This document shows, piece by piece, positions 1 to 64,000 of a stretch of DNA of 64,000 bases. The notes under the pieces are model-generated. The model was not told the origin of the DNA and searched no databases. It saw only the letters and a program-made list of their open reading frames with translations. Both the position numbers and the translations under genes were made by a program. Positions within the stretch are counted from its first letter, which is position 1. The number at the start of each line of letters is the position of its first letter. Source of the DNA: Zygnema cylindricum (lineage: Eukaryota; Streptophyta; Zygnematophyceae; Zygnematales; Zygnemataceae). The DNA lies in contig JBBHKE010001856.1 in NCBI GenBank assembly GCA_037447655.1, forward strand, positions 276,980-340,979, written 5' to 3'.

Positions 1-149
1 CTGAAGAGCTTAGGCAGCCATGGCTCTAGCTCCCTCTCCAGCCTTCAGTGACTACGACAAGTGTGGGGGCTTGGAGAAGGGAGTCAGAGGCAGACTGCCT
101 CTACCCTTTTCTATCTAATAAAGACCTAGAAAATACCCAAATATCAACA
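1..149 (-). repeat. Partial third LTR of the array
   Basis: This is the first 149 bp (minus-strand sense) of the 1304-bp LTR. It is identical in layout to 3191-3339 and 6381-6529 and is cut by the left edge of the window. On the minus strand it starts TGTTGATATT at 149. Confidence 0.9.
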
Positions 150-164
150 CTCCCCTTATTTTCT
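150..164 (-). other. Polypurine tract of array unit 2
   Basis: On the minus strand this reads AGAAAATAAGGGGAG and abuts the TGTTG start of the LTR at 149, the place and composition of a plus-strand primer. The same tract lies at 3340-3354, and a close variant at 13448-13461 precedes the second element's LTR. Confidence 0.85.
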
Positions 165-177
165 AGTCTACTTCCTT

Positions 178-2055
178 TCAACTATTACAAACAAAATAAA
201 CAAAACACTCCCTCCCGTTTTTCCTTTTTCTTTTCTTTTTCCTTTTATATAACTTATGAAATATGCTCTCGTATTTAAAACAATGCATTAGATGAAATGA
301 AATAATAATTGCATCACACATTTCATTTAGCATCCCACTTATCATAAATCCGAGCGAAGATATTATCCACCTCATCTCTTTTCCATCCACACTAAATCTG
401 ATTTCCCTCTTGCAATTCAAACAGCCAGCCCCATCTCCAATCTGCAACACACATCCTGAGGCTAACCCTTTTACAGGCACACCTTCATAAATATCATCAC
501 TCCCTTTAGTGATTTCAAACCCATTACCCCTAAAACATGAACTTTCCTCACTCTCTTCCATGGAGATCTTTCCACTCTCACTTTCTAAATTTATTCCCAA
601 TAAATATTTCACCTCCCCTAAACCTTTCATTAAATATTCCTCTTCTCCCTTATCCTTTAAAACCCCTTCTAGTTTCACTTCTCCCCTTTCCTCGGAATCC
701 GTTGAAGTCTCCCTTTCCGACCAGTTTTCTAATTCCAAAATACCTATAGAATTATCCTCATTAATTTTATTTTTCCCGTTTTCACTTATGGATCCTAGTT
801 CTGAGTTTCTCATTTCTAAGTCATACACTTTACGCTCCTCGACATCCTCAAGTACCTCCTCTCTCTTTACTTCCCTTATACCTCCAAAAGCACACTGTTG
901 CCTTCGTGGAATTTCTGTGTACTTTTCTCTCTTCTCCATTCTACCGATGTGAAGAAGCTCCAAGATTTTTTCATCCTCTTTCTCCTCTTCCCCTTCTTCC
1001 TCCTCATTCACACTCCAACTTCTAAGTTCTTCCAAACGAGGACACTCCTCCATATAGTGACCCGGTTTCCTACAAGCGAAGCAAACCCCTTGTTTCAAAG
1101 CTCCCCTTTCTTTTCCTCTCCCTCTCTTTCCACCGAAGTTCCGATAAGGTTTACCTTTGTCCTTCTTCCTTTCATCACGCTTCCGCTCGTCACCGCCGTT
1201 CCTCACATCACGCTTCCGCCAGTCACCACCAGCTGTAAATGCAGTCACCCTTTCTCTTCCCCTACGAAGCTCCAAAGTGCTTTCTCTCACAAGAATTATT
1301 CCCATGGTAATGCTCCAAGTCCACGAGGAGACATCCATTCCCTGCATACGGTAAATGATGTCTTCATACTCATATGGAAGCTTTATGATTAGTGTATTAA
1401 TCTTTCTCTCCTCAGATTCTACATATCCCGTACTAGCAAGCTCAACATATAACCCAGCAATATCATTGCAAAACTCTATCATGCTACCGCCTTTATAAAC
1501 ATAGGCCTCTATCTCTTGTCTTACTAACTCCTGCCTCTGTATAGTCTCACTCTTATAAATCTGAATTAGTGTGTCCCAAATTTCCGACGACTTGGTTAGA
1601 TTTAAAAGAGTGATAGCTATAGACTTAGACACATATCTAAGTATGAGATGTTTTGCTATAGTGTTTTTATATTCCCAAATTTTTCTATCATTTTCTTCAG
1701 TTTTTGGTTCAGTTATAACCCCCACAAGTGGAACCGTAGGCGAGAGCCTAGCTCCCCTCACCATAGGTGTCCCTTTATCCTTCTCCCCTATTTCCCCTTC
1801 CACGGTAATGATCTTCCCTTCACCTTCCGTTGCACCTGAACTCCGGTTGGTTTTCTGTGCAGCCCCAGATGATTCTCCATAGTGATCTCCTCCAAAGCCC
1901 GGTGGCGGACACCTCACTTGTCCCGAAACAATTCCCCACAAGTGCTTTTCGAAAAGTAATCCCTCCATCGTAAACTCCCAATAAGTGAAGTCTGTTCCAT
2001 CGAACATAGGCACCCTAGATGGTGGGCCCATAACCTGAAATTCTATGGGCTCCAT
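178..2055 (-). CDS. gag-like polyprotein with RT/RNase H relics, unit 2
   Basis: Intact 625-residue frame starting at the ATG complementary to 2053-2055; the frame is open two codons further upstream but has no other ATG there. Residues ~10-25 match the gag start of the second element (GPPSRVP). Residues ~125-245 look like the UBN2-type Copia gag region (IYKSETIQRQELVRQEIEAY). A basic linker is followed by a CX2CX4HX4C zinc knuckle at ~325-338 (CFACRKPGHYMEEC), then an acidic tail. Near residue 476 the run MKGLGEVKYLLGINLE matches the end of Copia reverse transcriptase, and ~530-550 (SGCVLQIGDGAG) resembles the start of Copia RNase H. This suggests an internal deletion of pol that left one fused frame. 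It should package element RNA and needs pol from an autonomous relative. The first ~7 codons lie in the LTR. It differs from the 3368-5245 copy by at least one residue (Q here, K there, in the VRQEIE run). Confidence 0.9.
   Translation of the reverse strand: MEPIEFQVMGPPSRVPMFDGTDFTYWEFTMEGLLFEKHLWGIVSGQVRCPPPGFGGDHYGESSGAAQKTNRSSGATEGEGKIITVEGEIGEKDKGTPMVRGARLSPTVPLVGVITEPKTEENDRKIWEYKNTIAKHLILRYVSKSIAITLLNLTKSSEIWDTLIQIYKSETIQRQELVRQEIEAYVYKGGSMIEFCNDIAGLYVELASTGYVESEERKINTLIIKLPYEYEDIIYRMQGMDVSSWTWSITMGIILVRESTLELRRGRERVTAFTAGGDWRKRDVRNGGDERKRDERKKDKGKPYRNFGGKRGRGKERGALKQGVCFACRKPGHYMEECPRLEELRSWSVNEEEEGEEEKEDEKILELLHIGRMEKREKYTEIPRRQQCAFGGIREVKREEVLEDVEERKVYDLEMRNSELGSISENGKNKINEDNSIGILELENWSERETSTDSEERGEVKLEGVLKDKGEEEYLMKGLGEVKYLLGINLESESGKISMEESEESSCFRGNGFEITKGSDDIYEGVPVKGLASGCVLQIGDGAGCLNCKREIRFSVDGKEMRWIISSLGFMISGMLNEMCDAIIISFHLMHCFKYESIFHKLYKRKKKRKRKNGRECFVYFVCNS
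2020..2035 (-). other. Primer-binding site matching initiator tRNA-Met anticodon arm
   Basis: The first 16 internal bases after the LTR, on the minus strand, are GGTTATGGGCCCACCA. The complement corresponds to about nt 25-40 of plant initiator tRNA-Met, spanning the CAU anticodon, as I recall that tRNA. Drosophila copia and yeast Ty5 are known to prime from a 5' half of this tRNA. The site overlaps gag codons ~7-12. Confidence 0.82.
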
Positions 2056-3339
2056 TGCCACACAGAATTCGCAGGTCCAAAGGAAGCTAATCTAGATAGT
2101 GCCGACTCCAAGTTAATATAAACCCAAATGATTGACCCCTTGACAATCAGAACCCCATTACAGCTTCACCCCTGTGAAGTAAGACTCTTTGTGTGCTCAG
2201 TTTCACTACAGAATGCAAAGTTAGAATATGAGTATAGGATAACATTCCCCACTTTGACTTTCCCTTAGAAATGCAGCCACCCAGGCAGGCAAAAACTCTG
2301 ACCGACTACACCCCTGTGTAGCCTGGACTCCCCTGAGTCCGCAGCAACAAGAATCACTGAATTTGGTCAACTGAATTGATAGTTATGGTTTGCCAAAGTT
2401 TGCCATTTATACAAGGTGCTCTCTGGGAGAGTCAGCTACCTACCCGAAATATTCTAAGTCCTAAACCCCTCTCTAAACCCTCTAGTACTGAGGTACGGAC
2501 CAATCACATTACTGTATAGTACATAAAGGTACAAATGCCGGTGTACCTTTTGTACGGACATCGTACGACATGGCTAATAAGTCAACAAATGTCTTATCCG
2601 GATTCGCTCTTGTATTCTCCGGAATTCCTGCCTCCAAATCTTATCTCTCCACGTGGCGCCAGGTCATGCCGCGTCATAAAAATAATACCGTACAAGAAAG
2701 TACAAGTGCCGGAGTACTTTCTGTACGTACATTGTACGATGTCGCCAGAGTGCGACATTTGTCACTCCCGGATTTGTTTTCTGCCGTTCCGGAAATTCCG
2801 TAACCCCGTACGATGTTGCCACGTGTCATCCAGAGTGGCGGCGTTTACAAAGTGCCAATTTTACTTTCCGTGATGTCGGCGCTAACCACGGCCATCCGAT
2901 TGACATCGTAATTAAAACGGACCGTCGAAATAAATGTCCGTACTATTTATTTCATCCGGTACTAAAAGTACAACTGTTTCTATGCCCTATATACCGTAAC
3001 CCAGTTAAATGGAAAATCCTACCTTTAACTATTTAGATATTTATCAAACCCTATGCGTACCAGTACTAGTCCTAGACTAAATGGACAATGCTAACGACTG
3101 CGGAATGTTTGACGGCCGGTAGGTACCGGGATCAATTCCTGGATCCGTCAAACATCTTTTTAGTAAACATATTTATCTACTCCTTTCTCTCTGAAGAGCT
3201 TAGGCAGCCATGGCTCTAGCTCCCTCTCCAGCCTTCAGTGACTACGACAAGTGTGGGGGCTTGGAGAAGGGAGTCAGAGGCAGACTGCCTCTACCCTTTT
3301 CTATCTAATAAAGACCTAGAAAATACCCAAATATCAACA
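2036..3339 (-). repeat. LTR of the array, middle copy (1304 bp)
   Basis: Begins TGTTGATATT at 3339 and ends CA at 2036 on the minus strand. It carries a TATA box near 2405-2411, two ~45-bp GTAC-rich direct repeats at 2529-2572 and 2698-2742, and the gag start codon (2053-2055) just inside its end. It is shared by both units: 3' LTR of the right unit and 5' LTR of the left unit. Confidence 0.92.
2405..2411 (-). promoter_or_regulatory. LTR TATA box, middle LTR
   Basis: TATAAAT on the minus strand, about 370 bp before the LTR end, fitting a U3/R promoter position. The counterpart in the right LTR is 5595-5601, and the second element has TATAAAT at the equivalent place. Confidence 0.6.
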
Positions 3340-3354
3340 CTCCCCTTATTTTCT
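3340..3354 (-). other. Polypurine tract of array unit 1
   Basis: Same tract as at 150-164, directly before the LTR start at 3339 on the minus strand. Confidence 0.85.
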
Positions 3355-3367
3355 AGTCTACTTCCTT

Positions 3368-5245
3368 TCAACTATTACAAACAAAATAAACAAAACACTC
3401 CCTCCCGTTTTTCCTTTTTCTTTTCTTTTTCCTTTTATATAACTTATGAAATATGCTCTCGTATTTAAAACAATGCATTAGATGAAATGAAATAATAATT
3501 GCATCACACATTTCATTTAGCATCCCACTTATCATAAATCCGAGCGAAGATATTATCCACCTCATCTCTTTTCCATCCACACTAAATCTGATTTCCCTCT
3601 TGCAATTCAAACAGCCAGCCCCATCTCCAATCTGCAACACACATCCTGAGGCTAACCCTTTTACAGGCACACCTTCATAAATATCATCACTCCCTTTAGT
3701 GATTTCAAACCCATTACCCCTAAAACATGAACTTTCCTCACTCTCTTCCATGGAGATCTTTCCACTCTCACTTTCTAAATTTATTCCCAATAAATATTTC
3801 ACCTCCCCTAAACCTTTCATTAAATATTCCTCTTCTCCCTTATCCTTTAAAACCCCTTCTAGTTTCACTTCTCCCCTTTCCTCGGAATCCGTTGAAGTCT
3901 CCCTTTCCGACCAGTTTTCTAATTCCAAAATACCTATAGAATTATCCTCATTAATTTTATTTTTCCCGTTTTCACTTATGGATCCTAGTTCTGAGTTTCT
4001 CATTTCTAAGTCATACACTTTACGCTCCTCGACATCCTCAAGTACCTCCTCTCTCTTTACTTCCCTTATACCTCCAAAAGCACACTGTTGCCTTCGTGGA
4101 ATTTCTGTGTACTTTTCTCTCTTCTCCATTCTACCGATGTGAAGAAGCTCCAAGATTTTTTCATCCTCTTTCTCCTCTTCCCCTTCTTCCTCCTCATTCA
4201 CACTCCAACTTCTAAGTTCTTCCAAACGAGGACACTCCTCCATATAGTGACCCGGTTTCCTACAAGCGAAGCAAACCCCTTGTTTCAAAGCTCCCCTTTC
4301 TTTTCCTCTCCCTCTCTTTCCACCGAAGTTCCGATAAGGTTTACCTTTGTCCTTCTTCCTTTCATCACGCTTCCGCTCGTCACCGCCGTTCCTCACATCA
4401 CGCTTCCGCCAGTCACCACCAGCTGTAAATGCAGTCACCCTTTCTCTTCCCCTACGAAGCTCCAAAGTGCTTTCTCTCACAAGAATTATTCCCATGGTAA
4501 TGCTCCAAGTCCACGAGGAGACATCCATTCCCTGCATACGGTAAATGATGTCTTCATACTCATATGGAAGCTTTATGATTAGTGTATTAATCTTTCTCTC
4601 CTCAGATTCTACATATCCCGTACTAGCAAGCTCAACATATAACCCAGCAATATCATTGCAAAACTCTATCATGCTACCGCCTTTATAAACATAGGCCTCT
4701 ATCTCTTTTCTTACTAACTCCTGCCTCTGTATAGTCTCACTCTTATAAATCTGAATTAGTGTGTCCCAAATTTCCGACGACTTGGTTAGATTTAAAAGAG
4801 TGATAGCTATAGACTTAGACACATATCTAAGTATGAGATGTTTTGCTATAGTGTTTTTATATTCCCAAATTTTTCTATCATTTTCTTCAGTTTTTGGTTC
4901 AGTTATAACCCCCACAAGTGGAACCGTAGGCGAGAGCCTAGCTCCCCTCACCATAGGTGTCCCTTTATCCTTCTCCCCTATTTCCCCTTCCACGGTAATG
5001 ATCTTCCCTTCACCTTCCGTTGCACCTGAACTCCGGTTGGTTTTCTGTGCAGCCCCAGATGATTCTCCATAGTGATCTCCTCCAAAGCCCGGTGGCGGAC
5101 ACCTCACTTGTCCCGAAACAATTCCCCACAAGTGCTTTTCGAAAAGTAATCCCTCCATCGTAAACTCCCAATAAGTGAAGTCTGTTCCATCGAACATAGG
5201 CACCCTAGATGGTGGGCCCATAACCTGAAATTCTATGGGCTCCAT
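3368..5245 (-). CDS. gag-like polyprotein with RT/RNase H relics, unit 1
   Basis: Second, nearly identical 625-residue frame, starting at the ATG complementary to 5243-5245. Domain order is as in the 178-2055 copy: Copia gag region, basic linker, CX2CX4HX4C knuckle, acidic region, fused tail with reverse-transcriptase and RNase H relics. The base at 4718 differs from 1528 and changes Q to K. An open frame of this length in both copies, despite loss of pol, suggests recent selection on gag or very recent amplification; the window cannot separate these. The stop is inside the internal region, 28 bp before the next LTR. Confidence 0.9.
   Translation of the reverse strand: MEPIEFQVMGPPSRVPMFDGTDFTYWEFTMEGLLFEKHLWGIVSGQVRCPPPGFGGDHYGESSGAAQKTNRSSGATEGEGKIITVEGEIGEKDKGTPMVRGARLSPTVPLVGVITEPKTEENDRKIWEYKNTIAKHLILRYVSKSIAITLLNLTKSSEIWDTLIQIYKSETIQRQELVRKEIEAYVYKGGSMIEFCNDIAGLYVELASTGYVESEERKINTLIIKLPYEYEDIIYRMQGMDVSSWTWSITMGIILVRESTLELRRGRERVTAFTAGGDWRKRDVRNGGDERKRDERKKDKGKPYRNFGGKRGRGKERGALKQGVCFACRKPGHYMEECPRLEELRSWSVNEEEEGEEEKEDEKILELLHIGRMEKREKYTEIPRRQQCAFGGIREVKREEVLEDVEERKVYDLEMRNSELGSISENGKNKINEDNSIGILELENWSERETSTDSEERGEVKLEGVLKDKGEEEYLMKGLGEVKYLLGINLESESGKISMEESEESSCFRGNGFEITKGSDDIYEGVPVKGLASGCVLQIGDGAGCLNCKREIRFSVDGKEMRWIISSLGFMISGMLNEMCDAIIISFHLMHCFKYESIFHKLYKRKKKRKRKNGRECFVYFVCNS
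5210..5225 (-). other. Primer-binding site, unit 1
   Basis: Same GGTTATGGGCCCACCA as at 2020-2035, immediately after the CA end of the right-hand LTR and inside the gag frame. Confidence 0.82.
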
Positions 5246-6529
5246 TGCCACACAGAATTCGCAGGTCCAAAGGAAGCTAATCTAGATAGTGCCGACTCCA
5301 AGTTAATATAAACCCAAATGATTGACCCCTTGACAATCAGAACCCCATTACAGCTTCACCCCTGTGAAGTAAGACTCTTTGTGTGCTCAGTTTCACTACA
5401 GAATGCAAAGTTAGAATATGAGTATAGGATAACATTCCCCACTTTGACTTTCCCTTAGAAATGCAGCCACCCAGGCAGGCAAAAACTCTGACCGACTACA
5501 CCCCTGTGTAGCCTGGACTCCCCTGAGTCCGCAGCAACAAGAATCACTGAATTTGGTCAACTGAATTGATAGTTATGGCTTGCCAAAGTTTGCCATTTAT
5601 ACAAGGTGCTCTCTGGGAGAGTCAGCTACCTACCCGAAATATTCTAAGTCCTAAACCCCTCTCTAAACCCTCTAGTACTGAGGTACGGACCAATCACATT
5701 ACTGTATAGTACATAAAGGTACAAATGCCGGTGTACCTTTTGTACGGACATCGTACGACATGGCTAATAAGTCAACAAATGTCTTATCCGGATTCGCTCT
5801 TGTATTCTCCGGAATTCCTGCCTCCAAATCTTATCTCTCCACGTGGCGCCAGGTCATGCCGCGTCATAAAAATAATACCGTACAAGAAAGTACAAGTGCC
5901 GGAGTACTTTCTGTACGTACATTGTACGATGTCGCCAGAGTGCGACATTTGTCACTCCCGGATTTGTTTTCTGCCGTTCCGGAAATTCCGTAATCCCGTA
6001 CGATGTTGCCACGTGTCATCCAGAGTGGCGGCGTTTACAAAGTGCCAATTTTACTTTCCGTGATGTCGGCGCTAACCACGGCCATCCGATTGACATCGTA
6101 ATTAAAACGGACCGTCGAAATAAATGTCCGTACTATTTATTTCGTCCGGTACTAAAAGTACAACTGTTTCTATGCCCTATATACCGTAACCCAGTTAAAT
6201 GGAAAATCCTACCTTTAACTATTTAGATATTTATCAAACCCTATGCGTACCAGTACTAGTCCTAGACTAAATGGACAATGCTAACGACTGCGGAATGTTT
6301 GACGGCCGGTAGGTACCGGGATCAATTCCTGGATCCGTCAAACATCTTTTTAGTAAACATATTTATCTACTCCTGTCTCTCTGAAGAGCTTAGGCAGCCA
6401 TGGCTCTAGCTCCCTCTCCAGCCTTCAGTGACTACGACAAGTGTGGGGGCTTGGAGAAGGGAGTCAGAGGCAGACTGCCTCTACCCTTTTCTATCTAATA
6501 AAGACCTAGAAAATACCCAAATATCAACA
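5226..6529 (-). repeat. LTR of the array, right copy (5' LTR, 1304 bp)
   Basis: Begins TGTTGATATT at 6529, the point where the tandem identity ends, and ends CA at 5226-5227 on the minus strand. It carries the same GTAC-rich repeats (5719-5762, 5888-5932) and gag start codon as the middle LTR. It differs from the middle LTR at about four bases. Confidence 0.92.
5595..5601 (-). promoter_or_regulatory. LTR TATA box, right LTR
   Basis: TATAAAT on the minus strand; the promoter expected to drive unit 1. Confidence 0.6.
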
Positions 6530-6537
6530 GGTAAAAC

Positions 6538-6634
6538 ATGCGACGTCAGAAGCAGTTCCAAAAAATAACGTGCGACAACACAGATTGTAGACGGTGACAA
6601 CCGTCACAGGTATTGTCGACGTATACAATAGTCA
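6538..6634 (-). repeat. Inverted fragment of the 631-bp repeat
   Basis: Reads on the minus strand much like 6782-6885: both contain ATTGTATACGTCGACAAT followed by GACGGTTGTC. It forms an imperfect inverted repeat of nearly 100 bp with the left end of the 6775-7405 element. Best seen as a second, truncated copy in opposite orientation, interrupted by the retroelement insertion at 6529. Confidence 0.65.
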
Positions 6635-6774
6635 TAAACGTAAGTGACGATTTCGTTATTAGGGTGCTTCTCTATGTAATTCAAACTTAGAGAATTTACT
6701 TTGTTTTTTAGCGCACTTCCGGCGGACTCGGATTTCGGATGTCCCTATGTGTACCAAACGAAGCTGTCACTTAA

Positions 6775-7405
6775 GGGCGTGATGATTGTATACGTCGACA
6801 ATGCCCGTGACGGTTGTCGACAGTGTAAAATCCGTGATGACGCACCAAATTGTAAAAAAATGCCTTGAACGTCGCGAGAATGTGAGGCTGCGTGAGAGAG
6901 GCGGCGTGTGCGACTTGCTGGGGCGCCCTTAGAGATTTCTCACGATTTCGTCAAATGGCATCAGAGTTTTCAGACCCCTGGAATGAAAAAGTCCATACCA
7001 AACGAAACACGACAAAACACAACAAATTGTGTACTTTGATGGACGCAAACCGATAAAACATAATGAATAGTGTATCTTTCGTCGTCGCATGAATTCATTT
7101 GAAATTTTTGGGAAAAAAAATTACACGTGCGAATACGTGTTTCTATTTGTTTCTGAAAAATACTTTGTTTTAAAACACATCGCCCTGTATTTTAAAGAAA
7201 AAGTTTGTAAATGGCGTTTTTTGGCGTGGTCGTGGGTCGAAGAACACAAGACGACAACACGTAGTACATCTTAAATTCAATGATGACGCATAATGTACTT
7301 TTTTTTTCTATTTTTTTGTACCGTTGAAACTTACGCGGTCCTGCTCTAAGTTTTACAGGAAAACGACAGAAAAAAACCCTTACTTTGTCACACATAGACG
7401 CACCC
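6775..7405. mobile_element. Short inverted-repeat DNA element, copy 1 (631 bp)
   Basis: Aligns along its whole length with 38300-38932 (633 bp), about 90% identical by eye. It starts GGGCGTGATG, ends GACGCACCC, and is flanked on both sides by TTAA (6771-6774, 7406-7409). The sister copy is flanked by TAA and starts GGGTG. Short GGG...CCC ends with TAA or TTAA flanks suggest a PIF/Harbinger- or piggyBac-derived MITE; the two copies do not settle which. There is no transposase frame. Confidence 0.75.
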
Positions 7406-7409
7406 TTAA

Positions 7410-9159
7410 TCTTGTTACTTATTTTTTTAGCGAAGATTAAACGTACAAATTATAAGAGCATTCGGATGTACACGGGAATAACTTGTTACTTAAAAAGGCG
7501 CCTTACGTAGACGTGTACGAAACAGTGTGACAGATGAAGTGGTACACAAAATGAGGCGAAACGTCCACTCGCCTTCAACTTGAAGCGTCTCTCCACATGT
7601 TGACAATTTTCGTAACCTCTGTACGCCACATAGTCGACGTGGAGGCTTTCGGCACACTGCCGTACATAACGCCCTTCTCTTCTCTACCATGTCGTGTCTT
7701 TGTACTTTCCACCATCCACTTTCCCCATTATTGCAAAAACGGATTCAAAGCATAACGTTCTCTGTTGGTCGAGACCCCTCCACGGCCCCTATACGGAAAT
7801 CAGAGCACGGAAAACAGTTCTCACAGGCTGGAAACGTGCAGTGGGTTTTTTTATTTTGGTACTCCGCGTACAAAAATTGAAAAAACTTCCGACACTTTCG
7901 ACAGCACTTGCCTAATCGCTCACATTATTGGACTATATTTAAAATCACCTCGCGAGGTGATTTGATGTAAAGCTTTAACATGTGATGGAAGGAAGCAAAA
8001 AAAAGTCGAAATGTGCTAGACGACAAATTGCATCGCGCTAGACGACAAACTATTGTACGTATAGAGTTTTAAGGTAACACAACTTGTACGGTAGTAACTT
8101 CAACTTTTGGTACGGCTGCGGATTCTCTCGTTTTTTTCTAAGTTATGAAGGAAAACGACAAAAAATAGCTTAGCACATGCGAAAGTACCCTAATTGAGCA
8201 CGCTCCAACCATCAAATCATACGTCAATGGCGTGTCCGACAAACCCAAAATGATTTGTCGTGTTCTAGCGTCATGTTCCCATTTGTTAAAGCAAGGGTAT
8301 TTTTTCTGTAGTTTTCCTTTAAACTTAGCCCGCAACGAGAAAATCTTCAGCCGTACCAAAGAAATAAACAAACCACAGTTTAATTTGCATCACCTTCCAA
8401 CTTTAAATATACTACAGTTTGTCGTCTTGCCTATTTCGACCCAATTTTGCGTCACTTATGCTATCTTCAAAATTTTAGTGAAATCACATCGTCGCGAGGT
8501 CATTCTAGTTAAAGTAACAAGCATTTATCGAATAGGAATACGTTGCGGCACGCGTCACAAGCTTTCTAAAACTTTTTTGCAGTATGGGGAGTACCAAAAA
8601 AAAAACCCACTGTCCGTTTCTGGCGCGTACGTACCTTTTCCGTGTAGCAACGAATGCCATTTCTCGAAAGCCAAGTCTGTGAAGGCGCCACTCTCCCTCT
8701 CCCTTTCCCACTACAGCGTCTATCTCACAAATTTTGGAATAAAACACGACAATAATGGTATCAAATGAAAGATCTCTAAAAATATATTTTTTTTCTACTT
8801 TCTTTGGGGTTATTTTTATGGCAAGTACAGTGATAAATGACGAGAATATAAAATTGAGAAACCAAGGCAAAATGTTTTTGAATTAGTGACGTTGACGCTA
8901 TCACAAGTGAGCATGACGTCAGAATGTCACAAACCCTAAACATCTACAATGTCACAAAAAACTAGACGTCTACAATTGTCGCTATTTTGTAAACGTCATC
9001 AATTGTTGCGAGTTTGTAGTCATCTAGAACCATCACAATTTACACTTGTACGTCTGTCATAATTTAAAGTAACGCTTTCATTGTCGAATATTGGAACAGT
9101 CTAAAAAGTACAACACGAATTTTCGTTAACAGACAAAGTAACAATGATAAATTTTGGTT
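7410..9159. other. Intergenic, AT-rich, no supported gene
   Basis: Short open frames overlap here on both strands (for example 8232-8768), but none resembles a known family. No splice-compatible conserved segment was seen. A perfect 22-bp palindrome lies at 7942-7963. Confidence 0.6.
7942..7963. repeat. Perfect 22-bp palindrome
   Basis: Two 11-bp arms (AAATCACCTCG and its complement) with no spacer. A similar short hairpin with CACCTC/GAGGTG arms lies at 40604-40628. Function unknown. Confidence 0.8.
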
Positions 9160-9277
9160 ACATGGGAACATGCCCTAAGGATGTCGGCTCATGTACCTAA
9201 AATTTTTTAGTGTAACTTTCAGCTTTAGTGATGATTCTTCATACAATTTATCAAAGAGTTAGGGCATGTTCCCATGT
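9160..9277. mobile_element. MITE-like 118-bp inverted-repeat element
   Basis: Begins ACATGGGAACATGCCCTAA and ends with the exact complement (9259-9277), a perfect 19-bp terminal inverted repeat around an 80-bp centre. No coding potential. Confidence 0.6.
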
Positions 9278-11028
9278 GTTGAAGTAAGTGCTATTTCTTA
9301 TCTATAACGTAAAAAACAAAGCATTAAATAACTAGAAAAAAGCTTCGTTATAGAAACTGACGACATCAAAATTACAACTTTCTTGTAGATCAATAATAGT
9401 GTTGAGGTTGTAGAAATCTTTGACTTGCATTTCACTAAACATTGTGAGAAAAATTGATCAATACAATTTGAGAACCCAACTCAAACAAGGTGTTCTTTCA
9501 TCTCAAAACTCAAAATGTAGTACAACGTGTCGTCTTGCCCTTTTTGACCCACTGCCACGTCATTCCAGCTCATCTTTAAGCTTTATGTAAAAACGACTTG
9601 CAAGTCGATTTTATTGAAGATAAGTTTTGAACTACAAATATGATTAATTTTTTTGAGCATTTTGTAAATTTCAAACCTTTTTCGCAAATACAAAGTGAAA
9701 AAAAAAAGCATCGTCCGTACCCAGCCTGTACGGACTTTTATGAGCACAAAGGGTCGTGGAGGGATCTCGAGGAACAGATGTCATTTCGCAAAAGCAAAGT
9801 GGGTAATATGTTTTTTGGAGAATTAAAAAAAAAAACGTGTGACGTGTGTGAAAACAATTGTCATATCCGTTGCTATAGTGATATTGCCTACGGTAAAATT
9901 GACTCTCGACTCGATTTTGCTACAAGTTTGAAGACGAGCTTGCATGAAATGACAAAAGACAAAAAAATAAAATTAAAAAAATAAAATAAAAAATACCAAA
10001 TTGGATTACATTTTAACTTCCACGATGGCTAAAACTGTGATATAGTTTTGATATATTTTACGTACAATGGAAGATTTTCTTATTGGTGGTGTAGTTTTGG
10101 AGAGAAACTGCTTTTCAATATTATAACGTGTTTCAATAAAGATTAATAAAGTACAACAAAATTACTTAATCTCAGCTGTAATAACCTTGTTTTAAGTGTT
10201 TGGTACAATCTAATGTTAAATCAATGTTAATGGTCAATACTTTTGTACTTCGCATACATGGTGAGTCTATATGAAAAAAATAGTAAGGTACACTAGTTTG
10301 TACAATTTCATACTTTTGCGTACCATGTTGAAATATAATTCTTTCAATGTTTTGAAAAACAACATCACAAAAATTATGACCAAAATTCTCAATGGGTCTA
10401 CGCACGAGAATGAAACAGGGTTACAAAATGGATGCAGAGTTGAGAAGCTGCTGTAGTGGCGATGTCAGAGCATCGCAGCTGCGATGTTAAACTAGCGCAG
10501 CATAGCAGCAAAACAATGCAACTTCGGAGCATAGCAACGTAGCAAAATGTAAATTGAATTGTATAGTTCTAGAACCTAGTGTGGATAGGGTGGAGTTAAC
10601 AAAGAGTGTCCACGTGTACATAGTTGACCAGCTGTAGTACCAGATTGACTAGAAAGTAAATAGTTTAAATAGTGGGTAGACTTAGTGAAGACGCACTCTT
10701 TTGCGAGTAGACTTGTCCCAGCAATCAATCAATTTTGTAATCCGTTTCTCGGAGAAATAAAACTCTCAAGCCCTTCATTGTGAATGTTGTGTACGCTTCT
10801 AGATCTTCGTGTTGCTACGAGTGAACTCCTGGTTATATTCCACTGTGCACTACCGGTGTGTGTGGACTAGTCTCACCCCTTTTACATAAATGGAGCGAGG
10901 TACAAAATTGGAGTAACGACGAGCAAAGCCGTAGTTCTTCGCTTGGAAAAAGAGTGTAGTTGAGCCCGCGCTTGAGTTGTAGACAACTCTTGAAAGAGGT
11001 TTTTAAACTCGGCAACAACCACATTGTT
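9278..11028. other. Intergenic, repeat-derived, no supported gene
   Basis: The open frame at 9640-9984 is lysine-rich and unlike any family I know. 10440-10560 has loose GCAGCATAGC-type repeats. 10550-10870 has retroelement-LTR-like features (AATAAA near 10757) but no clear TG...CA ends. 10882-11033 is the left half of the site into which the 11034-14575 element inserted; the right half resumes at 14576. Confidence 0.5.
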
Positions 11029-11033
11029 GGCGA

Positions 11034-12164
11034 TGTTGAAAAAGGGTATTTTACAATCTATCTTCTTAGTCATTCTATGGTCATCTTGCAGTTCTCATAC
11101 TTGTCGTAGTCACTGAGAACTAGCAGACAGCCATAGTTGCCTCAAGCAGATTAGGAGACAGGCAAAAGAAAGAGCTCCTGCAAAATATAGACAGGCAGAG
11201 GAAAGAGCTCTTACAAAAGATAGACTCGCCAAGGTCATGATTTCATCCTATTGCCTCCCAAATGGCAGTAGAATGGATTAACCGTCACCCTTATCCGGTA
11301 GGTCTTGAAGCATAGATACACGTACTGTATTTGATAAATATTTTGATAGTGACACGACAATACAATTCATTTAAACGGCTAAACGAAACGAACGGTATGA
11401 AATACAGTACTGCACAAAATAAATGAAACGACATTTATTTTCAACAGATGAAATTAATTGTCATTCGCGATCGACGGCTTGCAAAGGAGCCGAGATTTTC
11501 AACGGTCAACACGAGACGACGACCGCTAAAATTCAACGGTCAACATGGAAAGAATTTCAACGGTTGACAATATTCAGCGCGCCGTCTTGATTGCACGGCC
11601 GACATCAATCACCGAATTATGAGCGGACGGCACGCGTGAGTGTCGGCATTCCGAGAAGACTTTTTGGCCATACTTCATCAAAGTGAACAAAATGACACGA
11701 GGCATTATCCTATTGGATTCAGGAGAAGAAAAACACAAAACGACGACGACTTACGTGCCACATGGCAGACCGAGAGTGGTACAGTATATTTCGGTATATA
11801 AAGTACGGTGGCTACCGTAATTTTTGTGTACAATATATAGTGTATTGCAATTTGATTGGTCTAGAAGAGTTGTGAGTAGGTTTTTAGGACTTAGACTTTT
11901 TCCTTGAAAGCCCTCTCTCCCAGAGGCAATTTGTATAAATTTGCTGTTTTTGAACAACCACAACTAAATGCTCAGGTGAGCAATTCAGTAATTCTTTTTC
12001 CTGCGGACTCATGGGAGTCCATGCTACAAAGAGGTGTACCTAGTCAGTGTTTTTGCGTGCTAGGGTGGCATTTATTCATTGCCAAAGTCAAAAGTGCAAA
12101 TATTATCTTAAAGGCTTCATATAAGTTGGACATTCTGTGTACAAATGGAGGTCAAAGAATTACA
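11034..12164 (+). repeat. 5' LTR (1131 bp)
   Basis: Starts TGTTGAAAAAGGG right after the GGCGA duplication and ends GAATTACA before the primer-binding site. Contains a TATA box and, at 12145, the gag start codon. It aligns end to end with 13462-14575. Confidence 0.92.
11934..11940 (+). promoter_or_regulatory. LTR TATA box
   Basis: TATAAAT about 225 bp before the LTR end. The 3' LTR has the same motif at 14321-14327. Confidence 0.55.
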
Positions 12165-13424
12165 GGTTATAGGCCCACCCTCTAGGGTGCCTATTTTCAA
12201 TGGAGCAGGGTTCATCTATTCCGAAACCATGATGAGGGGTGCATTGTTTAAAATACGGCTATGGGGCATTGTGAGTGGTCGTGTGCTTCACCCATCCGCA
12301 AAATCGGGAGTCCCGCCAGGGTTTGGAAAATCTCGATTCACAAGAGGATGTGCGAGAGCAAAGGAAGCATAGGATGTTGGAGAAAGCATCGTGTCGGACA
12401 CAGGGAAGGAGAAGGGGAAGGAGAAACTCACACCGATGGCTATTGGATCCGTTCCGGTAGCAGATGTTCAGAAAACGGAGGCAAATGATAGTGAAATCTG
12501 GGTTTTCAACAATACTGTAGTGACTCATTTTATTCTCGGGCGTCTCACTCAATCAGTGGCTATACCCCATCTACATGTGGACAGGGCAGACGAGTTGTGG
12601 GAGGCTCATGTCAACATTTAGAAAAGCGGTACGATTCAACAACAAAAGTTGGCAGATCAGAAGGTAGAGGCATATGTGTACAAAGGGGGAAAGATGTTAG
12701 ACTTTTGTTATGACTTGGCCATGTTATTTATGGAGTTGGAGAGTGCACGAAAAAGGGAGACAGAGAAAGAGAAGGTGGATACTTTGTTAATGAAACTCCC
12801 AGATGATTATGAAAACATTGTCAATAGGGTTCAGGACTTGCCAGATCATTGATGGATCTGAAACTGCGTAGTAGCGATGATTTTGGTTCGGGAAAGCACA
12901 ATTAAGATTCTGAGAGGAAGAAAGAGTGTTCAAGCATTAGCTGCTGGAACTATTTGGTGGGATAATGATTATAAGAAACCTAATGGAAACTTTGGTGGAG
13001 GAAGAGGAAATCATGACGGAGGAGGTGTACTTCTGGGTATGTGTTGTATGTTGAGAATGGGGCTTGCTGTTGGAGCAGCAAACAACAAAAGGTGATTGCT
13101 ATGTCCACCATAGAGGCTGGGTATATGGCCTCTTGTTCAGCTGTGAAAGAATTAATGTGGGTGAAATCTTTGCTTCAAGAACTTGGATACATGAAGAGTG
13201 GAAAACAACAAATATTTTGTGATAATCAAGCTGCAATTGCAATTGCAACAAACCCTAAGCATCACTTTAAAGCAAAATATATGGATATTCGTTTGAGCTT
13301 TGTTAGAGAGAAGGTTGAGAATAAAATAATTAGTTTGGAATATAGACCGGATGGAGAGATGGTGGAAAATATGATGACTAAGCCGGTTCCCTCTCCCAAA
13401 TTGATATTTTCTAGGGAGAAGTAA
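12145..13424 (+). pseudogene. Broken gag fused to Copia RNase H
   Basis: Starts MEVKELQ at 12145 (inside the LTR) and continues GPPSRVPIFNG, homologous to the 1-6529 array's gag. The frame then shifts (~12370), has stops at ~12619 and ~12850, and shifts again. Recognisable gag pieces include a stretch with VEAYVYKGGKMLDFC near 12660. No zinc knuckle is visible. From ~13083 the frame encodes a clear Copia RNase H C-terminal part: VIAMSTIEAGYMASCSAVKE, then CDNQAAIAIATNP and MDIRLSFVREKVEN, ending ~13421. The canonical TEAEY is TIEAGY here. An in-element deletion joined gag to RNase H. Not translatable as one protein. Confidence 0.88.
12165..12180 (+). other. Primer-binding site, initiator tRNA-Met anticodon-arm type
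   Basis: GGTTATAGGCCCACCC follows the LTR end directly. It differs at two positions from the site in the 1-6529 array, consistent with age. Confidence 0.75.
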
Positions 13425-13447
13425 GGACTGAAAGAAAAGATAGACTA

Positions 13448-13461
13448 GAAAATAAAGGGAG
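13448..13461 (+). other. Polypurine tract
   Basis: GAAAATAAAGGGAG immediately before the 3' LTR start at 13462. Confidence 0.82.
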
Positions 13462-14575
13462 TGTTGAAAAAGGGTATTTTATAATCTATCTTTTTAGTCA
13501 GTCTATGGTCATCTTGCAGTTCTCATACTTGTCGTAGTCACTGAGAACTGGCTCGCAGCCATGGCTGCCTCAGGCAGATGAGAAGACAGACAGAAGAAAA
13601 AGCTCCTACAAAAGATGGACAACAAAGAGCTCCTGCAAAAGATAGACTCGCGAGGGACAGGATTTGATCCTCTCAACTCTCGGATGGCGGTAGAACGGAT
13701 TAACCGCCAGCCATATCTGGTAGGTCTTGAAGAATAGGTACACGTACTGTATTTGATAAATATTTTGATAGTGACGCGGCAATACAATTCATTTAAACAG
13801 CTAAACGAAACGAACAGTATGAAATACTGTACTGCGAGAAATAAATGAAACGCCATTTATTTTCAACGGACGAAATTAAATGTCATTCCCGATCAACGGC
13901 TCGTAGAGGAGCCGAGATTTTCAACGGTCAACACGGGACGACGACCGCTGTAATTCAACGGTTCAACGCGCCGTCTGGATCGAACGTCCGAATTCAATCG
14001 CTGAATTACGAGCGGACGGCACGCGTGAGTGTCGGCATTCCGGGAAGACTTTTTGGTCGTGCTTCATCGAAGTGAAAGAAAATGACACGTGGCATTATCT
14101 TATTGGATACCGGAGAAAAAAAAGACAAACGGCGACGACTTACGTGCCACATGGCAGATCGAGAGTGGTGCCGTATATTTCGGTACATAAAGTACGGTGG
14201 CTACCGTACTTTTTGTGTACAATATGTAGTGTATTGTAATTTGATTGGTCCAAAAGAGTTGTGAATCGATTTTTAGGACTTCGATTTTTTTCTTGAAATC
14301 CCTCTCCCAGAGGTAATCTGTATAAATTTGTTGTCTTTGGACAGCCATAACTCAATGCTCAGGTGAGCAATTTTAGTGATTATTTTTGTTGCAGACTAGT
14401 GATTCTTTTTGTTGCGGACTCAGTGGAGTCTAAGCTACACAGGGGTGTAGTCGATCAATGTTTTTGCGTGCCAGGGTGGCACTTATTCATTGCCAAAGTC
14501 AAAAGTGCAAATAGTATCCTAGAGGCTTCATATAAGTTGGACATTCTGTGTACCAATGGAGGTCACAAAATTACA
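13462..14575 (+). repeat. 3' LTR (1114 bp)
   Basis: Starts TGTTGAAAAAGGG, ends AAATTACA, and is followed by the GGCGA duplication. It carries its own in-frame ATG (14558) matching the gag start in the 5' LTR. Around 13640-13715 it has a tRNA-like stretch on the minus strand. Confidence 0.92.
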
Positions 14576-14580
14576 GGCGA

Positions 14581-15871
14581 CATGTTGTTGCCCTCTTTAG
14601 TGAATGTTGGTGATTTTCGAAGATAATGGATAAATTATTCCTTAGGCCATAAGTGATAAAAGCAAACAAACGACGGTAAAAATGATAATGGGCATTTGTC
14701 GACAAGAAACACTGCATGGGCAAAAATAAGAATATCGTCCGTCCCAAACCTCAAACTAACGAAAGATGTTACCATAGCCTAACTCTTTAACTAAATAGTC
14801 GACAATTTGGTGTCAGTATGTTGTTGTCGAGCACCTTTGGAAAATAAAGGAAAAATAATCCGTCGACGAGCAAAAAACTCTTTCTAACAACAAATATAAT
14901 ATGTTGAATAATCGTAAATAGACAATTATAAAATTTTGAAAGTAATGAAGTTCAAAAACAGTTGAGAGGTAATTTGATCGCCATGTATAAGTATCGTTGT
15001 GCAAATGAACGAGGAAAAGTAGCGAACAAAACTTGTGCATGAAAATGTCTTAAAAGGTCCTCATAGTGGGAAAGGTCATCCAATCAAGGATTTTTGTTAA
15101 ACTCGTGAACAAAATGAGAGGCTCGTATCCTAAAACGTGAAAGCGTTACACCCTATCGAAAATTATCAACACGAAATCCCGTGGGAAAAGGGAAATTCGG
15201 TTATAAGCCAATAGGGCACTATATGACACATTTAGGTTCTTTTGCGAAAGGACTTACCTTACGAAGTTGGTAGGATAAATAGTGAAACGAAAATAACAAC
15301 AGGGTTTGGCGAGCATATGATACATGTGTCATCAGTTACGAAAGGTAACATATAACTAGGTCAAACGATTCAGTCTCGTAAGGCTTATTGAGATGCTAAG
15401 GAAATAAAAGGGTCGTGTAAACGACCACTTTTACGTCCACCACCAACTGAGTTAACCGTGGGGACGCCTCCTAATGGGCCTAAAAGTGAAGAAACGAGAG
15501 CAAGATGTCGAGTAAAAGCCGCGAATAAAAGGGAAAAAAAATTGGTTGATGGGTGGGATGGCGTGTTACTGCTCACAGAAGATGACATTACGATTAACGT
15601 GTTGAAATTATTGACAATGTTTACTCAGAGGATCATGCAATTTGTGTGCAAGTTAAGAGTCGCCCGTAAATCGTGAACGATTACCTCGCAACCTCCTCGT
15701 GTCACGACTTTAAACTAATGTGGGGCAAAATAATTGTTGAAAACCTCTTTTAGTTGTACACACATTGATCGAGCCACAAAATGATACGCTTCCTCGCAAC
15801 AATAGGATGAACAATATCGACAAGCCTTGAGGCGACATTGAGACACGTTGTCGCAAAAAGTGTTGTAACAG
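14581..15871. other. Intergenic, no supported gene
   Basis: Continues the sequence split by the retroelement insertion. Small open frames at 15385-15676 (both strands) have no recognisable family and no conserved motif. Confidence 0.5.
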
Positions 15872-16034
15872 TGAGTGATCGAGCTTCGGTTAACTTTTAT
15901 TTTCGTAAACGTGTATCGGGTAACGGTTAACAATTTAGGAGCGTGACATATCCCGGTCGGGTATCAATTGTTCAAATTTTGAAAAAAAAATTGTCGGTTT
16001 CGGGTATCTAAAATTTTGACTTTCGCGACCTCTG
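15872..16034 (-). mobile_element. Truncated copy of the hAT-like element
   Basis: Aligns in reverse with the part of the 27323-27775 element nearest its left end and stops exactly at the terminal motif (GCGACCTCTG at 16025-16034). The other terminal repeat is missing, so it is a 5'-truncated or rearranged copy. Confidence 0.65.
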
Positions 16035-16060
16035 ATTCATGGTGACTGTACTGTACAGTA

Positions 16061-16561
16061 CACCGTCAATCGCTATTAGAGTAAATATCGCTAATTCGGT
16101 GCGCTTTTTATTTTTTTTAAATCTGAAATACAATCCATAAATCTATTTCTTCCTTTACGCCTTTTAGGGTTATTTTTTTAATTAGCGTCAATAACGGAAG
16201 TTCACTGCGATGTTTATAGTTTGATGTACGGACAGGGTTTGTCTGTACCAAAATGTACTTTTTGAAATAAAAATGTACAAAAAGTCATTTAATGTAATTG
16301 CGCACGCATGTGAATGTGCAATGGAAAAAGAGACGCAAACTCGAATATTCAGATTTTGGCGTACGAATTGTCAAATTTTGTACGGGTACATATATTGATG
16401 TAGACATCGATACGGCGGGTATTTATTATTCGAAAAAACCCAAATTAGAGTTAGTGATTAATTAGTATATTTGTTTTTTTTTTTTTTTTCCTAATTAGCG
16501 TTAATAACACTATTTTTTTTTTACGCTATTTATTCCTTTACTCTATTAGCGATTGGCGGTG
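16061..16561. mobile_element. TA-flanked inverted-repeat element (501 bp)
   Basis: Starts CACCGTCAATCGCTATTAG, ends CTATTAGCGATTGGCGGTG, with TA at both borders. The centre is AT-rich and non-coding. It belongs to a family seen at 18298, 29592, 50485, 51975 and 58632. A second copy starts head to tail at 16569 without a clear end. Confidence 0.75.
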
Positions 16562-16568
16562 TACAGTA

Positions 16569-17369
16569 CACCGTGAATCGTTATTAGCCTTTAGAAATTA
16601 TTAGTGTCAATAATTAATTAGTGTTATCAATACTAATTTGAGTATTGCAATTTTTTTTTAAAAATGTTTAATTTGTAATTTCAGACTCGACTTACCCATG
16701 TACGGCTGCCTCCATACGAATTTCGAACCGAACGTCGCACAGAAAGGGGGCGTTCGGGCCCCTATCGTGCTCGGTTCGGCGACCGCACGCCTATGGGGGG
16801 ATAAGTATCGTATTTTATCCTAGCGAAACCGGCACTTCGGTATATACCCTGTAAGTCTGTAACCCTGTAAATACAAGTAAATGCCCGTACCGAAAACTGC
16901 CGTACGATTACGGTTCGCAACACCAGATTTTCATTTGAAGCAATTTGAATTCACCCGTTCAATTTGAATTCACCTCTTCAACAGTTCAAACTAAACGCAA
17001 CGGAAAGAATTAAAATAAATATGCAATTTGATGGAATGTCCCGCCTCCATCCGCTCTATCCCACACTTTATTACCCTTGCCTTTTTGTTTCCTCCTCTTC
17101 ATTGCCAGTCCTGCGGCGACATTTGAATGCACTCGCTGACTTTATTGGTGTGGATTTTCTTGCTCATACTCCCAATATATTATAAACTATTCGTCTACAG
17201 TGAAATTTTTCGATAAGGTGAGGTGGGTATGTCCTTTGCGTCAAAAACATTTGTCAAGCCTTTAAATACCTTCAAAACACAGGCATCATAGGCACTTTTT
17301 ATCAGTGTTATTTTCATATGAAAGTGGATTGTGAGGAGCGGATTAGCTCACATGGAAAATCTCATTAAG
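16569..17369. other. Region upstream of MUS81, 5' exons unresolved
   Basis: Begins with a partial CACCGTGAATCG element. From ~16940 composition changes, and one or more N-terminal MUS81 exons and the promoter are expected here, but I could not identify them. An open frame at 16964-17185 does not match the MUS81 N-terminus convincingly. Confidence 0.45.
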
Positions 17370-20300
17370 GAAGTATCTGGAGGACGTTGAGGTTTTTTAG
17401 GGTTGAAGGTAAGCAGCTTTGAAGGAACAATAAAATGACATTCGTATTTTTCTTCTTGCATTTTCTGTTGGCATTGCATCTTGTGGCATAGCAGGTTCTC
17501 AAACCTCTGACTTACTTTTCATCTTATTTATCATGTTTATCTCCCCATTTTGTATGTTCCGTTCGCTTTCGGGTTTCCCTCTCTTTCATATTGTTCATTG
17601 CAAGTTGTTACATAAGCCTATATTTAGTCCGTCTTTTTCGGTTTCTTAAAGAGTGTCTTCAAACTTTTCATGTGCCTCAGCTTTTTTTTTTTCTTAAACG
17701 GTATATGAAGCTTTACAATTTCTCATCCTCTAGGCAGCATTCATGATATCTTTTGATGCCTGTTTAGCCGCTTCTGTCGTTTAACTCTTTTTGTGTCGGG
17801 TGTGATGACGAAAACAGGTCAGGAATTTGGAATTTGGTTGTCTATCATGCCTCCAGTCTTTTCTGAGGCTGATGTTCATGCTCTACCTCTGCCGAGCGAT
17901 TCTGATGGTCGAAACTCCCAAAGAGAAGGTGCCCTGAAATCAGCATTTTTTTTTGAAATTTCTATGTATTTTCTTGTTGAAGCGTAAAAAATCTTCACAC
18001 TAGGAAAGCTTGACCCAGCAACCTTCATTCAGGGTACTTTGACGGGTTTTTTTCAAACTCATGGTAACGAAACTTATTTTTCCGTAGGAAGAAACTTCAC
18101 TGCTGTTAGTGTTAACATTTCTTTCCCCTTTGAATTCCATTTTCCTCCATGTACATTGTACATTTTTCGAATTTTTGTTTAAAAGTGGCCTCCGAAGAGG
18201 TAAGAATTTGACATCTTGATTGTGATTTTCCACTGGAAAAGTTCGATAAGTGTGCAGAGGGAGAAACAGCATTAATAGCGATAGAAGACGTGACTACCAC
18301 CCATCACTATTAGAATAAATGAATTATTAAATGCAAAGTAGAATGTATAATACTAATTTAGTGTAGGGAGACGTGGTGGACTGTAGTCCACTCCCCTTAA
18401 ATAGTGTTATTAAGTCGCAACCAAATTAGTGTTATTAATATTAATAGCGATAGGCAGTGTAAAAAAGCGTACACATGTCCCAAAATCGTTGTTGAATAGA
18501 GCAATGCATTTCAGTGTCACCATCAATTTTGGCGGCCCACATAATGAAGAAATGGGAATTTATCAAAAGCTCGTTTGAGACTTTCTTCTTGATTCACGTC
18601 TATGCTCGTAAAAACATGAATTTATGCAGAGAAGAAATTTGGCAAAGAAGGAAGTTCTGAATGTGTATATACCTCATGATGGGCAGAAAATTTTCTGAAT
18701 GTGTGGAGTGGATGCATTAGACATGACTGAAAATATTGAATGGATTAAAATGTAGACCAAATATAGCTTAAATTTCTATCAAATTGCATTACAAAAATAC
18801 CATTATGCTGTTTTTGAGAGTTTGAGTGTAGTGTATTTGGAATATTTGCATAAACATACAACATATAATGGAACCATATGCTGAACTTCATCTTCAGAAG
18901 TGAGACTGTATGGCATAACTTTATAGATACTACAACTTCGCTTCTGATTTGTATCGTACATAGCTCGAAATTTATCTAACAAGATATATGACTGCAACTT
19001 TTGGAAAATACAAAACCAAAAAAGAAAAAATGATTGCAGTGAGCCAGTTCAGATGTGCACAACACAGGAGTGTATGTTATAAATTTTTATCCGGTTATGC
19101 AAACTTTCTTGTGTCTATATAAGAATAAGAAAAATATGCTTAGTTATTGTTAAATTTGATAAGTTTGTGTCCCTCTGACACAGGCTATTGCTTATCCGGT
19201 ATTGCTATTGTAGAGGTCAATCATAGTTGGAACCAAGAAGTTGGTTCAGCATAAGTATGATTTTCTAGAAAAGTGCACGGGTTGAATGTTTGAAACGAAG
19301 TTTAATTTAACTACACTTCCCCATGTATTGTTATTAGCGTAAATAGCATTTTTATGGGTGCTCCTAAATTTTACCCCTTGAACTTAAAATAGTATTATTG
19401 CCACTAATTTTTTTTTTCCCAACAATTCTTTAAGCGGTTCAGAGTCAACCATGTCATTTGGAACTGAACTAGAATTAATAACACTAATATAACCCCACAC
19501 TCAGAATTTCTTGGCCCTAATAACACTTCATGGTGAACTACGCAAATGCAGATGGTCTAAATACTTCTCTATAGGATTCTGGATGTTGTTGACAAGTTTA
19601 CTTGCATGATTACAAAAAAAAGAAACCTGGTTGAAAAAAAATCTTAAAAAGAAAAGAAATAAAAACTAAAAAAGACGCTGAGCTGGTTGAAAGAAAGAAG
19701 TCAAGAAAAAAAAGAAAAAAAAAAGGCTTTGAGCTGGTTGAAAGAAGGAGAGTCCAGAAGGTTTCTCCTGTGATGTTTCCAGATCAACCACAGTCCACAT
19801 TAAATCGTGTTTGTTAGTAAACATAATTGATGTCACGTAAAAATGGTTTGAATAGGCTAAACTAAAAAGTTGTCCGAACTGGGTATGGTGAGCAGCATTG
19901 CGATCCCTTTGTCCAGGGTGACTTATTTGGAAGCATGAAATAGTGTTCTCCTAAATTTATTTTGGTCCATAGTAGTTACGACAAATATTAACTTTAAAAT
20001 CTTTGTTGTGTGCTGGTTTTCAGCCAGCTGGGCTGTACAGCCAGGAATAGTCCCACTAATAACTTAGTCAGGTCAAGATGAGGTTTGTAGCTTTTGTTAC
20101 TAATTCTCTTTATCTTAAACAACATGTTTCCTTTAACCTGTCTGTTTTCTTATGAATACACTCTCTGGGTATGCATTCTTTTCAGGGGAACAGCCATCCA
20201 CCCGAAAAAGAAAATATGTGCCGCAGGAAAACTCTGCTCCATATGCACTTTTAATAACACTATTCAGGTGAAGTTGTTATGTGGCTGCTTGTGACATCAT

Positions 20301-23300
20301 TATTAGTTATACTATTGAATGCAATGTGTTTTGAAGTCATGCATTCAAAATCATTGCATACATTTGACACATATTCTGTTGAAATACAACTCAAGCTAGA
20401 AGCTAGGTCTGCTAACTTTGATTGTGAAATTGAAATGTAAGATTTCGACAAATATTCTTTATATAAAATATGGTACAAACAACATGACGACAATCAGCCC
20501 TACGGTGGATTCTTTTGTGCATCTATTCCGGTTGAACATTGTCATGTGAAGCTCATCTTTCAAAATCATTTTTGAGGGCAAGTATAGACTATTTCTGTTT
20601 ACTTACTCTAATTGACTGTCTACAGGGGTAAAGAAGCTGGTAAAGAATACATGTTGAAGGAGGACCTATTGAATGAAGCTGAGGCCAGTGGTCTTTGTAG
20701 GACTAACTTAAGGTGAGACATGTTAATGTTAGATACGTATTTTTTTAGTCAAAGTGTTTGAAATGGATTGCATTTATGCAAGTGGGCAGGCCAGTTTATG
20801 GCCACAGTTTGACGTTGTTTTGTGCACCTCGCATATTATAAAGAGAGACAGAAAGTAACGGGAAAGAATGTCAAGCATGACAACTTTTGTGTGTCTTCTT
20901 TGGAAATCTCTTGATCTCATACTACCTTGGTGGCGATGTATTGTTGTCTGTCAGCTATTTTTTGCCTTGGTTCGTGTTATCCTTCACTTTTGGTCTTACT
21001 TTTTAAGCTTCTTAATAAGAGATTTAGATTCACAATAGGAACTTGTGCTGGAACTGTCAGATACCATGGGTGTTTTTTCTCAAAAACCACCTAATTTCTT
21101 TTGTATTTTCTAAGAGTTTTGTTTAGCTGCCCGTGTAGGCCTGATAAGCTTCACGGAGTTCATGGAAGCGTCCAATCATCAGCAAACATGTGGTATTGTG
21201 GATGGAATTGTATGAGTTCACTCATACAAAAGGAGCTTGTTGTCAAATGGAGCAATCCTGCGAAGTAAGACTCAACAAGTCTTATGTAACTTGCTACAGG
21301 TTCAAGCTACAAATGGTGGTTATTTTGACTCGGTTCAGTGTCTGCTTTTCTGGTATCGATGTCGTTTTCCTTGGGTTTCTCTCTGTATAGGCAGGTTAAG
21401 TGATGATGATTGTTTGATATGGATCAGAACTAGCATTATTTACACCGGAATATTGAGAGGACACTGGATAAAAGAAAAGTTAGGTAGTGAATCATCAGCC
21501 AGAGGCATCAACCAGGTAGGAAGTTAATGTTGCCAGTTTTTTTGTGAAGACGAAAATGGAGATTATTGTCTTTGCCAAATTATAGAAGTTTGTTTTTACT
21601 CGGAGAAGTAACTTAGGGCTTTTTGTTCACCATATTGTCTCAGGTTTATGATAACTGAAGACGGATTTAAAATTGCTTTGGAATGTATGGTTCGTTCTGG
21701 ATTGATATCAAAAGACCATCAAATAGAGTGGGTTCCTCCTGTAACAGCTCCAACTCAAGGAAGGAAGGCAAAGGATCAAAATATTCCTTCAAAAAGCATG
21801 TCTTGTCCAACGGCTTCTGCAGCTCTCCCTTCACAGGGACCTGGAAAGAAACAGAGGGAAAACTCTGTGAATGCGACGGATCCCAAAGGAGTCAGTAATC
21901 TGGCAACTTCGATACGCTCTGATGAACATGTGAGTACAAAGTAAACAGTGTGTTGAAATATAACAATTCACGTAGAAAGAGTTCAATGGTTCCTAAATCA
22001 CACTATTAGTGACACATTTATTTGCACTATGGTTTGGGAAATCTTTATAACGCAAGTACAACAGCATAGGTTTCTTGAAGACCGTGAGGGCCTGATTCAT
22101 TTGTGATGGCACAGCAATATTGTTCCACTGTATGGTTGAGTTTTGACAAGTGACGTTTCCTAGAATTATTGTTTTTGCAGCCCACTGTTTATGGAAATTT
22201 AAAGCAGTTCTTGGTTGTGTGTTAAGTACCTAAGTGAGAATGTGGCCAAACTATGCTGTAAGCAACTGCTTGTGCTGTCGTAATCAAAGAAGCGATTTTT
22301 AACCATAGAACCAGCTGCAAATCTTACCTGTTGAAGCTATGATTTGCTTGTTTCATTTTGCCTGTGTATTGCAGATCTCGATTGAAATCGACTTAGATTC
22401 AGAAGATGAGTTCAGTCTGATGGGAAATGTAACGAACATCCCCATAAAGACAAACAAAGCACAGGAAAAAGTACAAGAGAATCATGAAACGGTCTCGGCA
22501 TCAGAAAAGAATGTCGGAGGGCCCAAGCTACCAGAGACTGGTGGGTAGTGCGGCAGAATTCATTTTTCAACTTTAGTTTTTTCAATCTTGCTGGAACATA
22601 TTGCAGAAAGCAGTTATGCCTCATAGGAAGCTCGTAAAGTAGCTAACGATATAGTGCTGTACTTGTGAAAGTGCCTCCATATTTTCTGAGTCCTCACTGA
22701 AGGATTGACAATGTGGTATGGCTTCAGACATTTGCTTTCTCACTGATTGACCTTGTACTTTGTGCAAATATGAAGGTCGGGGGGTCATTTCGTCTTCCAA
22801 TCGAGGTGGCAGTGTGTTGTCTACTGGAATATGCCTTCCCCCTCTCAATCATGGAGAGAGTTTTAAAAATGAATATGACGTCGTGCTCTGCTTAGATAAT
22901 CAAGAGAAGTTCGAGATAAATGGAGGGTAAGTATCACCTTGTTCCGTTTGACAGTAAGTTGGACCCCAAGAACGGGTTTGTTTTTCTTTTCCTTTCCTTG
23001 AGCATTAAGTGGTAAAAGCCATTGATCTGCTGGTCATAGCATGGCAATCAATTTGCTGGTTGTTATGGGGCTGGTATATATATCGTATTTCTATCCACAC
23101 TCCAGTTTTTACCCATAGCTATCCCATGGAGTTATTCACATATAAATGCATAGAAGATGAGTTCAGAGTGTGCCTGAGAAATTGTTTATGGAGTTTCCTG
23201 CAGTGAACGGAAAGCCTCGAGATTTGCTGATATCTTAAGTCAACAATACGGTCTAATAGTAGAAGTAAGTCCCTTCTGGACTGCATGACTTTTCATCCTT

Positions 23301-25725
23301 CTATGGGAGCTTGATACCCTTTTGTGACTCTTTTGCTGGGTCAATTGTTATTTTGGTCTTTATTACTTAGGGATTCCATTGTGGAAGCATTTCCAGTCTC
23401 GTATAGTTTTCTTGTCCACCTTTTGACCTGTTAGTTGAAACAACGATTTGTTTGAGAGTTTGCTGAGAGATTCTGGTGTGTGCAGCTGAAGAGGCTTCCT
23501 GTGGGGGATGTACTCTGGATAGCACGAAGCAAAAAAGATCCGAAAGTGGAATATGTCCTCGATTTCATTCTGGAACGGAAGCGAGTGGACGACTTGTGGC
23601 ATTCCATCAAGTCAAAACGGTTCCGCGATCAAAAATTGAGACTGCTGGTACAATTTGTTCCCATGCGACTTGAATGTCATTCATGTGGGTGTTAGAGGCA
23701 GGTTTAAGCATTGTTTCAATATCTGTATTTCCCTTGGGATGTTGCTAGAATGATGTCCAGTTGTAGCCATCTTCCAGTGTATCTACGATGTAATGCTTTC
23801 GTTGGAGCATATGGTGAAATGCCCTCCATGGAATGATTTACGTACGTCGACACTCTTCTGAGATCGCTGGTCAGTTTTGGGGCACGTCTAATGCAGACGT
23901 GTGGAGTGAAGAAGGTCTTCTATCTTATTGAAGGAGATCCCGACACTCAAGAAGCGGCAATGAACATCAAAACTGCGTATGTCTATTTTCTTTGAAAGCA
24001 ACCCGAAGCAAGCATTGTTCATTGCCGATACATATCTTTGCCATCTAGACCAATTTGCCTTTTGGATAATTTTTTTTCGGCTCTGAGACGGTCAAGTTCA
24101 TGCGTTGCATCGCTGGGCATGGTCTAATGCTAAGGCAGAGGTTCTTTTGTCGATTGAAGGGCAATATTCTTGTTTTGACTGCAGAGCTTATCAAACTGAA
24201 ATCGAGGAGGGATTTGATGTCCAACGCACACTTCACTGGAATGGAGAAGGCAGCACAGTCCAACGGTATGCAGAGTTAACGATGGCGATACGCGACAGGT
24301 ATGCGACGGAAATCGGAGACGGATCTTGTTCAGTTCGACCAGCCATGACCTTTAATGAATTTAAAGGACTGTGCAACACCACGAAAGAGCTTAGTGTTGG
24401 CGGTTTTTTTGGATCGATATTGTCTCAGGTGAGGAGGATTCAGTTAGCCGGAAGCTTTAAGTCTTAAATTGATTTAGCCCCCTGTTCTCTTCTGTGGTTC
24501 CTGGGTTTGAGAGCAATGATACAGGTCCTACCGGCAATTATCGACTCGGAGAGTCGCTGGATTCGATTGATCATGGCATCAGTCCCTTTGAACTGTCAAA
24601 GTTTTCTTAATTAACATTTGAAAACCATAAGGGTATCATACCATAGGGGTATTTGCAGAACATTTTCTTTTTAGAATTAGCGTAGATTTAAAACTACGAC
24701 AACTTAACTCCTGGGATGTTTATTGGCCTCTGACTATTTGACTCTCTATTTGCTTAATGTCCCTTGGAATGGAGAAATTTGTCTCACTTTTGAATAAAAA
24801 GTTCAAAGTTATCAACCTCTCAGCTGGAAGCCCTTCTCTTTAGCCTCCTGTATGTTTCTGAGGAGCTAAAGCGATTTTGTCAGTCAAGCCCTCTTTGTGC
24901 CATTTGAATGTCTGACTCGTTACCAAGTCACTTCTGATATCATTGATGACATAAAAAGTCTCACTTACTCTGATGCATTCGCACCCGTAGATTCATTCCG
25001 TGACCGAGGATGTTGCATTAGCAATTATGGAGAGATACCCTACTCTTCCAGCACTGGTTCAGGCATATCAGCAGCTGGTAAACACCTCTTTGCCTCTTGC
25101 CTCGTACCTCGTACTCCTTACTCTCTTCCCTTTACTTCTTCCCTCTTTCCTCTTCCTGTTGCCTATTTTCTACTCAATACGCTTTTATGGTCAGTCAAGG
25201 TCACGCACTGAAACTGCCTGTCGTAAATTGTGTCGACAACTTTAGTTTTGTGCAACAAAGCAGTCTATGCGCTGGTACAAAGAACCCTTAGTATAGCTGC
25301 TTTACATGCGAAATGGTAAGGATGCTGTAAAAAATGACAAAACCATAAATGTGCCAAAAATCGTTGTGCAGGTTTGTAATACAAAAGAAGCTGTGAAAAC
25401 CTGTATGTGAGAGAGAGGGAAACCTGTGATGTAGTTGTCATGATATTAATATCCCATTTGTCCAGCCTGCTTGTAATGTCTAATGTATAAACTTTACAAA
25501 CTTGACTCTTGTGCAACAAATTTTGCAGTGATTACCCGGAGTTGCGCGAGTGCTCGTTTTTTAGGGTTTTTTTGGTTGTATTCACTAAATATGATGAGTT
25601 TGTTGCAATTGACACAGGAGGGAAATCGCACAGAGCAAGAAACCTTGCTGACGTCATTGTCTGTGAAAAACAAGAAGATCACTGAGCTCATTAGTAAACG
25701 AATATTCGAGAAGATCTGGACCTAG
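17370..25725 (+). CDS. MUS81: Crossover junction endonuclease MUS81 (N-terminus incomplete)
   Basis: XPF-family nuclease that, with an EME1 partner, cuts replication forks and recombination junctions in the nucleus. Exons, all in frame with GT-AG borders: 17370-17408 (tentative), 17818-17928, 20186-20267, 20626-20712, 21139-21264, 21644-21929, 22375-22540, 22776-22926, 23204-23264, 23486-23647, 23897-23976, 24185-24428, 24991-25077, 25618-25725. They give ~590 residues; plant MUS81 is ~650, so ~60-70 N-terminal residues are missing. Landmarks: KYVPQENSAPYALLITLF, the winged-helix run WYCGWNCMSSLIQKELVVK, nuclease motif LPVGDVLWIA...ERKRVDD, IYLVEGDP-like FYLIEGDP, EEGFDVQRT, and the C-terminal helix-hairpin-helix run VTEDVALAIMERYPTLPAL, ending KIWT-stop. 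The usual D-x-R-E of the nuclease core reads DNQE. The 2.3-kb second intron contains an inverted-repeat element. Confidence 0.9.
18298..18459. mobile_element. TA-family inverted-repeat element (162 bp) in a MUS81 intron
   Basis: Starts CACCCATCACTATTAG and ends TTAATAGCGATAGGCAGTG, a diverged member of the CACCG...CGGTG family. Lies inside the intron 17929-20185. Confidence 0.6.
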
Positions 25726-26727
25726 TTTTCGTCTTTTTACGGCTGTCGACTCCTTAGAGTGTGTAATGTTATGAATGTCAGGTGTGTTTGGATTTCAGGC
25801 ACTGGGGCCAATTCCAAACTGAAGGAGAAAGAACTGCACCTGTTATAGCCCTGACTCATATTAGTTTCAAATGGTTTCATTAGGAGTTTTATTAGTGTTG
25901 AACCCCTCTTCGCAAGTTAGACCTCAACGGGAACATCAGTAGTGTGTAATTGTGTATATGTGTGTCAGCTTTTACGCTGGGGTTATTGGAAATAAGGAGT
26001 ATAAAGTGGACTTCGCTTTCACCATCATGGGAATTGTGGAATGTGACATTTGGTTTTGCTGGTGTGAATAGCTGAACAGGCAGTGTGGCGGTTGTACTGT
26101 ATGGGATATATCTGTGCTTGTAAGAAAACAAATTAACTCAAGCTGACCAAAATCAGCTTAATTAAGTGACCTCTCATTGACCAGGTTTCTTTGAAGTCAT
26201 ATATGGCTTTAACAGAAATAATTGTAAACTTTACGATTTAAACCCATCTATGAATAGAGAAGTGAAAACGACGTAAACGGGGCAAAGGTTGGAGGTTGAA
26301 CAGTTACATTATGGCCAAGAATGCCTCAAGAAATGCACTTTGTTGAGGGGTTGGTTTAGTATAAACTGAATCTCCTAAAATATATATTATGGATTCAATT
26401 TTGCAAGAGTAGTGTCAGATAAAACCTCATCCAACAGTAATAGCTGTTATGTAGTTTCAGAAACACTATGGAACACTTGATTTTGTTCGAAGTCTACTAT
26501 AGTGTCTGTCTTCTACCTTTTCAGTTCACCTGTCCTGACCACCTCCTGTCCTGCTTTCTTCTCGCAACCTGCTGATTTATGCTTTCTTTTTTCATTCTTC
26601 TTTGGTTGGTTGCACGTGTCACTTGTACAAAAATGTAGATTAAACTTAAATCCACATTGGCATTCTCAAGGGCGATAATGCATGAATTAATTGTAACAAT
26701 TCATACATTTGTTTCTGTTGTAACTAA
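25726..26727. other. MUS81 3' flank and intergenic DNA
   Basis: Expected to hold the MUS81 3' UTR and polyadenylation site, but no single site stands out. No further coding segment recognised. Confidence 0.5.
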
Positions 26728-27166
26728 TAGTGTTGTGTATTGGTAGCCATTTGTCGATAACAGATATGCCTCCTTTATTGGCCTACCGATAATCGACATA
26801 TTGGCACAATATATTGGTACAGTTATTATCGCGATAAAAAACCGATAATATCATCGCGATAACACCCGGTTTGATAACTATCGGAAATAATTGTACGGTT
26901 CATACCGTACAGATGTACGGTTTATGACGGTTTACTGAACTTACGTTCTTCCGTTATACAGGATACGGAACAAATTTTCATACGTGGCATTCCATGCTGT
27001 ATACACTGATATAAAGTAATATAGCGTACTATATTTTTTTCCACTTATCACCGATAAAGAACTTGTTGGTTTCGGAGCGATATAGCAGGAAGCCTCACCG
27101 TTCGATAACCGGTAACTATCGGTATCGGTTTTATCGCGATAAGTTTTTCCCCAATACACAACACTA
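26728..27166. mobile_element. Inverted-repeat DNA element (439 bp)
   Basis: Perfect 16-bp terminal inverted repeat: starts TAGTGTTGTGTATTGG and ends with its complement. Flanked by ACTAA on both sides (26723-26727, 27167-27171). The interior is rich in TATCGCGATA-type palindromic pieces and has no transposase. TAGTG...CACTA ends are typical of hAT-like elements, though the 5-bp flank is short for that family. Confidence 0.7.
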
Positions 27167-27322
27167 ACTAACGACACTGATAAAGCCGTACGTATATTAG
27201 CGTAATAAAAGAAAAAGCAACGTCAGTTCTATTTTAAGTTTAGGGGTCGTAATTAGGAGGAGGAATAATTACACTAAGAATTCTACTTGATTTTAAGGTT
27301 CGCAACATGTGACGCCATAAGC

Positions 27323-27775
27323 CAGAGGTCGCAAAAGTCAAAATTTTAGATACCCGAAACCGACAATTGTTTTTTTTCAAAATCTGAACACCCGATACCC
27401 GACTGGGTTATGTCACGCTCCTAAATTGTTACCCGTTACCCGTACGCGTTTACGAAAATAAAAGTTAACCGAAACTCGATTTCTACCCGTACCCGCCCGT
27501 ATCCGATAAGTACAAAATTAGTGGTACATCTCCCATATACATTCCACGATACCAAGAGTACAAAGTGCAATAATGTTGGATTGAATGGATAGTACAAAAC
27601 CTTCATTTTTTTTCGTTTTTTGCTTACCCGACTGTACCCGAATTTTTTTTTTTTGTGAATCACCCTCCCGAATCCGGCTGGCCCCCAAAATTTGGCACCC
27701 GAATCCGTTTCGGACCCGACGCGGGCGGTCGGGTAATGGTCGGGTACGGATTCGGGTACCCGATTGTGACCTCTG
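27323..27775. mobile_element. hAT-like non-autonomous element (453 bp)
   Basis: Ends CAGAGGTCGCAA and TTGTGACCTCTG form a terminal inverted repeat with one mismatch. An exact 8-bp duplication CCATAAGC flanks it (27315-27322, 27776-27783), the length made by hAT transposases. The interior has GGGTA/CCCGA-rich runs and no transposase. A truncated relative in reverse orientation is at 15872-16034. Confidence 0.85.
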
Positions 27776-27783
27776 CCATAAGC

Positions 27784-28235
27784 CACGTCAATAAATTTGA
27801 AGTATCGACGACATCTTCACAGAAACTTAACATTGAACATTGATCGCATCGGCACATTCTGACATCGCTAACACTATCAGCAAAAACATTGGCATTTCAT
27901 ATATCGCCAAGTAGTCCAGTTTTTTAATATATCAAAAACATCATGCAAATTGCAAAACGTATTGACACATCGAGCCTCAATAATACGCTAGGATACAACC
28001 TTACCTATACTGTAGTACGAGCGTCCTTACTTTTCAAGTTTTGAACTACGGTATGACAGACGTGAGTGTTCAGCACTTCAGCCGACATAAAGTAATCAGT
28101 GAAGTTAGGCATCGGTTTTCTTCTATCGCATTTCACTCGTGTTTCTGTCGGGTGCCGCTCTCTTTCCTCAGCATTACAATCCCTAGGTTTGCCGGTGTGT
28201 AGGATGATCCTGCCTTCAACTAGCCTTTTGACGTG
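27784..28235 (+). other. Upstream region of the GCFC gene
   Basis: No repeat or coding match. Presumed to contain the promoter and 5' UTR of the gene starting at 28236; no clear TATA box was picked out. Confidence 0.4.
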
Positions 28236-31200
28236 ATGTTTCTAAACAAGAAGAAACCTAAGTTTCGGCGCAGAGTAGAGGACAACGATGACGCAGGCTC
28301 TGAGGAGAAGCCTTCTGCCCCTGTCGCTTCTGCGCAAACAAGCAGTTCAAATGTTTTTAAAACAGAGAAAGGGAAAGAGAAAAAGAAATCGATTTCTGGT
28401 ACAGGTAGGCCTAGCTTGCTGAGTTTTGGAGACGAGGGAGAGGATGGGGAGGATACAACAGCTGTCACACGGAAAAAAGACAGCCATAAACTCTCGGTTG
28501 GCGGTGCCAAAATTCTGAGTTTTGGTGCGGAAGGAGAGGATGAGTGGGAGGATATGAAAGGACCAGCAAAAGGAAAAAAAGGATTCGGGACTGGCCATGG
28601 CCAGGGTCATAAGCTGGGTACAGGAAAAATCTCTCGGGATTCCTCTGTAAAGCCTTCACCTCTACCCTCTGCTTTACAGCCCACGGCAGGAGAGTACACG
28701 AAAGAGAAGCTTGCTGAGCTGGCGGTATGTCTGGTGCTCCACCTTTTTTTCTGTGCTCTCTCTTCCGTTAGTCTTTTATATATCGTCACTTTTAACGACA
28801 GAAATTCATGCATCAGGAAACAGAAGAAATTTGTGGTTTCCGGTATTTTATCAGCTATTTCTTTAAAGACAACTTACCATCCGTTCACTTTCTTCATCAA
28901 AAGTAAGATATTTGCAATATACCGCATTTAACTGGTTACACATATTTTGATATGGTTGTTATTTAATCCTATTTAATTAACCTGATTTTTTTACAAAATG
29001 CAAATTACTGCTCTTGCTACTTTAGGTTATAATTATAGTATATAAATATAATGTCTGTTTTCCTATTTTAAGGTTTATAAGTCTAAAGAATAAAGCAAGC
29101 AGCAGATAAAAAAGAAAAATGTGTTTGATTACAGAAAAGAATTTGCAAGTATTGAAACCAGAAATGAAAAGTTTGATGAAGGCTTGCAAATTTATATGCT
29201 CAAGGTATATAACTATATGGCTTTGGCTCAACTTGTATGCGCAAGCGCTGCATTTATCACTCTGAATTATGCGTCTTTGCCTGTTTTTTCTCCACATTAT
29301 GTTTGCTGAGTTTCTGGGTTTCGTCATTTCTTCTGGTTGTGCACCACTGAGAAAATCTCCTTTTTTAGTCGAACAACGCCTGTTTATTTTTGTAATTCTA
29401 TTCTAGTCGAACATTTACTCAAATCAGCTCCTCGATTAATATCGTCCACTACATTTCTATTGAGACTTTTCTGTTCCCACTCAAGAGTGTTGCATTATAG
29501 TTTTATGTACTTCGTGATTGTGTGTACTTGTTCAGGAAAGAACGTATATTATTTGGGATAATCTTATTGACATCAGTGTGGATTAGCGGTACACTGTAAA
29601 TTGTTGTTAGAGTTAAAACACAACTAGTATGAGGACTTTCGTGTTAGTTGTTCTATTTTCAGCCCAAATGACATGGACTGTTGTGAACCATTTAAAGAAT
29701 TTGCGTTAAGAAAAAACCAATTAGTATTATAACTGCTATTTTCTTTTCGGTGTTATTAACGCAATAGCGTTTCACGGTGTAGTAACAGAATTGTTAGCAA
29801 AGCTCAAACTAATGGTGGTGTGCCATGGTACTGCCGAAGGAAATTGATTGTTCGTTACAAATGCAAGTCCTTCAGACTAACTCTGTTTGTCCACTGAGGT
29901 AGTGTTAGTAACACTAAATTATTTGCCTCTCTAACTCATGTTTGGTACTGAGCCGATTTTCTTAATTCACCTGAAACACCATGAAATAGAGTTAGTCCAG
30001 CATTATGTGGTTTACAGTATCGCTGGTAAACAATGTAGATTATGTGCAGATGTAAAAGACATTTGGGATAGAAAATGACACTACTGGCGGGAGCCACAAG
30101 GATTTTCAATTTTATATTCTCACTGGTAGTTATCAAGTTTGAGGTGGGGAGTTTGTAGCGGTCAAGGTTGTACCATGGATAAAACTCATTTGGATTAAAC
30201 AAAAAACACTTGCTTGCAACAGTTTGACCAACAACTTGTTCAATCTGTAAGTTATTGCCAAAATTCTTTGATTTATGTAAACATACTGTATGTAGACATT
30301 AAAGTGAAGAAATGGCCAGGATTCGCCCGCAGAAGTCCTTCTAAAATGTGCATTTGAAATACACCACTCAATTCAGACATGACGATGCATTTACTGTGTA
30401 TCCCTCTTCTACCATACCATAGAGTGTTTGGTTTCAATCATGATATCGCTTCAAAGACCTGTAGTAATTACCCTGTATTTCTGGCAAGTTTGGAGGCCTG
30501 AGATGTCCTTGATTGTCGACACCTTTTGAATTACGGCAGGTGATGCGACCATTGTGCCAACAATTGTTCATGTGCAATTCAGTGGCCCGGAGAGCCCATA
30601 AATTGATGCATTTCGACCTCCTTGTTGTAAAGGTCTCATGCACGAAGTTAAACTTGTTTCACTTCTGGGCATTCCTAGCTGTTGTATACCTCTATAAAAA
30701 AATGTGGACATGCACTTTGCAGCTTGCATACAGTCGGTGGAACTGCGATTACTTTAACATTTCTAGCAAATATAGATGTAGATATAGAGATAGATATAGA
30801 GATAGATATAGAGATAGATATAGATATAGAACAGATACAGATATAGAGGAAATTAATGTTGCTTAGCTAGGATTCGATGATGGTCAACATTGGACTACGA
30901 TAATATTACATAATCGTACTCTTCCTCAGTCAGGTTTTTGAACTTACGTAATGATTAAATTTTAATTTAAATCTTCAAATTGTAATTGGAAAGTGTCGTT
31001 AAACTTAATGATGAGATTGGTAAGGCCTTTGTGATGTAATCAAATTTATAATGCGTGTTAGGATGTATGGGGTTATTTCAAGTTTGCTAGAAGAGTAAAT
31101 GCAGTGTGAGTACCAAGTGTTGGTGTGGTATTGCATTATGAGTTACCAAGGAGTTCAATAACAATTGCATTCATTGGCAGTACTAAAAAAGGAAATATCT

Positions 31201-34200
31201 CTGAGAAGTACTTGTTCTCCCATCAAGGATGCGAAGATTTTATTTACTCAAATATAGCTAAAAGCTGGCACTTTCGGTTCATTTCTGCCGTTATTTCCTG
31301 GAGGGTATAGTGCATTTTGGACCAAGTTGTACGCAGACGAAAATTGATCTGTTTGCTTTTTTCCTTCTAAAATGTATCTTGTGGCTCCTTCTCATGTCTA
31401 AGCTGTAAAAACTGTTATACTATGAACAATAACACATAAGTTGGAACATAAGTTCTTTTTTTCATACGTTTGTTCTTCTGAACCGGAGCTGTGTTGGGAA
31501 GTGTCTTAGGGCCTTTCCATTGTCATTTTTCTTAATTGTTGAGCCATTTTTCTTTCTAATGATTTTTTCACAGCATGGTTATAAACTAATAGTTTCTAGT
31601 GATGTAAATCGTACCCCATTCGCCTTGATGCTTTGCGGCCTACAATGTGTACAGTGGAAAGTTCTTAATCTTTTCCCACTCTGATATCCATTGTAACATA
31701 TGCGATATTGCGATGTTACATAACTGTTATGGGTCATTGGTGACAAGAATCATGCTGCCTGTACCAAGGATAAGGAGGTGGTGACCAACTGCCCGAATAT
31801 GACAATAGTGTATCGTGCTTAAATTTGTTTGTAAAATCATTTGTTTCCTGTTTTTGCTCTTTGATTTGCCACTCTGATGTTGCTTTTATTCTGGCCCACC
31901 CTTTTCTTGCAGAAGAACACTCGAACACTTGGAGGACCCAAAAAGCAACCCCCTCCACCTTCAAAAACTTCAGAAAGCAACGCCGAGCCAGTCATAGTAT
32001 TGAAAGGGCTTTTGAAGCCCCCCAATACTGTCCCTTCAAATACTGCGCAGGGTTCAGCACAGGGCCAGTATTTAGGAGTGAGGAGTTCTTTGTCCGCCCA
32101 GCCGGACTTACAGTCAGAGATGGAAAACCGATTAGGGTTGATGGGCATTGGGAGAGGGGCCGAGGGAGGAGGGATTACTCATATTCCCGATGCAGCAGCC
32201 ATAGCTGCGGCAAAAGCAAAGAGGGAGAGGTTAAGACAGGCACAAACTGCACCTGATTACATTCCAATTGCTGGATCGGGGGAATTGGGTCGACCTGATA
32301 GGAGTCGGTATCGGGAATCAGGGCTCGTGAGAGAGCAGGAAGATGATTTGGAGGCGAAGGAAGGTGGGGGAGTTTCCAGTGGTGAGGACGATGATGCAAC
32401 TCGAATGGTGTTTTTAGGTGAAGCTGGGAAAGCAAAGAAGAGGGGGGAGCGGGGAGGTCGCAGAGTTGCAAAAGATGTGGGTGCTGAGGGAGGCGGCGTC
32501 AGAGAAAAGAGAGGGAGTGGAGTAGAGGAAGGTGGAGTTATGCCTGAAGTTGACGAGGGGGACGCCGGTGCTTCTTTAAGTGAAGCAGCTCGTGTCTTGG
32601 ATGAAGAAGACGAAGAGGCTTTACGATGGGAAGAAGAGCAACTTCGAAAAGGTGTTGGAAAGAGAGTAGAAGAGGTAGCACCGGCATCTGGGAAAGGGCC
32701 CTTAGGTGTTAGACCTGCTGGAGTTACTGCAGTGGGGAGAGTGGGAGATTTTAGGGGGGCAGGGGAAGGAGGGTGGGGACTTGGAGTAAGGATTCAGGGA
32801 GAGACTGCGGCCCAGCAGGGGCAGGCCGTGATGAAGTCTCTCAGAGATGGACTTCTCCGACTGAGGGTATGTGATTTGTCTGCTTTTAATCTGTTTAATG
32901 GAGAGAAAATATTGGTGACATTCAGTTTATGATAGATAACACTCAGTTTTTGAGTGTGCTAGAGATACCGGAAGACTTCGTGTGTTTGTGCCCATTTTTT
33001 TCCTATGAGAAATAGATTGCTCTGTCTAGGCACATGTTCTTTTCTAATTTGTACCCAAGGTTCAGCCGACAGAACAATGCCCTTAGGAATGGGAGGTGAA
33101 ACAGGTTTTCGATTCATTCATATGTGTTTGTCTGAAGGAGTTCTTAAATTGACAGAAAGAATCAAATTTTCCAGGAAGCTCATCTGAAGAGTCAGAAGGA
33201 TGTGGAGAGGGCGGAGGGCAGTCTGGTGCAAGCAGCCGAAAATGTTATCGTTTTGGAAGGCGCCCAGGCAGAGGTTGGGGCGAAATACCGATTCGTGCAG
33301 GAGCTCCGGGACTATGTAGCCACATTGTGCGACTTCCTCCGGGTATGCAAATAGTTTTTTGAGGGCGAGGGAGAGGGAGGAGTAGGTGTGAGAGGGGAGA
33401 GTGGCAGCTCTTCTTCGTCTCTATTTCCTCTCCCTCACCGTCATGCTTTTTCTCCTACAAAGCGGGAGAAGGAAAGGATGAAAGTGAGGGTGAGGGGGAG
33501 AGAGGGCAGTGAGTGAGGGAGAGAGACAGAGAGGGAAAGGGAGAGGGAGAGTGTTCTTGGCAGCATGTTGTGAGCTTTGGCTATTTACATGGTTGGGTGT
33601 TACCAGGGAAAGGCACCACTCTCCAAACATGTGATTATTTATCTTATTTTTAGCTGTCCGTTTCTTTGAATTATTTTTATACAAACTGTCAAGCTGCCCT
33701 TTGCGTGGTTTGTTATCTATCAAAATGCAGGATAAAGCGCCGTTGATTGAAGAACTGGAGGAAGAGATGGAGAAAGTGCATGAAGACAGAGCCCAGGCAC
33801 TCTCGGAGCGCCGGGCGGCCGATTACGCGGATGAAATGGCGGAGGCTGAGGCAGCCATGGCCGCCGCTCTGGCAGCCATGGGGCGGGGAGCAGGCACAGC
33901 CACAGCGGAACGGGCAGCCATGGCCGCAGCAGAGGCTGTGAGGGAAGGAACTGGAATGGCTCCTCAACTGGATGAGTTTGGAAGGGATATTAATATGCAG
34001 AAAAGGTGAATGGAATGGCCTCCTGGCTCGAGTTCATAGGTTTGATTGTGGCTGTTCTAACGGATGCAGGCATGGCTCTAGTCTTTTCTCATTAACTGGC
34101 ATGGAACCTTCAGTAGAAAATCACAGGCGCTGAGTTTGGTGAAGTACATATTTTCTCATTCGGATATGGGCAGTTTTGGTCTTTCGTGTCCATTGTCTCA

Positions 34201-36299
34201 TTAGGTTTTAGGTTTGAGGAAAATTATGTCATTTATAGTAGAGCATTAAATGTGCATTTCTCCAGTTTTTGTAGATGATGATGTCAATTTTGGCCATTCT
34301 CTTAGCTTGATGCATTGAGTATTGTTTTTTTTTGTTTTTCAGAATGGATGCAAAACGACGAGCTGAAGCGAGGGAGCGTCGGAAAGCCCGGACTGGAGCT
34401 CGCCGAGCAGGAAGAACAACTGGAGGACATGGTGGGCCATCAAATGGAGCTCCGTCATTGATGGAAGGAGAGTCAAGCAGTGATGAAAGTGAGAGTGAAC
34501 AGACAGCTTATACTTCAGCAAGACAAGAGGTGCTCGCGGTTGCAGGTATGGTGCCTGTATTGCTTTAGGTGGGTGTTGTTGGTCTTCCTCTCTTTGTCGT
34601 GGAACGTAGTGTGAGGCTTGGTTTTCCAAGGCTCTCAAATAATGTTGTTTGTGTTAGATGGTACTTTGCTTGTACTTGGCTAGGTTCAGCAAGATGTTGG
34701 ACTTTTAAGACACCTTTGCGGCAAACTGAGATTAGAGTTGATGTTCGTCTCCGGCAGTCTACAGGTAGGGACATCCCAATGAAATTAGTTGAGGCTGATT
34801 GGCCCTGAAAAACAGAAGTGGTGTGCTAGATAATTTTTGGGCCACCGTGTGTTTCAGTTACAACAACTTGCTGCATTTGTCTCCATGTTACCATCTTGTC
34901 AGTGAGTGAGAGTATAACTCCAAAAATTCAACTAATCCAAAAGGACTCTCAGCTATATATATTTAGAAGATAAAGGTCTGCCGGAAACTGTTGTGGTCTG
35001 TAGCAACAGGGGCTTCTTTTGGTTTCAGAATTGACAAATAAGTAAGATTAGCAATAAAACCTAGCCACATTTGTGACATGTATCACTTTTTAAAATCAAG
35101 TTGAAGTTGCTGGGCATGCTGTGTGAAGGCTGATGTATATATATTAAATGCGACTTAAGGCCACAGAAAATGATGCTCGAATTTGCAAATGCTTCAGTGC
35201 AACATAAATTTTAAGAGGAAACAGGTCAACAATGCTGATTTGGTGTAAGAGTTTCACAGCGCCATCCTCATTGCCCATTTTTTTTCCGTCTTGGGTTTTA
35301 GATGCTTGGAAATACCGGCTTGGAAGCATGCCAGGCCTTTTGGTGCCACCATCAAAGGTCGCCATCCGTTTCGGTGGAACTCTGGTAGACATCATGTATT
35401 TTTCTTGTCCTATGATGTCTGTAAAGTTTTTTACATAGTCTCTTGTATGACTTTTACCCTGTCACCTTGCTGGTTCCAGATGGTGTTTTTGGCGACGCAG
35501 CTGAAGAATTTTCGAAGTTGGCAATTGTGAAGTCCAAGTTCGAAACATGGAAAACGAGATACCCTGCGTCCTATCGAGACGCATATTGTTCCCTATCAGC
35601 TCCAACTCTCTTTGCGCCTTATGTTCGTTTGGAACTTCTCCGATGGGATCCCCTGTATGGAAGTGTAGGCTTTGAGTCGATGAATTGGTAAGTTGTGACT
35701 CATGATCAGATGAAGAATCTTTTTCACGAAACAGAGCATAAGCTGGTCTGTGGTTCAAGGGCTTTGTAGAGCTAACTTCTGTGGATACTGTTTCATGAAA
35801 GTGATAATGAAGGGCATTCAGCTGAAAAAGATGGTCAATAAGCCTGACCAAAAACCAAAATCGTTTGAATTTGTCTTTCCTCAAACCAAACGAACAAACA
35901 AAACATAATTGACATTCTTTCTCAAATTTATAATGTTAAGCTTCATCCCGTTCACACAGACAATGCATTCTCAAACTATTCAGTTTCTTGTCAATGCTGG
36001 AACGGCACAACAGGTACAACACACTGTTCGATTATGGCATGCCGGACGACAGTGTTGGAGAAGCGCCACCTGGTGATCCCGACGCCAACCTTGTCCCCCG
36101 TTTAGTGGAGAAGGTAGCGCTTCCGATGCTAAGGGAGAGACTCTCCCGCTGCTGGGACCCGGCCAGTCTGGCAGCCTCGGCCCGGGCGGCAGCCGCACTG
36201 CAGGAGATGCTGGTCTATGTGCCGCTGGAAAGCGAGACGCTGCAGGAGCTCCTCACTGACGTCAAGTCGCGTCTGGCAGATGCTGTAGCAAAGTCGCAG
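28236..36299 (+). CDS. ILP1: GCFC-domain protein, ILP1/PAXBP1 type (C-terminus missing)
   Basis: Nuclear protein of the GC-rich-sequence-binding-factor family; plant ILP1 is tied to spliceosome disassembly and endoreduplication control. Seven exons join in frame: 28236-28724, 31913-32866, 33175-33342, 33731-34005, 34343-34545, 35480-35687, 36014-36299, giving 861 residues. The start MFLNKKKPKFRRR fits the family's basic N-terminus. Then come an acidic low-complexity region, VIVLKGLLKPP, AKAKRERLRQAQTAPDYIPI, WEEEQLRKGVGKR, a coiled-coil/Ala-rich stretch, LDEFGRDINMQKR, EGESSSDESESEQTAY, and the GCFC core YRDAYCSLSAPTLFAPYVRL with LRWDPLYG, LFDYGMPDD and DANLVPRLVEKVALPML. The last exon ends at a GTGAGA donor, and the final ~80-90 residues seen in relatives (around the W-D-P motif) are not found downstream. 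Intron 1 is 3.2 kb and holds an inverted-repeat element and a microsatellite. Confidence 0.93.
29592..29779. mobile_element. TA-family inverted-repeat element (188 bp) in GCFC intron 1
   Basis: Starts CACTGTAAATTGTTGTTAG and ends CAATAGCGTTTCACGGTG, flanked by TA on both sides; same family as 16061-16561. Confidence 0.65.
30776..30843. repeat. GATA/TAGA-type microsatellite
   Basis: AGATATAGAGATAG-type repeats inside GCFC intron 1. Confidence 0.9.
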
Positions 36300-36903
36300 G
36301 TGAGAGAGGGAAGCAAAGCCGGGGGTGAGAGGGGGGAACTAAGTCGCAGGTGAGAGGCGGCTCTCGCTTTTCCTCTCTCCCTTTCTTCTATACATGTACA
36401 TATGTGTATGTTTATCAGCTTTTTTTATACGTTTCTTTACGTTCCATTTCTTGCAGCATTCTTAACTCTTTTTATTTTCGCCCTTACTATTTGCTCCTTA
36501 TTTGTAATCCGTTTTTTTGCTCATTTGTCACTCTTTTCTTCACTGTATCACAAATATTTTCATACACATGGTTAAACCCTTTCCGTTCTGGTTCCTGTTT
36601 TTGTTCTGGGTTTCCAATGTTTTCTTTAATTCATATTATTTTTCCTATTTTCACATTTTTGGGCAGCGAATTTAAAAGAAATCTTAGCGATTTCATGTTT
36701 GGTGTGGATTTTTTTCTTTTGAAGCTCGAAATGTATTTTGTGATACACGTGTCTTCTTTTTTTTTATCATATTTTCTTATTTGGTTCCTCTATAACGGCA
36801 GTTTTTTATCGTTTTTTAGTGCTCTTAAACATTTCTTACGCCTTTTTTAGTGTTCATTTTCATTTCTAATTCTGATACTTCCTTTTTCTCGAATTTTACG
36901 CAG
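36300..36903 (+). other. T-rich interval between two gene fragments
   Basis: Begins with the GCFC exon 7 donor. A 15-bp copy of that donor region (AAGTCGCAGGTGAGA) recurs at 36341-36355. The remainder is pyrimidine-rich like an intron and ends in the acceptor TTTTACGCAG of the Lifeguard exon. Neither the GCFC C-terminus nor upstream Lifeguard exons are visible. Confidence 0.6.
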
Positions 36904-37119
36904 ATTTTCTTTCCTTCGGGTCATACGGGTCGTGCTATCTATTCTCTGATTGGTTCATTGATTTTCTCTCTTTATGTCATCTACGATACCGACAATTTAA
37001 TAAAACGATATTCTTACGACGAATACGTTTGGGCTTCTGTCGCTCTCTATTTGGATATCGTCAATCTTTTCCTCAATTTGTTGAATCTTTTAAAAGAAAT
37101 TCAAGGAGGAAATCGCTAA
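36904..37119 (+). CDS. Last exon of a Lifeguard/BAX-inhibitor-1-like protein (partial)
   Basis: 71 residues plus TAA. The run VIYDTDNLIKRYSYDEYVWA, followed by SVALYLDIVNLFLNLLNLL, is the conserved C-terminus of the LFG/TMBIM family. These are seven-helix endomembrane proteins that modulate calcium leak and stress-induced cell death. The di-aspartate region of the family corresponds to YDTD. A clean acceptor (TTTTACGCAG) precedes it. No other exons of this gene are visible upstream; the space is occupied by the GCFC gene, so this may be a displaced exon, a gene fragment, or a misjoin. Confidence 0.85.
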   Translation: MFFPSGHTGRAIYSLIGSLIFSLYVIYDTDNLIKRYSYDEYVWASVALYLDIVNLFLNLLNLLKEIQGGNR

Positions 37120-38299
37120 ACCATTGAAATTTGTGCTAAATTTCTGAAATTGGAGCTAAAAATTGTAATCCGAGCTGAGAAATGTGAAATTCGAGCTAAA
37201 AAAAATGAAATTTCGGCTAAAAGTTTGAGAAGAAAATGGAGAAAAAAATTGGGTAAGCTTGTAAAAATAAAGAAGGCGTAGTTATTGCTTTTTTCCGGCG
37301 AAATTTTGGATGGAGAAAAACGGTCAAATGTAAGATTTTCGAGAGAGTTGTGAATTGACATTTTTGTTTGTTGTCGTTTGTTTTTCGGTGTTAACTAGTC
37401 TTATAAAAGGGGTAATTTCTTACATTTTTTGTGGTTTATATACTCCTTTTCCAGAAAAACTGTTTTCGGGGGAATTCTTTTATCCAATGTTAGTTTTTTG
37501 TGAAAAAGGGAAAAAGGAGACAGGGAGGAAGGAATAAAGGGAAAACTAGGTTTGGGAAGCTTTTTGATTAGAAGAGTAACATAAAGTTTTGAATGTGCAA
37601 TATCTTTTCCGCATGTGAAGGAGACAATGCCGGAATGTAAAAGATACTATGAAATGAGATTGAAGGTTTATAATTTCAGGCATCAATAATTATTATTGTT
37701 ATTATTGTGTTTTATATTTAATAGGTTTATGGTTGTCAACTCAATTTTCTGTTTTTTTTTTTTTGTCTTGTTTGCAATTCCATTTTTGTAACATTGACAA
37801 CCTTCGAAAAAAATGTTAGGTCGTCTCACAAACAAATTAAGAAAAAAAATAAAAATGCTTTTGACGAGTAAGGTCTCTATAGCACGAATATAAAAAAAAT
37901 CGAATGTGTAGAGACCCGGAACGACGAGCGACCGTACAATTCGCCCAGTTGACTTTTTTGAACGGTAACAAAATGTATAGTTTTTGTAAAAAAAATGCAC
38001 TTTTTATATGAAATGCTTCAGCTTTCTGTTTTAGCGAATCAGAATTTACTTGGATTTTCTTGAAGATAACAACAAAACGTCGAAACGAATCAGTTTTTTT
38101 TTCGAATGCAAAGTACAATTTCCGTTGTTTAATTAACGAAACGTATGTTTCTATTTGTACATGAGCTCGTATTTTATTTTCAATGCGGTTCTGCTATTTC
38201 GACGTCTGTTTTATGTTTCACCCAAATTTGTTGTCCGTGTACGGATACCTTTACTACTGTACTCTCCGTGCACACCCTAAAATCATCGTAATTGACTAA
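37120..38299. other. AT-rich 3' flank and intergenic DNA
   Basis: Starts with short direct repeats of GAAATTYGAGCTAAAA type (37125-37225). No further coding or RNA gene recognised. Confidence 0.5.
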
Positions 38300-38932
38300 G
38301 GGTGACGATTGTATACGTCGACAATGCCCGTGACGGCTGTCGACAGTGTACAATCTGTGATGACGCACCAAATTGTAAAAAAATGCGTTGAACGTCGCGA
38401 GAATGCGAGGCTGCGTGAGAGAGGCGGCGTGTGCGACTTGCTGGGGCGCCCTCAAAGATTTCTCAAGATTTCGTCAAATGGCATTCGAATTTTAAGACCT
38501 GTGAAATGGAAAAAGTACGTACTGAACGAAACATGACAAAACAAAACAAATTGTGTACTTTGTTGGACGCAAACAGACAAAATATAACGAATAATGTACC
38601 TTCCACCGTCGCTTGAATTCGCTTGAAATTTTTGAAAAAAAAAATACACGTGCGAATACGTGTTTCTATTTGTTTTTCAAAAATACTTTGTTTTAAAACA
38701 CATTGGCCCTGTATTTTAAAGAAAAGTTTGAAGATGATGTTTTTTAACGTGGCTCTGGGTCGAAGAACACAAGACGACAAGATGTAGTACATATTAAATT
38801 TGACGATGACGCGAAATGTACTTCTCTTTTTTTCTATTTTTTTTGTATGGTTGAAACTCACGCGGTACGGCTTTAAGTTTTCCAGGAAAACGACAGAAAA
38901 AAACCCTTACTTAAGCACACAAAGACACACCC
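38300..38932. mobile_element. Short inverted-repeat DNA element, copy 2 (633 bp)
   Basis: Full-length partner of 6775-7405 in the same orientation. Starts GGGTGACGATTG, ends GACACACCC, flanked by TAA (38297-38299, 38933-38935). Non-coding. Confidence 0.78.
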
Positions 38933-38978
38933 TAAGTTCAATGTAACGATTCGCGATTAAATTTCAATTTTGCGGCTA

Positions 38979-39425
38979 ATGTCGCTTCTCCATCAGGCGC
39001 CGACAGTAATCGTACAAAAACGTTTACTAGCACTAATATTTCGTTCACATCTCCATCAGGTCGTGTCAGCAATGTTATATTCGCGTATGTGCTTTATTTC
39101 GATTGGCGCACGTAGGTTCCTCTTCTGATGACGAACATATTCAAAGATTCCAAAAGCAAAATATCTGAACTGGTATCCGTACAGCCAGCCGCTACTTTTG
39201 TGTTTTGTTCTTTTTGTCATTGTTTTGTCGTTCGTGCTTCGTCGTGGCGCCGCAAATTCCGGATGTCAACGCATGGTGGAGGAGGCGTCACGGCACATTA
39301 TTTGACAAACATTTTCTCATTGTTTTTGTTGGATTTGACTCCCGCTTTTCCGAAAGCGCGTGGCAAATGTCAGAAGGCGCGTGGTTTGTACGTGACCTTT
39401 CCACGAGTAAACATTTTACACGTCT
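38979..39425 (+). repeat. Dispersed repeat B, copy 1
   Basis: Shares CTTCTCCATC, TCGTGTCAGCAATG, CGTGGCAAATGTC and CGTGACCTTTCCACG in the same order and spacing with 39664-40131. No coding frame conserved between copies. Confidence 0.75.
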
Positions 39426-39663
39426 GGTGATTGGCCAGTGTCGTCTTTGAGGAGAGTAGCGAATCACTAGACGGGGTGACCTTTTGCTTCGAAAATTCAT
39501 AATCGGACGGTCGACGTTGTCGCCCAAAAGTTTAGAGAATCTCGAATCCCCAGTAATCATGTTTTATATATAAAAAAAAACAGTACGGAAATGAGCTGGA
39601 TATGTACAAAAATATATTTTTTATAGTAAACAACCCCAATTTTTGCCAGACGAAGGTTCACCT

Positions 39664-40131
39664 TAAGGTCGCTTCTCCATCGGGCGCTGACAGTAATCGT
39701 CTGGAAACGTTACTGGCAGTAATACTTCGTTCACTTCTCCATCAGGTCGTGTCAGCAATGGAATCTATCGCGTACGTGCTTTCTTTCGATTGGATGCACG
39801 TAGGTTAATGTTCTGACGGGAGGCAGTCAAAGATCCAAAAGCACAATATTTGAACTTTTATGCGTACATCCAGCTGCAAAATAAATTACGTGAATGTACA
39901 GTTTGTACTTTCGTGTTTTGTATTTTTTGTAGTTGTTTTGTTGTTCGTGTTCGTCGTGGCGCCCCAAATTCCGGCTGTCAGATCTTGGAGGAGGCCTCAC
40001 TGACATTCTTCAACAAAGATTTTTTTTGGTGGTTTTCGTTGGATTTGATTCCTGCCTGTCCGAAAGCGCGTGGCAAATGTCCAAAGGCGCGCGGTTCGTA
40101 CGTGACCTTTCCACGCGTAAAGTACCATCAG
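39664..40131 (+). repeat. Dispersed repeat B, copy 2
   Basis: Direct repeat of 38979-39425, 685 bp downstream. A shorter diverged copy is at 48835-48965. Confidence 0.75.
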
Positions 40132-42048
40132 ACATTTCTGTAATCGTGCGGCCAACTCTACAGTCCGGTTGATTGAGTCGATGTTCCATCACGTAGAGTA
40201 TGTAAGCCACGTGTTATAATTTTACTGGCGCCAAGCAAGCTACGTTTTGATAGTGAATATCTTTCCGATTTTTTAGCACCGACAAATTTAACTTCAAATC
40301 TCCACTTGCGTACCATGTACGTATGAACTTTTATACTTTTTGCAGACGCCAATCTGTACGCCAGCTCATTTTTTAGGATTTCTGTTTTCGAACATAACGA
40401 AAGTCCTTTGAGAAAAATAGTGTGGTGAACAAAAGTTACTGAAAATAGCGTGACAAAGGAATGTTACGAAATTTCCTTTTTATTTTCGGTTGTATTGTGG
40501 AAAGAGCGTGTCATGTGCAAATCTTAAGATTTTTCGTTGGTGTTACATCATGACACGTAGCTTAATTGTCCAGCGTGTCACGCGTTTTTTTTTATGTATT
40601 AGCCAACCCACCTCCTCGAGGTGGGTTGACAATTACAGAGAAAAATGAAGCGAACGCCTCGCAGATGAACATCCGACGGTCAGTACCACCTCCCAACCCT
40701 TTGGAGAGTATTGGCAAGATTCTCTGTAATGTTGTTTTTCATATAAAAACAAAATAAGCGGTACGGTTTGATACGGATAGTCGCTGATTTTTGTAAACTA
40801 CGCCACTTTTCGTCTGATGGAATGTCACCTTAAGTTAAAAGCTAACATAAGCTCGCAGAGTGGAGCTCGCTTAAAGTGAAAAACGAAAAAAAAATGATAG
40901 TCTGCAACACTTTTATTTACATTTTACATGTGGCTGCCGCAGTTTTGTTAGCGTAAACCTTCGTCGGCCGTGTGAATTATTGATTTTATTATGCGCGGCA
41001 AAAGTTTAACCGGTTTCTACTACATTTTGAAAGTCTAAGCAGTTCAATTGATTGACCGTCAAATCTAAAGTCAACGGTACTTAATTGTACCAGCGTGTAC
41101 CTAAAATGTACAATCTTTGACAAAGTGACGTAAGTGACCGTGCGCAACCAAAATAGTCACTACCATGATCAATTCCCTAATTATTATTTTACGTTTGAAC
41201 AATGAACTTTTGGCGACGTGTATTTATTTATTTAAGGTATTTGAACTTCTCGTCATATTGGTTACATAAAGTACAATCCAGAAGCTTTCTACTGGCGGAG
41301 CGCATATTGAACTAACGGTAAGCTGACTTGTAATTTCGAACTATTAAATTTGGTCACAAAACAATATTAAAAAGGTCTTAATTTATCTGGATATTATCAT
41401 ATTATGGTATTCAGTTAGCCCATATTATACGAGTAGTATTTGATACAGTATAAATATAATACGACTTAACAACACATATAGTTACCAATTGCTTTCTCAC
41501 ATTTGATTTGCGATTTGTTCAGCTCCACATGCAATGGTCTGACACGTGGAATAGTTTTGAGGTGAAACTAGGCCCATACAATATGCATATTGTATGTATA
41601 ACATTCAATATGACCTTAAGACCCATATTGTATTGGTCGCAAAATGAAAAAAAAATAGTAACAGGGTTGAGTTGCACATCGATCGATAGAGAATTAAACG
41701 TCATGTCTAAATTTTGAAAAACATTCGGACAAAAAAAAAATTATGTGAGTTTTGAGGTTTTTTTTATTTAAACCGTCAGATTTAGACGATCGGATGGTCG
41801 TTGATCAAATTAGCAATCTAAGACGATCACATGAAAAGCCCGTAACACAACTCATCCTACGCGTGTCAGTTTGCAAAAAAAAATCGTCCGGCGGCGTGCG
41901 TTGTACTATGATCATACGTCATATTCGTACGTTCGTACAAGAGTGTGCTCAAATGCACACACATACAGTATGCCTACTCTACGCGAGTTTTGTGCCAAGT
42001 CTTGTGCGCCTACCAAAGGCTTACCATAAAAACGCCTACTTTTGAACT
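40132..42048. other. Intergenic, no supported gene
   Basis: AT-rich with scattered GTAC motifs. The short frames at 41508-41717 and 41752-42045 have no recognisable family. Confidence 0.5.
40604..40628. repeat. Short perfect hairpin
   Basis: 11-bp arms CAACCCACCTC and GAGGTGGGTTG with a 3-nt loop. Confidence 0.75.
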
Positions 42049-42369
42049 ATGGTTTTGACGGGGAAAACGCATTCTATGGACTTTGGGAAAAGGTGTTTCC
42101 AGTACCGTAGTGGTATTCGACATTGGGGGGAGGGTCTATTTGGCGGGCTGCTGAGACCTTTGAGGAGGGTTTTGCCCGGGCATTGTAAATCCCTCGTAGT
42201 AATTGATAACGACATAAATTATCGCGCGAAGCGTGGAGATTTTTTTTTTAGGAGTCTCCGCGGTGATTTGGTCAGATTATGTAAAAAGAAATTGAGAAAC
42301 GAAGTGTTCACACTTAAAGCGTTCCTATCTATAGCATTCGTTACAAATTTTTTCACGCGCGTCTCATGA
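42049..42369 (+). CDS. Hypothetical small open frame, 106 residues
   Basis: I do not recognise this as a gene. The frame is GC-richer than its surroundings. Its middle, YRSGIRHWGEGLFGGLLRP, vaguely recalls the glycine-rich amphipathic start of small membrane-active proteins found in polinton-like elements. That is one short resemblance; no capsid, polymerase or integrase frame lies nearby. It may be chance. Confidence 0.15.
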   Translation: MVLTGKTHSMDFGKRCFQYRSGIRHWGEGLFGGLLRPLRRVLPGHCKSLVVIDNDINYRAKRGDFFFRSLRGDLVRLCKKKLRNEVFTLKAFLSIAFVTNFFTRVS

Positions 42370-43635
42370 GAACATGTAAATCGACTTCGTGTCTCGAAAA
42401 TATCTATAATATTTTATAAGTGTTCACACCTTAAGTGCTACCAAATAATCCGTCGATAAAGATTGAACAGGTTGAGCCGCGCGTCACATGAGAACATTTA
42501 ATGTATGACATAAAAAACAAAAGAGTCAAAGTACAGTCGTATTGTCGTTTGGCGCCGCAGGCGATTTTTTTCGTATGCTACTCGAAATGAGGAGCATATG
42601 CGGAGAGTTGAAAAAATATTCTACGGTCATCATTGAACTAGTACTTTGAAAGGAAGAGAAGTTATTTTGAAAGCGGAGAAGTTATCTACATTCAAGTTTT
42701 CAAAAGTACAATGCGAATCCGCGTGTAAGATTCACTGACTCCCAAATGTAACTTTACTAGTCGAATTTCGTACGCTTTAATGTTACATTATGTCCTTTTC
42801 AAGGTAGATTAACTCTCCGCGCGGATTTTCGTACGTTGTTATGTTGAATTCCGTACTCTTCAATGTAGATTAGCTCTCCGCGAAATTCCGTACGCTCGAA
42901 TGTAAACCAACGCTCTTTCAGTATGTATCGTGAATTATTACGTTTCAAATTGTTACGCTTTAATATAAACTAATCTCTTTTAGTATGTATCAAAAATAAT
43001 TACGTTTCAATTTGTTTTTAAACGTACGTAAACATGGACTTACATTAATTTAACTTTTAGGTACACTTTAACGATTGGTTTTGACTACCGTTTTAACGTA
43101 TTTGGTTTTGAAACCTACAGTTAAATCCTACAGCCTACAACTTATAACCTACAACTAATTTGTTTTTTGTTCTAATATTATTATTTTTTTGTCTTTTTAT
43201 TTATTTTAATTTGTTACTATCTTCTTGATCAGTTTGGTCATTTTTATTTTATTTTTACTTCTTTATCTTATTTCTATTTATTATTATACTCTTTCTTTCC
43301 TTTTTTTTCTATTTTTTCACTTTATCTTCTTCTTTTAATCATACATCCTTTTTTTTCTTTTTTTCTTTTCTTTTTCGTTTTGTGTTTCCGTTTTTTTTTT
43401 CTTTTTTTTCCCATCGTATACTTTTTCCTTCCTTCACCCGTTTTTCTTTTAACATTTTTTCTTTTGAATTACATCTTTTAGAGGATTTTCTTATTATTAT
43501 TATTATTATTATTATTTTCTTTGTCTTTATAATTTTTTCTTGGCGTAAACGAATTTTCCAAATTATACCTAGTATTGTATCAAGGCTCACATTTGGAAAC
43601 TGTCAGAAGGTAGTTCACTTAGATGATGATGATAG
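42370..43635. other. T-rich intergenic DNA before the Crypton
   Basis: 42500-43020 has repeated CGTACG/TTTCAATTTG-type pieces. 43150-43540 is almost pure pyrimidine with a TTA microsatellite near 43490-43516. The upstream end of the Crypton must lie in or before this stretch but has no terminal repeat to mark it. Confidence 0.5.
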
Positions 43636-43713
43636 CAATGTAGGAATAAAAATCCCACCACCAATGTAGGAATAAAAATCCCACCACCAATGTAGGAATA
43701 AAAATCCCACCAC
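43636..43713 (+). repeat. Three perfect 26-bp tandem repeats in the recombinase start
   Basis: Units begin at 43636, 43662 and 43688. With a single unit the frame runs from NVGIKIPPP into YSESERQRII; two extra units add 52 bp and break the frame. Confidence 0.9.
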
Positions 43714-46700
43714 CGTATAGCGAATCAGAAAGACAACGTATTATTAGAGACACTTTAAAACGACGTAATCCGAACACTGCATCAGCCTATAGAAACGGTT
43801 TAAATCAGTATGAAAATTTTTGGAGTGGACAAGGACACCCAAATGTAGCTATTACACCTGATGGGGTTATTGGACTATTAGAGAATAACAAAGATAAGAG
43901 CTAGAACACACTCGTACAATGGGTGAAAGGACTCCAAGACGAATATAAAACTCAGTTAGTTATAAAAAAAGGGGGGGGTGAAAACCTTAGAGGAAACAAT
44001 ATCATTCAAAAACTTTTACAAGAATAAAAAAAAAATACTTCAAATTTTAAAAAGAATAACCATGAAGATCGCCAAGAAGGTATAAGAGAAGCGTATTCTC
44101 TCGAAAATTACAAAGGATTTTCAACATTTTGGTTAGAGTTGGCCGAAGGAAAGCACAAGGAAAAAAAATTGGGGATGGAGCCATACACCTATGTTCAAGT
44201 GAGGTATGTATTCATAAAATACTAAATTTTGTATTTTCTTTTAATCGATTTATGTTTGTTTCTCACTTTAAGTTGTCTTTTATCGTGTGCCTTTCTTTTC
44301 AATTTTTGATTATTCTTATTTTTTTTACGATAGGGTTTCATTTTTTTGCTTTCTCTTTGGTTTTTTTTTATTTTATTTAAATTATCTATTTTTTTTGTAT
44401 TCATTTCTTTTTACTTTTTTGTGGTTTTTTTATAAATTTTCATGGTTTTTTAAAGCTTTCTAGGGTTTTTTTAAGTTTTTAAAGTTAATTCAAAAAAATG
44501 TTTAAAACGTAGAAATCATATTGTCATTTTTTTATTTTTTTAATGTTTTGTTTATGTTTTTTTTGTAGGAGTCAATTTATCATGAATCATGCATGTCTCA
44601 GTCGCGGCGATGATTTCAAAAATGCTCAATTAGCAGATGTTTTCTCATATGATCTTCCTTATCTTGGGCCGGACAAAGGTCTTGTTCTGGCGATGGTTAC
44701 AAGAAATGGGAAAACTAATACAGTAAGTTATCTATAAAACTACAATTTTTTTCTCTTCTCCTCTCCTTCTCCCCCTCCTTTTCCATCTCCCTCTCCCTCT
44801 CCCTCTTTCATAAAATTGTGTTTTGTTACTTTGTTTTTTAATCATAACTGGATAAAAAAATACTATTATTTTTTTTAATATTTTTTATGGTATTTTTTAT
44901 CCGCAGAATGGCCGTGCATAATTTATCGGATGCATGCACCATTTGGATTTTCTTATTTGCCCTGTAGGTGCTATGGCCCAACAATTTTTTTGGAGGTGGG
45001 AGCTAGCAACCAATAAAAACACAATTCCAAAGTTTTCGTCGAAAGAAGCTTAGTGCAGTGAACCCTTTACAGAAGGAAGAGTTTTAGCCAAAGATAGAGA
45101 AGGAAAAGAAACAACTTTTATGCAACCTCTTTGCTATAATCGCAGTTCCAATACATAAAAAAACATTCAAAGTCAAAAACATTTCGTTATCCCACAAAAC
45201 GCATGCCGGTCGTGGACAAGGAGCAACGATGTTGGCGACGGGGGGGTAGGTTTTTTTTTAAATTCATCACTTGTTTTTAATTATGAATTTATTTGATATA
45301 GTCTATTTTTATTGTCTGTGTTTTATAATATTTTTTTCTAAAGTTATATTTTGAAATTTTTTTGTGGTGTGTTTTATAATAATTTTTTCCAGAGTTATAT
45401 TTTGACTTTTTTTGTGGTAAATGTTTCAGTGTTGATCGAAAAGCCATCAAAGTGATGGGACGTTGGACATCCGACAATTTTTCCTATTCTTATGTTAATG
45501 ATTTACCAACCGACATTTTACTTCAAGCTTCCGGCCACCAAAACAATTCAAGGAAATATTTCTTACCTCGTTCGAGAGTGGAACCCCCTTCTACTTTTTG
45601 TGCCATGTTTTGGCCGTGGGTCGAAACGGCATATGCAGAGCTTCCTGTGGTATGTTTTAAATAACATTCACCATTTATATCTTTATTTTGTTATGATGAG
45701 TAATTTTGGTCTTTTATGTTTTATCACTGTTTCTCTATATTATTTTATATTTTTTATTGTATATTCAATAACATATTAGTTCGATTCATTTTTGAATTTA
45801 GTGTGATTTCTTTTTTCTAACTAGCTTGTATATTTATTCTGTGAATTTTGAGTTTTTTTAATTTACTTTTTTTCTTTTCTATCATTTATTTTCTGATATC
45901 TTTCTTATTTTTTTATTGTTTTTTCCGTTATTATTTTATATTTTATTATAGTTTTCTTATTTATTTTGGGATTTTGTTTTGTTTTTTTGTTATTTACATG
46001 TTGTTTCTCATTATACTCCGTTTTTTTTTTTTGGTTGACTTTGTGATTTTTGTTTTGTTTTTGATGTATTTTATGTTGTTATAATTTTACGTTTTCTTTT
46101 TTTTTTCTGTTTGTTTTCTAACTAGTCGTTAATTTTTATAGCTTTTCAATTTTCTTTTTATTATCATTGTTTTTTTTCTATTTCCATCTCACTTTTTTTT
46201 TCTAACTTTTTTTTTCTTTCGTGTTTTAATACTCAAGTGATTTTTATTAAACAAATACAAATGTATTTTTTTTGCAGAAAAATGCTCGAGCTTCCAAATC
46301 TTAAAGAGATTTAAGCGCTCGGAATTTTTTGCAAACTATGTTATGGTTTAAAAAAGTTTTTTTACAGGACCATGTTTATTTCCAAGATCAATTTCCTAAT
46401 ATTGTTATCTTTACTCATAAATTGTTCTTATCTCTTTTGTAGTCGACATTTAAAGACAAGGTGAAAAATACATGTATAGAAGCAACGGATATGTGGGCTT
46501 CAATTGTTGATGCTGAAGCAAATGTTCTTATTACTATCTCACAAGTTGGCAAATCAGTTGACTCTTTGTTGATATGGAGTCAAACATGTGGGAGAAATAC
46601 TGACATTATGGGAGAAGAAATATGTAGCATGAAAGAGACATTATCCTATGTGAAAGAGAAGATGGAAAATATGGATAAAAAATTTGATCATATTATTAGG

Positions 46701-46799
46701 AAAATGGACTGTCACGGAGAGTCGTTTCAGGAAGGACAACCTTCTCGAACTCCACATACTCCATATAGACCATCAGAAAGTGAATCAGAATTAGATTAG
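43637..46799 (+). pseudogene. Crypton-type (Ndc10-like) tyrosine recombinase, broken
   Basis: Segments separated by T-rich introns: 43637-44203, 44569-44721, 44907-45245, 45430-45649, 46278-~46420, 46443-46799. Segment 1 resembles the SAM-like N-terminus (AYRNGLNQYENFW). Segment 2 has the first catalytic-region arginine in LSRGDD and then VMVTRNGKTNT-like sequence. Segment 3 carries CPVGAMAQQFFWRWEL and KTHAGRGQGA, the H-x-x-R active-site motif. Segment 4 has MGRWTSDNFSYSYVNDLP, expected to include the nucleophilic tyrosine, then FLPRSRVEPP and FWPWVE. Segment 5 has FLQTMLWFKKVFLQD. The last exon is coiled-coil. This order is that of fungal CryptonF/Ndc10 recombinases, which excise and integrate circular DNA by strand exchange. 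In-frame stops at 43902, 44919, 45051 and 46302, a likely one-base shift near 44167 and a repeat expansion at 43636 indicate it is dead. A 44.76-44.81 kb intron contains CTCTCC repeats. Confidence 0.85.
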
Positions 46800-47240
46800 A
46801 CAGATAATTAGATTAGAGGGATAATTAGATTAGAGAGATAATTAGATTAGCCAGTTAATTAGACTAGGCAGATAAAGAAAGTATACAGTTAATTAGATTA
46901 GAGAGATAATTAGATAAGCCACATAATTAGATTAGACAGATAATTATATTAGACAGGTAATTAGATTAGCGAGATAATTAGATTAGGCAGATAATTAGAT
47001 TAGAGAGATACTCAAATTATGGAGATAGTTAGATTAGAGAGATAATTAGATTCGAAAGATAATTAGATTAGCCAGATAATTAGATTAAGTAGATAATGAA
47101 ATTAGACAGATAATTAGATTAGACAGGTAATTAGATTAGCGAGATAATTAGATTAGGTAGATAATGAAATTAGACAGATAATTATATTAGACAGATAAGA
47201 CAAATAATTTGATAAATAATTAGATAGATAGATAGACAGA
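46797..47240. repeat. Minisatellite of ~16-bp AGATAATTAGATTAG units
   Basis: More than twenty imperfect units directly after the stop codon of the recombinase pseudogene, passing into GATA repeats at 47217-47250. Confidence 0.92.
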
Positions 47241-48834
47241 TAGATAGATACTTAAAGTACAGTCATAATTGAAAGCACGGTTATAATTTAAAGTACACTT
47301 ATGATTTAAAGTGTTGTTATAATTAAAAATATGGTTATAATGCAAAGTATAAAAAATAGGAAACAGAAACAAAGCAAAAAAACTGTTTTTTTTTTTGTTT
47401 TGAATCATAGATTGGGCTTTGTTATAAAAAGGGTAAAAGGAAAAAAATGGTTTTTAAATGGATTTACGGAAATCAAAACTGAATCAGCAACTGAAACTGA
47501 AAACGGAATAGTAACTTAAAATATAATATTCAACTGAAAACTGAAATTAAACTGAAAAATTGCGAAATTGTGTAAAAAAAAATGTGTAAATTTGAAATCT
47601 CACCTTTTTTGAAAACTCAAAAGGAAGCGGGAATTCGAAAATGTTATCGCTGAAATATTCTACGAAATAGTTGTGAAAAATGATGCAGGTTATTGAATGT
47701 ACGGATTTCTCTTACAAAAGAAACCAAAAGGAAAGACGGCTTTTGTATTATCGTTGTTTTGCAGGCATGACCTTTCTATGGTTAATAAATTGGCCACGTG
47801 TAATTGTGGTCGTCCAATAATATGTCCTGTTACGTCGATTGGTTAAGATATCTTCAAATTGCGACCCATTTAAAGTTAAACTTAACTATAATACATGTTC
47901 ATTCTCCAACTTTGTCGTCTGAAAGCAACTTTATTAGAGGTAAGATACCTTATTAAAGTAAATTTACCCTAATATAGCCACCAAAGTGCAAGGGTATTAA
48001 AGTTCAAAAGCACCTTTTTTCGTACGAAAATCACACAACGTAACAGAAAGTTTCGTTTACATTCGAATTTAAGCGTAATTCATTTGTTCATAAATGTTGA
48101 TTTTCAATTATGTAACTGCGCATAATCTACATGTAACCTTCGACGGTGGTCCCGACGTAACTGACATTCAGCGCGACAATAGTACTAACGTCATAATGAT
48201 GTCAAAATATACGGACTGATAGTTTTTGTACATATACATAATTTAGTGTTCCTAATTACAGCGTAGATTATTATTGCCGACATAACCCAATATAGAATAC
48301 TTAAATAAATTAGAGTAAACTTCATAGATAAAAAAGCTCTATCACATAAATTAGCGTTCATTACTCTAATTTTTTGTTTTGTTTTTTTACTCTAATTTTT
48401 TCATTACTCTAATTACGATTCGCGGTGTATAGATTCAAAATCGTACAACACATTTTAAATAATTTTTCAGATCGTTAAATGCGAAACGCACGTATTATTC
48501 GCGCGTTTGTTATGTTCATACGATTCGATTTGAACAACTATGCATTTTACGTACTTTTAAGATTGTTAGGGTACATTTTTCGTTTATTTTCGTACATTCT
48601 AGTAGATTTTTTTGTACATTTTAAGACTTTTTTAGATTTTTTTAAGGTTAAGGGCATAGTTGTTAAAATCGGATCGTACAAACGATACAAACGCAAAAAT
48701 AATACGTGCGTTTCACATTTAACGATTGATTTTTTTTTTAAATGCGCTGTACGGTTTTGCATCCGTACTACTCCGTACATTTGTCAAATTTGAATGACTC
48801 GTGTGCCGCAATTTTTACCTTTTCCATTAAATGA
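47241..48834. other. Intergenic, no supported gene
   Basis: Contains the right end of another CACCG-family element (CTCTAATTACGATTCGCGGTG ending 48427, left end not located) and a GTAC-rich stretch from 48480. No coding region recognised. Confidence 0.5.
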
Positions 48835-48965
48835 GGCATGTTCTCCATTAGGCGGTCCCAGTAAACATGCAGATACGTCTATTTCTAGTGTTTACTGGCA
48901 CGGTCTTCCATTATGTCATGCCAGAAGACATCGTTTCTCAATTATAATTGGCGCCACGTAGGTTA
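48835..48965 (+). repeat. Dispersed repeat B, diverged partial copy
   Basis: Keeps CTCCATTAGGCGG, an ACTGGCAC motif and TTGGCGCCACGTAGGTT in the same order as the copies at 38979 and 39664. It also contains a CCAGTAAAC...GTTTACTGG hairpin. Confidence 0.5.
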
Positions 48966-49294
48966 GTTTTCAGATTCTTAAAATCTAGAAAATATTCTTC
49001 AAGCTGAAAATTTGTACGTAATATTTGTAAGGGTGGAGGTAGTTAATGATTCGTACGAAAATTTTGCGACCAGATTTTAATTTTGAAATTGAAAATCAAA
49101 ATTTCGAAACGAGATGTCAAAAAGGTGCCGCAAACTCTTAACGTCAACGGATGTCAGAAGGAGCGTGCGAAGATATTTCAGTTGACCTGCATAGACCGTG
49201 GCGGAAGGCACATGGCGTGTACGACGTGTTCGATTCACATTGCCTGTTCGTGGTGGATTTCTTTCTAATTTTCACGTGTACCAATGGTACGCGA

Positions 49295-49340
49295 CCAGTG
49301 TGAAAAAACTCTCCTCCCGAAGAGAGTCTATTCACACTGG
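49295..49340. repeat. Two-step perfect hairpin
   Basis: Outer arms CCAGTGTGAA (49295-49304) and TTCACACTGG (49331-49340) enclose inner arms ACTCTC and GAGAGT. No flanking T-run or gene suggests a specific role. Confidence 0.75.
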
Positions 49341-49625
49341 ACAATGTGCGTGATTGCTTCGCGAATCTAAAAAAGTGAAAAATCCAACGGTCGAAATTTA
49401 CTCCTATAATATTGGAGCCATCCAGTAGACATGTTTCGTCATGTTTCGTCCGACAAAAAAAAAATAGTACGAATCTGTACGAAATCGTACGACGTCCAAT
49501 AAACAAACCCCACTTTTCCTCTAATGGAAGTTCACCCTGAGTATGCTCCAATTGTAAATGTTTATATAGCTATCGCACTCCATGTGTGCATCGGCTCTTC
49601 TACATCAATTGGTTACACAACCACT

Positions 49626-49727
49626 GACCGATATGCTGGCACTACGATTGACCGACATGCTGGCACTGCGATTGACCGATATGCTGGCACTGCGATTGAC
49701 CGATATGTTGGCACTGCGATTGACCGG
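49626..49727 (+). repeat. 24-bp tandem repeat, ~4.3 units
   Basis: Units begin at 49626, 49650, 49674 and 49698, with a partial one at 49722. Being a multiple of three, it keeps a short open frame with repeated TAIDRYAG, but the frame has no other support as a gene. Confidence 0.92.
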
Positions 49728-50484
49728 GCCAGGTTGAAGTCCTAGCAAATACCGTTTTTTTCAACAAAGTCATATTCCTTATTTGTCTAAGATCATCAAG
49801 CAACCATGGCATTCTCTCTTAATTTCTCGAAGAGTCTACAACTACTTAAAAACCAAAGAGAGACAGTATACACATCACCTTTTTCAACATTCAGCATGGC
49901 CCAACATAGCATGTCAATAATTTAAAAAGCAACATTCACATTGAACCAAAAAAATTTAACATATCTCCTTCATCTGTCTTTACTCAAAGTATCCTTCCTC
50001 TAAATTTAAGTCAATCATGGCAAATTCATGTTGGCGGCTTCAATGGCAAATTCAGTGGTCTCAGTGGCCTCTTCTGTGGCTTCATTGTAGAGGAGTTTTC
50101 ATGGCGTCTTCTTTGTAGAAAAACTGAAAAAGACAGTCGTACATAAATTAAAAGTTACCGCGCGCAAATGGTCTTTTCGTAAAATTCCGTACATTATTTC
50201 TGTACAGTGTGCGTTCACTTTAGCGTACAGAAAGCAACAACTCATTTCACAAAATTATGTACATTATTTTTGTACAGTTTCCGTTCAGTTTACCGTACAA
50301 AAAGTACTAAGCGAATTTCAACGAATAGTTCAAAAGTTACGAAGAATACGTAGTAAACGACAAATTTGAAAAATTTGCATGAATTGAACATCCATGATTA
50401 AGGGGACAATTAGCGTACATTTTTGTATGACGTACAACGAAAACTACACGAAATTGACGAAAAGTATAGAATCGACAAATACTA
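49728..50484. other. Intergenic, no supported gene
   Basis: GTAC motifs are dense at 50150-50320, including two similar ~90-bp pieces with CGTACATTATTTCTGTACAG-like sequence. Nothing coding seen. Confidence 0.5.
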
Positions 50485-50990
50485 CACCGCGAATCGTAAT
50501 TAGAGTTATGTATGCTAATTGCGTCACCCCAAATTTTGACTCTATCACCATAAATAGAGTACATTATTCTAAATTATTCTTTATATTTTTTAAGGTACCT
50601 TTTGAATGAGTGTTAATAACTGTAATACATTTCCGCTTTAAATGGTGTGGCGTACGTTCGGTGACTGACCGTGCAAAATTGTACTTTATTAAGTAAAATA
50701 GTTCAAATAATGTTTTAATACTGGACGTTATCATGTATTTGCGTTTTAACAAACCGCGTAGTGCAAACGTCATAATGACTTGAAACTGTACGTTTTGTTA
50801 GATTTTGTACGTACACCTAATTTACAGTAGATATATCCACAACCCAAATTTTTCCCAAATTGGAGATATTGATAAATTATAGTATTTTTTTTTTTGAAAA
50901 GGGTTGATTACCCAAAATATAGTTAATAACTCTATTTTTTTTTTAGTTTTTTTACTCTAATTATTTTTGAACTCTAATTACGATCTGTGG
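50485..50990. mobile_element. TA-family inverted-repeat element (~506 bp)
   Basis: Starts CACCGCGAATCGTAATTAGAG after TA and ends CTCTAATTACGATCTGTGG. The right terminus is degenerate and lacks the flanking TA. Confidence 0.55.
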
Positions 50991-51948
50991 AAGTTAAAAT
51001 TCGCACGAATTGAACAACTATGGATTTTTTGCGTTGTTGTTCAAATTGTCCTAATTTTTCCCTTTTTCCGATTCTACGTATAATTCGTGACTGTTGAAAA
51101 AATCGCAAAAAATCGCGATGTATTTTCTGTCCGGGAAACTGAACGGACAATTTACGGAAACTGTACGGTATTTTACGAGAAATGTACGGTTTTGTACGAA
51201 AAAAGTACGGACTTTGACGAAAAGATAGGTTGCACTTCGTAGTATTTTTTGTCCGGTAAACTGAACAAAAATTTTACGGGAAACGTACGGAATTGTACTG
51301 AAAATGTACGGACTATGACGAAAAGAGACGGGAATTGTACGGAAAATGTACAATCTGCAGTATATGTAAAAATCATTTTTGTTTACATGTACGGAATAGT
51401 ACGGACAAAAATTCATTAACGATTTTTACAATTTTTTGAAAACGTTTAGTGCGTTCGTTACTTATAATTCGTCGCGATTGAATCGTTCGCACTAAACTGT
51501 GTGAACAACTAAGATTTTTTGTAACCGTCAATTCATTGAACCTGTGAAACGGAAAACTGTCATATCCATGCTCATTACAGCCAGTTAGATCGCTACCCGT
51601 AAAATTGGAAACGCTATTTGTAGTGACGCCGTACTAGTAATCCGTACAAATTCCTAATTGTAAATCCTTGAAAACCCGAAGGACAAAGCACGGCGGCCTT
51701 GTTCCGTATAACGGATATGTTCGTACGAAAAATTGGCATAAAACGCTAGATGTCCAATTTGTATGGATTTGGACTTTTTTCCGAAAACTACGTAGTATTC
51801 GCTTGTTTCGTAAATTTCGTAAATTTCGTACGTCACATTGTACGGATAGCTGTACGGACATTAAAAATAGAATACGTTGCCTCATTTGCGCGCTTGTATT
51901 TTTTATTTGTCCTCCACTCCGTCATCAGAAGGAAGCGGCCGTTGGGTC
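50991..51948. other. Intergenic, TGTACGG-rich, no supported gene
   Basis: 51120-51400 has many spaced TGTACGG motifs, mostly on the plus strand, in a loose tandem pattern. No gene recognised. Confidence 0.5.
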
Positions 51949-52272
51949 GCCATAAATTCCGCTGCTCGCCGCTACACCGTGCATCGCTATTCGGGTTAAT
52001 AATATTTTCGTCACTTAAATTTTTGTTTCTACGTGCACGTTTGTCCGACAGTTGATTGGACGGTCGCTATTGAAATATAAGTTGCTCACCTATAAACTGG
52101 CGGTCTCTAATAAAAAACCGGACAAGTGTGTACGGGAAAAAGTTATTTTAAGTAAAGAAAAAACATTAACGCTAATAGCGATACACGGTGTAGTTCGTTG
52201 AACTTTTCAAAAGTTGTGCTTCATATGCGGATGCGTATTTTTATCTGAGCGGCGAGCGGCGGAATTTATGGC
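51949..52272. mobile_element. Nested inverted repeats: outer 324-bp element around a TA-family element
   Basis: Outer arms 51949-51972 and 52249-52272 (GCCATAAATTCCGC then GCTCGCCGC) are complementary with one mismatch. They enclose the 51975-52190 element, whose left border is two bases inside the left arm. The outer repeat may be an older MITE into which the inner one inserted, or an extended terminus. Confidence 0.7.
51975..52190. mobile_element. TA-family inverted-repeat element (216 bp)
   Basis: Starts CACCGTGCATCGCTATTCGG and ends CTAATAGCGATACACGGTG with TA on both sides; one of the cleanest family copies in the window. Confidence 0.75.
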
Positions 52273-52274
52273 GT

Positions 52275-52325
52275 TGTATGCATGCATGCATGTATGTATG
52301 TATGTATGTATGTATGCATGTATGT
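52275..52325. repeat. ATGT/ATGC microsatellite
   Basis: TATG/CATG tetranucleotide run. Confidence 0.9.
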
Positions 52326-53194
52326 AATACATATGATGTATGGCATGCCAGAAAGTGTGCCGGTATTTTCAAAACATATGTATGCATATGTAGATCTTAA
52401 GTTGTAGATGTAAATGTACATCATTAACATAATTCAAAGTAATACTGTATTCCAACTAATATTATTGTAAACATAAATATAAAAAAATAACATATATAAA
52501 AATAATAGTGCAAATGCCGTAAAAATTTAGATCCGAATGTTCATGTTTTACTAAAACCATCGATATAATTCCAACTGACTGAAATTGTAACTTGGTTGTA
52601 ATAATAACAAAGCCGAAAGGTTTTAAAAATCCCCACCATAAAAAAAAACCCCAAACCGCCTATCGTGGACATAAAAATAAAAAAAGAAACCAAATCCAAA
52701 ATGAACATTAAAAAATACACAAAACTATACCCATCTAACCCAAGAAAACCAGCTTCACAACAACTCAAAATCCTACCTTAAAACTTCGTTCTTTCCCACA
52801 ATATTTCGCGACCCACTCCGGCGTCTCCTCTCCCACCCACCTCCCCCCGGGTGACATTACCCCTTTTGTACCCCTTTGCCTCCCTCTCCCTTCCCCCCTT
52901 TCCATTGCCATATCCAAATAATAGCATCCACAATGAGGAGATTCCCCCCACTCTAAAGTTATACTTTTTTGATCCGCGGAGGCTAACATAGGAGGGAGAG
53001 GTTGAGGCACTCTCAACCCTCTCTCTCCACCCCTCTCTCCACCCCTCTCTCCTCCCCTCTCTCCTCCCCTCTCTCCTCCCCTCTCTCCTCCCCTCTCTCG
53101 ACCTCAGCGTCCTCTACCCCGTCCTCTCCCTCTCCCCCACAAACACAGGCCTCCCTCTCTCCCCTCCTCTCCCTCCTCTCTCTCTCTCCCCCCC
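52326..53194. other. Upstream region of the PPR gene
   Basis: AT-rich to ~52750, then strongly pyrimidine-rich with CCCTCTCTCCTC repeats at 53015-53190 that run up to the start codon. Promoter expected here; no element picked out with confidence. Confidence 0.5.
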
Positions 53195-56100
53195 ATGCTC
53201 CGCCCCCACAATCGGCCAATCACAGAGCGAGAACTTTCCCTTCTCGTTTCCTCCATCCTCTCCCTCGACGACCCCCCTTCCCCTCTCTCCTCCCCCAAAT
53301 CCACACTAAATCTCCTCCTCACCCAGAAAACGACAAAATTGTCTCAAAAATCTCTCTCTGTCGTTATCCGAAAACTCGGTCAAAAGGGAAAAATCGAAAA
53401 ATGTTTCGAATTATATCATTGGATGACCCAAAAACCCCAATTTTGTCCGGATAGCGATATTTTTGGAGCTCTCCTTCACGCCTCTCTCCAAAATTCTCGA
53501 TTCCCATTGGTCGAAAAATTGCACCGGAAGGCGGTGGAGCGACAGCTGTCGCTCTCTCCGAGAACGCTGGAAACCCTAATTTTGGCGTATACCCAAATGG
53601 GGAATTATGATAAGGCGTTAGGGGTTTTGAGAGAGAGGAGGCAGGGATGGGAGAGAGGGAGAGAGAGAGGAGGTGGAGGTGGTGGTGGGGGAGGAGGGGG
53701 AGGGGGAGAGAGAGGAGAGAGGGAGAGAGGAGAGAGGGAGAGAGAGGAGAGGGAGGCGTGGCTATACATAAGTTTAATTGAAGCTTGTAGTAAAAGGGGA
53801 AAAAAGAGACTGGTGAAGCTTCTTTTGGAAGAAATGAGGGTTTTTTTGAGTTATTTGGGAGAAATTAGGGGGGAGGAGGATAGAATATTATTGAAGAAGG
53901 AGGTAAAGATGGAGGAGATGGAGGTGTTGGAGGTGGGATTTGGAGAAGAAAAAGAATTAATGCATTTTGGAGAGTTGGGGTTAGAGAGAGATAAAAAAAG
54001 AAAAGGTTTCTTGAGAAGAGATATGTACGGACGACTAATCGCAGCTTGTAGTAAAGTTGGATTATTGAAGGAATTTAATACGTTTGTAAATAGTATTAAA
54101 AATGGAAAACCCATAATTTTAGAACCGGAATCGGTGGATAAGGCTGGAGGGGGAACAGAGAGTGTTGAGGAGAGAGAGGAAATTGTTAATTTTGCGAGTG
54201 TCGAGGAGAGAGAGGCGATTCTTAATTTGGTGAATTGGACGGCTCTTATTAGTGCTTATGTGAGGGATGGGAGAATTGGAGAGGCTTCCTTCGAGTGTTG
54301 GAAAATGCAAACCGCCGGTTTGAAATTGGATCTTGTCGCGTTTCGAGTCATGATGGATGTTTTTGTAAAGGTGAGTGAGATTTGCGACATTATTTTTGAA
54401 CATTGTTTTTGATCTCTGTTTTTTAACATTGTTTTTAAACATTTTTTTGGAACGTTGTTTTTGAACAGTTTTTTAACAACTTTCATTACTATATTATTTT
54501 AGTTTTGAGGTTTTGGGTGTTTTTTGTCAAGGTGAGTGAGATTGCAACATTTTTTTGACATTGTTTTTGAACAACTTTCACTGCTATATTATTTTATTTT
54601 TGGGATTTTGGGTGTTTTTGTAAAGGTGAGTGAGAATGCAACATTTTTTTCGAAAAATGGCTTTTTAGTACTTTGATGTTTTTTTTCTTGGGTTTCGGGT
54701 TTTGCTTCTTGAGTATTATCAAATATTACATTCGTTGGCTTCGGGAAGGAAAGGGAGGGGCATTTCAATTTTGAGAGAGCTCATACTTTGGAAGTGCAAG
54801 CCCTTCCCATTTTTACTCTTTTAAATTCGATGGGATACCCCTTCGGAGGTTTTGCTTTTATGAGGCTTTCCTATCCAGGCTCTAAAAAAGTTGATACCAA
54901 CCTTTAAACATATTCTGTTCTACAATAGAACTTGCAGATATTTGGGTTAAACGTTGTCAAACACAGAAAAAGTGTATAATATATGTATACTTATGCATAT
55001 AGGTATAAGTATATGTACATATATATGTATATATACATAGTACACATGCATATATTACTTATAGATGATGATCAGTACATGCTGTCAAACAAAAAAAACC
55101 TATAAATATCATATGTATACTTTTTCATAAAACTATATACAAAACTATGATGATCAGTTACATCTACTCCAAAATCCGTAGACCTCAGACCCCTTGACTG
55201 AAAACTAAAACGATAGAAATGGATAGAGAAAGACTAAACTTGTGGTTCCGGTTTCAAATGCAGGCAAAAGATGTCATTAAAGTTGTAAATCTTATGAAGC
55301 AAATGCGCCAATCGGGTCAAGCTCCAACTCTTTTGGAATACAACTCTCTTGTTGGACTTTATTGCATCACGGGTTCTCCCGAGAAGGCGAGAAATATTTT
55401 GAAAGAAATGCAAATGTTTGGAATAGCTCCAAATGTCGACACTTATAACCATATTTTACAATCATTTAATGATACCGGACAGTCGACATCGGCCCTCCAA
55501 GTCGAAATGACAATGAGAAGCGCCGGGATTTCGGCCAATCTTAAGACATATTGTATCAAAATAGCTATTTATTTGCAATTAAAAGATTGGGAAAGTTTAG
55601 AAAAATTGTTGAAAAGAATGCAAGACACGGGGACGGCTCTTCCTGAAAAAGAAGCCAAGGCAATTGTGGATGAGTACACTAAAAGAGGAAAAAAAGACGA
55701 GGTTTGGGAGTTGTTACGGAGTATGAAGATATCCGGAGGAGGCCGTGAGGGCTCTCTCTTTTTTTCTCTACAAGTCGAATTAGTTAAGAAGGAGAAACAA
55801 CAAAAAATTATTAAGTGGTGCTCTCATTTTGAAGTCTTATGCGAGGAGGGAAGAGTGGAGGAGGCGAGAGAAGCCCTTAGGGCAATCCACGACTCCGAGA
55901 AAACGCTTCCTAGTGAAAATTATAATGTCATTTTACAAACTTGTAAGCGCCTTGGTCATGCGAAGCTTAGTCTTTTTATCGGTGAGATGATGAGAAAAAG
56001 AAGGCAAAAACTATCCGCGGAAATGTATTGGATGTTAGTAGAAAGTTATTTGGAGACGGGAGATCTAATTGGGGCTCAAGGCGAGGTTATAGCTTTGTCC

Positions 56101-56295
56101 GGTCATGGATTCCCAATACCACAAGAATTAGCGTGGCGATTGGTTGAAGTCCACGAGAAATTCGGAAGGAACAATAATTTTTTTTTTCGACAATTACAAG
56201 ATGTGAAAGTGTGTGGGACGACTTTTGGACTCATGCCTTTTCAAGAATGGTTACAGAACGAGATGTCCCACGACTACGGAGATTCACAAACTTAA
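53195..56295 (+). CDS. Pentatricopeptide-repeat (PPR) protein
   Basis: Two exons, 53195-54370 and 55264-56295, join in frame at a GTGAGT donor and ATGCAG acceptor to give 735 residues. PPR proteins are helical-repeat RNA-binding proteins that act on chloroplast or mitochondrial transcripts. P-type motifs are clear: LETLILAYTQMGNYDKALGV, YISLIEACSKRGKKRLVKLL, WTALISAYVRDGRIGEASFE, EYNSLVGLYCITGSPEKA, TYNHILQSFNDTGQSTSALQ and NYNVILQTCKRLGHA. No C-terminal DYW, E or SMR domain. The start is the first ATG after a CT-rich leader; the Ser/Pro/Leu-rich N-terminus could serve in organelle import. Between two motifs near residues 150-190, polypurine expansion encodes a Gly run and RERGERERE-type sequence, probably an extruded loop. 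The donor region is repeated twice more within the intron. Confidence 0.93.
54358..54640 (+). repeat. Exon end and splice donor repeated three times in the PPR intron
   Basis: TTTTTGTAAAGGTGAGTGAGA at the true exon end is copied with few changes near 54520-54540 and 54615-54635, each followed by GCAACATTTTTT-like sequence. Only the first donor keeps the protein frame without stops. Confidence 0.8.
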
Positions 56296-56734
56296 TTTTT
56301 TTCTGGAAAAGGTCGAGGATGATATTTCGACTCGTGTTGAGCATTTTTATGGTTGGAACCCCAATAAACCCTAGAAAACCCTAAAAATCCCTAAAAAACC
56401 CCTTTGTTTTAATAAAGTTATAGGGTTGTTCTAGGGTTTTGTTTGAGCTAGAATTTAACAAATTTCAATAGTTTTCTATGCCTTCGTCTTCACGGAAATA
56501 ATCGGTTGCGATTTCTTATTACGTTGTCAAGGTTTTTTAAGAAAGCAAAATGTAGTTGCAATAAATTTTGTTAGAAAAAGTAAATGTGTAACAAATTTAA
56601 ACATCGTCTTTTTTTTTTGATGTACTACAACAAAAGTCAAAAATCCTTTGACCTTTCCTCAGATTCTCTCCCACATTGGTTGTCTCATGGACTAAAAGAG
56701 TTGTAAATATAACGGGGTCCAGTCAAGTTAGTTG

Positions 56735-57424
56735 TAACCTCCCTCTCCCTCTCCCTCTTCCGCTTCCACTCCCTCTTCCGCTCCCACTCCCTCTCTCACA
56801 CCCACCCCCCCTTCCTCTCTTTCCCTCACCCTCTCTCTCTCCCTCTCCCTCTTCCTCTCCATCTCTCTCATGGCGTCCAGTCAAGTTCCATATAACATCT
56901 CTCTCCCTTTCCCTCTCCCTCTCCCTCTCCATCACCCACTCCCTCCCCTTCCCCCTCCCTCTGTCCCTCTCCCTCTTCCCCCCCCCTCCCCTCTCCTTAT
57001 CCCTCCCCCCCACCACCACCCCCCCCCCCCTCCCCCCCCACCCCTCCCCTCTGTCCCTCTCCCTCTCCTCCTCCCTCTCGCACTCCCTCCCTCAAACCCA
57101 CTCCCCCTTCCCCACAATGTCCCTCACCCTCTCTTTCTCTCCCTCTCCCTCTTTTCCATGAGGTCCAATCAAGTTCCGTGTACCCTCTCTCACTCTCTCC
57201 CTCTCCCTTTCCCTCTTCCAGTCCCTCCCTCCCTCCCTCCCTCCCTCCCTCCCTCCCTCCCTCCCTCCTTCCCTCCCTCCCTCCCTCCCTCCCTCCCTCC
57301 CTCCCTCCCTCCCTCCCTCCCTCCCTCCCTCCCTCCCTCCCTCCCTCCCTCCCTCCCTCCCTCCCTCCCTCCCTCCCTCCCTCCTTCCCTCCCTCCCTCC
57401 CTCCCTCCCTCCCTCCCTCCCTTC
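56735..57424. repeat. CT-rich simple-repeat block with CCCT satellite
   Basis: CTCTCC-type repeats with a recurring GTCCAGTCAAGTT (56717, 56873; variant at 57165), followed by an almost pure (CCCT)n run from ~57222 to 57424. A poly-C run follows at ~57576-57597. Long open frames here are low-complexity artefacts. Confidence 0.93.
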
Positions 57425-58631
57425 CTCTCCCTCCCCTCCCCTTTCAGGAAATTATTCTGCTCGAAGCCACAGGCAGTTTTTAAACAGTTGAAAACGGCAA
57501 AGTTTTCTTTTTTCTTCAAAATTTTTAAAAGTCAAGTTGGTAGTTTTCCTTGGCCCCTCCTCTCCCCTCCTCTCCCCCCCCCCCCCCCCCCCCCCCCTCC
57601 CCCGATTTTTAAGAAACTGGCGATATCAAACCATACGGGTACATGGAAACAACAAAAAAAAAAAAAAAACGGTAAAACCAAACTGAAAAAAGTCACGGAA
57701 ATCAAATAAACAAACAAACAAAAAAAGCTTCTCGCACACTATCTCAAAAAGACGTACATAAGTCAAACTGTCTTCTGTACAAGCTTTGTACACAAGTCAA
57801 AAAAATTATACGTAATTAAACGGTATTGTACGGAATTGGACGGAATTGTAAAATAAATAGTAAAACAACAATTGCATTTCCGATACAGTAAAGAGGTGTT
57901 TCTTTTTTACGTCTGTATTTTTCCCATGTACTAATTACTTTTTTTTATATACACTATTTGTTGTATGACATAATTTCCACATAATACAAACAATTGTACG
58001 GCAATTTTGATTCAGATTACATTATGTTTTGCAAAAACCACAAAAAGAAAAAAAAAAAAGTTGGCGACGCGACCAAATAATAAAAAAAATAGGCTTCCAA
58101 CATTGACAAATTTTGTCCTGACGGGGAAGGTGAATCATACTACCGTACTATTGTACTTAGGGTTCGTTTAAGTAAAATTTCCCAAAAAAAATGTACGAAT
58201 TGTACTATTTCGCCTAAAAAAATAGTGTAAAACTTTGAAAGGACAATTACTAATTACTATTTTCCTCATGGCAATATACCTGGTGAATGTCCACTCTAAT
58301 CTCCCCTTCCGCATCAAATACAGTATGGACAAGCATTCCCATAAAATTTTATGGTTTTCTCTTTCATGTCGGTTTTAAAATTTCAAGACTAACTCTCCCT
58401 CCCCTCTCCCTCTCCCACTCCCTCTCCCTCTCCCTCTCCCTCTCCCTCTCCCTCTCCCTCTCCCTCTCCCTCTCCCTCTCCCTCTCCCTCTTTGACTTTT
58501 CAGTATATTTTAAGGTATCCAAAACAGTGTGTTAAATAAATCATGATAACTTTTCCCCTCTCGGAGTGTAAATAAATAATTGGGGTCTCCAAAAGTTCGA
58601 CCGATATATCGATTTATTTTCGACGATAGTA
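57425..58631. other. Intergenic, no supported gene
   Basis: Contains a poly-C run near 57580, GTAC-rich DNA at 57770-58200, and a (CTCTCC)n tract at 58395-58492. Nothing coding recognised. Confidence 0.55.
58395..58492. repeat. CTCTCC hexamer satellite
   Basis: About sixteen hexamer units; the same hexamer recurs at 44757-44812, 53015-53190, 61146-61200, 61539-61750 and 62103-62166. Confidence 0.95.
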
Positions 58632-58694
58632 CATTGTGAATCACTATTAGAGTAAAAAAAATAAATTACTAATAATTATTAATTAATTTAGTAA

Positions 58695-59690
58695 AATTAT
58701 TGGCCGTAGGACATATCCGATTGATATTGTACTACTCGATGGTGCATATTGCATTATATTATATTATAATGTTTATTATAAATTTATAAACGTAATTAAG
58801 GATTTTATACTTAAAACTAGCGGAATAAATGAAAACTTTAACTGAATAAGGAATATAATCACCTAATATTATGATATGTACCATTAATATTAGCAACAAA
58901 ACAGGAATTTGAAGTAAATAATGAGATTTGGTGACATTGTTTTTGGTGAAGTCTGTCTCGAATCCAATTCAGATAATATAATAAACATAATATTAAATAA
59001 TAACATAATATTAAATAATAAACTTAAATTATTGGCCGTAGGACATATCCGATTGATATTGTACTACTCGATGGTGCATATTGCATTATATTATATTATA
59101 ATGTTTATTATAAATTTATAAACGTAATTAAGGATTTTATACTTAAAACTAGCGGAATAAATGAAAACTTTAACTGAATAAGGAATATAATCACCTAATA
59201 TTATGATATGTACCATTAATATTAGCAACAAAACAGGAATTTGAAGTAAATAATGAGATTTGGTGACATTGTTTTTGGTGAAGTCTGTCTCGAATCCAAT
59301 TCAGATAATATAATAAACATAATATTAAATAATAACATAATATTAAATAATAAACTTAAATTGTTGGCCGTAGGACATATCCGATTGATATTGTACTACT
59401 CGATGGTGCATATTGCATTATATTATATTATAATGTTTATTATAAATTTATAAACGTAATTAAGGATTTTATACTTAAAACTAGCGGAATAAATGAAAAC
59501 TTTAACTGAATAAGGAATATAATCACCTAATATTATGATATGTACCATTAATATTAGCAACAAAACAGGAATTTGAAGTAAATAATGAGATTTGGTGACA
59601 TTGTTTTTGGTGAAGTCTGTCTCGAATCCAATTCATATAATATAATAAACATAATATTAAATAATAACATAATATTAAATAATAAACTTA
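58695..59690. repeat. Three 332-bp tandem repeats
   Basis: Units start at 58695, 59027 and 59359 and are nearly identical (one change in the first bases of unit 3, one in the last part). Each has a 66-codon open frame that starts MRFGDIVFGEV and whose end crosses the unit boundary; no family match, probably not a gene. Confidence 0.95.
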
Positions 59691-59730
59691 ATATTAAATA
59701 ATAACATGATATTGAACAATTAACATAATA

Positions 59731-59836
59731 TGGTCTAGTGGCTCGACATGTTGGAGTGGCCGCCCAGTGACTAAGGAGTGTGATTTTGCACTCAAAGGTA
59801 CTACAAACGACTCTCCTCCCACGGTGGTCGAGATTC
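59731..59836 (+). repeat. Possible tRNA-derived SINE fragment
   Basis: TGGTCTAGTGG (59731-59741) fits a pol III A box and GGTCGAGATTC (59826-59836) is near a B box. The spacing of ~95 bp is longer than usual, and no poly-A tail or duplication is seen. Confidence 0.3.
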
Positions 59837-60239
59837 TTTTGGTTCCCATGTACCCTGATGGTTTACCATCGCACTTTTGTAATAAAGTCTCGTATATGTA
59901 TAATGTGAGATTAAATTTTAAATCAGTTATTCGATGACAAGGCTGGTTCTGAACTGTTAAAAGAATTTAGCGTTAAGTAGTATAACTAGGATTATCAACG
60001 CCGTTTTTTGTTCAAAGGGCAGAAAGAAAAATAGGCACTAAATTAGTGTTATTTTACACTAATAGCGATTCACAGTGAGTGCACAGTAATTTAAAAAAAA
60101 CCAGTAGATTAATTAATCAACTTACTTCTTTAATGGGTCAAAAATAGTACTATCTTAAAGTGTTATTCTCAGATTCGGTCAGGTGAATTTTTTTTACCGT
60201 GGTGTTCACAATGTTTTTTTTTTTTTTCCTTTTTTAGGG

Positions 60240-60352
60240 GGGGAGGGAGGTGGGACGAGCGTGGGATGAGAGGGGGAGGGAGGGAGGGAGGGAGGGAGGG
60301 AAGGAGGGAGAGGGAGAGAGGGATGGAGGGACGGAGGGAGGGAGGGAGAGAG
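60240..60352. repeat. GGGA-rich purine repeat
   Basis: (GGGA)n and GAGAGG runs; opposite strand polarity to the CCCT block at 57222. Confidence 0.9.
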
Positions 60353-60501
60353 GGAGGCAAGTATAATCCTACGAAACAAAAATATGGCGGAATGGAAAAC
60401 AAAAATATACTTGAGCTTAAAAAAATGAATACTCCGCAAAATCGAAGGGTCATACATTGCAATCTTTCCCAACAAAACTTTTTATCACTTCAGTACTAAA
60501 C

Positions 60502-63500
60502 CTAACTGAACGGAACACGAATAGAAAATGTTCTCTCTCTGGGAGCGTCCTTGCTGACAATGATACCAATTCTAGTGTGGATACGGTGGACATAAATAGC
60601 TTCCGTACTATTCATCCCAAAAACTTTTCCATAACCTTTTTCATAATCATTTTTGGAATCTTTTTCATAATCTTTTTCGAAAACTTTTTCAGAATCTCTT
60701 TCAGAATCTTTTCCACAATTTTTTTCAAAATTGTTTTCAGAATCATTTTCAGAATCTTTTCCCGTACGGAAATTATCATTCAATTCTCTTTCTCGTGTTC
60801 CCACATTTGTATTCAAATTGACATTCATATTATTCTCCACATTTGTCTTTTTCCAAACCATACCGTCGACTTCCGATAAAATTTTCCGTTCCGTTTCTTT
60901 TACCTCTCGACGAAGATACAAAACAGCGTCCAATATCACCTGTCAACAAAAAAACCCCCATGGATTCAATACTTCATATTTTTTATTAAATATTGTTTAT
61001 TACATATTAATTTTTTTCTCTATGTGTTCCTATGTTGTCTTTTCAAATAGAAAACACACAAAAGAATCTTGTGATAAATACACATAAATTTCTCATAGAT
61101 ACAGAAAAAGTGGCGTTATCAAGGATTAAGACTATTCTCTGGATAACTCTCCCTCTCTCACTCCCTTTCCCTGTCCCTCTTCCCTCTCCCCTCTCCTCTA
61201 TTCAAATTGAACTGGATTTTGGCGATAAGTATTTTCTATCAGGACTCCAAATTTGGGAAAAACCTTAGAGCAATTTTTGGTACCATGACTCCATATTAAA
61301 TACCGTGTACACAAATATTTCCAAATAGGAGATCGAATCACAACTCCCCACCCAAGAGCGTTTTTTAAAGCTTTTTCTTTTATTTGAAATTGGAAAAACC
61401 TAATTTTGAGTAATCTCTCAAAAAGAAAGAGACTCTCGACGGGTCATAATAGTCAAAGTCTTGGTAAGTCAACGGAATGTACCGGATGTACTTCTTTTGG
61501 ACGAGTCCAAAAACGTCACTCTCTACCCTCTTTCTATACCACTCCCTCTCCCTCTCCCTACCCCTCTCCTTCTCCTTCTCCTTCTCCCTCTTTTTTCAAC
61601 TGGACCTCTCTCGCTCACTATCCCTCTCCCCAAAATTTGTCTTATCCCTCTCCGTCTTCATCTCCCTCTCCCTCTCCCTTAAATATACCTTTTCCCGCTC
61701 CCTCTTCCTCTCCCTCTCCCTTAAATTTGTCTTATCCCTCTCCCTCTCCTTATTTAAAAACGATCGAGTGGCTTGAAATAATCAAGTAATCAACTCAAAT
61801 AATCAATTAAATCCTATTTAGAGGCGATTTTAATTATCACCCACGACTGGTCTTCTCTCGAGGGTGCTAAGGCTCATCAATCTCAATGACGATAATGAAG
61901 TCTCGAGGAAATTTTTCAATTTTGGAGCTCTTTTTTCTTCAAATGTTGGTTTTTCTTCGAGAGCTCCTATCAGATTTTGGATCTTCTCTTCAAAGAAACT
62001 CACAACGCCTTCTTTAGTGGCGAGATCGAGATCTGTCGTTAAAAGAACGGTACACAAAACTATTTCACAAATGATCCTTTCTGTGTTCCTCGGTGCGGAT
62101 ATACTCTCCCTCTCTCACTCCCTTTGCCTGTCCCTCTTCCCTCTCCCCTCTCCCCTCTTCCCTCTCAAATGGATACCTTTTGATATTTTGACAAATACTA
62201 CTGGCCGAGGAAATGCAACAAAAGTTGGCAATTTCTGTTTTGTTTTGTTTTATTTTCTTTCTTTAAATTAGCTACTACAAACATATTGACGAGTATTTAA
62301 ACATATTTACTACACATATATATATTATGATATGATATGATTTAACACATTTTACCGTAGAACTTAGTCTCACATGTGACAAATCCTTCAAAAAAAAATA
62401 GTGCATTATGTCCACAGTATTTGACAACATTTACCTCCCCTAAACTCCCTTCAATCCCTCAACCTTTCCCTCCTCTCCACCGCTTCCTCTCTCCCTCTAC
62501 TTTCTCCACTACCACTATTTCCTTCACCCAGCTCTACAGCCCTCTCTTCATGTCGCTCCCACCTAACAAGGGTGTATTTGAAAAAACCAAGCTTTGACTA
62601 CCGTTATTATTCTTAATCTTCTTCTTATTCTAATTCATTTTCATTCTAAATCTTTTTCTTACTCTAATTATTCTTATTCATATTCTTCTTATTTTTATTC
62701 ATATTCTTATTCTTACTCTTCTTATTCTTCTTCCTATTTTTATTATTTTTCTTATTCTTCTTTTTCTTCTTATTATGCGAAAAGTGGAAAAAGGATATCA
62801 TATATGTGGTTACCCTGTATTACACTCGTTTCAACAGTTAAATATATAAAAAAACCGTTTAAAACAATAAACAACTGCATATTAACCACAAAAGGGTGTT
62901 TCCATACCTTTTCCCACTTTGAAACCATGACACAAATAATGCACTATTTCCACTCGTTCAACGCTAAAAAAGGTACCATAAAAAAAACAAAGGTCAACAC
63001 TTACCTCTCCGGTTCCACAACTGACTTCGAGAAGTGAGTTAATCGGTAATCCAGAGGGAGAGGGAGAGGGAAGCTCCGGTTGAGATTCTAGGGATTCTTG
63101 CAGTTGATTGATTTCCCTCTCTTTCTCGTTGTAATGTACTGATTCTTGTTTCGCAAGTGCCTCTCTCTCCTCCGGAGGGAGACCTTCGACCCAACCGGAG
63201 ACTTCTAATTGGTCGATCCATTCCTGACCCCAAGTAATCTATTTCATAGGAAAAAAAAAAACAAAAGAAAGAAAGAAAAGGATTTCTGAAGTAAATAATA
63301 ACACCGTTTTTTGTCTCTAAATCAAAAACACTGTTTCTAAAACAACATATATGAAGGACAAATATGAAACGAGCATTCACCAAACCCTTAGAAACAAAAA
63401 AAAAAAGATATGTTAGATATAACCATAACACTAAAACATTAGTAACCGGTAACCATATATCCATAACCATATATCCGGTAACCTCGCTATATTCAATATA

Positions 63501-64000
63501 CCCAAAACTTCGTATTTTCCAATATTGGTCCAATGACTTTCTTATGTTTCTTTATCATAATAATAGTTTCATATGTCCCACTACTTATTCCTAATTCTCC
63601 TTACCTTCTTTTTTCAAACCTCATAGTTCAAAAAACCTCGAAGTTCAAAAAACCTCGAAAAACCTTGAAAAAAACTCAAAAACCATCAAAAAACCTCTTA
63701 AAAAACAAAAAAAAAAAACCTTAAAAAAAAAACCTCAAGAAAAACCTCCAAATACCTCATCTCAAAGAACCCTTGAAAACCCTAAAAAACCTCACCTTCC
63801 GTTGACACAAGATGCCGTCGAGAGTGGAAAGCTCCACACAGGAGCCTCTCCCTTGCCTCCAAACGGAACCGTCTTCACATGGAACCGCCAGCTGCACTCC
63901 GTCGGGAAGGTCCACATGGAACCGTAACAGAATACGACCAAGGTACACTTCTGCCAAGGCAAACCTCCGTTCCCTCTCCGAGGACACACCTCGAAAGGTG
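60502..64000 (-). CDS. Unrecognised multi-exon gene (partial, runs off right edge)
   Basis: I do not recognise the family. Three minus-strand exons join at phase 0 with good GT-AG borders: 64000-63796 (5' part outside the window), 63238-63005, and 60939-60502 ending in a stop. Exon 1 encodes a compact, non-repetitive stretch with FALAEVYLGRILLRFHVDLP and ELSTLDGILCQRK. Exon 2 gives WGQEWIDQLEVSGWVEG followed by a charged helix (ALAKQESVHYNEKEREI), likely coiled coil, and a PSPSPSG run made by CTCTCC repeats. Exon 3 starts VILDAVLYLRREVKETERK, then becomes a low-complexity Glu/Lys/Asp/Asn run with repeated DSE and YEKD-like units, ending FSIRVPFS. The 2.1-kb intron between exons 2 and 3 may hide another exon; 61830-62057 has an open helical-looking frame but its phase does not fit. 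Confidence 0.42.
61146..62166. repeat. Intronic CTCTCC-rich tracts
   Basis: Three separate CT-hexamer tracts (61146-61200, 61539-61750, 62103-62166). The middle one contains three AAATTTGTCTTATCCCTC-like repeats. They lie in the large intron of the minus-strand gene. Confidence 0.85.
62590..62790. repeat. TTCTTATTC-type pyrimidine repeat
   Basis: Irregular repeats of TTCTTATTC/TTACTC over ~180 bp. The Ser/Tyr-rich frame through it is an artefact. Confidence 0.85.

Follow-up and report, generated by a model that had tools for sequence, protein, structure and literature searches.

The stretch of DNA analysed here (the window, 64,000 nucleotides) carries at positions 42103-46788 of the + strand what is very probably a decayed copy, truncated on its 3' side, of a multi-copy CryptonF-type family that likely moves by recombination at TACC or TACC(G). 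The extent of this copy was determined by alignment with other copies from the host genome, which were followed either from the left terminus (L017, L009 and L010) or from inside the element (L014 and L012). The left terminus, TACCGTAGTGGTATTCGACATTGGGGGGAGG, is intact at 42103-42133 (+), where it was recognised by a 31-base pattern matched genome-wide. At the other side, likeness to the other copies ends at 46786-46788, exactly at the start of a 17-bp minisatellite of 24.1 units (46789-47198) that stands in place of the 3' part of the element. Thus, the copy lacks its 3' part and reaches 1.5 kb further left than the initial annotation had it, which placed the start at 43637 instead of 42103.

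Five exons of a recombinase gene were recognised on the + strand of the window copy. A remnant of exon 1, encoding the SAM-like N-terminal part, was located at 43538-44204 by tblastn, with the intact exon 1 as query; by eye its start codon is lost, and it contains two stops and a perfect 26-bp unit present three times (43636-43714), which shifts the frame. Exon 2 (44570-44719; 94% to its intact counterpart) encodes the first catalytic Arg within LSRGDD. Exon 3 (44907-45246), which includes CPVG and the HxxR box THAGRG, has two stops and a frame change. Exon 4 (45434-45649; 86% to its intact counterpart) comprises GRW, the likely nucleophile Tyr and WPWVE, and the 5' part of exon 5, encoding C-terminal helices, extends from 46278 to 46787 with two stops and 62% likeness to the first part of the intact exon. 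Decay of the window copy thus amounts to six in-frame stops in the matched exons, the frame change in exon 3 and the 26-bp triplication. All motifs quoted in the initial annotation were recovered on the + strand in the order given there, namely the SAM-like start, LSRGDD, GKTNT, CPVGAMAQQFFWRWEL, THAGRG, GRW, a Tyr-rich run, WPWVE and FLQTMLWFKKVFLQD, and they fall within exon-like segments bounded by GT-AG.

When joined in sequence, with X replacing each stop and marking the frame change, the pieces matched the Pfam profile NDC10_II (PF16787) with E = 3.3e-30, covering 29-310 of its 317 positions, so that the observation is far from chance. The joined pieces used in this and in a protein search omit about 45 bases near 46400-46440; an additional intron considered at this position was dropped, as the related protein P0001 aligns straight through. 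Tested singly, two of the six pieces matched NDC10_II (45431-45661 at 4.5e-6 and 44922-45050 at 0.006) and piece 43650-43901 weakly matched a phage-integrase SAM-like domain (E 0.0025), while pieces 44570-44722, 45172-45249 and 46443-46796 matched no recombinase family in Pfam. The window copy is 82.5% identical to its nearest relative copy and, judged by this divergence, represents an older branch of the family. An imperfect inverted repeat lies 3' of the element at 48432-48763 (69% over 343 aligned bases).

In the host assembly (352.8 Mb), where the window occupies positions 276980-340979 of contig C1393, 60 exon matches to NDC10_II were found, compared to none in 14 control genomes. The 31-base left-end pattern matched 72 times with up to 2 mismatches and a 33-base right-end pattern 79 times with up to 3 mismatches, each against 0 for the reversed control. 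Exon 3 gave 103 matches; many of these cover a single exon piecemeal, and merging by eye left about 69 places. The genome match counts for ends and exons are minimum values or numbers of fragments. Of eight loci displayed, seven share the sharp left terminus TACCGTAGTGGTATT, in some cases with a changed base, and the eighth, L019, starts later than this terminus. The flanks ahead of it differ among loci, except for L022 and L024, which lie in the same repeat. Concordantly, the right terminus GCAGTATACC or a close form of it is reached in eleven loci, beyond which the flanks differ.

Left and right ends on the same strand and less than 20 kb apart formed 26 pairs, two of which use a right end that also belongs to another pair. 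Six are 3.4-4.2 kb long, 15 measure 6.4-8.0 kb and five are longer, up to 17 kb; 24 of the 26 are under 10 kb and the remaining two measure 14.7 and 17.0 kb. The 3.4-4.2 kb elements with both termini, located on contigs C2092, C944, C1728, C493, C1427 and C2566, are probably non-autonomous short derivatives. Across exons 2-4 (about 960 bases), the two closest copies agree at 99.6%, which points to a recent spread of the family. At the other extreme, L020 (C623) is a far more distant relative, 29-51% identical to the intact copies depending on the exon, and therefore at least two lineages are present in the host genome. Two further features were observed in the 3' region of the elements. Tandem repeats of about 330-360 bp, roughly 70-80% alike, lie near the 3' end (L009 6283-7336 and other copies), and a small element beginning with CACCGCCAATCGCTATTA is inserted at TA in the 3' part of the Crypton in L009 (from 7554), L027 and L024. 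In L024 the inverse of its start was seen at its other end, and it is likely a nested DNA transposon.

The family includes recombinase genes that are still open. Among 20 loci fetched from the host genome for comparison, two, L009 (C312) and L017 (C647), have all five exons open; the remaining 18 show stops, gaps or missing exons, in some cases since the stretch or the copy is cut. With four GT-AG introns each, the predicted spliced products comprise 773 aa (L009) and 758 aa (L017). Both matched NDC10_II (3.2e-41 and 1.2e-38, respectively) and GCR1_C (1.1e-9 and 2.2e-9). The GCR1_C part forms the end of exon 5 in the intact copies and is missing from the window copy; of the two profiles named in the initial annotation, both were matched in the intact copies and only NDC10_II in the window copy. 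In the intact copies no other recombinase family passed the cut-off. The classification as a Crypton/Ndc10-like tyrosine recombinase in the initial annotation is upheld. Its suspicion of a relic applies to the broken and truncated window copy, but not to the family, with its two open genes, near-identical copies and clean termini.

The catalytic set of a tyrosine recombinase, R in LSRGDD, HxxR in THAGRG and W and Y in GRW...SYSY, is present in L009 and L017. Furthermore, CLSRGDD, KTHAGRG and GRWTSDHFSYSY occur together in L009, L016, L017, L018, L021 and one L023 copy. A Tyr of exon 4 is the likely attacking nucleophile. Between L009 and L017, dN/dS was 0.13 for exons 1-4 and 0.20 for the whole gene, at dS of 0.25 and 0.33, respectively; judged by these low ratios, selection has maintained the recombinase protein.

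A recombination footprint was found at the ends of the elements. Of the 23 elements with both ends read, 14 had TACC on either side, 17 had it at the left end and 19 at the right end, where the left counts are inflated because the left-end pattern itself started with TACC and allowed 2 mismatches, and the right counts are unaffected. Nine of the 23 deviate from TACC at one or both ends. The base following the right-hand TACC position is G in 19 of the 23. Moreover, head-to-tail junctions were detected on contigs C944, C2533 and C265, where a right end directly abuts a left end and the two have one TACC in common.

Unoccupied sites point in the same direction. Joining the flanks of the C1427 element around one TACC yielded a 34-mer with 879 genome matches at up to 3 mismatches compared to 0 for the reversed control, and 80 of the 100 matches listed are exact. 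A variant copy of this dispersed repeat with an unoccupied target TACCG, which is occupied in C1427 and C1728, lies in the window itself at 41075-41079 (-). For the C186 site, an unoccupied relative on C1393 contains one TACC, next to a gap of 5 bases. For the C406 and C967 sites, the relatives carry TACT and TGCC, each one base off TACC, a repeat at 16040-16340 of the window that is related to the C647 site has no TACC at the junction, and comparisons of the C30 and C715 sites were uninformative. Taken together, TACC repeats, junctions with one TACC and empty sites constitute the footprint of a tyrosine recombinase.

The right flank starts with the same repeat in 7 of the 23 elements, and several left flanks consist of this repeat as well. 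Among the 100 matches listed, inspection by eye gave 19 places with two sites less than 8 kb apart, the + match invariably preceding the - match. This pairing is as expected for inverted ends, and the site would lie in the inverted ends of another abundant DNA transposon. The element seems to prefer TACC(G) inside this abundant repeat, and the preference may extend specifically to its inverted ends.

From what is known of the family we infer the following course of transposition. The recombinase gene would be transcribed and spliced across its four introns, and the protein is predicted to bind the element ends, likely via GCR1_C and the SAM-like part, and would then pair the two TACC copies. 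Strand exchange by the exon-4 tyrosine would release a circle with one TACC, a putative intermediate that may subsequently integrate at a target TACC(G), leaving TACC on both sides.

Protein searches returned six relatives only (P0001-P0006), one of them a named fungal protein; one of these searches scored only the 7995 candidates with the most words in common, a selection apparently dominated by words of low complexity. The nearest full-length relative, P0001 (782 aa, source code lgn, read as Logan), also combines NDC10_II and GCR1_C and is 37% identical to an intact copy over 736 positions and 35% to the window pieces; the lineage is thus far from the relatives found, in line with the undescribed lineage considered in the initial annotation. 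By its sequence, P0001 is changed at three catalytic positions of the intact copies, namely both Arg (the first one and that of HxxR) and the Tyr. P0006 (250 aa, lgn) corresponds to the N-terminal part only, with 42-45% identity over its matched part (42% to an intact copy over 211 positions), but it ends ahead of the recombinase domain and has no NDC10_II match. The named protein, Hypma_003308 (P0005) of the basidiomycete Hypsizygus marmoreus, likewise carries NDC10_II and GCR1_C, but is 28% identical to an intact copy over 328 positions. In a tree of 8 rows, which has long branches and one named fungal protein, the window copy and the two intact copies grouped together and then with P0001 (100/100). 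No relative was found in phages (DNA search) or plasmids (P0001 as query), and none of 76 pattern matches in virus contigs was confirmed. PDB sequence searches detected no Ndc10 relative with P0001, and no match, including no Ndc10 relative, with an intact copy at E up to 1. The AlphaFold2 model of P0001 had a mean pLDDT of 49.

We file the element as CryptonF-type, in a new lineage and host group. CryptonF elements have been described from fungi and oomycetes as encoding a tyrosine recombinase followed by GCR1_C between short terminal direct repeats (Kojima and Jurka 2011, PMC3212892). The host family shares with them the NDC10_II recombinase, followed by GCR1_C, the short terminal direct repeats and the single repeat copy in unoccupied sites. 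In contrast to the 6-bp terminal direct repeat reported there for most fungal and five oomycete CryptonF elements (PMC3212892), the repeat of the host family is 4-5 bp, TACC(G). The host family further differs in its likely streptophyte host, its four introns, its favoured site in another repeat and the tandemly repeated units (about 330-360 bp) close to its 3' end.

The assignment of the host rests on its light-harvesting genes. Counted by exon, the chlorophyll a/b-binding family gave 88 genome matches. For one host protein, the best single-domain PDB matches were a chlorophyll a-b binding protein and a protein 3 of this name (421.8 and 420.8 bits), chains which we take to be Lhcb3 of land plants; the next single-domain group followed at 378 bits. 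Summed over two domains, the score of an unnamed polyprotein (9vfj) was higher, but each domain scored lower (273 bits). A second protein was closest to CP24/Lhcb6 (320 bits), ahead of a polyprotein (204 bits) and the next single chain (120 bits). Since Lhcb3 and CP24 mark streptophytes, the host is likely a streptophyte, in line with the plant-like genome assumed in the initial annotation. The PPR, Copia gag and GCFC pieces in the window fit such a host.

We consider a source of the elements in fungal or oomycete DNA contaminating the assembly very unlikely, even if CryptonF is in print a group of these organisms. Element pieces and light-harvesting matches occur on the same contigs (C1116, C152 and C1602), element ends are spread over dozens of contigs, several elements are inserted in the repeat with 879 further sites, and the nearest full-length relative is only 35-37% identical. 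The initial annotation had reached the same conclusion from repeats shared with the rest of the window; this argument is weak for the element itself, as no repeat common to the element and the rest of the window was detected (blastn, E 1e-3), but the conclusion holds on the genome-wide evidence. It is about as improbable that the element belongs to the DIRS/Ngaro retrotransposons or the Starship-type giant elements, which have a tyrosine recombinase in common with Cryptons. The five ORFs of at least 110 aa in L017 comprise three with recombinase exons, one of low complexity and one unrecognised of 119 aa near the right end, and by eye none of them is reverse-transcriptase-like. Starships are defined by a DUF3435-type captain and large cargo; the intact copies had no Pfam match to such a captain up to E 0.1, and neither the profile matches, confined to one recombinase family, nor the span of 24 of the 26 pairs (under 10 kb) agree with either class.

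That the copies represent a host gene family of Ndc10- or Gcr1-like type, domesticated and multiplied by ordinary duplication, has precedents in yeast Cbf2/Ndc10 and Gcr1, described as CryptonF-derived, domesticated proteins that lost the catalytic site (PMC3212892). These two proteins gave their names to the two Pfam domains, and P0001 carries by sequence the changes at catalytic positions mentioned above. This reading is nevertheless highly improbable, since left termini occur at 72 and right termini at 79 places and the family has empty sites, head-to-tail junctions and shorter forms with the same ends. Somewhat less remote, yet still unlikely, is a passive spread, in which most copies would be passengers inside the repeat with the favoured site and few would be true insertions. 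The repeat shared by 7 of 23 right flanks and several left flanks is consistent with it, but 16 of the 23 right flanks begin otherwise, elements at the shared site range from 3.6 to 9.3 kb in length, and the low dN/dS between two copies would not be expected. It is possible, and we propose it tentatively, that the family represents a still-active, long-resident plant-lineage clade of CryptonF, separate from the fungal ones, that lands on TACC(G) in the inverted ends of the abundant transposon. If true, one mobile element lives safely inside another.

Cryptons are known mainly from fungi, water moulds, diatoms and animals. Table 1 of PMC3212892 lists them from fungi, animals and stramenopiles and no plant, and a Chlamydomonas code is confined to a tree legend, the tree also including other tyrosine recombinases. 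A review states that no Crypton has been described in Arabidopsis thaliana (PMC7385966), and automated tables list Crypton counts in plant sets (PMC8729191, PMC10722297). Apart from such automated counts, no described plant Crypton was found in searches of open-access literature. With its termini, empty sites and open genes, the present family of a likely streptophyte would extend CryptonF to plants and make its age or transfer history testable. It would also make available a defined system for recombination at TACC that stems from the plant lineage, and the core of strand exchange could be read from its numerous naturally formed insertions and junctions.

Further observations concern the host genome and the remainder of the window. 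Contigs C519 and C2590 carry dense clusters of chlorophyll a/b-binding matches, about 3 kb apart and on both strands. In the window, positions 28224-36350 include pieces of a GCFC/NTR2-type gene, presumably resembling plant ILP1, with Pfam matches for 31865-32929 and 35940-36350 and no Pfam match for 28224-28928 and 33635-34006. Pieces of a PPR-repeat gene lie at 53006-56292 (+), with Pfam matches up to 4.7e-18. A 332-bp unit in about three copies (98% match) at 58672-59696 is satellite-like. Positions 1-3339 and 3191-6529 form a 3.3-kb direct repeat of 99.85% identity that contains a Copia-type gag ORF twice, representing either a tandem duplication of very recent date or an effect of the assembly.
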